DNA from: Cylicocyclus nassatus
Lineage: Eukaryota > Nematoda > Chromadorea > Rhabditida > Strongylidae
Assembly (NCBI GenBank): GCA_958299035.1
Contig: CATQJL010000223.1
Span: forward strand, 4,892,359-4,956,358
Direction: 5' to 3'
Length of the DNA: 64,000 nt
Position numbers and translations under genes: made by a program
The notes under the pieces: model-generated
The model's input: the letters and a program-made list of their open reading frames with translations, nothing else
Told to the model about the DNA's origin: nothing
The model's database searches: none
Shown: in pieces, positions 1-64,000 of the stretch
Position numbering within the stretch: the stretch's first letter is position 1
Layout: the number at the start of each line of letters is the position of its first letter

Positions 1-127
1 TCGTTCTATAGTGCAAGTCTAAGTTGAAGCCAGCTCTACAAAACTGTACTTGAAGCAAGGCAAAAGACTTCTTGGGAAGAGAGATATTGACGATCAAACG
101 TTCGATACATTTTTTTGGGACACCCTG
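1..127. mobile_element. Right end of a TA-flanked MITE (CAGGGTGTCCC family), cut by the window edge
   Basis: The sequence ends in TTTTTTTGGGACACCCTG followed by TA. This matches the right end of the full-length copy at 13359-14029, including the stretch that reads CGTTCGATACATTT just before it. Only the right part lies in the window. TA flanks suggest a Tc1/mariner-type mover; no transposase is present. Confidence 0.7.
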
Positions 128-1250
128 TATAATACATAAGCGCAAATTGGATGAACTGAGCCTAAAATTAGAGAAGAGTGTTCAGAAATACTGAGAATTC
201 GTGGGATCCCAATTTGAAAAGATCAAAGGTAGATTATTAACCGTACAAAAAGAAACACTTTGAAGCCGCTTGCAAATACATTACAGAGATTTCTAGCGCA
301 CGTACAAACTTTAGATAGGCTTACTAATTTTATTTGATCTTGGGTCAAATGCTCGTAAAGGAAAAAAAACAATCAAAAAAGCATTCATAGACAGTAACAA
401 ACCGTCAATATCGTATCTTACCGTGTGCAAATAACTGATAAGAACTTTCACCTCGCTCCTTTTATGGCTACGAACTTTTGCTCTGTCACTTATTGTTAGA
501 CTTCCTAATTCAATTATAGGAATTGTTTTTGTGTGCAAGCTAACGGATCTAATCAACAAAGATAAATTAATTGCTTATAATTAGTTACCAGTTGCTACGT
601 TTCGCATCAGGTTTCCTTAACTCACACTGGAAAGTCTCTGAATGCTGTTATAAGACTGCCTCGTTTAGAAAAAAGGATGAAAAAGAAGGCACTTTTTTGG
701 CAAACCTTTTGAAATTCGGCAGTATCATCAAGATTGTCACTTTCAAGAAATGTAGTGTTTTTCAAGCGTAATGTCACTGGATGTGATGCGCGACAGTTTG
801 TTGTTAACAAAGCTGGGCATCATAAAAGTTCACCATACTTGCCTTACAAAAGTTAGTTCAAGAGTTTGTGAACAGAAGGTTGAAGGTTTGTAATCACAAC
901 TGATAAGACTGCGCTCATTCTTAATTCTCTTGCTTTTGATAATGCCGGCTCAGATGTCAGTTCGGAAACTTGCTTACTTCTTCAATGTCTCCTTCTTGTG
1001 CGGTCAACTGCACCAAATCTTTGGAATTAAATTGCTCGTAGTAACTATTTATAAAGGGCATTCCTGAGGAAGGCGACCTAAAATGTCTTCCCAGCATTCT
1101 AGAAGCACACAATATTATTTCATTCGTAATCTCGATCTTGTCTTCTGAGGTAAAACTCTGTGACATTGATCGACCCCTTCGGAAATCTAGCCATGACAAT
1201 TGATTGATTATTGACTGAAAAAATTTTCAGTTGAGCATTTATTGGCTCTT
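128..1250. other. Unassigned AT-rich DNA
   Basis: I see no exon pattern, RNA gene or repeat boundary here. The short open frames do not resemble any family I know and are not bounded by convincing splice sites. Confidence 0.5.
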
Positions 1251-1660
1251 AAAGGCAGTGGATCGGCAAAACTTAACAGCGCAGGATTTTGACGCAGTAG
1301 GTTCCTTATCGCCCAAGTATGAAAACAGTGCAATTCCGGTTGCACAGCATGCCTTCCTTGCCGAGAAAACTGCTCTCATACTTACATGCGCAAGCCAATC
1401 TTACACGCGCCCGGTCGAGTTGGCAATTTCCTTCCCACCATTGGAGGCTGCCCGCCGCAATGCTATGACCATTGGGTCCGGCAATGATTCAGCGTCATCA
1501 GCCTTGCTCCACTCGTCCAACTTCAAAAGAAAGGGCGTCGAAAAATGCAGGTTTCCGCCGTTTTCAAGCTCTCTGAAGAGGATTTTCGGGATCAGCGCAT
1601 TGAATAACCCCAGGTAAGCAAAAATCTGACTAGGTTGAGATTTGCCGAGCCAATGCCTTT
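1251..1660. mobile_element. MITE of the AAAGGCAGTG family, copy A
   Basis: Terminal inverted repeats begin AAAGGCAGTGGATCGGCAAA at the left and end GCCGAGCCAATGCCTTT at the right. The internal sequence matches 10252-10660 in the opposite orientation, so the two short open frames that look related are repeat shadows rather than genes. The target duplication is not clear. Confidence 0.65.
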
Positions 1661-2839
1661 AAAAGTTCACTCGTTCCATCCCGTGAGCAATAGTATAGTA
1701 GAAGGTACAATAGTTGCCTATAGCTCTACCTAAAATGGCATATCATTAAAATTTGAAGAAAATTATGTTATATCCTTATTGACTATAAACTATTTGATCT
1801 TCGATGAGCTCCAGTCTACATCAATAGTGTGCCACCTTATGAACCTCCTCAACACGCGTCTGTAAAGCTTTAATCAGGTCAAGCGTGGGGTGCGGCACGC
1901 CACACCTGGGGGGTCGTATTGAGGAGTCAAAAGGGGAGGGGGTCGTAGTTGGGTAATCTGATTAGTGATAACATGATATTTGTATCATATCCATAATTAG
2001 CATGTCAATTAACCCCTGCAGACAAAGTGTAAGCGAATTCTGAAGATTCAAGATACTAGGCTACCTAGATGAAATGGTCAAATTCCAACATGTCAACTTT
2101 GTTTCAAAAGTGAATTAGCTATCCGTTTTTGCACTCAAGACAAAGCACTACTCCTTCTTTGTCCACTTCAGGAATCCCGCTTCAGTAGACCTGCAAGCTG
2201 TGGAATTAGAAGCCAACCAAAATCTCGTTGTGCCCATTTTTCGCTTTTGATCGCTATGCTTTCACCAAATATTACTTAGAGCTAAGAAGACAAATCAGGC
2301 TCCAAACAGTCCTATGGAATCTACAAGGTTTAGGCTATCGATTCATATGAATACTGTCCGCTAAAAATGTTTTTTTGATATAGTTAATGGGGTGCGGCTG
2401 CCGCAGCTTTCAAGGGGGTGTGCCGCACCCCCTTAACTTGCCTTCAAAATCCAGAAAGCGCTCCATTGCTGGTATGAGTATTGAGCACATAGCTTCTTCT
2501 TGCTACACTGGAAGAAGCCGAACTTTGGAGCCGAACGCCCCACCCATAAGAGAATTATGGCCCTTTCAATATGCCCATTCAGATCAAAATCAGCCGTCAA
2601 ATTACGTGTGATTGTAAAGTGCAGTCACAGAAAATCGGGCGTACAGCTCTCAGAAATCTGAAAACTCTCTAGAAAAAGCTGGTGTCCTCCAGAATGTCAC
2701 ACTTTGAGGTCCAGAGATTAAGAGGAGGAAGAAGGGGTCGTTTGAGGGCTTTCATGGGAGGGGGGGGGGGGTTGTTTTCGAAAGACTTGTGCCTGACCTC
2801 TTTCTCAACTCTGGCTGTAATTATACTATGCCTTATAAT
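1661..2839. other. Unassigned intergenic DNA
   Basis: I see no gene. There is a short CCCCTTG-rich hairpin-like stretch near 2390-2440 and a G-run at about 2759-2771. Nothing else is supportable. Confidence 0.4.
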
Positions 2840-4150
2840 ATACGATCAGTTAGCTAAATGATATCTTTGTTAAATGCTTCTGCAGCAAAAACCAGAGGCA
2901 GTCTCGCGCACAAAATCATCTTCGGCCTAAGCCATACCACATGCAATTTCAGTTTATCAAGCATAAAAGCTGGGGCAAGATTTGTTGTGCTTGTGAACAC
3001 AAACGCTGTGCGTATAAGGCTGCGCACGGTAAATCCGTGAAGATCGCAAGATGCCAAGTCGCGGAACTTAGCGATTTGATGGAATTGGTGAAGGTTTGCG
3101 TTGAGCCTTCACGTCTTATCTATGTATTCCACGCCGCAGGAGATTTTGTAGGTATTCCCGGTGGCCATGCAATTTCCTCCTCTGTCCTGAGGGCATATGG
3201 TGCAGTTTGATGGATGCAGGAACGATCGTAAAGACAGTTGCAAATCAACAAGCTCTTCGAATTGTTTAGAGGCAATTCTACAAAAATAACTGAATTTTGT
3301 AGCCCTGCTCTCCTCACACCGTCACAATGCTCTGCCTACTTCTTTGGAGATAAAGGGATTGCAGAAGGCTATTTTCTCGACTGCTAACTGCTTGCTTACT
3401 ACAGGACGCTGTCCATACTCCTAGGTGCCCTTGCATGATTTTCGTAACCGTTGAAAGAAGCTATGCTGCGGACAAACGCCAATGATTCTACCTTTTCTTG
3501 TTGCCCACTGCAAACTTGGAATGCGGGGAACATTTTTTCGATTATAGCTCCTTTTCTTTGGAGTGGGTGTGCTGATCGAAAGTGGATAGGAATACTCTTA
3601 CGGCAGGATTTGCGGTACCATTTAGTTGCGTGCATAGCCGAGATGTGATTTGCACATTTAGAAACGGTAAACATTCGCTGCTAAGCTTCTCCCTAGTAAG
3701 CTGTATGTACTGCGATTGCTCATTGAGTAGTTGTAAGCATTTGTCAAAATGCCTAAGTGGCACAAACGATAAAGCAATCCTAACTACAGTAGAGCAAGGA
3801 CGGCACTCCAAGATTGGCGCTTCACTTTCTGCCAAAAAGGTTACTGCAAGTATGGGGCTAATCATTATCGTATGATCAGATCTTTGATGTGCGCGAAATA
3901 GCTCCCAGACAGTCAAAAATGTTGCAGTCCAAGCACGCTTGCAAAAGTCATAACCTGTGGGATAGAGAGCCCGTGAAGGTTTATAGAGTTTTCGTTGCTT
4001 ACGAGAAGCATAGGGACAGCTTGAATGGGACTCATTGCCTACGCTGTTGTAGGGCGCGTCGACATCAAACGAAGTTAGGTCAATGTGCGTTGCGCGCAGA
4101 CGATCCAAAGACATTTCCGTGTTGGCCAAGTGCGAGCGAATGAATGAGGA
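2840..4150 (-). pseudogene. Decayed Penelope-like retroelement (RT tail plus GIY-YIG endonuclease)
   Basis: Read on the minus strand in several frames, the order is a reverse-transcriptase C-terminal stretch and then a GIY-YIG-type endonuclease. The frame at 4129-3542 contains LPFLNVQI. The frame at 3674-3399 contains KWYRK and FRSAHP, followed by a conserved NGY. The frame at 3317-3120 contains RRAGLQ and a VELPLNN patch. Below 3210 come a CxxCP motif, a TYKIS segment and a VEYI segment, which I read as the GIY-YIG core. RT followed by GIY-YIG is the signature order of endonuclease-bearing Penelope-like elements. Several frameshifts and stops show that it is dead. A second relic of the same type lies at 37296-37990. 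Confidence 0.6.
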
Positions 4151-5172
4151 GTTGTAGTTGTGCTAGCATGCTGTGGATAAACCACTCAATCCTATCCGTA
4201 GGCCCTCCTATGCTGCTCAATCGGTCGCACTTTGAATGTGGAAGGATCGTGGATTCTAAGACGTTGCCTGATTAGAGCCTGTATGTCTTAATTTTAGTGA
4301 GCAGATACAGCACTGTACAGCTCGGTTTTGAGGCGCGCAATACCGTTGTGCGATAAATTATCTGGTTTAGCAGTCGCTACTCACTCTCTGTTAGGTTTGT
4401 CGTATTGCCTCTGAAATTCGTTGGCAGAGGATAGGTGGTATAGCGATTCGTCTTGCAGATGCCTTTGTGTTATCACAACATCTAATTGGTGGGATATGAT
4501 TACAAATTCGCCTCCCTTGTCGCTAGTTGAAAGCCTTATTTGCGCAGTATTTATAAGCCTTCATATATGTCTAATACCCTTCTTCTGTGCTAGAGTAAGG
4601 TTTGAATGAGTTTTTCATTCGCAAATGCTTGCTATTGTTCTAAAGATATTGTTTTCGCACACTGTTGTTTGAAGAACGCACATGAAGGTACTAAGGCCTT
4701 GCTTAGGTTGTTACTGCGATGTTTTTCAATTCATATTAGGTTGAAAATTAACCATGATTTCTCGGGCATCCATAACTACTAAACTTTGGCTTCAAACTTT
4801 ATGCTGATCAAGCTTGGTGCCAATGTTCAATCCCCATTTGGTAGCTTTACTCCATCGAATGATATTCCGAATCCTATCTTGGATGTGAGAGATCTTGATT
4901 TATCAAGGTTAGAGACCTAGACAAACTGGCTTCTCTGAGCACCGCCGTCTCTATTTCATTACTACAAATAATATTGAAATGCAATTAAAGTATTTTAATT
5001 TCTAAACCTGAGACAAGTATTTTAAACTCTCACACTGAGGAGGAGAATAAACGGCTTCAAAATTCGTCTCGTGCGTTCATTTGAAACTAATTTCTGACAA
5101 CTGACTTCAAAATCTATTTGGAATCTTTGCGTTATTTACATCCTACTAATTATTCGAATGTTGTTTTACCCT
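4151..5172. other. Intergenic region upstream of the nuclear receptor gene
   Basis: No gene, RNA or clear repeat is visible. The receptor promoter, and possibly an SL1 trans-splice acceptor, should lie in the 3' part. I cannot single out a site. Confidence 0.4.
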
Positions 5173-8100
5173 ATGTTTTCATCAAGAGCAAGCCGAAAGA
5201 GCATGGAACGGTCACTCCAGTTCTCTTTATCACATCGTCGATGTCTAATCTGTGATGCTCCTTCTAGTGGATATCACTTCAATGCTCCTTCTTGTTCTGC
5301 ATGTGCTGCTTTCTTCAGGTAAAAGGACACTGAATTTTTTAGAATGACATTCATAACTCATCCTGACATGCATGTAATTCTAGGCGAACGGTAACCTTAG
5401 GCAAACATTTCTCCTGTCCTCATGGCAATTGCAAAGTTCACTACGGTAGGTTTCGAATAGATAATAGTGAAAGCGGTCACGTACTCAAGAGAAGCTGTTT
5501 TTCGACCAAACATTTCTCTCTTGTATTACATTTAGAAATGCGAGCTATCTGCAAAGCCTGCAGATTTGCGAAATGCATTCTAATGGGCATGGAAAGGCAA
5601 GGTATTTGTTTCTTGTCGGAAACTAATAAATGGTTATCGTCATTGTAGCAGTGCAGCCTCGTCGAGATTACAATACGAGTCGTCGTAAAGTTGTCTACTC
5701 TGAATATATATCGCCTGAAGCAAATCAGGTGTCAACAGGTGTAACGTCACCGATGGTATCTCATTAATTCTTGCCTTTCTTTCGGAAGAAAAACACATCA
5801 TTTCAGGAGCCTTCACTTTACTCTATTCCGCATTTCCAGGAATCCGATAGACAGTCGAGTAAATGTGGGTTCGCGAGGTGAGTTTAGGACACTTTCCGAA
5901 ATCATATAAAACTTTTGTTGTTTTTTCTTACGAAAAAAGCACAAGCGGTGAAGCACTGAAAGCGATCTATGCCGTCTCTCTCGAAGTAGATAAGCGACAT
6001 GAAATCCACTTGGGTTGCGCATGAATACTTTGGCTGATAAACCTATAAAAACTTGTGTGAGTAAAAACAGCAAACTTTTTACCGAATTAGCTGGAACTCT
6101 TTAGCCGAATGGGAAAATTGAGCTGGACGCGACCATATGCTACTTGAGTTCTTATAATTTCTTTCAAATAGATCGTTGAAAATTTTCATACTAGCACAAA
6201 AGGATCTCATACTCATTCCTCTACGCTTTCTATGACTACGCGTAGAAATACACCGCGCACCCCCTGCGCATGTGCCCACATTTTGCGTCTCATAAGAAGT
6301 CTGAGGTGCTAAAGTGGCACGACAGCAGATCAAGAAAAAGGGTGTGGAGCGGGTACATGACCTGATGGCGGAGCTGACAGGGTACTGCTCAAAGGCAGTG
6401 TCCGGGCAAAAAGTCGATTTTGAGATTTTCTGCTTTCCCGGGCTTGTTCGCTATGTTGAATCCGAAAATCTACACTGAAGAGCGTGAAAACGGCTAAAAA
6501 GGGTCTAACACAGGGAAACTAGAGGTGGGCGGAATCCTTTCCACTGTGAATTTACGCTCCGAGCTTCCGGATCGATTTTCTCGGTCCCAATTCCAAGTCA
6601 AGCGCCCGCACTTGGCCGGTGGAGATGTCAGGGCGGCGCCCGAAATCGAGAAGGATCGCTCCGGAAGCTTGGAGCGTTAATTCACAGTGGGGAACACCCC
6701 GCCCACGTCCCAATCTTTCTCTGCGTTAGAGCCCTTCTTCGCCGTTTTCGCGCTCTCCAATGTGGATTTTCGGATTCAGTATAGCGAATAGGCCCAGGTA
6801 AGCACAAAATCTCAAGATCGGCTTTTTGCCCGGATACTGCCTTTCACGTTGCGTTGCGACATCGCTTTGCAAAAAGTGCGCGCAGATCGGGGACCAGTAC
6901 CCCTTTTGGCTACGATCACCCCCGGAGATTCTCCTGCACCTCAGTGACCCCGAGAAAGGGTCGCCAAATTTTTGGAATATTACATGGGTTACGAAAATGT
7001 GCAAGTGACTTGTTTATTGTTGTGAATAATTAAAATAGTTTTCAAATTTTTTTAAAAACTCAAAGTTTGTAAAAAAATTCGGAGGCATGGCTGCCGCCAC
7101 GAGCCTTCTTCCTCGATTTCAAGAGTTATGCTCGCAAGAATGAGAAGCATCCCAAAAAATTTTCAAAATGCATGCTAACCCACCCTTCATTCGAAAAAAA
7201 ATTTCGCCGCCTTCTCTCCCTCCCCCCCCGGGCGGACATCCTGCGACCGCCACCACTGCTTCTCTCGCAAACGAAGGTTTTAAATAACTTAACGCGCGAG
7301 TATTTGATTTTTATCGGCTTCGGTGTTCATTCATGTATAACGCCCGCGGTTTCGTAGTGTAGACTTTAATTTTTATTGATGAGCGGACGTCAACAACATT
7401 GAAATTTATGCACGACTCCGGTCCTTTATGTTCCGTTTATACTCTTCAAGACTAAAAACCTTTTAACCACACCTTTATCTATAAGCAGGAAAAGCAGTGC
7501 AGAATAAACATATAAAGCACTTTAACACTTTAAAAAGAGATCATGAGAACTTGCCAAGCAATTGCGTAATTAAACATATCCAAGCACCACAACAGTAGAA
7601 TACATAAGTTAACAACAATCACTCACGAGAGGGGTCCAGACATGAAGCGCGCAGCCACAGGGGAGAGGAGACCGCTCTCCAGAGCGGAGTCATTCCAACT
7701 CCGACTCTCTAAAGCTCCGCCTCCCGCCGATGGCTAGTGACTTGCACTTTTAGTTTTGAATTTTATTCGCGCTTCACACATGCTTGTCTCAAGTCTTTCG
7801 ATTACTCTATTTTTTATTTGGTACTTACTCTAAAAGTGAGAGAGTTTCAGAAAAGTCAAGCGAGACTTCGTAACGGATTTGCAGAATCAAAATGCGACTT
7901 TGCTTCAAGAAATTTTTGGTTCCAGCTTTTGCGAATCCTTGTTCAAGCACCTCGTCTTGGCTATTTTCTTGAAAGATTAAGGTTTTCGGATATATTGCTG
8001 TCTTCCGAATGGTATTCTACTATCTGACTTGTTGCAAACTTTTCAAGTTGATGCGTATATGATAGTTGACACCATGTCACGCTGATAAGACGTTTTATCA

Positions 8101-11100
8101 AAGCGCATTCAATACTGAACTTTCTGTAGGCACAAACCTTTAAACAAACATACGCTACCTACAAAAGGGCTTCATGAATGTCACAACGCTATTACCATAT
8201 AATTGAGATGATTACGAATAAAGTACAGTCGAGTAGATTTCCTGCTTAATATAGTGTCCCTGCAGACGCGACAACGCCTATGCGTCAATAATTGCCGCTA
8301 GGAGTTTCAGCAAGAGTTTTACAGTGTTTTCTTGGCTTATTTTTTGCTGACTCCTTGCTGATAAAGGAAAGAAAAGTAAGCTAGCAAGAAGTTGCTCTTT
8401 TCTGAGTATGTAAATCATGGCTTTTCTGAGTATTTACGTGGAAACTACGTCGTCGTCAGTTTCACGCGTATTATCTGTCACTTCATGCCTCTTCGCTTCA
8501 TTTTCTTTGTATTTTTTGTCACATGATGCCTCTTTTTTCTTGTGAACCATTTCTTGAACGCTAATAGACTTTTATATGTGACTTATTGTCTTTATCCCAA
8601 ACTACTCCGATGACTGCCTTGCTTTAGAGAAAAGTCGAAGTTGCTGCAGAGTCTATTAGCTCAAAAAAGTGCTGTACAAGAAAAAAAGAGGCATTATGTA
8701 ATTAGAATACACATGAAACTGACGCGACGTGGCTTGCGGCGATATAACTATTCGAGAAACAGAAACTACTCTTCAACATAGCTGCCTGTCCTTTATCAGC
8801 AACGAGTTCATTGAAAAAGCAAAGAGTAAGCAAAGAAAACGCTAGAAAACGGCGCTCGAAACTTCGCAATGGCATTTGTTGACGCACTTGCGTTGTCGCG
8901 TCTGCAGGGACACTACATTAAGCAGGAAATCTACTCGACTGTAAACATAGCGAACGAATCAAGTACACTCCTTGTTTGAGGGATACACCTACGAGTGTGC
9001 TGGAAATGCTGTTGAGGGAGGAACGACTCTATAATGAAAGGAGAAGCATCCTTTACTGCGTTAAGAACAGCATCTCGGAAATACTCTCTGCCGGAGATGT
9101 GAATGACATAGTAAGTGCAGAGATTCTAGTTTTGACATTGCAGGAGCTGAAGTAGGCTGAAGAAAAATTTCAATTGAACATACTCTCATGCTGCGTAATT
9201 GGGACGAGCAGACATGTTATTATCCCGGAAGGCAGTTAGCAGTATGTAGCTCAAGTATATGTCGAATTGAGTTTGAATATCGCATTTGGATCCTTGTTGC
9301 TGTTTGAACATTGATTGTCGGATACTTTGAGACTAAGACAAATCTTTCAGCCATTCACCTCAAAGGATATTACTGAACTAACATTTGCTGGCGTGCAGAA
9401 AGATCTCCGGGCACAGATCCTTGCTACTTATGAATGGATCCGTGGTTGGAACCATTTTGAATGGTTGAGCACTTCTGACAAGGTGAATTTCGTAAAACAA
9501 CTCATAGAAGAATCACAAATCAACTTCGCGGCTGCAGTGTTCGCAGTTGCGCAGTTACCCAGCTGCATTTTTCGGCTTTCTCTTACTCGAAGCGCTTCTT
9601 TTCTTCGTAGCTTGTAGAAATGCAATAGTGTGATATTAGTTCAGCTAGAGACTTGTACGTTTGGGTAAGCGCAGAGGCGCAGTCGAATTCCTTGTCACGA
9701 TTTGCAAAGTTCTTTATGAATATGTGGAAAAATGGAAAGCTTTGTATCGCGTCTCCTTTGGCATAGCTAAGTGAAACAGATAGCACGGCTTTGTTTGGGG
9801 TCCTTCATACCGCGCCTGTAACCGCTTTGCGCCTATCCCAGTATTCCAAGGCCTTTCCAAAAAGTTAAAAGATTATGCTCTTTGTAGTAAACATGCCGAG
9901 TAACCCCACTGAACAAACAAAAGTTTGAGCAAGATATCTGCTTTTGATATTGGGATGCGGATAATGAAATAGTGCCCAAAAGCCAAGTAGCGGCAGCTGC
10001 TAGCTGATATATAAAGGCACCCTTAGACATCTTCGAATCAATATCAACAAAAAGATTTATATTAAAAACGGAACATAATTTGTGCATTAAAGAAGTAATT
10101 TCAAGAAAGCACTCCTACGTCGATGCACTTTGTTCCACCCGATAATCGACCCTTGCTATCTAACAATGAGATTGGGACTTCCCGACAGGTGACGTTCTTA
10201 TTTACATTTGTGTAAATCGGCACAGAAAACGAATACACACGCTTTAGTGTTTGAAGGCAGTGGCTCGGCAAATCTCGACCTAGTCAAATTTTCGCTCACC
10301 TGGGGTTATTCAATACGCTGATTACGAAAATCCACTTTGGAGAGCTCGAAAACGGCGAAAACGAGGTTTTTCAACTTTCTTTCCTTCAAAATTGGACGAA
10401 TGGAGCAAGGCTGATGATGCTGAATCGTTGCGGGACCCAATGATTATAGCATTGCGGCGGGCAGCCTCCAGGTGAGAAGGAAGTTGACAACTCGTCCGGG
10501 TGCGTGTAAGATTGGCTTGCTCGTGTAAGTCTGAGAGCGATTTTCTCGAAAGGGAAGACATGCTGTGCAATCGGGATTGCACTGTTTTCATACTTGGACG
10601 ATAAGGAACCTACTGCGTTAAGATCCTGAGTCGTCAAGTTTTGCCGATCCACTGCCTTTAAGATACAGTAATGTATGAGTGGATATTGTGTCGCTGCATA
10701 AATTGTGCTCAACGATCCAATCTTGCAAAGATATTTGCAAAATCAAGATAGGAAAAAAGTACTACGGAACTTAGACTAGACTTTGTTTGCTACTCACACA
10801 ATCGCCGCGGGCAGGCGGGCGCCGGAAAACACGCGTTGCTAACATTTCGCATTCCGCTCGCAAATTTCGGGAAAATGGTTAGCTAGTTTTTGAGTCCTCT
10901 TTAGTTTACGTGATAGTTGCTGAAAGTAAAACTACAGAAATTGAGAAATCGGTTTTGGCCGGCTTTTAGAGGCAGTGTCCGGGCAAAAACTCAATTTTGG
11001 GGTTTTGTGCTTACCCGAGCACAAACGCCAAAAAAAACCCTAATAACCCCAATAAACTCACTCCATGAGCTTTCCGTTGCACAGGATCTAGAGATGACTT

Positions 11101-14100
11101 CTACCTTTTTTGTTACCTTTCAGATCTACTGTAGGTGTACTGTAGATGGCAGTATGCGTAATTATAAAAAGTGGGTTGAAAAAGTGGGCGGGTCCGTAAA
11201 GAGGCCTTGGTCCCAAAGAGCAGACAACTAAAAATCTGCATGGTCGTCAATGTGTTAAAGGCAGTGTCCGGGCAAAAAGTTGAAATTGAGATTCTGTGCT
11301 TACCAAGGCCTATTCGCTATGCTGAACTGAAAATCCACATTGGGAAGCGTGAAAACGGCAAAAAAAGGCTCTAACGCAGGAGGGAAACAGCAAGTGGGCG
11401 GGGTCCTCCGCACTGTGAAGTCACTGTGTATTGTAAGTCAATGTGTATTTTCGGATCCAGCATAGCGAATAGGCCCGGGTAAGCACAAAATCCCAAAACC
11501 GAGTTTTTGCCCGGATACTGCCTTCAATTCCATAGTTTGGCGACCAACTATTAAGAATGGGACTTCTAATGTGAGCAAATAAGGAATAGTGTATTGCATT
11601 GAGCACAAGAAGAGGCAACTAACTCATCTTTGGGATAAAGTTAGTCAAGTTTGAAAATGACCATTTCGCTTGTGTGGCTCAATATCTGGGGACCCTAGAA
11701 TTTGGTAAAAACTGGTGCTTATGAGTTGTTTGGCATGCTGATTACGAATATTATACTCATGCTTGCTAAGGCCTTTTTGCTATATTTACGGTAGGTACAC
11801 GGTGACAATATCTCGAAAGGTGATTAGCTTTCGTATAAAGGATATTTTGGATGTGTTCGCGATATGATGTTCATCTGCTGTAGCAAGTTCACTCGAACTC
11901 ACATGCAACACTGCCGCTCTCTTGCTCGTACATCTTCACAATATTCTTTCGTTGGATACCTTTTACTTCACCTTGATTACGACCCCTTCCCCTCTCAGGC
12001 CCCTCCGTACGACCCCTAGGTTGGCGTGCCACACCTCAGGCTTTACCCTGCTTGGAACATTGCCCGAAAAGTAGCCTATGTGAATGAGCGATGTTGAAAA
12101 CATTTGAGTGCAAAGTTTGATACTGATCAGTTTACATGCAAACTTTTTTATGATAAAAACTTCAAACATCTCGAGCAATCCTCGTCTTCAGAGGCCTAAA
12201 GTGACGCGCGATTAATGATCTTATGCTTGTCCCATCAAACGCCCAAACCAAAGTAGTGCAATAGATTGACTTATATGGCTAATTTGCACTACTAATTCGG
12301 AGAAGGCGGTCGCACACACCATCAGTGCTGTAGCGGTAGAGCCACGGTCAGTTTGTCATCCCATTTGATTTTCACTAGTGAATCCATAGGGAGGATCGAA
12401 AAACTGGCCAGGGTTGACAAGGTATTTGGTGGGACAAGCATAAGATCATTAATCGCGTGCCACTTTAGGCCTCTCAAGACGAGGATTGCTCGAAACGTTA
12501 GGCCGCTCTACTAATAAAGCTTCGCCGGAACCTCGTGTTGGCACAACTAACAAATAAACTACATCATTGTAATGCCGAGGTTCAAAGAAAAGAGGGCATT
12601 AAGCTACTTCAAACATTAACCAAAATTGGTATAGAGCAGAGTCAATCGTTCTACCTACTTGAGGGTGAATGAATAATTTTTACAAATAAAGAGGTGCTGA
12701 CTTGACTGACTATGTATGCAAAAAAAAAAAAACAGATTTGATTTCGAAATTCGAATTTGCTTGAGTTTGGTTTGCATAGCTATGTCTCCAGATTTGTTAT
12801 GTTCAATGGGATGTTTGTCGGAATTGCAAATGATTCAGATGAAGGATGGAGAGACGAGGCATGCATATCGGCAAACCTGAAGAAAAGGTGAGTTAGTCCT
12901 AAATGAGATGTCAGCTTCCGCATGGGTGGAACTATATTTGCACATCTGCATGTGTCTTTGCGCTCTATATTCTAGTATCCCGGATTTTTACTTAGTTGTT
13001 TAGTTAATCTGGTGGATTTACGGATCAGTAGTTTGAAGATAGACCGCCCAGCACAGCCTCTGCTAGAGCATGCTGGCTTTCATTTTCCTAATTTCTAACC
13101 GTGGAAAAAAATACAGTAACAGTACATAGAATGTCTGATGTGGGCAGTATACGCGTGCAATTCGAAAGTTGCGATCTTTCGAAGAAGAAGTGGTATTTGG
13201 GTATATGGATTTAGAAAATGCTTCAACTTCACTCGGAATCAAAGCTTTGCGGCATTTTTGCTTGATGCATCAATGTCCCAGAGGCTGATCCTTTCTTTTC
13301 AAAATACCTTATCTTCGTACGAAGCCGAGGGAAATGCCATGCTGTTGGGCTAAACATACAGGGTGTCCCAAAAAATGTATCGGACGTTTGATCGTTAATA
13401 TCTCTCTTCTCAAGAAGTTTTTTGCTTTGCTTCAGGTACCGTTTTGTAGAGCTGGCTTCAACTTAGATTTGCATTTTAGAACGAATCACCCATCTCTCTT
13501 CATTACTGTAGGATTACGGTAGAAACTTGAAACATATGGTGTCAATGTGGAAAAAGCTGCCGTTTCAAAATTTTTCAAAAATTATGAAAACTTGTGTAAT
13601 AGGGTTTTTGTGGACGCTGAGTTCAATACTTAACTATTCACAAGATTACGAAGCTTTCCAGACGGTGTAATCGCACTTTTTAGGAACATTGAAAAAATGG
13701 CCGCTACCTCTTACCTGGCATAACCCTTCAATGAAGCATCATAATAAGTTGGGATTACAGTAATGATCAGCAACTCTGATTAGCCTAGTGTAAAAGCCTT
13801 CAGGCTGTTTTGTTTCTTTCTAAGGCAAAATATGACCTTTCATTGCTTAACACCCTCTTTGAAGTTTCTACGTAATCCTACAGTAACGAAGAAAAATGAG
13901 TGATTCGTTCTATAGCAAATTCAAGTTAAAGCCAGCTCTACAAATTGGTGCCTGAAGCAAGAGAAAAGATTTCTTTAAAAGAGAGATATTAAAAATCAAA
14001 CGTTCGATACATTTTTTTGGGACATCCTGTATAATATAATTTAGCAGTGCTGTGCACCTACTTGACGAAATAGTGGTAGTAGTGAAGTGAAAGCAGAAGA

Positions 14101-15612
14101 ACATCGAAAAATTTCTAGGTTTTAGGCTTTATCGTCCACTACTCGACCGCGTTCTTACCGACATAGTTTATCCAATGAAAACTATGAACATGACGTTTGT
14201 GGAATACGTGATATTGAAAGCGCTCGTCACTTTCAAGAGCACATGTAAATTACTCAATAATTTCTTTACACTTAGTAAATTTCCACGCTGAGAATTCCAG
14301 TGACATCCAACATTTGCCCGTCTATGAAAAGGTGCCTGCTCTCGCAAATTGACCTTATATTCGAGGCACTCTCTGTGCATTATTCCGAGTTAGGACTGTC
14401 ATCAGACGACGTGGCCGAACGGACTGGCAATGTAGTGCTTTTGATCAGCAATGTTTTTGTAAGTTTTTTGGGGTTTGTACGCATTTTTTGATCGCTTAAT
14501 GGGCAAATATCAATTTTCTTTAACACGTTTCGGACCGGTGCTGCACATGGTGCAGCACGCGTCTTTCAAGGATCTTTTTGATATTAGGAAGAGGTTTTCT
14601 TTTAGTCCAAGGTTATAAAGTCAAAGGCCTAAGCTTCTTCTTTTCAAGTGACTCTGTAGAGTTGTGCCGCCGATATCTGTTTAGGAGATATGAGCACAAA
14701 TCGAACAACAGTTGCAACGGAATGCGGCAACGCGAACGTCGCGTGCGACGTCGCAATTTCCCTTTGCTTCGATATCAGAGAGAAAAACTGTGGTTTCAAT
14801 GCTGATATGTACCGTCTACAACATGGATACTTTTGGATACTATTAGAAACTGAGTTCTTGTTCCTATCTTCCAGGAAAGCACAAAAGTACTTCACAAGCG
14901 GCAAAATTCAAACACTTCGAATCCACTCAGAACTTTGTGTATGGAACTTATCTGACAAGCTGATTGCAGATGTAGCACATAATTTGCGAGATAAGGTCCC
15001 TTTGTTGGCTAACGACTGAAAGTGCACCCTTTTTTCGCGCGCGCGATTTCGCGGTCCGAAACGTGTTAACTACAAAAAACAGGCTTGTTTTCTCTAACAG
15101 CTATGCATGATATGTCAAAAGCCATGACCTGGAAACCATAGTCATCTGCCACGGATGTTACTTTTGACTTTCGAGCCGCAAATTACATTAATTGAACGAG
15201 GATCTCAAAAGCAACTGCTTCAATATTTAGGGCGTTCTACTAAGGTTTACTACGAAAGTACCTGAACTGTAATTTTTGCCCGGGAAAAATCTAGATCCTG
15301 CTTTTCAATATCAATAATTGGACAGACGTATCCTGCTATCAAGTAATCACCTGCACAGAGTGATGAGATATTACAGGAACATTATTTAGTAGCAAAGTGT
15401 GGCCAACAAAGTTCAACTATCAAATTTATTTGGAAGAATTGCGCAAGAGCCGATTGGGTCATCGTATGCGAGATGACTCTACGTTTGTATACAAAATATT
15501 TCAGGAAGTTGGAATGCAATGCCTCGAAAGTCACCAAGTGATACAATTTTTCGACTTGTGGAAGCTCGATGACCTGCTAGTGAAATTGATAAGTGAGACT
15601 GCACAGCTTTGA
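5173..15612 (+). CDS. Divergent nematode nuclear hormone receptor (C4 zinc-finger DBD plus ligand-binding domain)
   Basis: This is a ligand-regulated transcription factor of the expanded nematode NHR family. Reconstructed exons are 5173 (or ATG 5203)-5318, 5384-5445, 5536-5601, 5649-5755, 5807-5877, 8951-9110, 9351-9553, 12792-12887, 14126-14244, 14301-14458 and 15505-15612. All junctions agree in phase and give 421 codons from 5203. Exons 1-3 encode the DNA-binding domain: the first finger has CLIC then [10 protein letters not shown], and the second has CPHGNC then CKACRFAKC followed by GMERQAVQ. Exons 6-11 encode a ligand-binding domain: helix-3-like [12 protein letters not shown], then GW, then PLLDRV, then [13 protein letters not shown], then AERTGN, ending in a helix-12-like [11 protein letters not shown]. 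The weakest junction is the exon 7 donor (GTTACC at 9554), and a small exon could be missing between 9553 and 12792. Which C. elegans nhr gene is closest cannot be judged here. Confidence 0.85.
6391..6844. mobile_element. MITE of the AAAGGCAGTGTCCGGGC family (in NHR intron 5)
   Basis: The left end AAAGGCAGTGTCCGGGCAAA mirrors the right end TTTTTGCCCGGATACTGCCTTT. A second palindrome lies inside at 6535-6710. Related copies are at 11257-11524 and, as a fragment, at 10969. It is non-autonomous. Confidence 0.7.
8226..8941. mobile_element. TA-flanked MITE abutting an NHR exon
   Basis: Inverted repeats of about 50 bp start CAGTCGAGTAGATTTCCTGC and continue through a CTGCAGACGCGACAACG stretch. They are flanked by TA at 8224-8225 and 8942-8943. 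The TA duplication and CAGT start are typical of Tc1/mariner-type elements. The right end lies only 7 bp upstream of the AG acceptor of NHR exon 6 (8951). Confidence 0.8.
9587..9786 (-). other. Open minus-strand frame with a good splice donor, function unknown
   Basis: On the minus strand an open frame of 67 codons runs into a GTAAGA donor at 9586-9581. I recognise no family. It partly abuts the 3' edge of NHR exon 7 on the other strand, and I could not link it to further exons. It may be a chance frame or a fragment of an antisense gene. Confidence 0.15.
10252..10660. mobile_element. MITE of the AAAGGCAGTG family, copy B (inverted relative to copy A)
   Basis: It starts GAAGGCAGTGGCTCGGCAAA and ends TTTTGCCGATCCACTGCCTT. 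It matches 1251-1660 in reverse complement along its length. It sits in NHR intron 7. Confidence 0.65.
10793..10880. mobile_element. End fragment of the SL-carrying MITE family
   Basis: CTCACACAATCGCC is followed by GGGCAGGCGGGCGCCGGAAA. This matches the left ends of the copies at 53712 and 58925. Only this end is recognisable; the other arm is missing. Confidence 0.5.
11257..11524. mobile_element. Short MITE of the AAAGGCAGTGTCCGGGC family
   Basis: It is bounded by AAAGGCAGTGTCCGGGCAAA and the mirrored TTTTTGCCCGGATACTGCCT. It lies in NHR intron 7. A half copy with the same left end is at about 10969. Confidence 0.65.
12171..12497. mobile_element. Palindromic MITE with ~63-bp terminal inverted repeats
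   Basis: The left arm starts CGAGCAATCCTCGTCTTCAG and passes through TTAATGATCTTATGCTTGTC. The right arm at 12434-12497 mirrors it with few changes. It lies in NHR intron 7. I see no clear target duplication. Confidence 0.7.
13359..14029. mobile_element. TA-flanked palindromic MITE (CAGGGTGTCCC family), full copy
   Basis: It starts CAGGGTGTCCCAAAAAATGT and ends in the mirrored TTTTTTTGGGACATCCTG, with TA on both sides. It is 671 bp long with long inverted arms. It lies in NHR intron 8. The copy at window start and that at 16157-16836 are relatives. Confidence 0.8.
14524..15065. mobile_element. piggyBac-type MITE with TTAA target duplication (in the last NHR intron)
   Basis: The 542-bp element starts CACGTTTCGGACCG and ends CGGTCCGAAACGTG. 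TTAA is present on both sides (14520-14523 and 15066-15069). TTAA duplications are the hallmark of piggyBac-superfamily elements. A 109-codon frame inside (14690-15019) has no recognised domain and is probably incidental. Confidence 0.8.
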
Positions 15613-16156
15613 TGAGGCCTTCCCTATCAGCAGGGCAGATCGCAGATTTCAACCCTTTCTATGTGGTGACCATATCTTGGATTGTACAGAACTTCAATAA
15701 TTGTTCGAGAAATCGGTGCTGTAAAAAATTCATTTTCTGTACTTTTCCCTGTATGATGCGTTGTTACTTTCAGTTGAAATAGTAGCATCTTGATGATAAA
15801 TAGGCAAGTTATCTTACATTAGAGTTGCGGTATATGTAGGTTCACCAGCTATACTAGCTCGTGTTGAAACAATGTAGTGTTGGCACTTACGTCAGTTCTT
15901 GCAGCACTTCATCGAATAGTTGAATTTCGGCTATACTATCGCTGATCGCGATCAGAAGAGATTACCCTAGAAAACCGATGCCTATTGATGTAGAGCAGAA
16001 AGGTATTTGTAATATCGTATTATTTGACATTCTATGTATTCTTAACTCCCAATTTGGAAAATGTTCATTATTCTTCTTCTCATCTCGACCATATAAAGCT
16101 GCATCGCCATTCGTGTGGACGGCAGTCAACGTACAGCACACTGAACCGCCGATATA
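15613..16156. other. 3' flank of the nuclear receptor gene
   Basis: It holds the presumed 3' UTR of the receptor. No further gene or repeat boundary is recognised. Confidence 0.4.
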
Positions 16157-16836
16157 CAGGGTGTCCCAAAAAGATGTGCACACTGTTTGATTGTAAATAA
16201 CTCTCTTGTAGTGAAGTGTTTCGAGAAGCTTTAGGTACCATTTTGTAGAGCGAGGTTCAACTTGGATTAACAGTGTAGAGCGAATCGCCGGTCATTCATT
16301 CTTACTGTAGGAGTACGGTAGAAACTTCAAACATATGGTGTCACTGTGAAAAAAGGGGCCGTTTCAAAAATTTTCAAAAAAATGTGGAAATTTGTGTAAT
16401 ATGGTTTTTATGGACCCTGAGTTCAATAACCAACTCTTTACAAGTTTGAGAAGCTTTCTAAACGGTGTAACCGCACTTTTTAGGAATACTTAAAAAACGT
16501 CTGCTACTGCTTACCTCGCATAATTTTTTAATGAAGCATTAGGAAGAGTTGCGAACTTCATATTTAGAATCAGCAACTCTAGTTAGCCCAGTGTGAGAGT
16601 TTTCAGGTTGTTTTGTTTTCTTTTTGGAACGAAATATGGCCTTTCATGGCTCAAAACCCTCTTCAAAGTTCCTACCGTAATCCTATAGTAAGAATGAGAG
16701 ATCGGCGATCCGCTCTACACTGTAAATCTAAGTTGATCCTCGCTCTACAAAATGGTGCCTAAAGCTTCTCAAAACAATTCACCACAGAAGAGTTATTTAC
16801 AATCAAACAGTGTGCACATCTTTTTGGGACACCCTG
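16157..16836. mobile_element. TA-flanked palindromic MITE, CAGGGTGTCCC family, second subtype
   Basis: It runs from CAGGGTGTCCCAAAAAGATG to the mirrored CATCTTTTTGGGACACCCTG with TA duplications. It is 680 bp. It differs from 13359-14029 just inside the terminal 16 bp (GTGCACACTG instead of TATCGGACG), so two subfamilies are active or were active here. Confidence 0.8.
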
Positions 16837-17032
16837 TATATACCACAGAGGTGTTCCATCGGACATGGCTCATACTGAAATTTGGCAAATTTGGATAGGG
16901 GCCTCTTTAAATCATGCCAATGCTAAGGTCCCATCTAAGGTTGAGCACGAGGTGTGGCACACGGCCGCCATATACGACCCCTCTCCCCTCCCCTCTCCTT
17001 GAATTACCTCATATCTGCCGTGGCATAAAGGG

Positions 17033-18228
17033 CCGGGTGTACATCATGCGATTTCATCGCTTCGCGATTCTCATAACAAGACAACTGTTACGAGTTCATT
17101 GCATGCAGATCATCTTGCAATTCGGATTAGTTGTGCCGGAAAACTACCACAACCGAAATGCAAGATGATCTGCATGCAGGGCCCGGCAGGAGGTGGCATT
17201 TCAGAATTTTGAAAACGATGTCCCCTTTGAAGCCAAAATTTCTTACGACTTCCCCTTTGACCCTATTTTTGACCCCCGTAAGTCCCTGACAAACAGATAT
17301 ACACAAATAATAAGATGGGCGGCCTCAGCGCTTATTATAGTAGTACTACCTGACTTTCCTGGTCCAGCCCGGGTCATCAAGGTTTCAGCTTAATGGGTTC
17401 ATCCGCAAAGGAATCTATAAAAAAACATAGGGTCAAGATTTGCACAAACTTTGACGTTTATATATCTAAGTACTCATTTATTAGTGAACTGCGAGACTTT
17501 ACAGTTCACAACAACCGATTGCGATTGAAGCGCGCTTTTCGAGGCCGATCATAAAGCTGTGAACCCTATTTGGGGCTGTATCGAAGCGGTGCCTTGGTGG
17601 CTTTGGAAGAGGATTTGAACATATAGTAATACTCTCGACCTAGTCCACATTTATGTAAAGAAATCCGGGAAATTATGTGAAGGGAAGCAGGGAGCCACCC
17701 CAGGTGGCTCCCAGGTGGCGCGGGAGCCACCTAATTTCGAAAAACGCTTACCATTTTTTAAATTCACATAAGTTTCTCATATTTCTTCATACTTTTTTTG
17801 TGCTCATTGTCCTCCAACTACACAGCAAATTTGGTGCCATATCATTACTTGTGCATTGAAAACGAGCCTATTTCGTTATTTTCCTCTTACAAGAATTGCG
17901 ATTTGAATTCCCGCCTGCGGGCAGGCTAGTGATCGGAGCACAGAATCTTCACATTGCTGGAATCTAAGTTCATAGGACAGTAGCATCAACAAGGAATGAT
18001 GAATAAAGAATGATATGTGCATTGTTTATCGGTAAACAAAGGGGAAGTCGTATTTTGGGGTCCGGGGCGAAGTCCCGGACCCCAAAATACGACTTCCCCT
18101 TTGTTTTTTCGGGCCAAAACGATATCCAGCTTGCGAAAGCGCCACCCCCGCCGCCTGTCTGCATGCAATGAACTCGTAACAGTTGTCTTGTGGTGAGAAT
18201 CGCGAGGCGATGAAATCGCGTGTGTATG
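17033..18228. mobile_element. Outer MITE (GGGCATAC...CGCGATTTC family) split by another element
   Basis: The left arm (about 17033-17105) and right arm (about 18156-18228) are inverted copies through a GCGATTTCATCGC segment and a CAAGACAACTGTTACGAGTT segment. A different element (17179-18155) plus a small hairpin (17100-17178) sits between them. A relative without the insertion is at 58635-58852. Confidence 0.55.
17179..18155 (+). mobile_element. GGGCCCGGC-terminal element, copy 1
   Basis: It starts GGGCCCGGCAGGAGGTGGC and ends near the mirrored GCCACCCCCGCCG. It is colinear with the reverse complement of 51106-52707 apart from a 616-bp insertion in that copy. It contains a near-perfect hairpin around 18040-18100 built on the stem GTCGTATTTTGGGGTCCGGG. 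No transposase frame is visible. Confidence 0.65.
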
Positions 18229-20071
18229 CCCGGCCTTCAATAAAGAAGACCTAACAAGGATACTAATGCTGAATGTTGAATGACCCTGAGCTAAAGTTTG
18301 AACGAGTTCCAATGTTCCAAATCTATAGCCAGCCATGTAGAATGGTCATTTCGAATTGACTATGTGTTTGTTAGCTGCCTTCTTTTGCGCACGATGTAAC
18401 ATAGTACTCCTTTGTTCACATTAGAAATCCCACTTTGAATAAATGGGATTACAATCCAGCCAAGATCCCATTTGAGTGATTGTGCTTTGGGCAAATTTTC
18501 AAATTTACCCTGGAAAAACTACCACTGAGAACGTCCTGAATTTAGGAGCATCATTCGACTCAGCTTGACGAGACGAAGTCTAGTATAAGATGTACCTTCT
18601 TGGGTACGCATGCGCATGGCAAGCGGTCAGATTTTACGACGATTACGGCACTTTCCGGGACCGCCGCTGTCGTTTTTCAAAAATCACAAGCGATTTTGTA
18701 CTTGTTCTGCAAGTCTCGCAAGAGCAGTTTTGTATGCTCAGATAAACAAATCTTGACGTTGTATCCTCGCCTGCTACAATAAAATTGTATTTTGCTTGTC
18801 TAGACCACCAACCCAAACAGGAACAGACTTCACTTTTTCTCATAAACTTTTTGAAGGCATTGGTTCAGACTTACCACTCTAATGAAATCCATTACATCAG
18901 AATCATTTTGGATCATCTTGGTTCCTCACCCTACTCATTACTACAGCCTTCGAGTGTTTGTGTGGTTTTTTCGAAGAAGGCCACTATAAGGTCATAGGCA
19001 TGCAAAAATGAAGAATCTTGGATCAAAACATTTCAACATTGAGTGCTCGAACATTAGCGTGAACACTGAATTTGGCTTTCTCAAACAATGTATTGGGTGG
19101 TCCCGAAAGTATTTCCCCATTTTTAATTGAGCGCCACGTCCGAAAGAATCAATTAATAGACAATTTTAGTGGTTTTCAATACGCATTCTATCTTCTTTCG
19201 ATTGCGGCTTTTGATTGCAGTGCAAAGTAAGTTCTTAAAAAATCACCAAAGTTTGCAATCCATGATATCTGCCTTCGTCAAGTTCCACTATCTTTTCGAG
19301 CTTGTATGTCTGCTTCCGATGGGGTAAAGTGACAGATGGATACACCCAAAAGGACAACCATCAAAGAATTTCTTCATCAGCTCTGAGCGAATTTGCAGAA
19401 TTATACCTTACAATTAGAAATGCTGACATTCCGCAATGAATGAATTGTGTGCAACTGTACCGAAGCCCTTAAATTTCCTTTTTTAGTGTGCTGACTTGGT
19501 AGTAAAAATCCAAATTTTTTGAAAAAAAAGCATTTTTCAGAATCAAATGTTTGTTAGAAGCCCAGAAAAGAGACATACACTTTCTAGCTTTAGCGCGCTA
19601 TTTAATCTGTGCCGAATGCAACACATTTTTTGAAAATGCTCATATTTAGGCTTGGTGGTGGTAGTCAGCTGAAAACTGCAGAACTTTTCTGGAAAATGCC
19701 TAGAGATTTCTACTTGTAAACGTAGTCATATGGAAGAGCATAAAGAGCTACATCTAATGCTATTGTGGCCAGAACTCGGCACGAGGTACCTCTCCGAAAA
19801 TGCAAAAAAAACGAGGTCTTTCCTGAGTTTTGCAAAATTTTACGAAGTCCCCTTTGAACATTATTTGAAATATTATAACCGACTAAAACAAAATTAATTT
19901 CGGGCCCACAAAAACGATATTCTTCTTGCTTTTTGCCCCAAAAACGATAATCAGCTTGCTTATAAGCCACCTGTGCTGAGCCCTGGTTTTGGTGACCAGT
20001 CAAAATAGCGAGATTACTTCTTAGATGACCTATTAATATGAAATTACTAGCTGGCTTACCCGGCTCCGCCG
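18229..20071. other. Unassigned region with a mariner-like terminal fragment
   Basis: No host exon is recognised. Near 19093 a stretch reading GGTGGTCCCGAAAGTATT followed by TTTAATTGAGCGCCAC resembles the terminal repeat of the mariner-type element at 54501-55522, so a decayed relative probably starts there. Confidence 0.35.
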
Positions 20072-20775
20072 TATTCGGACCAAACTTGGCACACATACAC
20101 TTCGGGCCCCGGCGGGTGTCACAGTCCACTTTTCGTTATCGATCGATGTCGATTTTACCGATTTTTATCGATTTTTTTGCAGAGTTCACCTACAGGGCTA
20201 GGAGTTGGCATAGGGGGGGAAGTGAGCATGGGGATTCCGAATACAATATTAGTTTTCAGAATTATCGATTACTTTTATTGATTTTATCGATTTTTTGTAA
20301 ATTTTGACATGCGAGGCTGGGATTTTGCACAGGGGGGTAATCGAGCATGCTGATTACGAACACAATATTAGTTTTCAGGATCGTCCATTACTTTTATCGA
20401 TTTTATCGATTTTTTGAAAATTTGAGTTAGGGGACTGGAATTTGGCACAAGGGTGTAACCGAGCATGCTGATCACCCCCCTTGGGAGTGATCAGCATGCT
20501 CGATTACCCCCCTGTGCCAACTCTCAGCCCCCTAGCTTAATTGCAAAAAATCGATAAAATCGATAAAAGTAATCGATAATCCTGAAAATCAATATTGTAT
20601 TCGTAATCTGCATGCTCGATTACCCCCCCCCCCCCTGTGCCAACTCCCAGCCCCGTAGGTGTACTCAGCAAAAAATCGATAAAAATCGATAAAGTCGATA
20701 TCGATCGATGACGAAAAGTAGCCTACGACATCCGCCGGGGCCCGAAATGTATGTGTGCCAAGTTTGGTCCGGATC
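20072..20775. mobile_element. Large palindrome rich in ATCGAT/TTTATCGATTTT blocks
   Basis: The outer arms are ATTCGGACCAAACTTGGCAC and its mirror GTGCCAAGTTTGGTCCG. Between them the same block recurs several times in both orientations: a TATCGATTTT-rich run, then a GGCTGGGATTTGGCACAGGG-like run, then GAGCATGCTGAT. It is probably a foldback element; the family is unknown to me. Confidence 0.6.
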
Positions 20776-20804
20776 CGTTCAGAAATAAAATTTTCTATTC
20801 GGAA

Positions 20805-21175
20805 CATACGTACATACAGACATACATACATACAGGCCCCGTAAAATCCAATTGCCCACGCGTCGCTTTGAACACCAACGCGCGGCGCGACTGGAAACGT
20901 TTGGTCCCGAAGCGCTACAGGCTTTTTGCGAGCGACAATGAGCGCGCACCGTTTTTACACATATTTTTTTAAACTTTTGAAGGGAGCTTTCGTCAAGATA
21001 TACCTTGCATTGACGAGAACAACATGAGATTTGAAGGAAGATTTCTTGGAATTCAGTGAACGCCGACAGTCGTTCGCGACGACCGCTCGCTTACGCTGGT
21101 GTTCAAGGCACGGCGCGGGCAATTAGGTTTTACGGCGCCTATACATACATACAGACATACATACAGACAAACAGA
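20805..21175. repeat. Inverted repeat bounded by CATA microsatellite tracts
   Basis: ACATACATACAG tracts at about 20810-20836 and 21141-21176 bound a palindrome whose arms share CCGTAAAACC/TAATTGCCC- and TTCGAACACCAGCG-type blocks in opposite orientation. It lies immediately upstream of the srx start codon. Confidence 0.5.
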
Positions 21176-21219
21176 CATTCAGCTTTATATATAAGATGTA
21201 TAAGTTTGTTTTTAGAAAC

Positions 21220-21821
21220 ATGGATCAACAGACTGAGGACATCGTTGCTGCCAGTATATGGTTTACACTATCAACATATTGTATTGCAGTAAACGTTCTT
21301 CTTATCTTTCTGATTACTAGTAACATCGAAATGCGTACCTATACCAGGTGAACTCTTACATTGGTTCTCTCTTATGATGTTCCTAGCTTTCAGTTACTGG
21401 ATTATAATTTCTTCCTGTTTATGCGAGATTAGCATATCTTTGGTTACTTTGTGTTATTTGATTCCGTCTGTTTTACTGCACGAGGTCTTTGCCGGAGTCG
21501 AATCAAACTTCAGTTTTGTTATGGTAATGCTTTTCGGCTTTTTATGGTATACTGAAGTCTTCCATTTTGCTTTAATGGCGATCAACAGGTAGGAGCTTGA
21601 GCAGCAGACCCAGTTCAATAAATGTTCTACATTTTCAGATTTCTCTGCACACTCTATCCATTGTGTTATACTAGTCTTTTCTCTAGTAAAAATACTATTT
21701 ATTTACTATGTACTTGTTACATCTTCGGATTTGCTGTATCAGCTCCTATGCTAACTCCAAGCTGTTACATATTATGGGACTCATACAATTACATCACATT
21801 TTTCGCTGATCCAGAATCATG
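21220..21821 (+). CDS. Serpentine receptor class x (srx) chemoreceptor, N-terminal half (TM1-TM4)
   Basis: This is a seven-transmembrane chemoreceptor of the nematode Srx family, presumably in sensory cilia. Exons are 21220-21347, 21394-21588 and 21639-21821, with introns of 46 and 50 bp in phase 2. ATG 21220 opens directly into TM1. Exon 2 holds TM2 and TM3 and ends in a FALMAINR motif, the Srx counterpart of DRY. Exon 3 continues RFLCTLYP, then a YTSLFSSKNT loop, TM4 and the second extracellular loop. A GTACGC donor at 21822 joins in phase to the acceptor before 42918 and creates a SWYGTLDLYLN junction expected for Srx loop 2 and TM5. Reading past that donor runs into a MITE relic and a chance stretch. 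The rest of the receptor is at 42918-43924, so the intron would be about 21.1 kb. It is a single intact gene or a recently broken one. Confidence 0.8.
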
Positions 21822-21857
21822 GTACGCTTTTGTACGCAATTTTTGTTTGTCTATATT

Positions 21858-22000
21858 CTCAGAAGTAGCCGAGAGCAGGCCGGCACCGGAAAATAGTAAT
21901 TTGATTCTTTGCGCGCCGCTCGTAGAATTTAGGAAACTGAGAGCTTTTGCAAGCCCGCTTGAATTTTTGTTTCGATAACGAAGCAGTGATCTATCTCTAA
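21858..22000. mobile_element. Left-end relic of the SL-carrying MITE family
   Basis: CTCAGA then GCAGGCCGGCACCGGAAAA and a GCGCCGCTCG segment align with the first ~90 bp of the copy at 53712-54026. The opposite arm is not recognisable. It lies 37 bp downstream of the proposed srx exon 3 donor, inside the giant intron. Confidence 0.5.
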
Positions 22001-23027
22001 AAAATGAGAGGAAGAAAGGAACCAACGTGCGCGGAAAAGCGCGTTCATAGTTTTACCACAAATTTTTGTGAAAAAAAAATGTCTTTAATCTCAGATCGAT
22101 TTGTTCCGCAGTTACCGAAGCCACTTTTGAAATCAGCGCCTTGAAATACCTAGAAGACTGCATGACCAAGGCGCAGAAGTAGTATTAGTTGAGCGGTCGC
22201 TAACGCGGCGCGCGTACCTCACCGTTGTAAACTCTGCGCCTCATACGCTCCGCGGCGAATAAGGTTGCTTCGCGCCTAAAGATACTGCGCCTTCGTCATG
22301 CAGCAGCTTTTCATGCTATCAAAAGTTCAGTGCAGGTTCTTGTGCCTTGTGAAAGATTCTCGCAGCTGGAGTTAGGGTCGCATGTATTAACATCTCTGAG
22401 AAAGCTTTATATCTTGAAACTCGAGTGTATGGATTTCACTTGGTCTGACTAAGCGCAAACAGGTTCTACTGCGCTTAACTATAAGCATATAGAACAGGAG
22501 CAGGAAATCGTAAAGGCCGCATTTTCACCTAATCAAACAATTTTGAACATTACTGTGTCGTTTGTTTGAGCAGCAACCAAGATGTTAGAACTTTTATTCA
22601 ATCTGTCAACGTTTCAACTTTTCCCCTTCGTCAGAGCCTGAAAAGGCGAATCTATAAGTGAAGTATCCACTCAGGCGCCAACATCAAAGGTCAAGATAAT
22701 ATTTGTTCCGTGAACAGTATGCCAAAGTACGTTGACGGACATCCAGAACTCACCTTAGATGACACAACAGGAGGTGCATTGACCACTGGATGTACCATCG
22801 GCTCCCCGATTGCTGCGAGGGCGGTCGCGATGATCAACCGACAATCAATTTATCAGCTATGTTTCAACACAGGGCAACCGCATCGCTGATGCGCTCGCGC
22901 GAGTCCGCCCTCGCGGCATTCGGGGAGCTGATGGTAGGATATGTACCTCTTCCTCTTCTTATAGTGGCCGTGTGACCTGACTTTATATCAAAACCCACAG
23001 AGAAATTGATATGGCGCGAGTTTATTA
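22001..23027. other. Intronic or intergenic DNA with a small palindrome
   Basis: No exon is recognised. At 22790-22940 a short palindrome pairs a TCGGCTCCCCGAT segment and a GCGAGGGCGG segment with their mirrors, ending in ATTCGGGGAGCTGATGG. It is probably a tiny MITE. Confidence 0.4.
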
Positions 23028-23262
23028 GTCGCGAGCATAGTTGCGATAGGGGGAGTGATGGATCTTACCCCCTTCACTTTGAGGCCAAACTCCCGGTGAC
23101 CCCCTTCACCTAGGCTAAGATTGGTATGTACTCTGAGAATATGATAAAAATCGTTATTAAAAAGTTTTGCAGGCTAAGTACCTCAAACAACAAGTGCACT
23201 CATAAATTTACAAACGAAACGGTATTTATATTTATTTATATTATTTATTTATCCTCGTATCA

Positions 23263-23484
23263 TTCATTTGGAGAGCAGAAAGTGAGGACACAAAATCAGT
23301 TAATTTTTGAAGCACATAAAATCCCTCATATCTCGCGGCACAGAAGACCTAGAAAAAAGTCGACGGTCTACGTCGATTCTCCATGATCTCAGCTTTCGAA
23401 TGGCGTAAAGCATGTTAGGGCTTTTTTGCTTCCCGGCTCTAAAAATCATTTGCTCCGGTAACCGATAAAAGCCAATACATTGGT
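23263..23484 (+). repeat. Direct repeat, unit 1
   Basis: About 220 bp starting CATTTGGAGAGCAGAAAGTG and ending near GCCAATACATTG recur at 23785-24001 in the same orientation with few changes. The sequence after it (GGTGGAGCAAGCTAATAGTA) also recurs after the MITE that interrupts unit 2, so the duplicated unit extends beyond 23484. Confidence 0.75.
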
Positions 23485-23784
23485 GGAGCTGGGTGGAGCA
23501 AGCTAATAGTAAATATCTCCACCCCATTTTTGAAAACTGGTTAGTTTTTTCGCCCAGCAACCTATATACCATTCGAAAGCTCAGGGAAAGGGGATTCGCT
23601 CTAGGCCGTCGACTTCTTTCTAGCCCACTCTACCGAGAGGTATACCGCATTTTATATGAAAACATGGTCATTTTCAACAGCAGATTTCTGCCAAATAAAG
23701 ACCTAATCACTGCTGATTATCTATCTGTGTTAAAGAGTAAGTCTTCATTAACCACCGCAGACCGTCGACTTTCTCGTAGCGTTC

Positions 23785-24001
23785 ATTTGGAGAGCAGAAA
23801 GTGAGGACACAAAATCAGTTAATTTTTGAAGCACATAAAATCCCTCATATCTCGCGGCACAGAAGACCTAGAAAAAAATCGATAGTCCATGTCGATTCTC
23901 CATGATTTCAGCTTTCGAATGGCATAAAGCATGTTAGGGCTTTTTTGCTTCCCGGCTCTAAAAATCATTTGCTCCGGTGACCCATAAAAGCCAACACATT
24001 G
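23785..24001 (+). repeat. Direct repeat, unit 2 (continues after a MITE insertion)
   Basis: This is the second copy of the 23263-23484 repeat. Its continuation is found at about 24684 onward, showing that the element at 24003-24672 inserted into it after duplication. Confidence 0.75.
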
Positions 24002-24002
24002 T

Positions 24003-24672
24003 ATAGGTCGTTCCGAAAGTTTTTGCGCACGATTTTCAAAAATTCATAATTTCTGATTTTTCCAACTGATTTGACTGCTTTCACTTTTATGTGAAAGGGT
24101 AACTCATGCTTTTTATAATGACATCTCAGCTGCTTAATAATGGTCATCTGTTGCATAGATAGGAGCGATAGAAGAAAATCGTCAAAATTTGAATTTTCTG
24201 TGTAGGGCCAACAAAAATCGGAGCAGTCAGTATTGTAGGCTCTTTCACCAGCTCTTTCTAAGAGTGCAAAGTTTGCGCTGATTGAGGGTCTCTGTGAAAA
24301 GTTATGTTTTCCCTGAAAAATGCCAAAATAAACCAAATTCGCCCTTTCGTATTGCTTGCTCGAAAACCATAACTTTTCACAGAGACCCTCAATCAGCGCA
24401 AACTTTGCACTCTTAGAAAGAGCTGGTGAAAGAGCCTACAATACTGACTGCTCCGATTTTTGTTGGCCCTACACAGAAAATTCAAATTTTGACCGATTTT
24501 CTTCTATCGCTCCTATCTATGCAACAGATGACCATTACTAAGCAGCTGAGATGTCGTTATAAAGAGCATGGCTTACCCTTTCACATAAAAGTGAAAGCAG
24601 TCAAATCGGTTGGAAAAATCAGAAATTATGAATTTTTGAAAATCGTGCGCAAAAACTTTCGGGACGACCTAA
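24003..24672. mobile_element. Palindromic mariner-type MITE
   Basis: Two arms of about 330 bp mirror one another and start ATAGGTCGTTCCGAAAG at the left and end CTTTCGGGACGACCTAA at the right. This end sequence resembles the element at 54501-55522. Long open frames on both strands here (23965-24336 minus and 24356-24950 plus) are mirror images of each other and not genes. Confidence 0.75.
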
Positions 24673-25024
24673 TAAGAGCGAGGTGGAGCAAGTTAATAGT
24701 AAAAATTGTGCTGTGGATTGACATCGTTATCAGCACTAACGGGAACGTGAGCGAACACGTCTATTTAAGGGTGCTTATCGTTGTTATATGTTCATGTTTT
24801 TTTTTTGGTAAAAAATGCGCTTTTGAAACTCAAAAAAACTATGGGAGATTGGTGAACTTCCACACCTTCCCACAAAAACCCGCCCATTTCTGGAATCTAT
24901 ACTCTGTAAACCTAGTGCTGAAGAAGGTCACTTTCGTGAAAACGCTCTAGACTCACCTCACCTAATTTGTAGAGAATGGTTGGTTTCAATGAATCAAAAA
25001 CTTTGAGACATTCGGAAGAATAAC

Positions 25025-25232
25025 ATGTTATTAAAATATCCCTCAGTGTTTTGGAAAGGTTGGCAGTCTGAAGAGGAAACGGCAGGCAGAATATACAAAA
25101 TAGCAGATGAGTCGCATGTGTTCCAGTTCCACAGCGAGGCAGAAGGAGAATTTTACGCCGACGAAAACGTTGTCGACATTGATACAGAGTTGACAATTGA
25201 GCGAAACTCTCTGATTTCCTACATAAGGAATC
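25025..25232 (+). pseudogene. hAT-element coding segment, 5' of the provirus insertion
   Basis: An open frame of about 69 codons from ATG 25025 reaches the provirus boundary. If the provirus and one copy of its 5-bp duplication are ignored, the frame runs on without a stop for a further 46 codons on the far side (35830 onward). The composition is acidic and protein-like. I do not recognise a domain. Given its place inside the hAT element it is probably part of the hAT gene or a captured exon. Confidence 0.4.
25228..25232. repeat. Target-site duplication of the BEL/Pao provirus (5' copy)
   Basis: GAATC here is repeated at 35825-35829 directly after the 3' LTR. A five-base duplication is usual for BEL/Pao elements. 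Confidence 0.9.
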
Positions 25233-25570
25233 TATCGCGGAGCGATCGCAAATATGTAAGCGACGCCTGGGAACGGCCGGCATGAGATGCTGCCTGACCG
25301 CTATCATGCCGCGATCTAACAACAAGCGAGAAACGGTACTAAAAGGGCATGATGAAGCCGAGGGAACATTCTTGCAACATTCTTTCTTGCCTCGGTACGC
25401 TGCTCGACGCCGGCTCACGCTTCACCGCCTTCCACGCGTCTTGGGATAGCTGGTATCCTTGATCATTGTTTTATCTGGTTACTGTATTGCAGTTATTTTA
25501 TCTGTCTAAATTGTAGTTTCCGATATCCGATAAACGAATACGCTAATCTGTGTGTCAATCAGCCAATATA
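25233..25570 (+). repeat. 5' long terminal repeat
   Basis: Starts TATCGCGGAGCGATCGC and ends AATCAGCCAATATA. It matches 35487-35824 at 337 of 338 positions. The ends are TAT...ATA rather than the canonical TG...CA. The transcription start should lie within it, but I cannot mark a TATA box with confidence. Confidence 0.95.
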
Positions 25571-25582
25571 TGGTGCATCGGC
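25571..25582 (+). promoter_or_regulatory. Primer-binding site, tRNA-Gly type
   Basis: TGGTGCATCGGC follows the LTR directly. It is complementary to a tRNA 3' end CCGATGCACCA, which fits nematode tRNA-Gly genes that start GCATCGG. Complementarity stops after 12 bases. Confidence 0.75.
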
Positions 25583-25590
25583 TAAAACGG

Positions 25591-25602
25591 AAACAGGTAA
25601 GA
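25591..25602 (+). promoter_or_regulatory. Consensus splice donor in the provirus leader
   Basis: AAACAG followed by GTAAGA (GT at 25597) is a near-ideal donor, 26 bp after the 5' LTR. Together with the acceptor at 33706 it could generate a subgenomic mRNA for the downstream ORF. This is inferred from the sites only. Confidence 0.5.
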
Positions 25603-25809
25603 TTCAATTGCTAAGCTTTGCATGCAATTCCGCCTTGCTTATTGCACCGTAGTACTTGAAATCATTACAACCGCGTTTTTGGCCTAACTATTCATACGCG
25701 GTCCTGAACTCTCAATTCACTCGGTGATTAGCGAGCATTCAATTTGTACGCTGAATCATCCTTTATTGTACAAGTATCATTTTTTACGCCAATTACGCCT
25801 TTCTGAAAA

Positions 25810-28800
25810 ATGGCTGGGCCCTTTGCATTAAAATCTCAGAAAGCGCTTTTAACTCGCTTCTGCAATAACTTGAACAATGTGATATCGCGCTATGAGGGGG
25901 ATGTTTCCTTGCAAGAAGATTCCTTTGAACGCTTATCACTTATTGTATGTGAATTGAAAGGGACTTCCAAATTAGTCTTAGAGCATCTTGGTAAATTCGC
26001 GAACATGGTAGACGCGCTAGCTGACTCATTGACCGAGGAACAAGAAGCGCAAGCGTTTGAGTACATGGAAAAAACACAGACTGCCATTGATCGCGCCGAA
26101 ATGCTTATAATACAACTTGACGCACGAAATGCAACAACAAGTGAGCGCGGGCAGTTAGCGCACTTCGCGGAACAACGGCAACAATCAGGGAATGGGGGGC
26201 AGTTGGAAATGGCAAAAGCAACGCTCCCTGCTATTCCCATCCCCACTTTTAACGGGAAAGTGTGGGAATTCAGTAATTTTTGGACCCTGTTTGAAGCGAG
26301 CGTTCATACTCAACCGCTTTCAAAGCTCCAAAAATTCAACTACTTAGTAAACGCATTACGCGGAGAGCCACGCGATCTGATAAGGCGCTTTGCGGTTACG
26401 GACGAAAACTACGATAACGCGGTGGAACTACTGCGCAAAAAGTACGGTAATGAGTCACAACTTATCGCGATACTACAGACGCGACTCGAACATACGAGGG
26501 CCGAACAAGGGACGATAATAGCGCAAAGAAAACTGTTGGAAACCCTACATCCCATCGTAACGCAGCTAGAAAAGCTAGGGGTTTGCTTAGATGGTTCTTT
26601 TCTCGCACAAAAAGTGCTATCGAAGTTTACGGCGAAACTTCAACGCAAAGTTCTGGAACGTCAAATGTCTCGGGAAAGAGGAGAACAAGACTGGAAACTC
26701 CAGAACATCATCGCGGACTTGGACTCACTGATAAGCATGGAGGAGCGAGTCAATGACATGGTTAGCAGGAATACCAGTCACGTCACCGTCAGGGAGGACG
26801 AAGCTCAGCAGCGTCGAAACGCCATACGCGGATCATCAAAACCCACATCCTGCATATTCTGTGGTACCATAGGTCACAATTCGGTCAACTGCAGGGTTTA
26901 CGACACGATGGAAATACGTCGTAAACTAATGCAAGAAAGACAGTTATGTCTAAACTGTGGAGGAAAGGACCACTACGCCAGAGACTGCACCGTTGAAGGA
27001 TGTAGGAATTGCCCAGGAAAAAGGCATCATTACACAATTTGCCCAAGACGCTTTTCGAAAGCAATTGGCAACAAGGATCTAGAACGAAGACAAGCCTCGC
27101 AGCAGCAATCCCGCACGCCACCGGTTAGGAAGACTGAAAGTACTAAACAACAACGAGGCAAACAAAAACGGGCACACCCAGTTAGCACCGAGATTCCAGA
27201 AGAGAACCACGAGGAACTGAGAGAAACGCAAGAACCTAGGACCATTCTTCACGCCGAGGAAAAGGGAACGCTCGGAAGAGATGGGTCAGTACTACTTCTC
27301 ACAGGCTCAGCAAGAATCTACAACACTGCTGGCAAGGAATGGACTGACGTCGAGATACTTTTCGACACGGGGGCAGATCAGTCCTTCATCAGTGCAAGCT
27401 TGGCAAACAAGCTCAACCTGGAAAGCTTAGGGACAGAAAGCTTCCAGATGTTTACATTCGGTTCACATGAAGCAAAGCCAACAGTGTGTGAGATGACGCA
27501 GCTCGAGCTCTGGGATAAGGAAGGTAAAAATCATAATGTGCGGTTATACACTATACCTATACTCACGGAGAAAGGAAAAAAAGTGACACTAAGCGGCGAA
27601 GACTTGAAGTTCTTGGAAACGCATCAAATACCTCTCTCGACAACTAACCAAGTAAGGGAATCCAACCCACAGATTTTGCTTGGTTGCGACCAGCTCTGGG
27701 ACTTCTTGGAAAATGTGTCGCCGAGGTTCACGCTTCCATCAGGTCTATTGCTCATCCCTTCCAAATTGGGCTACCTAATCACAGGGAAGCAACAAATGCC
27801 CGAGACTGCTGCGAAGAAAGGACGAAAAGCTTGTTCAACTTCTCTTTCTACGGTACGAGTATTCACCAACCTCAGTGAAAGCCTCGACGAAGATAAAGAA
27901 CGCTGGGACAAATATTGGACCATAGACTCCTCGGGAATTTGCGAGTTCACAGGAACAAAGAACGAAGAAAAGATTGCCACGCAAGAAAAAGTGGAAAACT
28001 TTTTCAATTCAACAATCGAGAAGCGCACCGACGGATACTATGTGCGCCTACCATTCAAAGAATCACATCCGCCGTTACCCACCAACAAAGCTATAGCATT
28101 GAAACGCTTGGGTCGCATATTAGAAACCCTGAAAACAGACACAATCGTGCTTCAAAATTACGCTGACATCATTGAAGAACAAAAACGGAAGGGCATTATT
28201 GAAGTGGTCCCAGACAACCAACTTCAGCAAGGAAACCATTTACACTATATCCCTCACCAGCCCGTGATAACGCCGCATAAGGAAACGACTAAGTTGCGCA
28301 TCGTATTCGACGCTTCCTCACACTTCAAAAACAGTCCTTCCTTGAACGACGTACTCCACCAAGGGCCAAGTATACTCCCAGAGTTATATGGCATGCTGAT
28401 ACGCTTTCGCGCAGCAAAATATGTAGCGACAGCTGACGTAGAAAAGGCATTTTTGCAAGTCCATCTCAATGAGATCGACAGAGACGCTACGAGATTTTTG
28501 TGGGTTCGCGACATTAACCTCCCTCCGGAAGGAGATAATATCGTCACTTATCGCTTTACGAGGGTAACGTTTGGCCTAAATGTTTCTCCGTATTTACTAG
28601 CGGGAACAATACGCTACCACATGGAGCAGCAAAACACAGACGAGGCCCTCGCAGGCGACATACGTGATAATCTTTATGTGGATAATCTAATCCTTCCGGC
28701 GGATACAGAAGACGAACTTCAACAAAAAGCCCAGGCTTCAAGACGATTCTTTGAAGATATGGGAATGAACTTACGCGAATATCTCTCGAATACCCATATC

Positions 28801-31800
28801 CTAGAAAAGGTCTTGAGTAAGGAAATTTGCGCAACGAAGCGTATCCAAAAGGTACTGGGTGTCACATGGAACGCGGATGAGGACAACTTGGTCATCAACT
28901 GTGCGATACCGCCCTCAAATTCTGTAACGAAACGCAGCATCGCACGCCAAATAGCATCAGTGTATGATCCACTGGGATGGTTAGTCCCACTGATGACGAA
29001 ATTGAAAGTATTCCAGCAAAATCTCTGGAAATTACCGCGAGAGTGGGATGACCCCATTGGTACAAACCTACGCGAGGAATGGGTTCAGCTCAAGACGAGC
29101 GTAGATGGTTACGAAAACTCGATTCCCAGAAGACTGACGCTAGGTACGGAACCTTATCATCTCGCAGTATTTGCGGATGCAAGCGAGATGGCCATGGCAG
29201 TATGCGCCTACTTGTTCAATGAGCAGTTCTCTTCACTCGTCATGGCCAAATCAAAACTTCCTTCCATAAATGGTCATACAACGATGCCCAAAATGGAGCT
29301 AAACGCGTTAACGATAGCTGTGCGACTGGCAAATTCAGTCTCTAAAGCAATACGAGAAAGAAGTAAGGAATTTTCGCGAACTATCATCATTCTTTCGGAT
29401 TCACAGATCGCATTGAATTGGCTTATGACCAACCCTCATCAGGACAAAGCAGGGGTACTTGTTAGGAACAGAACTAACGAAATTCGCGACATTGTCTCGG
29501 AACTAGAGAAGCAAGAAAGCCACGTACAATTCAAATACGTGAAAACGGAAGAAAATCCCGCGGATTTAGGCACTCGAGGAACAAATTCGGAGGGCATGGT
29601 TACCGACATGTGGTGGCATGGGCCACATTTCTTGCGCAAAGCTCTGACTGAATGGACGAACCCAAATTACACGCTGTATAAAGAAGAAAATCGAGTTAAA
29701 GCAGCAGCACTAGTATTGCGAAAAGGACCCATCGCAAACACATCAAGTCAACATCCTTGGGATCTCTCCAGATTTTCAACACTGAAAAAAGCAATACGCA
29801 CTGTGGCAATAGTATTGATTTTCATCAAAAAGTTACTACATAAACGTCCACTGGAAGAGCGAGGGGAATACCTCCCAGAGTTACAGGATATACAAGATTT
29901 ACCCATTCCCGCGACGGCTCAATCCAAACGAGCAGCGCGAAGGGCGATCATACGCTACCACCAGGAAATTTATCTCTCAAAGGAATACAGAAAATCAATG
30001 GAAAATACGCTGCACCTATTCCAAGATCGCCTACACATATGGCGTTCAAAAGGAAGATTGGAGATGTCATCCTTAGAAGAAGACGCGAAAAATCCGATAA
30101 TCATAGCGCCAAAGACGGCACTGGCAAATCTGATCATTCGCGAAGCCCACGGAAATTATCACAGTGGTGTAGAACACACGATGGCCAACGTCAGAGCGCA
30201 GTATTGGATCCCGCAGTTACGTCAACAAGTGAGACACTTGATCCATGACTGCGTTAACTGTAGGAGATTCAACGCACTGCCATATCACTATCCGGACTCT
30301 ACGAATTTACCAGAAAGAAGAGTTCAAAGAGGACGGCCTTTTCAACACATTGGACTCGACTTCTTTGACCTCCCCTCGGTAGATGAAAACAAAAGCTCCA
30401 AAATCTATGGATGCATCTTTACTTGCGCAGTTACACGCTTAATCCACTTGGAGTTGGTAGCCAGTATGAGCACCGAAGATTTCCTGAACGCGTTAAGACG
30501 ATTTATAGCGCGCAGGGGCATTCCGGAATCGATCACTTGTGATAACGCTCCAACTTTTCTCTTGAGTGAGCAGATCCTTAAAGACGCTATAACTCGAGAG
30601 ATTACCGATCTTGAAATTGATTGGCACCACATCACGCCTTATGCCCCATGGCAAGGCGCGTTTTATGAACGTCTTATAAAGTCAATCAAACAGTCGCTGT
30701 ACAAGGCCACAAGAGAGGTGATCATACGTTCCTACGACCAAATGGTGACGATAATGGCGGAAATAGAAGCTTGTCTGAACTCACGTCCGCTAACATATCA
30801 GGAGGTCAAGCCGGACACGCTTGGAATGATCCGCCCAATCGACTTCTTGCAGAAGGACTGGGTTATAACCCTTCCACTATGCGTAAATCCGTTAACGGAC
30901 GATGATCCGGATTACTTACCACCCGCCGAGTTAAAAACTTTACAAACACGGAAGCAAGTAGAAGAAGCGCTCACGTCGTCGTGTAAATTGCTGGAACGCT
31001 TTTGGAAGATATGGCAGCAACATTATCTGACCAGCCTACGTGAGAAACAACTGAAGAACATTGTAAAGCGGAGGCAAGGAACAGAGGTGCCTGCGGTTGG
31101 TTCGGTAGTGTTGGTGAGTGACCCGGTGCTCCCTAGAAACTCGTGGAAGCTAGCGCGAATTACGGAAATTCACCAGGGAGTAGAGGGAAAGATTCGCGAA
31201 GTTGAACTTACCACGAACAAGCGAAAAATTCGACGCCCAGTCAACCTTCTCGTCCCGCTAGAAATTGAGGAAGAGGACAAACCAACAACGCAGAGAGCAC
31301 CAGTTGAAACAGTAAGTGACCAGAAGGAAAAGGTGTCTCAGCGTTATGACCTTCGGCCACGCAAGCAACAACAGTACGCTGAGAATACTCTGACCAACCA
31401 GAGATTGAATTTGATTAAGAATTCACGCACAAAATGGTTCCTCTTCTATGTCATGATCTTGACCATACTCTCACCCACAACGCAGGAACGTTCGCATTCC
31501 ATCATGTTCAGTTGTACGCCCAATGGAGTATTTCTTCATGCGGTTATAAACGAGTCATTCCAAATTTGCGCGGACAACTATTGCAAAACACAAAATCAAG
31601 GAGCTCAGTCGCAAGTGATACGCTTTCCGGCAGAAATAACACTCCATGACCACGTGGTTATGTTGAAGTGGAAAAACGGAAAACATACAGAGACGATAAG
31701 TACTATCTGTAAAGGGCTTGATTTTTGTGACAATGTAGACTGCTGGTTCTGCTCTACGATCTTACTAAACCCTGAGTGCTGGCCACAAGGGGCGATCATC

Positions 31801-33648
31801 ATCTCAGCAGTCCTGCTCTACATGCTCATTGCGATAGTATATGCGCTCTTATACGTTCCAGTCACCGTTGGGAAACCATTAAGACTCATCCTAAGAGGCT
31901 TACATTGGCTCCTAATGGGTGGAGTCAAAGCGGTCGCTTACTCCTGTCTATGGGGGATCCACAAGCTATTCTCGAAAAGAAGGAGAACGAGAAGTGCACG
32001 AATGACAACTGCGCTAGCTATCCTACTGAACCTTATTTTCGCTACCAAAATGGTATCGCCAACATGTCAACGCATGAATATTTTCGACCACAAGCGGACC
32101 ATCTGCACACTAACCAATGGAGTGAGAGAATGTACGGTAACGCTTTCAGAAGTGCTAAAGATAAACGCGCTAAAAAGAGAAGCGTGCCTTAATCTTGTCA
32201 GCAACACATCTCTGGTCACCAGTATCAAAATTCGATGGCAAGGCATCAAACTTGACTGTGATCGACAAACACTGCTCTTCACGCGAGCCGTCAGATTGAA
32301 CGTGATAGATAGCAAGCGCTGTGCGCACATGGGATCTTGTTCAAGGAACAAATGCGCGGATATAAGCAGCTTCAGCCTTATACCCGAGCTAGAACCAGGA
32401 AACGCATTCCCAGGAAGAACTGAATGTATAGAATCCTGTGGGGGATGGGGCTGCGATTGCTTCTACCCAAGCGCCGGGTGCCTTTTCTACAGAGTTTATG
32501 CAGTTCCAGAGTCAACAAAGGCCTACGAACTTTTCCGCTGCATGAGATGGCGAGAAGAAGCGAAGTTGGAAGTCACGCTAGAACGGGAGGACAGGGAAAC
32601 AAGGTTTCAACGCTTTATTATACCATTGACTCCTAATGTTCCTGTCGAATTACCCTCCCTTCGAATAGTGATGACCTCCTTGGCACTACCTCCCATGTCA
32701 CTACTCAATGATCGATTCATCACCGACGGTGAAAATATCGCGATTTGGAGAGAACAGGAAGATCTACACTTACAGTGTGACTCTGAGGAAGCCGCTAGAA
32801 ATCTAAACTGTACACTGCGCGACGATTGCCGTTGCGAGGCCGCTGAGAGTAGAGTCAAGTGTCAGTGCTCTTCCTCAGATCTGAGAAAGGTCTTTCAAGA
32901 TGTAGAGACAAGCCTGCCAATCAAAACCCCGATTTGGCAACTAGAAAATGATCGCGGAGTACTCGTAGCGCGAATTCCGCAGATGGCAATGGCGGAATTT
33001 ATCGTAGACTTCAAGGAAAAGATCAACGATGTCGTTCTCGAAGTGCATAATGACGTCTGTACCGTGGAAAACAGCATTTTACAAGGCTGCTACAACTGCG
33101 CGCAAGGAGCAAAAGCCGTCATCACTTGTTATGCGAAAACGCAAAGATTAGCAGAGATATATTGCGCCCAAGATGCTTTTGCGGTTCCATGTGGTCCAAA
33201 AAAACCTCACTCTACCCTGGTGTTCGCGCTGAATGCCGCAAGGCAAGAAATGAACTGTTCGGTCAAATGTGGAACAATTTCAAAGGATTTCACATTAGTT
33301 GGAACACTCAAATATGTAAGCTCGTTACGCGGCCCATTTCTAGCAACCATCCAAGGAAACAGCACGCTGTATAACGAATTCCAGTGGCCTGATCTAGAGC
33401 ACATATTCAAAACCATGATAGACTGGTATAAGTCAATACTAGTGGCAGTACTAGGGGTTGTAATAGCGCTGTTGATCACCTATTTGACCATTCAATCCCT
33501 CGGTTTGCGCATGATATTTCTGCTTGTAAAGTTAATTCGCATGATTCTCTGTTGTCCCGTACGCGGACTGAACGCACTCATTCAATTTTTTCTTGGTAAA
33601 AAACAACACAATTTCGATTCGCTTGCACTGCACCAAAAAACCGTCTGA
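25810..33648 (+). CDS. Gag-Pol-Env-like polyprotein of the BEL/Pao provirus (2612 aa)
   Basis: One uninterrupted frame. Residues 1 to about 345 are Gag-like, helical. Zinc knuckles follow at about 348-412 (first C348, second cluster from C380). The protease core FDTGAD is at 518-523. Reverse transcriptase has its catalytic YVDN box at 956-959. RNase H acids are D1123, E1163 and D1197. Integrase has an HHCC zinc region, then D1517, D1578 and E1620. From about residue 1870 the frame continues without a stop into an env-like part: hydrophobic segments near 1877 and 1995-2020, a signal-like segment near 2065, a cysteine-rich patch from C2206 resembling the fusion-loop region of phlebovirus Gc glycoproteins, and a C-terminal membrane anchor near 2543-2562 with a short tail. 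Phlebovirus-like env regions are known from Tas and Cer7. No frameshift separates gag, pol and env, so cleavage or splicing must separate the products. Confidence 0.95.
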   Translation: MAGPFALKSQKALLTRFCNNLNNVISRYEGDVSLQEDSFERLSLIVCELKGTSKLVLEHLGKFANMVDALADSLTEEQEAQAFEYMEKTQTAIDRAEMLIIQLDARNATTSERGQLAHFAEQRQQSGNGGQLEMAKATLPAIPIPTFNGKVWEFSNFWTLFEASVHTQPLSKLQKFNYLVNALRGEPRDLIRRFAVTDENYDNAVELLRKKYGNESQLIAILQTRLEHTRAEQGTIIAQRKLLETLHPIVTQLEKLGVCLDGSFLAQKVLSKFTAKLQRKVLERQMSRERGEQDWKLQNIIADLDSLISMEERVNDMVSRNTSHVTVREDEAQQRRNAIRGSSKPTSCIFCGTIGHNSVNCRVYDTMEIRRKLMQERQLCLNCGGKDHYARDCTVEGCRNCPGKRHHYTICPRRFSKAIGNKDLERRQASQQQSRTPPVRKTESTKQQRGKQKRAHPVSTEIPEENHEELRETQEPRTILHAEEKGTLGRDGSVLLLTGSARIYNTAGKEWTDVEILFDTGADQSFISASLANKLNLESLGTESFQMFTFGSHEAKPTVCEMTQLELWDKEGKNHNVRLYTIPILTEKGKKVTLSGEDLKFLETHQIPLSTTNQVRESNPQILLGCDQLWDFLENVSPRFTLPSGLLLIPSKLGYLITGKQQMPETAAKKGRKACSTSLSTVRVFTNLSESLDEDKERWDKYWTIDSSGICEFTGTKNEEKIATQEKVENFFNSTIEKRTDGYYVRLPFKESHPPLPTNKAIALKRLGRILETLKTDTIVLQNYADIIEEQKRKGIIEVVPDNQLQQGNHLHYIPHQPVITPHKETTKLRIVFDASSHFKNSPSLNDVLHQGPSILPELYGMLIRFRAAKYVATADVEKAFLQVHLNEIDRDATRFLWVRDINLPPEGDNIVTYRFTRVTFGLNVSPYLLAGTIRYHMEQQNTDEALAGDIRDNLYVDNLILPADTEDELQQKAQASRRFFEDMGMNLREYLSNTHILEKVLSKEICATKRIQKVLGVTWNADEDNLVINCAIPPSNSVTKRSIARQIASVYDPLGWLVPLMTKLKVFQQNLWKLPREWDDPIGTNLREEWVQLKTSVDGYENSIPRRLTLGTEPYHLAVFADASEMAMAVCAYLFNEQFSSLVMAKSKLPSINGHTTMPKMELNALTIAVRLANSVSKAIRERSKEFSRTIIILSDSQIALNWLMTNPHQDKAGVLVRNRTNEIRDIVSELEKQESHVQFKYVKTEENPADLGTRGTNSEGMVTDMWWHGPHFLRKALTEWTNPNYTLYKEENRVKAAALVLRKGPIANTSSQHPWDLSRFSTLKKAIRTVAIVLIFIKKLLHKRPLEERGEYLPELQDIQDLPIPATAQSKRAARRAIIRYHQEIYLSKEYRKSMENTLHLFQDRLHIWRSKGRLEMSSLEEDAKNPIIIAPKTALANLIIREAHGNYHSGVEHTMANVRAQYWIPQLRQQVRHLIHDCVNCRRFNALPYHYPDSTNLPERRVQRGRPFQHIGLDFFDLPSVDENKSSKIYGCIFTCAVTRLIHLELVASMSTEDFLNALRRFIARRGIPESITCDNAPTFLLSEQILKDAITREITDLEIDWHHITPYAPWQGAFYERLIKSIKQSLYKATREVIIRSYDQMVTIMAEIEACLNSRPLTYQEVKPDTLGMIRPIDFLQKDWVITLPLCVNPLTDDDPDYLPPAELKTLQTRKQVEEALTSSCKLLERFWKIWQQHYLTSLREKQLKNIVKRRQGTEVPAVGSVVLVSDPVLPRNSWKLARITEIHQGVEGKIREVELTTNKRKIRRPVNLLVPLEIEEEDKPTTQRAPVETVSDQKEKVSQRYDLRPRKQQQYAENTLTNQRLNLIKNSRTKWFLFYVMILTILSPTTQERSHSIMFSCTPNGVFLHAVINESFQICADNYCKTQNQGAQSQVIRFPAEITLHDHVVMLKWKNGKHTETISTICKGLDFCDNVDCWFCSTILLNPECWPQGAIIISAVLLYMLIAIVYALLYVPVTVGKPLRLILRGLHWLLMGGVKAVAYSCLWGIHKLFSKRRRTRSARMTTALAILLNLIFATKMVSPTCQRMNIFDHKRTICTLTNGVRECTVTLSEVLKINALKREACLNLVSNTSLVTSIKIRWQGIKLDCDRQTLLFTRAVRLNVIDSKRCAHMGSCSRNKCADISSFSLIPELEPGNAFPGRTECIESCGGWGCDCFYPSAGCLFYRVYAVPESTKAYELFRCMRWREEAKLEVTLEREDRETRFQRFIIPLTPNVPVELPSLRIVMTSLALPPMSLLNDRFITDGENIAIWREQEDLHLQCDSEEAARNLNCTLRDDCRCEAAESRVKCQCSSSDLRKVFQDVETSLPIKTPIWQLENDRGVLVARIPQMAMAEFIVDFKEKINDVVLEVHNDVCTVENSILQGCYNCAQGAKAVITCYAKTQRLAEIYCAQDAFAVPCGPKKPHSTLVFALNAARQEMNCSVKCGTISKDFTLVGTLKYVSSLRGPFLATIQGNSTLYNEFQWPDLEHIFKTMIDWYKSILVAVLGVVIALLITYLTIQSLGLRMIFLLVKLIRMILCCPVRGLNALIQFFLGKKQHNFDSLALHQKTV

Positions 33649-33700
33649 TGTCACTAGAAATATTTATCATCTATACTTTATTATATTTGAACCAGTACCC

Positions 33701-33709
33701 TTTCAGACC
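33701..33709 (+). promoter_or_regulatory. Splice acceptor just before the second provirus ORF
   Basis: CCCTTTCAG followed by ACC and then ATG matches the nematode 3' splice consensus (TTTTCAG). It sits 3 bp before the ORF2 start and could serve cis-splicing from 25596 or SL trans-splicing. Confidence 0.5.
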
Positions 33710-35317
33710 ATGAGTCGAGAAGATGAACTGTCCCGCTTGAAAGAAGAGAACAAACGACTACGCAGCGCCATTCCAACCCTTCCGATGCCGCCCGTGCTGC
33801 TCCAGCAAATCCTCGATCACGCCGGGCAGCTCAATCAGACAATGCGAGATGTCAGCCAATTGGAATTGGATGTATTGCGCATCGAAGGTTCACCACAAGA
33901 ATGGTCTGATCGGCTAGCTTTACTGCAGATGAGAGAGAATGAATGTGATCGCTTTAGATTAGAGCTTCTTTATTTGAGAACGCAGTTTTGTATGTTTTTT
34001 GCATTGCCTCATTTCCTTGTGGCTACGAACGCGATCTCCCTTGACGCCTGGAGAGCTATGATAGCGCGCGAGAGGAGAGACGCCCATGGAATGGAACTGC
34101 TCACGGACCAGGAGATCATCAACTTCGCAATCGACGACCATCTGCGCACCGTCACTTCGATCAGCCAAAAACTCAGAGATATTCGCAATCACCTGCAACA
34201 GGAGGAACGCACAGAGGTCGCCAATCGGCAGGCACAGATCCTCGCAGCAGTCACCACTCTCGTCGACAGTGAAGAATCCACGTCGAAAAAGGTGGAAGAG
34301 TTTGAAACCAGTCTGCAAGACATAGTCGCAACGCTGCAGGAAGTCGAAAAAACACGACCGCAATCAACATCAGATGAAGAGACTTCAACACATAGGGAGG
34401 AAATCATCGATGCGGTCGTAAACGCCGTGATGAGTAACGTCGACGCAAAGTTGAACGAAATACTGGCCTTAATCAAGAGATCGCAGCCGACAGACGAAAG
34501 CACAGGGAATCGAGAGAGTCCAGACGGTGAGAACGCGGCGATGCAGGAAGAAGAAAGAGTGGAAGAACACGCGACGAACGAGCCTACAGAAGCTGTTCAA
34601 GAAGCTGTCCATCACGCAGACGACGCAAGGGTCGAGGATGAGCTCCAACTGGAAGAAGAGGCGCTAGGCGAAGAAATTCACAATGAGGAGCCAAACGTAG
34701 AAGCCGAGCATCTCGATGAGGAGATTCCTTTCGAGGAAGAGCTGGAATATGTAGAAGAAGCCAACAGCGATGACGAAGCACCACTCGAAGAGGAAGAGAG
34801 ACGCCAGTTGGAAGAGGAGCGCGAAAGACGTGAACACCAGCGGCAACGTCTCAGGGCAGACCTAGACCAAGCCATTCAAGCAGAACGCGACTTTGAGCGT
34901 CTGATAGATGAGCTCTCGCAACGAAGAACCTGCCCACCAAGACGCTTCTCACATGGTTTCATTCTGCGCAGCGAGGAACAAACCATTCAGTGTGTGTTTT
35001 GTAAACGCGTCGGCAACCATTATTCAGACTCGTGTCAGACTGTCGCGGACGCAGCGACACGCCGAGATGTATTGCGAGCTGAGCTTCGCTGTGTCATGTG
35101 TCTAACCACAGAATGCGCGGAAGACATCTACTGTCGAAAGTACGCAGTGAAATGCTACCACTGCCGTGGTTTCGGACACCATTCGGCCATTTGTGAATTG
35201 CCAGAAGAAAGCCAATCAATCCTTGAGCAGCTACGATCTGCACGCGAAGGACTAGAAAGGAACCGCGAGAGAAGGCGCAACATCGAACGCCAGCTACGCG
35301 AAGAACGCCAGCAATGA
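33710..35317 (+). CDS. Second provirus ORF: coiled-coil protein with Gag-like zinc-knuckle C-terminus
   Basis: The frame is open from inside the end of the env region, but the ATG at 33710 is preferred because a splice acceptor ends 3 bp upstream. This start gives 535 aa. The N-terminus is a charged heptad-like helix (EDELSRLKEENKRLR). The middle is very acidic (roughly residues 280-400), followed by an Arg/Glu-rich helix. The C-terminal third carries CVFC-X5-H-X4-C from C428, a CVMC group, and CYHCRGFGHHSAIC from C482. Their spacing parallels the knuckle array in the polyprotein, including the linker that ends in RC/LC before the second cluster. I infer an accessory Gag-like nucleic-acid-binding protein made by duplication or recombination. 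I know no established name for it. Confidence 0.85.
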   Translation: MSREDELSRLKEENKRLRSAIPTLPMPPVLLQQILDHAGQLNQTMRDVSQLELDVLRIEGSPQEWSDRLALLQMRENECDRFRLELLYLRTQFCMFFALPHFLVATNAISLDAWRAMIARERRDAHGMELLTDQEIINFAIDDHLRTVTSISQKLRDIRNHLQQEERTEVANRQAQILAAVTTLVDSEESTSKKVEEFETSLQDIVATLQEVEKTRPQSTSDEETSTHREEIIDAVVNAVMSNVDAKLNEILALIKRSQPTDESTGNRESPDGENAAMQEEERVEEHATNEPTEAVQEAVHHADDARVEDELQLEEEALGEEIHNEEPNVEAEHLDEEIPFEEELEYVEEANSDDEAPLEEEERRQLEEERERREHQRQRLRADLDQAIQAERDFERLIDELSQRRTCPPRRFSHGFILRSEEQTIQCVFCKRVGNHYSDSCQTVADAATRRDVLRAELRCVMCLTTECAEDIYCRKYAVKCYHCRGFGHHSAICELPEESQSILEQLRSAREGLERNRERRRNIERQLREERQQ

Positions 35318-35360
35318 GACGTCACGCGTGAAAAAAAATATGTTTGGACTGCATTGTATA

Positions 35361-35462
35361 CGCTTCACTTCACGCTTCTGCTACTCATCGCTACGCTTCA
35401 CGCCTTTGCTACTCGTCGCTACGCTTCACGCTTTTTGCTACGCAGCGCTACGCTTCATAAAG
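35361..35462 (+). repeat. Short tandem repeat between ORF2 and the 3' LTR
   Basis: A unit of about 28 bp beginning CGCTTCACGC and containing a GCTACTC(A/G)TCGCTA end recurs three to four times. A short purine run (GGCGGGAG) at 35479-35486 directly before the LTR may be the polypurine tract. Confidence 0.65.
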
Positions 35463-35486
35463 CTCCTCTCACGACGCCGGCGGGAG

Positions 35487-35824
35487 TATCGCGGAGCGAT
35501 CGCAAATATGTAAGCGACGCCTGGGAACGGCCGGCATGAGATGCTGCCTGACCGCTATCATGCCGCGATCTAACAACAAGCGAGAAACGGTACTAAAAGG
35601 GCATGATGAAGCCGAGGGAACATTCTTGCAACATTCTTTCTTGCCTCGGTACGCTGCTCGACGCCGGCTCACGCTTCACCGCCTTCCACGCGTCTTGGGA
35701 TAGCTGGTATCCTTGATCATTGTTTTATCTGGTTACTGTATTGCAGTTATTTTATCTGTCTATATTGTAGTTTCCGATATCCGATAAACGAATACGCTAA
35801 TCTGTGTGTCAATCAGCCAATATA
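35487..35824 (+). repeat. 3' long terminal repeat
   Basis: 338 bp, identical to 25233-25570 except for T at 35763. It is followed by the GAATC duplication. Confidence 0.95.
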
Positions 35825-35829
35825 GAATC

Positions 35830-36216
35830 CAAGCAGATTGCCTAGTTTCAATGAGGAAATGTCCAGGAAGTCCATTGCTGATCTTCAGGTTGCTGAAGAT
35901 TTCAAGGCTGCTAAATTCACAACATTTTGGTACATGCTGGACTTCGAATCTCAATTAACTTCAGCATTACCTCCTTATTCATGAAAATTTCAACTTTGTA
36001 ATGTTTTGTCTGATTTGAATCACTTCTCATTTATGGATATGAACAAAAGGAAGGTGTTAGTACAAAGCATAGGTACTGCTCTTAGATCCCGACTGGAGTG
36101 CGAACCCAACTCTGTGCTATGCTTTTGGAAGTTATTCGCCTTGTGACATTATGACCTATGACATTGAAAAAAAACAACGCGCAGCATAGTATCTACTTTT
36201 TCCGGCTATTCCGCAG
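35830..36216 (+). pseudogene. hAT-element segment 3' of the provirus insertion
   Basis: The reading frame that ends at 25232 resumes here in phase and stays open to a stop at about 35967-35981. The rest, up to the acceptor at 36216, has no recognised coding content and may be an intron of the hAT gene. Confidence 0.4.
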
Positions 36217-36569
36217 ATGCTGTTAAAGAAGAAGTTGAGCAGCTTTCTCATCAGCTAACAGGACGTATGCCAGAGGAGGTGAAGCCAGAGTTCGACAAGG
36301 CCCAAAAAAGTATGCACTATTTCCTTCCCGTGTTGCGAAAGCATATGCGATCTGGCTCTTTTCCCATTACTTACCGCAAAAATCTGATGGACTTAGTGGC
36401 AAAGCTAGTTTCTATTCCGACTAGCACGGCAGAGGTGGAGAGGGGATTTTCTATCTACTCTGTTATTAGAACGCAACGCGAAACTCGTACAACGGTGGAG
36501 CATCTAAGCAATTACTTAAGATTTGTCAACCTTCTACTAAACATATTGTTATCTAAAAACTTCACTTAA
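36217..36569 (+). CDS. hAT transposase, C-terminal dimerisation domain
   Basis: An exon opened by TCCGCAG at 36216 encodes about 117 residues ending at TAA 36567-36569. The diagnostic stretch is LVSIPTSTAEVERGFS, followed by RTQRETR and a VEHLSNYLR helix, the hallmark of the hAT C-terminal dimerisation region. Just downstream (36590-36900) another open stretch rich in acidic residues may be a further exon. The catalytic N-terminal part is not recognised, so the protein appears incomplete. It lies 0.6 kb from the right hAT end, as expected. Confidence 0.75.
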
Positions 36570-37295
36570 AGAACTGCTATAAGTGGTCCAGACAGGCTGT
36601 TACCGTATGACTTTTTGAAATTTCCTAAAAGATGGTATGAAGAAACTGGTCACCTACCTGCTGACTCTCTTGGTGCTACCAGAGGGCCAGGAAAAAATCA
36701 CAAAAGCGCTTAGAAGAAGAAGAAAGTTTCAAATCCATTTTCGACTCAGAACGCTTTTGCACGCAATTCTACTTCTACTCCGATGACTTTTTGGAGGAAG
36801 AAGAAGATTTTTCAGGCAGCGAACTTATTGTCTCTGACGTTAGCGATGATATTGTTGATGATGATGTGCAGGAATTGAATTTGTTCCTAACTTGTACATC
36901 TTTTGGGCTAAACCTTATTGCTTTCGTTTTTTGTTGATGCAATGAAACAGGAGCACATATCTTCATAGAGTCAATTTTTCTAAAAAAAATTTAATTTCTT
37001 TTAAAATTTTTCAATTTTTTTTTCAATTTGTGCCTAAATAAGGTACAAATTAGAGCTCTTCATACCACGCTTTTTTACCTTTTCTCTCGTCCTCCCACCC
37101 CCCCCCCTATTCACATACCCCCTTCACCCTGGAAGGTCGGAAACAGCCGAGACCCCCTTCACCTGGGGAGAGCCCGGCTCCCCCTATCGCACCTATGGTC
37201 GCGAGGCACTCCTTCTTACGGTTCATTTCTGAACTCTTGGTGTTTATCCAGAAGGACTCCAAAGCTTTTGCGCGCTAGCAGTAAAGGCTTATAGG

Positions 37296-37990
37296 TTAGT
37301 ATTTTGATTCCAACCTGTACCTCGTTGTCTTCATGCTGCACAATGCATTGACTGCTGGATCCAATTTATGTAACCCGTCCAGACGTTCCTTCATGCGTGA
37401 GCAGAGGGGACGTCCTGTTTCTCCTAAATATGTATAGCTGATATAGCTACATGATAAATATGTTATGAGATACACTACTCCAGAATCATACGGTCGCCCT
37501 CCCCGTATGGACAAATTACAGAGCGTCAAGCATCAATCGTGCGATCGATTCTGACCAGTCTCCGTTACAGGTTGAGCGGTAAAATTTCGACCACCCTAAC
37601 GCTGTCCTGCAAACCCGCTTGATATACGCACCGCCTCACAGCAGCGCTAATTTCGTCCGAGTCGAACGGCAAGTACTAAATGATTCTTGTAGATGTCGTA
37701 TCCAGGGAACCGGTACAGCCTCTACTGCTTGCTAATCCGTGAGGGTTAGAAGTAGGCTCTGCACCCACGTACCCATCGGACTTAGCTAAACTAACTTGAT
37801 TAGCTAAACTCCTAGAATAAGCACGCTCTTGCATTCCCAACGAAACTTCCAACAGACCACACAGCATATATGAATCAATGCTAAGATTACCAAGCAGCCG
37901 AAGTTGGTCCATCTTACAAGAAGTGTTAAGCATGTTTTTCACAAGGACAAATGATGCATTGAAGCCATGAAAATTGCGATGAACCATGAG
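37296..37990 (-). pseudogene. Penelope-like retroelement 3' fragment (GIY-YIG endonuclease)
   Basis: On the minus strand a frame at 37529-37296 reads SGVVYLITY, then a YLGETGRPL motif, the typical GIY-YIG core of Penelope-like elements. Upstream in another frame (about 37680-37560) lies PFDSDEISAAVRRC, the conserved linker between RT and endonuclease. The frame at 37987-37676 ends in a DGY motif and probably belongs to the RT tail. Frameshifts separate these parts, so it is inactive. Confidence 0.6.
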
Positions 37991-38307
37991 TCGAAAATTA
38001 GGATTTGTCCAGAATTTTAAGATTTCAACAATCTATTGTCTTCCTATCCCTTTCCTTCATTTAGTGCAGTATGGGTCACCATTCGACAGAGCAAAGCAAA
38101 CTTAACAATGTGGCTTCCTGTTAGCCCAGATCGTACTCCATGGAAAGTAAGAAGCTGGAATCTGACAGTAGTCGAAAGTGGAATTAAGTCTCAACGTATC
38201 TCCGTTTTTAAAACATTCAAATTCTCCATTTACCCCAAGCATATACAGGCAAGCATATACAGTACCGCTCATAATTCGTCAAAAAAGTCGCCGGACTGCG
38301 GCGGACT

Positions 38308-38427
38308 CCGCCGGAGTGCGGCAGAGTGCACCACACTTCACTGGAGTCCGCCGGAGTGCGGCAGAGTGCGCCACACTCCACTAGAGTCCGCCGGAGTGCG
38401 GCAGAGTGCGCCACACTCCATTAGAGT
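38308..38427 (+). repeat. 40-bp minisatellite near the left end of the foldback element
   Basis: Three tandem 40-bp units each start CCGCCGGAGTGCGGCAGAGT. The mirrored right arm (about 42540-42620) has only two units, so copy number has changed since the arms arose. Confidence 0.8.
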
Positions 38428-39617
38428 CCGTGGGAATTCGCGGACTTCAGAATGGACGAATTCTGAATCCGAGGACACCGTTCGATTCAGCTAGGGGCGA
38501 GACGCATCATCTAGTTTATAGGAGTGGCACGATCTAGCGGGATATGATAGGTATACGCTAGACAGTAAGTTTCCGCTCAGCTTTGCAGTTTTTTGTTTGT
38601 TTGGATTGTTCAGTCGGCTGACAACAGTATTGCCATTGATTTGTCGCTGATGACACATAGAAAGTATACCGGAGGAGTATGTAGAGAGTCACACTGATCG
38701 AATTTGTTCTAAAATCTGCTCAAGATCACAATACCGCTCACAGAATGTGTAAAATCTCCGTGAACTTCGCGGAATTCCGGGGCTTAAGTTTAAGTCCGCG
38801 ACATTCTGGGAATCCCACGACACTCCAGGAATCCGCGAAATAACGGATTTCATGCAAAATACGCAGCACCAAAACTTCCTTCGGCATGAATATATTCTGA
38901 ATCAGGAAACAGCATTGTGTTCAGATCGTCAAGGCGAATCTTTTGGTATACTGCATGTCCTCGATATTCCGTTTCCAGTTTTCTTAAATTTTTCTGTGGA
39001 GGTCCCTTTGCAAGAATATAACGCAACGTCTGTATATTATAATGTATTATAATAGATTTCAGTGCAATATTCGATAGCATTGCTCTTGTAGCTTATCGTG
39101 CGCTAAGTAGTAGCCGCAGACTTCTTTCAAAAGGTAGAAGCGCCGGTGAATTCTGGAAAAATCACGCGTTTTTAGGTTCTACTCGCCATAACTTCCTTCG
39201 GAATAAGTATATCTTGAATCCGAAAATAGTACTGTGCTCAGCTCATCAAGGCAAATCTTTTGATATAAAGCATGTCCTTGATATCTCGATTTCAATATTC
39301 TTGAATCTTTCTGCGGACGTCTCTTCGCGAAGGTGTAAAGCTGCGAGCATTGTCCCGAGTAGATTCCGGCAAGGACCTTTCGATAGTACTTGTCCTGTAG
39401 ATTATGATGCACCAAACAGTAGCCGCAGATTTCTTCTCAAAGGAAATAGAAGGGCTGGTGAATTGTGGAAAAATCTTGTCGTCCCAAATTCTACTCGCCA
39501 TAGCCCTAGATTACGAAGCTCTTTTGCTAAGCAGATGTGATTATCGTAATTAGCAGGTCGGATAACCTCTATGAGCAAGTTTTCCGAGATGTTCGGGTTA
39601 TTTCATTTCTCGTTTTA

Positions 39618-40293
39618 GGCTCTTGGAAGCTCGCCGAAGGATTTTGGTCAAAATGTTGATACTTCTGAATTGTAAGGGAACTCCGCTTATAGAGGTTATC
39701 GAACACGCTCTTTACGAAAATCGTGGTCTCTGAGGACTACAAGGTCTTTTTGGAGAGATACGGTGAGGTAAATGTAACTAAATCACAAAAGCGGGCAAAT
39801 TTGCCTGCACCTCTCGCGTACCTGTCAGAGAACCTGCTTGACTGCTTATAAAGGTTAAAGTAATTAGGAAGTGTGCCATCGAACGGTGCATGTCTCAAGC
39901 TCCACTCTGTAGAAATCGCCGAGTTACTAGCCTACGAAAACACTTCCTCATGCATTTTGCCCACAATGTAAAGATCGCATACTTCGTCGAAATTCCACCG
40001 TGATGCTTGTATGACACTCACATTGCGGATATTATGTTCGCTTCGCTCAATAGCAAGAGCTCAATGACTCTCACACTGAATATGGTGGTTGAGTGTGCTT
40101 CAGCTTCTTTGTTGAATCAGCTTCGTGGCTAAAGCTCAGATCTATCTAACTGTCACAGCGCAGGAAGATCCAGCAAGCGATTAAACAGATTTGATTAACG
40201 TTTTGTACAACCAGTCACGGTGGAATTTCGACGAAGTATGCGATCTTTACATTGTGGGCAAAGGACCAAAACCCATCGGCGAGCTTCCAGAGC
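39618..40293. mobile_element. MITE nested in the foldback left arm (TTA target duplication)
   Basis: Ends GGCTCTTGGAAGCTCGCCGA and the mirror of GCTCTGGAAGCTCGCCGA are flanked by TTA (39615-39617 and 40294-40296). Inner inverted blocks share TTGCCCACAATGTAAAGATC and CGAAATTCCACCGTGA. The right arm of the foldback element lacks it, giving an empty site for comparison. Confidence 0.75.
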
Positions 40294-40296
40294 TTA

Positions 40297-40877
40297 CTCA
40301 GACAATCGCCGGGGACAGGCAGTCCGCAAACTCGCGCTTTTCTGCAAGCGGTCAGCAGAATTTTGGGGCATGACCAAACCTTCAGCGAGCGGCACTTCCC
40401 TTACTGTTTAATGTTCTGCGGGCAGCAACACAGAATTTTCTGCAGGCGCTTGTCAAATAATCTCCTTCAGCGAGCGCCGGTCAAATTTTCAGCTGGGGCC
40501 GGACGGTTTTTAAGCAGTTTCGGGCGTACGCCGAGCAAAGGTGAGACTCTACATGGCAGAGGTGTCATCGATGATCTAATTACTCAAGTTTGAGATACTT
40601 TCTCTCAGCGGAAAGGACCTGGGGGCTGCGCGGTTCTCCACAAAAGACCGTGCGGCCCGCGAAAATTTTGCATATTCTCGCGGAAATTCAGCGAGAATAC
40701 GGCCACTGCGCCGCAACTAATCTATAAGGAAACCGCGATTGTTCTCCAAGCATTAGTCTAAAATTTCGCTAAGATTCTTCCAAATATCCGCAAGCGGACC
40801 GCAAAAAATGAGCGAACTATTTTTCCGGTGCCCGCCCCCCATAAATCGCATAGCCGCCTGCCCCGGCGATTATCTGA
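40297..40877 (+). mobile_element. SL-carrying MITE, copy at 40 kb
   Basis: The ends are CTCAGACAATCGCCGGGG and the mirror of CAGATAATCGCCGGGG. It is colinear with 58925-59512, including the internal SL1-like block. It is inserted directly after the TTA-flanked MITE, and the foldback arm resumes at 40878. Confidence 0.8.
40573..40702 (+). pseudogene. SL1-like RNA pseudogene inside the 40-kb MITE
   Basis: It aligns with the SL1-like block at 59206. The leader part has two further changes in its first four bases, and the GT donor after GTTTGAG has become AT, so the leader could not be spliced. The downstream hairpin (GCGCGG...CCGTGC), the AAAATTTTGC block and the final CTCGC...GCGAG hairpin are kept. 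Confidence 0.75.
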
Positions 40878-42917
40878 CAAGGGAACCGTGTCGAGTCGAA
40901 GTGGCCTTTCTAAATGAGACCCACACTGCTTTGAAGACATTAATCGGTGATTCCAAATCTGCTTTCCAAATCTGCCAAGCGCCTCTGGACGCCGAGTTAT
41001 GACCGTTCTTCGGAACGAAAAATGAATGCAAAATTTAGGCAGAATCGATTGTTACAATCTTTAAAGCGCTCAAATAAAGCAATGTTAAGCATTAGCATAT
41101 TAAATAAATTGTATCCATTGCATAAACCACTCTGATACTTGACACTGGGCCATTTGAGCAAATTTGGGCGATTTTGCTTCAGTTTTGCGTTCAATTTTTT
41201 GACCTGAAAAACGGCCATAACTCGGCGTCCAGAGGCGCTTGGCAGATTTGGAAAGCAGATTTGGAATCACCGATTAATGCTCTTCAAAGCAGTATGGGTT
41301 TCATCTGGAAAGGCCACTTGGACTCGACACGGTCGCTTGAGAGTAAAACGGGAAAAAATGAAATAACCCGAACATCTCGGAAAACTTGCTCATAGAGGTT
41401 ATCCGACCTGCTGATTACGATAATCACATCTGCTTAGCAGAAGAGCTTCGTAAACTAGGGCTATGGCGAGTAGAATTTGGGACGACAAGATTTTTCCACA
41501 ATTCACCAGCCCTTCTATTTTCTTTGAGAAGAAATCTGCGGCTACTGTTTGGTGCATCATAATCTACAGGACAAGTACTATCGAAAGGTCCTTGCCGGAA
41601 TCTACTCGGGACAATGCTCGCAGCTTTACACCTTCGCGAAGAGACGTCCGCAGAAAGATTCAAGAATATTGAAATCGAGATATCAAGGACATGCTTTATA
41701 TCAAAAGATTTGCCTTGATGAGCTGAGCACAGTACTGTTTTCGGATTCAAAATATACTTATTCCGAAGGAAGTTATGGCGAGTAGAACCTAAAAACGCGT
41801 GATTTTTCCAGAATTCACCGGCGCATCTACCTTTTTGAAAGAAGTCTGCGGCTACTACTTAGTGCACGATAAGCTACAAGAGCAATGCTATCGAATATTG
41901 CACTGAAATCTATTATAATACATTATAATATACAGACGCTGCGTTATATTCTTGCAAAGGGACCTCCACAGAAAAATTTAAGAAAACTGGAAACGGAATA
42001 TCGAGGACATGCAGTATACCAAAAGATTCGCCTTGACGATCTAAACACAATGCTGTTTCCTGATTCAGAATATATTCATGCCGAAGGAAGTTATGGTGCT
42101 GCGTATTTTGCATGAAATCCGTTATTTCGCGGATTCCTGGAGTGTCGTGGGATTCCCAGAATGTCGCGGACTTAAGCTTGAGTCCCGGAATTCCGCGAAG
42201 TTCACGGAGATTTTACACATTCTGTGAGCGGTATTGTGATCTTGAGCAGATTTTAGAACAAATTCGATCAGTGTGACTCTCTACATACTCCTCCGGTATA
42301 CTTTCTATGTGTCATCAGCGACAAATCAATGGCAATACTGTTGTCAGCCGACTGAACAATCCAAACAAACAAAAAACTGCAAAGCTGAGCGGAAACTTAC
42401 TGTCTAGCGTATACCTATCATATCCCGCTAGATCGTGCCACTCCTATAAACTAGATGATGCGTCTCGCCCCTAGCTGAATCGAATGGTGTCCTCGGATTC
42501 AGAATTCGTCCATTCTGAAGTCCGCGAATTCCCACGGACTCTAGTGGAGTGTGGCGCACTCTGCCGCACTCCGGCGGACTCTAGTGGAGTGTGGCGCACT
42601 CTGCCGCACTCCGGCGAAGTCCGCCGTAGTCCGGTGATTTTTTGACGAATTATGAGCGGTATTGTATATATCTGACACAGCAGACCATCCTTAGCGGTCC
42701 TGTGTCCCTTTCACACGCGTAATAATATAGCTCACACATTCAAAAGTACAGCAGCTACACACTTGACTTCGAAGATGCCGTGGAACACAAAAAACAGCTT
42801 AGCGAGCACAGCAGAGCTCTTGAATACTGAATTTAGGATTGAAATCGGAAATAATTTCATAGACAACTTACTGAAAGTGAAGATTAACTTGGACGGAACG
42901 ACTTAATTTCAATTCAG

Positions 42918-43924
42918 GTACGGAACTCTGGATTTGTATCTTAACGTTCTTGTGCTCGCGGTGTCTGTTATTTCTTATGCTGCTGTGCTATACACGGTCC
43001 GAAAAATTCAGCGTAATTCACAGGTAACAGCATAAATTTGCGTTGAAATAAACGGAATGAAATGTTTCAGCAACTTGTGAGCAGCACTATCGTCAATGAA
43101 CGAACGAGCACAATGGAGACGCGATTGCTTGTTCAGGTAGAAGGATGTTTCTTCCTTGCAAGTGCTAATATTAGCAATGCCCATCAACTTAATTTGCTGC
43201 TAAATGCTAGCCAGCCGTTTCTGAATGAAAAATAGAGATGTCGATTACCTTCATGTACCATTTTGTGATGCGTTTTTAACTGCATCGTCTCTTTGCTTGT
43301 GACTTGTGCAGGAAAATTGGCCAAGGAGTAGAATAGCGTCAATGTTTGCGCAGATGTTGTCAGTAACCTGAGAACATTATATTAGGTATTGAATCTGATA
43401 AGCTACCATGCAGGCGCTCCTTAGAATACTTTTTGATCTTCTAAAAACAGACTATGCTTCAAAAGCTAACCGATTCATCGGAGCGAATGCCCTGTGCTAT
43501 GCTAAACAAATCGTGTGTCTCCGATACATTCTACATAATGGGAGCACTTCGAATCAAATTTTAAAATTGCAGTTCCTTGCCACATCGTTGCTTTACGTGC
43601 TGACATGGTTGATTTGGCAGTTTCTACCCTATATGCCCTTATCGAAATGGTTGTTCTTCGCAATGACTTCGTTAACGTTGCTCAATAGCGCGGTAAGAAT
43701 ACAGCTAAAATATATTGGTTGCGAATCGCCTCTTCTAGGCCAATCCAACTATTTATCTCGCGTTCAATAAAAATCTTCGCCGAAGATTGCTTGTTTTACT
43801 ACGTGGGAAAAATCCACAATCTTCTATCGTGACCAGCACAGCGCGGCCTATCCAGACTGCGACGGTAAGTGAGAGACCGATGATCCAACAAAGTAGGCAA
43901 ATACCACTTTAATTTCAGTTTTGA
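42918..43924 (+). CDS. Serpentine receptor class x (srx), C-terminal half (TM5-TM7 and tail)
   Basis: This completes the receptor begun at 21220. Exons are 42918-43023 (TM5), 43071-43136 (third cytoplasmic loop, ending METRLLVQ), 43573-43692 (TM6 and TM7), 43739-43864 (NPTIYLAFN, an NPxxY-type motif, and a basic tail LRRRLL) and 43919-43924 (last codon and TGA). Introns of 47, 436, 46 and 54 bp all agree in phase. If the last donor is not used, the frame stops 16 codons later. The first exon needs two bases from upstream, which the donor at 21821 supplies. Together the halves give 309 residues with seven hydrophobic segments, the normal Srx size. There is no start codon or signal for independent expression here. 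Confidence 0.85.
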
Positions 43925-45056
43925 TAGTGTCACCATATGTGGCTCGACTACTCTACTTCATAGATCTAATGTTCAAGCTCATTTCCCCGTCAGGCTTTCA
44001 TTCATCGAACTGAACTTGCAAGTAGATAAACCTTTCTACGGGAATTACTTGTAATTGCATTGTCCTGTTCGATTGGCATTCATACTCGGCATACTGAAGT
44101 TCCTTGTTGTGACTTGTCAAAGGCAGTGCCTTACCAAAAATTGGATCAGGATTTCTGCATATTATATGTCATGAATCTTTTTCATTCCTACCTAATCCTA
44201 AGCGGGTTCAACCTCGCATGAAACTCCCAGGAACCCCGCTTTTTTCGACCACGAGGAAGCAATTACGAGATATGCTTTTTCACTTTAGCTTGCGCCGCAG
44301 GTTTAAACATGTCGACGAGAGGGCCTCTACCTTGAAGGGCACCTGTTAGAACACGAAAGAAAACTGTCAAGATTCAGGCAATGATTCGGACGAGCGCAGT
44401 GCCTTTAGTGGGCGAACGATCATGCCTCTCGGCCGCTAAAGGCACTGCGTCCGTCCTCTAGAGGCACGCCGCCCACCTGCTTAGCCGCCTCTCTCCGCCT
44501 GCCCGACAAAATTGAGCCGCTTACAACGTCTCAGACACTCGCGGTTGAGACCGCAGGTAAAACGGAGTTCGACTCATTGAAAACATGCGGAACACCACCG
44601 TTACGGTTGGAACGATCCGGATATTGGTCCGGGACAAAACTGCCGGAGGAATGCCGGTCGAGCAGTTGTCACCTGCGTTTGGTTCGGAATTCTCCTGCAG
44701 CACATTTTCCGGTCAAACGCAAGTGAAACACCGGTTGAATGCAGGATTTCCGAAGCGACCATGGGGCGTGATTCTAGTCGTAGGGCACTCTTGAGTATTG
44801 TTCAAATTTAAGGCATAAAATCCATACTGAGCAAACTACAGAGACTGAATCGACACAGATCTATTCATCTCAAGTTAACTCAACGACAAAACCATGACAA
44901 ACGATAACAATAGTCTCAACAACGAAATCTTAACAACAAATTGTACATCGCTGAGCAAAAAGAGGAAAAGGAAAATCAGATTTCCTCAGGCTAGTCCCGG
45001 AATTCCTTCTTTTCGACTGTCGTGTCTTCTTAGGTGGTATCACTCTTTTTTTCTGA
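43925..45056. other. Region 3' of srx with short repeat fragments
   Basis: Near 44118 AAAGGCAGTGCCTTACC resembles the ends of the AAAGGCAGTG MITE family. At about 44398-44450 a hairpin pairs GCAGTGCCTTTAG with its mirror. No gene is recognised. Confidence 0.4.
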
Positions 45057-45539
45057 CAAAGAAAGGATACTTGGTCGAAGTAGCGTTTCCATATGAGATG
45101 TATATGATCTTATAGAGCATTGAATTCTGATTGAAAATCCGCTTTTCGTATCTGCAAAGCGCTTTTGAGAGGGGAGTTTGCGAATTTTTTGAGGTAGAAA
45201 TTCAATGATTGGCTAAGATAAAAATAGGTGTTAAGGTCTTTTTGGCGTTTGAAAGGATAATAACTGACATGAGTTTACTAGATAGGAGGCCTTGTTTCAT
45301 AAAACGCCCTGGTAGGTAATCATGGACCCATTTGAACTCACGGACTAAGGTTCCGTATGATTTTATTGTAGCGGCGCTTTCGAAGTTTTGCATCAAAAAT
45401 TTTTTAAAACTCCCATCCCAGAAGGCGCTTTGCAGATACCGAAAGTAGATTCGAACAGCCTTCCATACTGTATTGAGCAGTATACATTTTGTATGGAAAC
45501 GCTACTTCGACCAAGTATCCATCCCCTGTGAGATTGAAA
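45057..45539. mobile_element. Palindromic MITE, Tc4/Tc5-like ends
   Basis: The left arm runs CAAAGAAAGGATACTTGGTC then GAAGTAGCGTTTCC, mirrored at the right (ending about 45539). The CAA-G-GG-like terminus and inner sequence resemble the element at 55598-56050 only loosely, so the superfamily is tentative. Confidence 0.55.
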
Positions 45540-46864
45540 AAGAACGAATTACATTACAGCTCTGAAAAAATAAAAGAAACTTACCTTGGGGGGCATGAGC
45601 GTAAGGAGGACTGCATCGAATTCGTATTAACGTATGTCAGCTCTGAAAACAAACGCGAACGTTAGTACCTTCCACAGGAGTTTTTTACATCCACCCGGGC
45701 GAGACCAGCGTTAGATGAAGCATGAAAAACTTACAATGCAACTGCAGCTTACAATGATGGAGAGAGGTAGAACTGCAGAGGAAGATGAAAATCTGCCATG
45801 TTTCACATGAGATTTTGGAGGTCACCTTAAATATGTTTATTTCAAAGTGAGTGGAAGATCAAATAGTGAAAAAGGCGTTTGCAGCAAGTTCATTCCTTTT
45901 CTAAAATGAGTCAGAATCCTTACTCGAATACCAAAACTGATCTTCCCAAAACGTCAAAAAGTGTAAGTATAGAGCATAGTTACAGTTTCCGGCAAATTAC
46001 CGACAAGTGCCGTCTCGATCAAAAAAGCAAAATAATCGAATCGAAGTAAGAAGAATCGCTTGAACATGCCTTACATAAAGCCTGAGAATTGCAAAACGTA
46101 GTAGCAGTACTTCCACAAGGTTAGCAGTGAGCGAGCATCTTTTTCTTCTTTGACAAAGCACTGATTTCAAATGGAAAATGATATTCTACTGGGATGCAAC
46201 GTCGTGAATTGCATTAGAAATGCTGAAACAAGGGTCAATAAGCGACGTAAGACATACGTGGTAAATATACGGTATGAGTGAGACGGAGGAGCCGGCTACC
46301 GCTAATGCATGAAAATGAAATTGAGCGCGACCGCCTATCGCGGATCGCGATGCGATTGAGCAAGATAATGCATGAGAGCATACGATGACCCCTCAATATC
46401 AGCTGAGACGTTCACGGATGGCAATGCTTACTAAATAAAAGAAGCTAGTTGCGGAATGCCAAGGAATGGATCCACGATGCCAGATGCGACTTTCCACTCG
46501 GCAAAAAGATCTCGGACTACAGATAAAAACGATTGGAGCTGCAGAAGGATTGATGGTGCCAGCAAGCGAACATCTATATATACTTAGTCATTGTTACTCA
46601 TGCAGTTTTCACCACTTACACTTATTGCTTATGTTGCCTTTCTATTCGCTCACTCCTTGTACGTAGAAAGCCCATTGGAAAACATTCCTATCTTAAGTTT
46701 TCTAATCTCCTTTTGCACATTTCCTGCAAGTAGTCCAAAGGATACCAACATATCATTTTGGTTTGACTTATCGATATCAGTTCCAACTATTTGTTAGGGA
46801 TTTTTTCACTTTTTCATGTTGATTTGCTTCATTGTTTATGTGTGTGTATAATTCAAAGAATGAC
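45540..46864. other. Intergenic region upstream of the SL1 RNA gene
   Basis: An ATG at 46599 opens a 65-codon frame starting MQFSPLTLIAYVAFLFAHS, which looks like a secretion signal, but no further exon or known peptide follows. I do not call it a gene. The promoter of the SL1 RNA gene should be in the last 100 bp; I could not identify a proximal sequence element with confidence. Confidence 0.35.
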
Positions 46865-46960
46865 GGTTTAATTACCCAAGTTTGAGGTAATAGGCATTAA
46901 ACGTGTGTTGTTCGTGTGGTGGTTGGTTGGTTCATTTGGCAAGGTTGTGGCAACCTTTTT
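46865..46960 (+). ncRNA. SL1 spliced-leader RNA gene
   Basis: Bases 46865-46886 are identical to the 22-nt nematode SL1 leader and are followed by a GTAA donor. The donor side continues into ATTAAAC (46896-46902), which can pair with GTTTAAT in the leader, while GGTA pairs with TACC; this is the conserved first stem of SL1 RNA. Farther on, CATTTGG (46933-46939) could act as an Sm-like site. It precedes a perfect 7-bp hairpin AAGGTTG/CAACCTT (46941-46957) and a T run. The RNA would be about 95 nt. In C. elegans SL1 genes sit in the 5S rDNA repeat; no 5S sequence was noticed here. The Sm site is atypical, so it may be a weak or decayed copy. Confidence 0.7.
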
Positions 46961-47445
46961 ACCGCCGAAGTTAAACCCGAACGACTCACAAATCCGATCG
47001 ATCGAACGATTTTGTCTTGATACACGTCGGATAATCCCGACCAATTTGCCGGTGGAGTCGGGTCAGCCAGGACAAAATTATGTCCCGAAACAAAACGAAA
47101 GTGGGCGGATCTGCTGCGGTCGTCAACCGCGAATGTCTGACGTACACAGATCTGATAGCCTGCGGCCACTGCGCTAATCGCACTTGCTTGCTAAAAACAC
47201 ATATTCTCTTGTTTAGTCATCAAAAAAGCATGTAAGCAAAAACATATGCACTGATAGAACAATAAAAGTATCTTTGGTAAAAGATCACATGATGTAGCAG
47301 AGCTCCAAATGAGGAATGAACAGTACAAATTACTTTAATTTCGAGCAAAACATGCAGAAATGCCTCGTTTTCAGTTCGGTCAATTTTCACTTGATCCCCA
47401 GTAGTAGTCGCAACTCGCTTCTTCATACCCTCCTCCTCTTATCCG

Positions 47446-48075
47446 TACCGAAACCCATCCATAACTTCTCCAGATGCTCAAACCGGATACATCTTCGCAG
47501 GTTTTTTAGATTAATTTTGCTCTATCGGATTATGGAAAGACCAGGCCAATCGAAGGAATTATGTCCGGGTACCATGCCCTTGAAGTTGGCCCGCAAAACA
47601 ACGATTTTCAACGGATACCCGCCTATACCTTCTCCATATGTCCACCAATCCGGACACGTCTTCACAGGTTTTCTAGTTATCTTTGCTCTATCGGATTATG
47701 GAAAATATAGGTTAATCCAGAAGGTCATATCCGACTGTTCCCCTGAATATGGCTTGCAAAACAACGATTCCCATCCGGTACTCACCCACGACTTCTCCAT
47801 ATGTCCCAACCCGGATACGTCTTCAGAAGTTTTTTATTTTATTTTTGCTCTATCGGATCATGAAGAAACCAAGCCAGGGTATCGAGGGGTAAGCAATCGA
47901 GGGTATCGTATCCGCTCTTTGCACTCTTTCGGATCATAGAAAAGTTAGGCCAATCGAAGGAGTCATGCCCGGGTACCATGCCCCCGCAAAACAACGATTC
48001 CTAAACGATACTCACCCAAAACTTCTCCATATGTCCACCAATCCGGACACCTTTTCACAGGTTTTCTAGATCACT
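47446..48075 (+). repeat. Tandem repeat, about 160-bp unit, nearly four copies
   Basis: Units begin near 47446, 47617, 47776 and 48005 with an ACTTCTCCATATGTCC block followed by AATCCGGACAC. Next come a TTTTCTAGAT(T)-like segment, TTGCTCTATCGGATTATG, and CGCAAAACAACGATT at the end. The third unit is longer by internal duplication. A 207-codon frame across it (47316-47939) is a product of the repeat, not a gene. Confidence 0.75.
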
Positions 48076-48129
48076 CTTGCATCTTCTGCATTCTGAGAAA
48101 ATTTAGCCATGAAAGATCACTTCTACTGT

Positions 48130-48285
48130 CAGCTCTAATAAGGGGGTAGGGGAACGAGAGCCGCCAGTTTGGGCCGCCTCCTCGGACTGCTGGTCCTGGA
48201 ACGACATACAACACTGCGAAAGGACCAGTTGGCCGCGAAAGTCGGCTCAAACTTGCGGCTTTCGTTCCCCCACCCCTAATAAGGC
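48130..48285. mobile_element. Short palindromic MITE
   Basis: CTAATAAGGGGGTAGGGGAA and its mirror TTCCCCCACCCCTAATAAG bound about 150 bp; the inner arms share GAACGAGAGCCGC-like sequence. No transposase. Confidence 0.6.
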
Positions 48286-48446
48286 ACCCTCGTATGCAAT
48301 TTAGATAAGAAGATAATTTTTCGTAGATAAAAGATAACAGATGATTTTGAGAACAAGTCGCTGATAGCTTTATATTCACTGGTTGCTTCATTCTTTACCA
48401 TACTCACGCCGTACTAGGTTAAAATCGCTGTCTCTCATGCTGAGAC

Positions 48447-48656
48447 ATGGATTCACGAGATACTATGGGTTCCACGGACCGACTTTTGAGTGGAACTAAA
48501 GAAGCTGCCAGTCGAGGCTCCGCGGACCGCGACCTGAGTGGAACTAAAGAAGCTGTCAATCGAGACTCTGCAGAGCCACTCCTGAGCGGAACCAAAGTTA
48601 GTCGGGATTCCGCGGACCGACTCTTGACTGGAACTAAGGAAGATGTCAGTCACTAA
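48447..48656 (+). CDS. Short ORF with a repeated 13-16-residue peptide, function unknown
   Basis: The 69-codon frame from ATG 48447 to TAA contains four imperfect units of the type DRLLSGTKEAxxRxSA. The DNA units are 42-48 bp and keep the frame, so a coding role is plausible. It lies 0.36 kb upstream of the first recognised ptr exon and could be that gene's cytoplasmic N-terminus if a donor such as GTCAGT at about 48643 is used, but I cannot prove the link. It could equally be a non-coding minisatellite. Confidence 0.35.
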   Translation: MDSRDTMGSTDRLLSGTKEAASRGSADRDLSGTKEAVNRDSAEPLLSGTKVSRDSADRLLTGTKEDVSH

Positions 48657-49019
48657 CTACGACTTTTGAGGCTATTTCAAATTTAACACTCTTTGTTTTG
48701 ACTCCAGGTCAAATCAGGCGAAAAAACCGATAATCAAACCCATGTAAAGCGAAAGGTATATAACTCAAAGGGTGAGTTTACTGTCAGTGATTACACTTTA
48801 CCAAATACTAAATTTATCCATCTGGGTACTGGTGTAGTCCAGGGCTAGATGGATCCAAAGCTCGACTCACAATCAGAACACGCCCCCAACTTGCTCCTCC
48901 TAAAGCAGACCTCTTTTTTCCACGAAGTTGGTGCCATAAGCTCTTACAGATAGGGATCATTTCGCATTGTTGCTAACAAGCTTCTCAAGTTTACAAAGCA
49001 CATCTTTTCGATCGTCTAG

Positions 49020-52000
49020 AATATCTCTCAAACTACATTAACTGCTTAGAAACAACAACGGTCACACTTTGCACAAGATTGTATCATATCGTCGATGCTG
49101 GCGTGCTATTCTACAAACTTGGAAGTTGCGCTGGAAAATATCCTCGATTATTCCTTTTGCTTTCGGTAAGCATGTAATTTTAGGGTATATACTTTAGTAA
49201 TCAAACGAAAATTATTTATTTATACTTCTTGCGAATCTTAAGCTGACCGAGTAATTCTTCTTCTAGATGCTATTATCACTGACTACGCTGGGTACGATGA
49301 GGATATCTCTACGAGACAGCATACGAGAAGGATACACAGCCTTGAATGCAAGATCACGTCACGAGGCTGAAGTTATGCGGCAGTTTTCTGGAGGCTCTAG
49401 TGAGTAATCTCTGGTTTGCTCAGCAGCGGCAAAAGTCCATGCTAAAACAAGTGTAAGCGGAAACTCAGACAAAAGGTATACCTCCGGCGGGCAAATGGAG
49501 CGAGTCTGCCACTTCGCGCTTTGGAGCGCTCTGGAGCCCTGCCATTTCACCCATTTTGGTACTCCGGGGCTCTCCCAAATCTGGCGCACCTCCGGAGCAG
49601 AGAATTGCGCGTCCCGGAGAGGGGTCCCATTCGTTCACCGTACGTCACCGTGACGTCACGGTGACATCAAGCAGGCGGGGCGAATGGGACCCCTCTCCGA
49701 GACGCGCAAATCTCTGCTCCGGAGGTGCGCCAGATTTGGGAGAGCCCCGGAGCACCAAAATGGGTGAAATGGCAGGGCTCCGGAGCGCTCTAGAGCGCGA
49801 AGTGGCAGACTCGCGCCATTTGTCCGCCGGAGGTATCTCTTCGACTGTCCAGTTGGAGGAGCCCCGGAGCACCAAAATGGGAGAAATGGGAGGGCTCCGG
49901 AGTACGAAGTGGCAGATCCTCTCCATTGGCCCTCCGGAAGTATCCCTTCGACTGTCTGAGTTGGACTTCTCGGATATTGAATGGAAGGCCTTTGCCAGCT
50001 TTTGCTCCAGCGTCATCTCATAAGGTTCTCATCGTCGAGAACTCAGCTCTAAATCCTCACTCCAACCGCACTCCATCGGAACGTACACGTACCAATCAGT
50101 TTCTCGGGATACGATCTGAGCGTGAGATGGGGCAATGTCTTAGTTGAGCAGATGCGAGACTTATTCGTTCCAAGGCAGTGTCTCACCAAAATTGAGGTAG
50201 TACAGGTCTCCCATATACTCTGTTAGAGGCGCCGTGGCTAAGCCATTGCTCAAGTCCGACTCGATTTGGCCTAGCCTGTCCCAAGAAAATCCCAAGTGTT
50301 CCGCAAAGAGCGATTTGGCCAGCGCTGGTGTCGCCGATTTCGTATTCCAACACATCTTTCCAAGCCTGCGCGCAGGCTATATAAAAGCACATTTCGTTCA
50401 AGTTGCCTCCGTGGCGCGCCAAAAAACGAGTTTTTGGGGAAATTTGGTCCAACTCAAATTCGAGAGGGTTACACAAAGTCAAGAAAGCTTGTAATGTGAA
50501 AAAATTCCGACATCCAGATTTTGGTTTTTCATTTCTGCCTTTACCGCTTTGCCGCTTGATCAACTTCGCTACTTAATCACTCCGCCAAAATCAGTGCTTG
50601 AGTAATCAGCTTGGCCAAAATCATGGACCAATCAGCGAAGCGGATGAAGTGGCTAAGCGGCTAAGACAATAAGTGGCACCCGTCTAGTCAGTTCTTTCAA
50701 ATCAGTCCAAATCATAAAGCATACATCTAAATAGTTTTACTGGTGTGTGCGACGTAACAAAGTTTTATTCAGCTGCTCCTATGATAATATATGTTCTATT
50801 GCTGGCAAAAGACGGAGGTTCGATGCACAGAAAACAATATTTAGACGAAGCAGAGCAGATTGTCAACATCATCTATAACTTGACAGTAGAAAAGAATGAT
50901 AGAAAAATCGTATTTGGCAAGATATGCGAGCCTTATTGTGAGAGTAACACACAATTGTTCAAAACTTTCAAGGTGCATTTACGGGAGTCTCAAAAATGTG
51001 CACACTGTTTGATCGCTGATACCTCTCTACTTCTGATGTCTTTCGCCGTTTGCAAGGTGCCATTCTGTAGAGCTAACTTCTTAGATTCACCGTATGGATC
51101 GGATCAGGGCCCGGCGGGGGTGGCGATTTCACAAGCTGGTTATCGTTTTTGGCCCGAAAAAGCAAAGGGGAAGTCGTATTTTGGGGTCCGGGGCGGAGCC
51201 CCGGACCCTAAAATACGACTTCCCCTTTGTTGACCGATAAACAATGCACATATTATTCATTATTCATCATTCCTTGTTGATGCTACTGTCCTATGAACTT
51301 AGATTCCAGCAATGTGAAGATTCTGTGCTCCCATCGCTAGCCTGCCCGCAGGCGGGAATTCCGCAATTCTTGTAAGAGGAAAATAACAAAATAAGTTCGT
51401 TTTCAATGCACAAGTAATGATATGGCACCAAATTTGCTGTGTAGTTGGAGGACCATGAGCACAAAAAAAGTATGAAGAATTATGAGAAACTTATGTGAAT
51501 TTAAAAAATGGTAAGCGTTTTTCGAAATTAGGTGGCTCCCGCGCCACCTGGGAGCCACCTGGGGTGGCTCCCTGCTTCCCTTCACATAATTTCCCGGATT
51601 TCTTTACATAAATGTGGACTAGGTCGAGAGTATTACTATATGTTCAAATCCTCTTCCAAAGCCACCAAGGCACCGCTTCGATACAGCCCCAAATAGGGTT
51701 CACAGCGTTATGATCGGCCTCGAAAAGCGCGCTCCAATCGCAATCGGTTATTGTAAATTGTAAAGTTTCGCAGCTGACTAATAAATGAGTACCCTAATTT
51801 CCGGGGTATAAGGCGCACCTTGTATAAGGCGCACCCGCCGCAGCGAACAATAGCGCGAAAACGCTTTTCAAATGATTGCTTTCTAAATCTACAAAGCTGA
51901 AAACTTAGTGTGCTGTGGTTATACTTCACTGCCCATAAATCATGCCTTCAGGTACTTTTTTTTTACTATTCTCATGACTTTTTTTTACTCTTTTCAAAAT

Positions 52001-55000
52001 GTGTGTATACTTTAAAATCGTTTCTACAGGTGAGTGAAAGGTGTTCTTAATGGTGTTTATGGTGTTTAGATGATTCTTTCTTTTGATTCCAATGTTACTG
52101 GTGCTATTTCTGAATTCTTTCATTTCCAGTAGTGCTCCTGGTAGTGAAACTGTGCTTTCCTTTACAGCAGTAATACTACTGGTATTTTGAAGGTGCTGTT
52201 TTTGCTTTATTCTTGTCATTTTTGAAGAATAAAGGAGGAAAGATTTGTTCTGAAACAAATTACTATTGAGAGGAAAATTGAGACCAAAGAACGGGAGCAA
52301 AAGCCACTGGTGAAGGAGGTTGCTGCGGCGCCGCGCATCATGAGCGTCATCATACATCGGTCCGCGCGCGGCGAAAGCTACTGCGCCTTATACCCCGGAA
52401 ATTAGGGTAGTATCTTAGATATATAAACGTCAAAGTTTGTGCAAATCTTGACCCTATGTTTTTTTTTATAGATTCCTTTGCGGATGAACCCATTAAGCTG
52501 AAACCTTGATGACCCGGGCTGGACCAGGAAAGTCAGGTAGTACTACTATAATAAGCGCTGAGGCCGCCCATCTTATTATTTGTGTATATCTGTTTGTCAG
52601 GGACTTACGGGGGTCAAAAATAGGGTCAAAGGGGAAGTCGTAAGAAATTTTGGCTTCAAAGGGGACATCGTTTTCAAAATTCTGAAATGCCACCTCTTGC
52701 CGGGCCCTGGATCGGATTACTGAACGCTCTCTTCGCTTCTGTGGGGATAAAGATTCCAGCATATAACGCCGCTGTGAGATACGCCGCGTAAAAACTCCAC
52801 AAAAAATCCTAAAATAGTACCAATTCGCTCATACTACTTTCACTTTACCGTCCTCTTCATTGTTGAAACTTTTCATCGGCGTAATCATTTTGAAAAAACT
52901 CAGAAAAGTTGTACGCTCCATCTTGCATAACTTCAAAATTATAATGGTAAAGTGCGATTTTTACGTTCAGAGCCAGCGACTCTGATCGCCTAACAAGAAC
53001 TTTTAGCTTATTTCTCCATTAGGGGAAAAGGGGGCCCCTAATGGGTCAGAACCCTCTCCCAGTTCCCTACCAGTATTATATTTATCTTTATCTTCACCTA
53101 TTACCTCGAGGTGCACCAAAAATAACAATTGTGAATAAAATCACATATCAACTATTCACACTACATATGAAAAACGCTTGATAAATAAGAGTGTATGTGC
53201 ACTCAAAAACCTTAGACCCATTCAGCAGTAAAAGACAGAACAGATTTAATGCTACACGAGGAATATAAGTATCTCGAACTTATCAAAAGCTCTGATCTGG
53301 AGCATTCTGCGAAATTGATGCTACACTAATAAAGAATGATCAGTGAATCGCTCCATACTAACTAAGTCAGCTCTCAGCTCTACATAATGGTGCCCAAAAA
53401 TCATCGAGAGGCATAAGCATAAGCGGCGACGTCATTAACGCCACTTAGTGTGTACATTTTCTCGACATTAACTTGTGTAATTGAATTTTATTCCAGCAAT
53501 ATTTTGATGATAACTATGAATCAGCCTTGAGAAACCATTACTACAGTGAACTATACAATCTCTCCTATCCGATTGGAAAATTATGGATATATCGCCTTCC
53601 ACTTGAAATGACTCTCCATGGAGTAAAACTTGTCACAGCCAGCGTAGATAACGACAATAACACTAAGGGAAGACGGGTGAGTTTTCGTAACTTCGTTGGA
53701 TTACACCCTTGCTCAGACAATCGCCGGGGCAGGCGGGCACCGGAAAAATAGATTGCTGATTTCTCGCACCCCGCTCGCGGATTTTTTGAAAGCAATCAGG
53801 ACTTTTCGGGAGACCGCTTGCTGAGTCAGCGGGTTTTTGAGAGACCGCCTGTTGAATTTTTTTCGCTCTTATCTTTTGCAGATATATTGCTGAATCTCTG
53901 AGGAGTCGAGAATTCAGCAAGCGGTCTTCCTAAAAGTCCTGATTGTTTTCCAAAAAATCCGCGAGCGGGTGCGAGAAATCAGCAATATATTTTTCCGGTG
54001 CCCGCCTGCCCCCGGCGATTGGCTGAATGGTATCCTCGATTTCGCAGAAGGGATTCTTCGGAGATTATATCCTAATAAATCCAAATGCAACCATAGAAAA
54101 TCAAATCACGAACATGGAACATGTTTCGGTAAAGTCTATTCATATTCACATTCCCCCATCAAATTGAGAATCACAGATTATTTACCTGCAAATCCATGGT
54201 CTGAAGAACACATCATCTCGGGCTAGGGACCTCTCTACGTGGGAGCTTGGCCTATACGAGTGGAGTAAAAATTATAACCAGGGCGACTCCCTAGTCAAAG
54301 TTCTTGTAAGTCTCAGAAAACACCCACTATCCTGAACCTCAGCTTGGAGGCGTGAAACAAGCTAGTGCAAGAAACGCAGGTTTTTAGTTGCTCGGAAACG
54401 AGGTTTTGGATGTCGAGATTCTTGCTGCGCATACGAAATTGGCACCTTATTTTGGAGCAGGTAAGTTATGTCCTTTTGAAAAACTTTTCTATATATTATA
54501 TTAGGTCGTTCCGAAAGTAATGTCGCTTTTTTTAATTGAACGCTACATTTCGTGAAAGCAAGGTTTCTAGGAGATCTTGGTAGCATTCGATGCAGCATTT
54601 CATCCTCTTTCCAATGGCTATAATTTCACTGCAGAATACTCGATGAGCTTTTGAAAAATTGCTAAAATCTCCAACCCATGCTTTTTGGGAAGGTCAAGTT
54701 TCACAATTTTTCTAATTTTTTGTAATAACTCCCGGAAGGAGTCCAAGTGGTGGATGGATAGAGCAAACCCTTTGAAAGACGGTGTTATTTTTTTCTGCTC
54801 TCCGTATCTCGTCATAATTTTTGTAGAGATTTTTCAATGAAGTCACCGAATTTTTGCAGGCTTGTCTCAAACACATATGCATCAAACACCAATAAACTTT
54901 CGGATTCTGAGACTTAAAAAGGTGGATTATGGTTTAACACTAATTCTACAAAGCATATGAGCATTTACCGCTTCAGATTAGCAACTTTCGGAAATTTTGG

Positions 55001-58000
55001 GTACAGCCTGGGGCGCCCTGGAAAACCTGAATTATGATGATTTATCCCGGAAAACTTGGTGACTCGGAAACTAAAAACAACTGGTAGAAAGGGGAGAAAA
55101 AGCTGCGTCTAATGACACTCGAGTTGCTTGCCGATTGTTATTCTGTGAGATCTGAGTTGACCAAATATGGAATTTGATAGCACTGAAAAAGTGGTTCTAC
55201 AAACTCCAAGAAGCAAACTGAGGAAAAGAAAAAAATTGTTTTGTGTCCTATAGGGTTTGCTCTATTTATCTGTTACTTGTGCATCTTCGGGGAATCAGTA
55301 CAAAAATATAGAAAAATAGCCGAACTTGACCATGACAAAAAGCATATGTCGCAGGTTTTAGTAATTTTTTGAGAGCTCATTGAATATTATGCAATGGGAT
55401 TACAATCAGTAGAAAGAGGACGAAATTCTGCATCGACTGATCCCAAGAGCTCTTGAAAGTCTTGGTTCCACGAAATGTGGCGCTCATTTGAAAAAAGCGA
55501 CATTACTTTCGGAACGACCTAATACATAAACCAGAAGATCTGTGTGTGCATAGTTAACTGTATGATTTTATAGACTCCATTCTGCGGAACCAACTAACAA
55601 GGGAATGGTTGGAAGTCGAAGTGGCCAATCCGTACAAGCTGCATACCATTAGATGCAGCATAAAATGCTGACTCTAAATCTGTCTACCTTATCTGCAGAA
55701 CGCTTTTGTGGAGGAAATTATAAGCCGTTGAATACCATTATTTTGCTAAGAAATAGTGCGTGTAAAGTGCAAACTTGGCTGTACAAAGCCATTCTTGGCT
55801 CAGTGTTGGACCAAAACATGCAACTAGGTCACCTCATATGACCCATGCCTAGAGATGAGCTGAAAGAGCAATAATGTGCCCAATTTGGCAGTTTTTGTAT
55901 ACGATTTTTTCGCGTTAAAGCTGCTCATAACTTCGCCTACAAAGGCGCTCTGCAGATATGGAAGACAGATTTGAAATCAGCATCCTAAACTGCATCGAGT
56001 GGTATGCAGCTTGTATGGATTGGCCACTTCGACTTCTGACCATTCCCTTGTAAGCTGAAAATCTGACATATGATTTCCAACCCATAGATCGTAGGCCACC
56101 CCTTTTGCGCCAATCAGCCGGATCTTCTGTCAACTATTAATATTCAACATTTTATAAAAGTTGCATTATTATTGAGCGCTCGTAAACAAGTTTCCCACTT
56201 TATGTAAACCTTGACGGTAGAACCCATGTCCATTTGGCGGCGAGGAGGATGCGGGAACTCGTTTCGTTATGTAGCAGATGGCCTACTTCAATGCACGAGC
56301 CTCTCTCTCCTTATTATGACCTCCCCTGCATAGGTTCCAGCGCGAACGGTAGAGTTAGGGTGAGCGAAGTCATGTCCGGCGGTCACGTGCAGAGGATATG
56401 GGGAAGGATTTCCAGCCGTGAATGAATCATTTGCGCTGCCGCTTGGACAGTGTATTAATTATTATGGTCCCCTCATCAGCGTCCAAACGAGAAACCCAAG
56501 AAATTTGCCTAGACACTGCCTTCAATGATGAAGAGTCGTTGCGTGCAAATCGCGTGAGGCGCGCCTATGTCTCAAGGCATACCTCACGCGATTTCAGTCG
56601 CTGCGCGATTCATCACACAACTACTCTTCGCCATAGGGAGTAGAAGCGCTTTGCTGGGTCAAAGCTTGTTGCGTTTGTGATAGTAGCAAGCTACGCGCCT
56701 ACGCATATAAGAACTGCGCACGGTGGATCCTAAAGATCTGGCAAAATGCCAAGCCACGCAAATTCAATGATTTGATGGAATCGCTGGAGCCTGCCTGCCT
56801 TGGGCCTAAGGAAAGTCTTTTCATCGCAATCTTTGCGTAAGGTGTGATAGACGGAAATGTGCTCTTGCAACTGCACCCCTGCTGTAGGACTTCCTAAGTA
56901 CTTCTGCGGGCTCCATGTCAGGAGTCACGCCGCGCGCCGCGCCGCTTCGCCGCGAACGTCGCGTCTAAATTTTGTACCCCGCAAAACTGCCCGGTGCCAA
57001 AGTGGCACGGCGCCAGTCTAGGGGGGTGGGGGGTGGGGGCAGATACATGGCTCGTGTCATAAGTAAGACTGCGCCAGGAGTGCTGGCTTCTGTTTTGCTG
57101 ACAACGCTTGCGGCATCGCTTCGCGAAAAATTCGCGCCGACCGTGACTCCTGACCGTTCCCCCTTCTGCGCGCAAAGCAACTGCGGTCGCACCTACAATT
57201 TGATCCGAGGATATATCTTAGTTTGGAAGTTTCTGTATCTCCGAAACTAAGCTAGTAATAAACTGTTTTCGCTTGACTACCCACTAGTAGCTCGAGATTC
57301 TCATAATAATTCAGGATCCTCTTCCATGTTTACATTTGTTGCTTTTTGCGTCTTTACAACCGCATACTACTATGGGGCACTTGACTTTGGAAAAATGTAA
57401 GTAGGATGTTGCATTATTTGAGGCTTGTAGAACTCAAACTCAACGGCAGACTTATTGGGATCGGAGCAGCGATATGTCCACTTCTGGCAATAACTTCAAC
57501 ATTCGGCTTCGTTGCATTAGTGGGCACAAGAATCAATTCTTTTTTATTTGTTATGCCGTTCCTGATCTTCGGTGTTGGTATGTAGATCTCATTCAGAATT
57601 AAAAACGAAAGTTTGTTATTGAAGGGATAGATGCAGCTTTTCTCATGGTGAGCTCATGGCAGAAACTCACGAAGAGAAGGTATACAAGTTCACAAAGACT
57701 AGGTGAACGAGAGATCTAGAAGTTTCGCTTTTCCTACCTTACGAAAAAATTCCACTAATGTTCTTGCAGCTTTGACCTACGAAAAAGCCGCTCCTAGCGT
57801 CGCTGTCACCTCCGTTACAAATGTTGTGTCCTTTGCAGTTGGAGCTATCACACCCACACCTGGTCCTTTAGATCGAAATTAGAATTTGTTGTTCAATTCT
57901 ATATTCAGACATCCGAATTTTTTGCTTCGGAACATCTGTAGCAATGGGTTTGACATTTGTGTATCAACTAATCTTACTCGGGCCTATGCTATCTTTAGCT

Positions 58001-61000
58001 GATCCATGTGAGCAACAGCGATATACGAGAGAATTAACGAATCAAAGAAATTGTGAGAAGGTGAGAAATGGCCGTTGGTTCATAACTGCTTGTAGATCAC
58101 TTTCTGAGGGCCGCATGCATTAGCATCTCCGCTAAAGAGGGAAACGCAGTTCCAAAGAAAGCTTCATGTCTTGATGCTCCAATAATGTGGAATTGCGGTC
58201 TAACTATCCGCAAATGTCTCTACTACCCTTTATTATAAACATGTTGAGCAGGAGCGAGAATTAGGTAGAGATGGGATGCCGATAGGGGAGGTCTGACGTG
58301 GACATCTGCAACAATCGCGCGCTTCTCTCCATCAAAGCTCGTGGTAGCAGTCCGCGGGGTGGAGACTACTAGCGAGCTCTTCTCCTCTATCCGCGAGAAG
58401 TTGTACGAGCTGCATTTTGCAGTTTTTTGATCCGCTGATGATCCTCAGATCTTCAGGGGATCATACAAAAAGCTGTATAGTATAGGTATATGTATAGGTT
58501 GTATAGGTTCTCGTTCCTCAAATGTTTGTTATAAAAAGGTAGCAGAAATAATTGCGGATGACTATATTGCGTAAAGTTCAGAAGACTGGAACTTCAGGGT
58601 CTAAGCTTTCTTCTGAGCTGCGTCCCCTTAGCAAGGGACATACCTCACGCGATTTCCGCCGCCACGCGATCTGGCAATTTGCCAGATGTCTTCAAAATCA
58701 ATACTGGTAGACCCTAAAAGCACAGCATGTATAACTTTCGTAGGTTGATAAAATGCCCCACCTTCCGTACATTCAGAAACCCCTACGATGAGTTATGAAC
58801 ATTTGGAGTATTGCCAAATTGCGTGGCGACTGAAATCGCGTGAAGTATGCCCAAGGCCTTATGCGGCGAAAAGCCCGTACATGAACATCCCTGCGACGAG
58901 GGAAAAGACGACGGCGATGATGAACTCAGATAATCGCCGGGGGCAGGCGATCCGCAAACTCGCGCTTTTCTGCAGGCGGTCAGCAGAATTTTGGGGCATG
59001 GCCCAACCTTCAGCGAGCGGCACTTCCTTTACGGTCGCATATTCTGCCAGCGGGCAGCAATACAGCATATTCTGCAAGCGCTCGGCAAATAATTTCTTTC
59101 AACGAGCGCTGGCTAAACTTTCGTCAAGCGGTAGGACTCTTTTAACGCAGTTTCGGGCATACGCCGACTAAAGATGAGACTCTATGTGGCAGAGGTACCA
59201 CCGTTGGTTTAATTACTCAAGTTTGAGGTACTTTCTCTCAGCGGAAAGTACCTGGGAGCTGCGCGGTCCTCCACAAAGGACCGTGCGGCCCTCAAAAATT
59301 TTGCATATTCTCGCGGAAAATCTGCGAGAATGCGGCCATTGCGCCGCAGCTAATTTATAAGAAAACCGGGATTTTCTTCAAGCATTCGTCTAAAATTTCG
59401 CTAAAATTCTTTCAAATATCTGCAAGCGGACCGCAAAAAATCAGCGAACTATTTTTCCGGTGCCCGCCCGCCCATAAATCGCATGGCCGCCTGCCCCCGG
59501 CGATTATCTGAGAAGATGCCGCAGCGGCTTCCGCTCGCCGCTCCTTTATAAGGGGGTCACCGCTGCGGCAGCTCATATCATCACATTTCCTCACAAATGA
59601 ACCACACTGAAAGCCGTTTAAGCAATGGCTGGTTCGAGACTCCTAGGCAATACGCTCGGACAATGTTTTTCAACATTGTGATAGCTCAAAACTTTTTGTA
59701 AAATTCAATTGTTCTAGATCAAAACTATGTCACAAGCTCTTCTACATGCATATTCCTCGACTATGAAAAACAGGTGCATCGATGTCACAATTGTGACTAT
59801 CACTTTCTTTTATTGGGCTTTGTGCATCAGCGGTGTTGTTGAACTGAGGAGTAAACTAGATGCGACAAAAATTTTACCAAAGGATTCATTGCTGCATGAA
59901 GCGAACACACTAATGAGTGACATAGGTAAACCCAAAATTTTGATTTCTTTCCTGAAATTTGCTAGAGATAGACTTGTATAGTGTGGACGGAGGTTTTCAT
60001 TGGAACATTTTTTGTCAATTCTCCTTTTGATATCACCAATGAAGAGACAACAACTCAATTCTGGAACATGTTGCAGGAACTAGAAGAATTGCCAAGATGC
60101 AGAGGTAAGAAATCTTGAGATAGGATGCATTTTTGTGACTGCGAAATATAGCAATTTAGGCTACAAATCTTCTTACGTTTGGTTTAGAGATTTCGTTGAA
60201 TACTCTAATGGAACTAAAGAAATTTACCCTTATGGAGTGAGTAGTATCATCTCTCCACTGTCGATGACAAATATGTCCTATATACGTTAAACCGATGCTA
60301 AAGGAGTTTTGAGCCAAAGGGAGAAAGAGGAATCGGGGAAAGTCCCTTACATAAAAATAGCAAATTGCACCGTCGATTTGCGAAGAGATGTATGTTACTG
60401 AGAGCAGCTAATCCTTGATTGAACTGCCTTGGCTTCGGGAAGGTGGAGCTTTGTGAACACAATTAAGCCCGCTCGCACCCATGGCGCACCTGCTTCTCTC
60501 TCGCGCGAGTGCTCTCTGATCATTACCTAGCCTTAATCAGGTCACGAAGCCCCGCTTTCTCGAAGCCAAGCCAGTTGAATCAAATGGTACAAACTCTGGT
60601 TACAAATTGCAATTCTCATTTGCTGAGCGATTCTCTATAACAAAACAAAAGCGTTGAAAGTTAGAAATTTTTGAGGGCTCAGGGGTGATTTGCTATGAAA
60701 TAGAATGAGAGGATTGAAGTGGTGTTGAGTATACCAGACATAGAAGGAAACAAACTCTGTCATGTTTCGAGCGCTTGTGAAGGGACAATTTGGTGCTCTT
60801 CCCTATCGGAATGGTTGTGCTAATACACCAAACGCGAGGCGTACTCTTGCTCCTGATAATTTAACTGAGTAGACTCGTAAGCCATGTGGTTCCGGATTGT
60901 CCACATATTGTTAAGGATTTGCCTTGTATGTCTCTGTATCAGTCGCTTTGCCATTTTGTTCTTCTTACAGCTAGTCACACTTCCTCTTCCGTGACTGCTG

Positions 61001-63108
61001 GTGCTGGTCCTTCTATGAAACTGACTTCTGGGGTGGAGTTGACGGTGCAGCCTGTGGTGGCAGTCTTTTTGAAGTAGGTTCTCTATCCTTCAGTGATGTT
61101 CTCTGGTTTCTTAGCGTCTACCAAGTTCTTAGTCTCTGATATGGAAGAAGTGTTCCAATCACTTGTGGAGTCCGCTCTTCTTCTTGCTATCCGGTATATC
61201 TCACGTTCTCCCACGCGAGACTCTAATTGCTCGTGTAGATCTTTCATATACGCCTGTTTTGCTCTCACAGAAGTCTTCGCAGATTTGCTGGTATGACTGA
61301 GATCACCCTCCGCTTTTGTCTTATGCCATCGTCCGTACGCCACAACGTCTCTCAATTGATTTGATCCCTCTATTGCCTGGCTTTGTACTTCCCAGGGTCA
61401 TGTATGCCACTTAATGGACTCGATCCTTCAAGCTTGCCCAGAATGGCTTTGAGTTCTCTTGCAGGCTTGGTAGTATTGTTCGCAGTGTTTGCTTCGCCAC
61501 TCCACTGGTCTTCAATCTCCAATAACTGATGCGTCTTCTGGGCTTTATGGCTCTCTTGATGTGTTTATCTATCAATATTCTTATGTCGAAAAGCAGTGGT
61601 TTATGTTGAAATATGCAGCTCTCACCGTGGACGAATTTGCGGTCCTTTACGTTTCTGTCACGTTTCGTCGAATAGCCCAGAAGTCTATCTGTCTTAGTCG
61701 ATCGACACTCGTATATGTAATTTGGTGTCATTTTTCGTGATGTAGTTTGTCTTCACCAACAAGGCCAAGAGCTGAAGAAGTTCCAAAATACGCTCACCTT
61801 CTTCATTGCATGTTTCATATGCATGACATCCGTCACATTTTCCGGCTCCTTCTCGCCTTTACCGCATCTCCGCTGAGATACGCTCCTAGGAGTGTCTCAT
61901 CTAGTGGAATTCCATTTTGTCAACAAGCGCCTGCCAGAACGAGTTCTTTTCGTCATCCGTACATCCATGTAGTGCAAAAGTGGTGATTACTCGTAGGACT
62001 TACGCGCTCAACGTCAATCATATCGTTCATTAGAGTGTCCGAGGCAGCTATACCATTTTCGTTTCTGGCGTGCGTGGCCGTTTCAGAGAAGCTTACATCC
62101 ATCTTCAATGTCACTTGATTTCGCCCCGCTCCACTTCGTTTTCAGTATGGCAACATCAACTTGCCCCTTTCAAAAGATCTGTTAACTCTCGAGAACGAGA
62201 GGTGAGTGTACACTTATTAATATGTGGTTGGTGGTCAGACGGAGAGTGTGTGATGCCTTGGATTGCCTCTGGTAAACTAGCCCCTTTAGCCGTTCCCGTT
62301 CACCTTGCTGAGATGGTAACCCTCGTATACTATTCGCATTTGCTGTTCTCGAATGCGCGTCGCTTTCGAGCATAGGGAGACTCTTGGCCTTTATTCGAGT
62401 TATTTTATGAGGCATGTGTGAAGATGGCGGCGGGGGTTTCAACCAACTTCCCACATGATCTTCTTTGGAAGAGCATCCTGGCGCTGGAATTTTGAGCAGA
62501 ATTTTTGCCGCAGAAGTTAGGCTCAGGGTGGAAACGCCCCGTGATCATTGGAACAGTAATATTACGTAAAGCATCGACCATTTGATTAACTATGTTCTGG
62601 TTTACAAATAATAGTAAAGTCCTTATACAAACGTTGTATTTCGAGTAAAATTACAAAATCACGGTCAGGCTCGCATCAAACCCAAGGACCTGAAATATTT
62701 CTTGAGTAACAATCGGTACCATTTCGAGAAGTCAGTGCGATTATCTAAGAACTCGTAAGTAATTCGTTTAATCAGCCCCATAAATCATTACAGTGAAGCA
62801 AAGTAGACAGCATTCAGAAATTCGACTGTCAATAAATTCTTCTTCACTGTTGCTTATACAAATATCTCAGACTGGTCAATACGTATAGATTTGATGATCA
62901 AATGGAGAGAGATTGTCGACAGGCAAGCATTTCACATGAGAGAAACGATGTGATCGAAAAACTGGAAAGAACTCTCTATGACGTAATTCGAACTCCTAGA
63001 GCTTATCTAATGCAAAAGTTTAGATATCCTCAACTAAATGTGACAGTCTACGAACACGGTGGTATGTTTGTAGATCAAATGCTAAGCTTGAAGAAAGTAA
63101 CACTGCAA
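49020..63108 (+). CDS. Patched-related (PTR/PTCHD-like) RND-superfamily membrane protein, C-terminus beyond the window
   Basis: This is a multi-pass protein with a sterol-sensing domain. Nematode PTRs act at epithelial membranes in cuticle and trafficking roles. Exons are 49020-49165, 49267-49399, 50773-50972, 53497-53676, 54048-54128, 54177-54305, 54388-54460, 57315-57396, 57450-57577, 57625-57702, 57770-57862, 57909-58060, 59718-59925, 59982-60104, 60160-60236, 62669-62754 and 62871-63108. All junctions agree in phase and give about 735 residues. Exons 1-2 have TM1 and [19 protein letters not shown]; exon 3 has AKDGGSMHR and a CEPYCESN pair; exon 6 has [10 protein letters not shown]. Exons 8-12 carry the sterol-sensing TM2-TM6, with [10 protein letters not shown] where most family members have two acids. 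Exons 13-17 hold TM7 and the second extracellular domain, with LPKDS, then [14 protein letters not shown], then [10 protein letters not shown]8-TM12 are not in the window. The true start exon is not identified. The donor after exon 11 (GTCCTT) is unusual but required by phase. Confidence 0.9.
49479..49838. mobile_element. Palindromic GC-rich element in ptr intron 2
   Basis: Arms of about 170 bp mirror each other around 49650 (GTCACCGTGACGTCACGGTGA). They contain CCGGGGCTCTCCCAAATCTG and its mirror. A partial extra arm follows to about 49960, again with GAGCCCCGGAGCACCAAAAT. The open frames on both strands here are mirror shadows. Confidence 0.75.
51106..52707 (-). mobile_element. GGGCCCGGC-terminal element, copy 2 (reverse orientation), in ptr intron 3
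   Basis: It ends in GGGCCCGGCGGGGGTGGC at 51106 and the mirror of GGGCCCGGCAAGAGGTGGC at 52707. It matches 17179-18155 in reverse complement, with a 616-bp element inserted at 51792-52407. The same near-perfect hairpin lies at about 51165-51230. Confidence 0.75.
51792..52407. mobile_element. TA-flanked MITE nested in the GGGCCCGGC element
   Basis: It starts CCCTAATTTCCGGGGTATAA and continues GGCGCACC, with an exact mirror at the right end, and has TA at both sides. The uninterrupted relative at about 17470 shows the empty site (AAGTACTCATTTATTAG), proving insertion. Confidence 0.85.
53712..54026. mobile_element. Short member of the CTCAGATAATCGCC MITE family, without SL cargo
   Basis: CTCAGACAATCGCCGGGGCA and GGCGGGCACCGGAAAAAT at the left are mirrored at the right. 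It is 315 bp and lacks the internal SL1-like block of the 40-kb and 59-kb copies. It lies in ptr intron 4 and ends 21 bp before exon 5. Confidence 0.75.
54501..55522. mobile_element. mariner-type non-autonomous element in ptr intron 7
   Basis: Inverted ends TTAGGTCGTTCCGAAAGTAA (extending through TGTCGCTTTTTT) are flanked by TA (54499-54500 and 55523-55524). It is 1022 bp. The end sequence is mariner-like; I see no transposase reading frame. Confidence 0.8.
55598..56050. mobile_element. Tc4/Tc5-type MITE with TAA target duplication
   Basis: It starts CAAGGGAATGGTTGGAAGTC and ends in the mirror (CCATTCCCTTG), flanked by TAA (55595-55597 and 56051-56053). CAAGGGAA ends with TNA duplications are typical of the Tc4/Tc5 group. 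Arms share GTCGAAGTGGCCAATCC. Confidence 0.75.
58635..58852. mobile_element. Short MITE (GGGCATAC...CGCGATTTC family)
   Basis: GGGACATACCTCACGCGATT and CCGCCACGCGATCTGGCAAT at the left are mirrored at the right, ending GAAGTATGCCC. It is related to the outer arms at 17033-18228 and to a hairpin at about 56545-56605. It lies in ptr intron 12. Confidence 0.6.
58925..59512 (+). mobile_element. SL-carrying MITE, copy at 59 kb, in ptr intron 12
   Basis: Perfect ends CTCAGATAATCGCCGGGGGC and its mirror bound 588 bp. Inside, after the left arm, lies an SL1-like RNA block (59206-59335) and then the right arm. It is colinear with 40297-40877. Confidence 0.85.
59206..59335 (+). ncRNA. SL1-like spliced-leader RNA gene carried by a MITE
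   Basis: Bases 59206-59227 match the 22-nt SL1 leader except for T instead of C at position 12, and a GT donor follows (59228). The donor lies in a hairpin (GTACTTTC at 59228-59235 with GAAAGTAC at 59244-59251). A second strong hairpin pairs GCGCGGTCCT (59261-59270) with AGGACCGTGC (59278-59287). An AAAAATTTTGC block (59293-59303) sits in the Sm position. A third hairpin pairs ATTCTCGC (59307-59314) with GCGAGAAT (59324-59331). Leader, donor, hairpin, Sm site, hairpin is the SL RNA layout. The SL1-type first stem (leader with intron) is weakened. Whether it is transcribed is unknown. Confidence 0.65.
61083..62330 (-). pseudogene. Decayed RTE-type LINE fragment (endonuclease to linker), in ptr intron 15
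   Basis: On the minus strand, in shifting frames, I read an endonuclease start of the [11 protein letters not shown] type followed by [15 protein letters not shown]. Farther on come a [14 protein letters not shown] stretch and QHKPLLFD with a YWRLKTS end, then near 61240-61120 [17 protein letters not shown]. These match the order of RTE-clade apurinic endonuclease and the linker before RT. Stops and frameshifts are frequent, and the RT itself is absent. Confidence 0.55.
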
Positions 63109-64000
63109 GTGGGTTTCGCTTCTTGCCCACATGAACTGCGACCGATTCAAAGGCTGGGTTCATACTGATCCCAAAGTACTGGAAGAGTTGCAGAACAATT
63201 AGAATAGCCCGTTTGCGGTTTTTGCGGCGCGAAATAACAATCTTTAACAGTTTTCATAAATTTCGCTCGTTTTCACCTCATTGTTATATCTCGCTTGCTC
63301 TTGTGATTGAAAAAAGTTCAGATCGGATAGGGGTACAAGAATGAGCGCTATTTCGTTTTGCGCATCAACTGAAAACTGCCACAAATTGATATGCTTCCAC
63401 TCATGTACATTTCTTCGAATTCGAAGTTTTTTCATCGGAAGCGGAACAGTAATCAAGAAGGAAAGCGCAAACAGTAATAGTTGCGAAAAGAAAGGGGCTG
63501 AGCGCTCAAAAACCCAATATCATGAAAACACAAAGGAAAATTTGCGATTTTCGCAATCGTGATGGTTGGTAGTATCCGTCCTCTTTGAAGACAGCTGAAG
63601 ATATCGAGGTTGCAGTGACTCTCTGACATACAAAAAGAGCGTTAACAGAAAAACGAAGGAGAAGGGGCGCGCAAAGGAAGATAGATAATTTACGCACGAC
63701 ATGACATAAAAAAATTAATCTTCCAATCTCGCTTGGATTTTCTAACTCTCTACATCACAAGAAGAAGCAAGATGCGATGAGACTGTATTGGGCATAGTTT
63801 ACAGTTGAAACCGTTGAATAAAGTCAGAACGGTCATTTTGCGCCGCTCAAACTGCATGCGGGCGGCTGCAGTGCATGCAGCACAGTTCCAGCACAGTCTG
63901 AGAACTGTGCTGAAACTGTTCCGGAACTCCGAGATCAATATGAACCCAGCGTATAACTCACAGTGGGATGAGTGTTAACCGGACCAGATGTTATAAGAGA
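63109..64000 (+). other. Start of the next ptr intron; no exon recognised
   Basis: The GTGGGT donor after exon 17 (63109) opens an intron that reaches at least to the window end. A hairpin with GCATGCAGCACAGTT and a CAGAACTGTGCTG-like mirror lies at about 63870-63915. The TM8-TM12 exons of the ptr gene must lie beyond 64 kb if the gene is intact. Confidence 0.4.

Follow-up and report, generated by a model that had tools for sequence, protein, structure and literature searches.

A family of MITE-like elements has probably captured a cassette derived from a spliced-leader (SL) RNA and copies this cassette along with the element. This proposal is made from the sequence of one stretch of DNA of 64,000 nucleotides (the window, GC content 43.5%) and is based on the layout of the block, its occurrence in two copies at different sites and a similarity between these copies that ends at the inverted ends. 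The cassette would comprise a leader, a donor, three hairpins and an Sm-like site. Most probably an ancestral element took up either an SL RNA gene of its host or an SL-like RNA gene whose leader had T12, and transposition by a transposase supplied elsewhere then multiplied the cassette with the element. The preliminary description had proposed an SL RNA gene riding inside a mobile element. The carrier part of that interpretation is retained: the block is carried by an element of mobile type and is copied with it between unrelated flanks. The other part, a working SL RNA gene, is weakened by a low Rfam score, an Sm site off the consensus, a donor predicted in a stem unlike that of SL1 and the decay of copy B. 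A DNA transposon family with a functional SL RNA gene on board, which would distribute variant trans-splice donors over a nematode genome, appears unlikely.

Copy A of the element is located at positions 58925..59512 of the plus strand (588 bp) and is defined by its perfect inverted ends, by the limit of similarity and by stops. The left inverted end (58925..58949, plus strand) is complementary in 25 of 25 positions to the right end (59488..59512, minus strand). The ends had been described as perfect and 20 bp long; they are indeed perfect, and their length is 25 bp. The element had also been called palindromic, which does not apply to copy A as a whole: in an inverted-repeat search the one long inverted pair spanning the element consists of its own two ends. 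Stops occur in all six frames of copy A and of copy B. Copy A is thus short, noncoding and bounded by terminal inverted repeats, as is a MITE. Among predicted proteins no candidate was found for one frame through copy A, and one frame through copy B gave two candidates, neither with E <=0.01. No target-site duplication was detected for A, B or a shorter relative C among exact repeats of 3-10 bp with shifts of up to 6. The best flanking repeat is 4 bp in A and 3 bp in C, with none in B, and a 4-bp repeat arises in 42% of random pairs. Since no target-site duplication is visible, no transposon superfamily is named for the element. Directly to the left of copy A lies an inverted pair, 58636-58678 / 58810-58852 (86%), with a similar piece at 56576-56610; it is perhaps another small foldback.

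The second copy, B, was recognized by alignment to A at 40297..40877 of the plus strand, about 19 kb away; its ends are imperfect and its flanks unrelated to those of A. The alignment extends over 593 columns with 86.7% identity. The similarity stops 3 to 4 bases past the right inverted end and 1 base past the left, in a search whose query extended 124 and 188 flanking bases further than the aligned stretch. The SL block of copy B occupies 40573..40702 (plus strand). Because the block is found in both copies and the similarity ends at the inverted ends, it can be said to travel with the element. The preliminary description depended on the block occurring in another copy as well, and copy B carries it. 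Relative C, a shorter foldback at 53712..54026 (plus strand), has its ends and subterminal parts in common with A and gave no match to the SL block; one half of it is 77% similar to the other. The block is therefore present in two of the three end-to-end relatives in the 64-kb window. Fragments near 8332, 10793 and 21860 also have ends or subterminal parts in common with the element, so that within the window the family is represented at several unrelated sites by A, B and C together with the fragments.

A covariance model built from the blocks of A and B gave no third copy in the window. The two blocks scored 164.7 bits (A) and 155.9 bits (B) against this model, which was made from these two, and the four other matches in the window ranged from 7.1 to 18.4 bits: two minus-strand echoes of the hairpins, an SL1 exon at 46865 and a match at 11634. 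Exact patterns of the leader, the inverted end and the block core had no matches in viral contigs, nor had the leader plus GTA and the block core in prokaryotic genome contigs; as these scans were made on viral and prokaryotic collections only, the absence of copies there says little.

Other features were observed elsewhere in the window. The region 25807-35317 contains long intact ORFs that by eye resemble a retroelement of Bel/Pao type including an envelope-like part. For its 581-aa ORF at 33572, one match at E <=0.001 was found among 8000 scored candidates, a protein with 68% identity over 92% whose name refers to a Phlebovirus G2 fusion domain; it belongs to Cylicocyclus nassatus, a strongylid nematode. 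The window is probably from a nematode of strongylid type. A Pfam scan of eight ORFs, including the 581-aa ORF, gave no families. At 47442-48106 there are direct repeats that have diverged, offset from one another by about 164, 327, 404 and 557 bases.

The leader of copy A spans 59206..59227 (plus strand) and agrees in 21 of 22 letters with the nematode SL1 sequence, the single change being C12T. The donor GT follows directly at 59228..59229 (plus strand). Both features had been described earlier, the leader as one base off SL1, and both are confirmed. In copy B the leader has two further changes (19 of 22 letters) and the donor position reads AT instead of GT. Matches to SL1 with at most three mismatches occur in the window at 46865 (0 mismatches), 59206 (1) and 40573 (3), while none of 100 dinucleotide shuffles contained any such match. 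Under a Markov-1 model, 8e-7 sites with at most one mismatch would be expected per 64 kb on both strands, and 0.006 sites in 500 Mb. The T12 letter is common to A and B and is therefore older than both copies. The letters of the T12 leader did not occur in any paper of the open-licence PMC library.

Downstream of the leader, copy A has hairpin 1 (59226..59253, 11 bp, overlapping the donor), hairpin 2 (59258..59289, 13 bp), the Sm-like site AAAAATTTTGC (59294..59304) and hairpin 3 (59306..59332, 12 bp), all on the plus strand and with G-U pairs allowed in the arms. The order of hairpin, Sm-like site and hairpin given in the preliminary description is thus preserved, with the corrections that there are three hairpins rather than two and that the first overlaps the donor. 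The three longest arms of element A (13, 12 and 11 bp) are all located in the SL block; the next is 9 bp. Hairpin triples with arms of at least 9 or at least 10 bp within 115 nt are found in the window only in the block of copy A, and at 9 and 10 bp in none of ten Markov-1 sequences. With arms of 8 bp there are two triples in the window, the second at 3005-3112, and some in two of ten Markov sequences. The block of copy B has no triple with arms of 8, 9 or 10 bp. Hairpins of 11, 9 and 9 bp also occur in relative C, where no SL block was found, which indicates that the family is rich in hairpins in any case and that the hairpins alone are no proof. In RNA folding copy A reached a z-score of -7.9 and copy B one of -4.4; the fold of the site at 46865 is weak, with -1.4.

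According to PMC6362198, the Sm consensus is RAU4-6GR, that is purine-AU4-6G-purine. Both copies read AAUUUUGC, and the strict pattern is absent from the block. The earlier assignment therefore stands as to the presence of AAAAATTTTGC before the last hairpin, and fails as to the last letter, which is C instead of the purine that the strict consensus requires. The site does hold ATTTTG, a looser form named in a passage of PMC8570151 for eustigmatophyte algae. In the predicted ensemble of copy A, the A-rich half of the site has an unpaired probability of 0.70-0.89, and the last G and C are unpaired at only 0.07 and 0.03.

The environment of the donor in the predicted fold differs from that of SL1. 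Positions 22-25 of copy A pair with positions 44-47 with a probability of 0.94-1.0, so the donor is bound to a downstream arm, and the leader-donor stem of the Rfam SL1 structure is not formed. The leader-donor hairpin alone has an energy of -3.1 kcal/mol in copy A, compared with -13.7 kcal/mol for hairpin 1.

A stretch of 156 bases around the block of copy A scored 17.8 bits (E 0.34) against Rfam SL1 (RF00198), far below the cut-off of 75. SL1 was the best of the eight matches listed from 4227 Rfam families for the copy A stretch, and the alignment covers model positions 1-103 with AAAAUUUUG in register. By reading of the alignment, this score seems to be owed mostly to the leader. For the block of copy B, SL1 was the second of four matches, with 12.9 bits. 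Over the whole window no Rfam family reached its cut-off, SL1 was absent from the matches with E <=1, and 5S had no match. A tRNA scan of the window in the bacterial setting gave none. Two palindromes had weak Rfam matches: a hairpin-forming one of 83 nt at 20440-20522 matched mir-1263 with 50.6 bits, below the cut-off of 95, and one of 53 nt at 18044-18096 matched MIR7723 with 27.8 bits.

Outside the element, the SL1 search also found an exact SL1 exon followed by GTAAT at 46865..46886 (plus strand). Its Rfam SL1 score is 23.7 bits, likewise below the cut-off of 75. No strict Sm site occurs from 46865 to 47100, and the 90 bases that precede the exon contain no GTTTC; the leader-donor stem here has an energy of -5.1 kcal/mol. 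This site is a lone SL1 gene, a pseudogene or a divergent SL RNA. It has no clear similarity to the block past the first 25 nt, and as a donor of the block body it was rejected (best local match 21 columns, E 0.11). The block itself is only called SL-RNA-like, in view of its SL1 score below the cut-off, the Sm site off the consensus and the donor paired downstream. It is judged to be SL1-derived in the leader and no member of the SL1 family.

Two readings of its activity fall under the proposal of capture, and their odds overlap with those of that proposal. The first, which has about an even chance of being right, is that a portion of an SL RNA gene or pseudogene was captured once, is not expressed from the element and has drifted neutrally. 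The divergence of the two copies is consistent with it. Over 130 nt, A and B have 12 differences, 6 in stems and 6 outside, and 4 of 36 stem pairs are broken in B, where 3.9 would be expected if the 12 changes were placed randomly. As the stem pairs were taken from A itself, the absence of broken pairs there is a matter of construction. With gaps left out, the identity between A and B is 230/276 upstream of the block, 20/22 in the leader, 98/108 in the body and 162/175 in the 3' part. The block is thus no more conserved than the 3' part of the element, although it exceeds the upstream part in this respect. Most simply, copy A is read as the younger, because its ends are perfect, and copy B as the older, which has decayed, apparently neutrally. 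The letter of copy A at positions 2, 4 and 23 is that of SL1 or the donor G. Against a dead passenger, the leader of copy A departs from SL1 only by the change that it has in common with B; this argument is weak, because a young copy would have gathered few changes anyway.

The second reading is that an snRNA-type promoter drives a capped RNA that acts as a T12 trans-splice donor, which would make the element a mobile source of the leader. We consider this form doubtful. Copy A keeps all parts of an SL RNA except the strict Sm site, including the leader, the GT and three long stems, and the fold predicts the A-rich stretch of its Sm-like site to be mostly unpaired. A position of -56 is compatible with SNAPc-type promoters. 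The candidate there is GTTTC at 59150..59154 (plus strand), a weak one; it occurs at -56 from the leader in both copies, of which B is not independent of A, and 2.2% of the 25-nt stretches of the window hold this motif. The promoter test covered just the GTTTC piece of the SNAPc motif, which a passage of PMC6436959 describes as ancestral and located in the 3' half of nematode SNAPc motifs. The active form has against it that the Sm site departs from the strict consensus and is paired at its 3' end, that the downstream arm takes up the donor at 1.0, where in SL1 the leader would pair with it, that GT is lost in copy B and that the stems bear no sign of selection; the intactness of A also agrees with a young age, because the ends are perfect. 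It is thus a tentative suggestion that copy A gives rise to a transcript whose leader is passed on to mRNAs. If it did so, the 5' ends of mRNAs would carry GGTTTAATTACTCAAGTTTGAG joined at an acceptor AG.

A duplicated chromosomal segment that includes an SL RNA gene and no mobile element is very unlikely, and was rejected. The distance of about 19 kb between the copies would suit such a duplication; however, the similarity is confined to the element, ending on either side no more than 4 bases from the inverted ends despite the longer query, and a third relative and fragments have the same ends or subterminal parts. Hardly credible is a likeness between the inside of a foldback and an SL RNA that arose by chance, for which the hairpin-rich family, with the stems of relative C, and the weak Rfam match of the body could be cited: it is ruled out in practice for the leader by the roughly 8e-7 matches expected per window, and is less certainly excluded for the body alone, where the GT and the Sm-like stretch are in the right order and the block contains the three hairpins of A with the longest arms.

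Capture and copying of an SL-RNA-derived cassette, the preferred explanation, may be of wider interest. To our knowledge, the gain and dispersal of nematode SL RNA genes and variant leaders are poorly explained, and an element with an SL-type cassette offers a direct, testable route. Should the cassette be dead, it would still suggest that DNA elements can capture and multiply SL RNA genes, and captured cassettes would also confuse the counts of SL genes in genomes. If a working gene is carried, the leader repertoire and the SL RNA dosage would change by transposition.

In comparison with the nematode SL1 RNA genes (RF00198), the block has 21 of 22 leader letters, a GT next to the leader and an Sm-like stretch before the final hairpin in common with them, and differs in its score (17.8 bits against 75), in the downstream pairing of its donor and in an Sm site ending in GC. 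SL-type loci beyond the 5S cluster are described in excerpts for Heterodera glycines, where 22 of 180 SL1-matching loci are near an Sm motif (PMC6362198), and for C. elegans, whose SL2 genes are scattered across the genome (PMC11822377); these excerpts give no mobile carrier for the dispersed loci.

A DNA element with a leader, donor and structured body as cargo was not found in searches of an open-licence library of papers. Several mobile elements are related to small RNA genes or RNA motifs in other ways. According to the relevant passages of PMC4640811, NeSL-type retrotransposons (spliced-leader exons) and Utopia (U2 genes) are also mobile DNA tied to SL or snRNA genes; there the genes are the target, whereas here a gene-like block lies inside the element. 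The Dada DNA transposons, as summarized in part of PMC8869645, likewise combine a DNA transposon with small RNA genes (snRNA and tRNA), which are their target and not their cargo, and they have 6 or 7-bp duplications. The Tm1 Mutator/Foldback elements of root-knot nematodes, in the extract of PMC3169594 that describes them, are similarly small inverted-repeat elements, some with RNA-level motif cargo. The Tm1 cargo is a histone hairpin motif, and Tm1 was defined with 9-bp target duplications, none of which was found for the element here.

Further prior art is the SL exon sequence in flatworm transposable elements, as reported in the portion of PMC5832876 that concerns Schistosoma mansoni. There, 6 of 32 extra SL loci are merged to transposable elements, and retro-transcribed copies of trans-spliced exons are suggested as their origin. 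The two cases are alike in having SL sequence within mobile elements. In the present element, unlike that of Schistosoma mansoni, the leader continues into GT and a structured body, inside an element with inverted repeats, and this points to an origin from an SL RNA or its gene rather than from a spliced mRNA.
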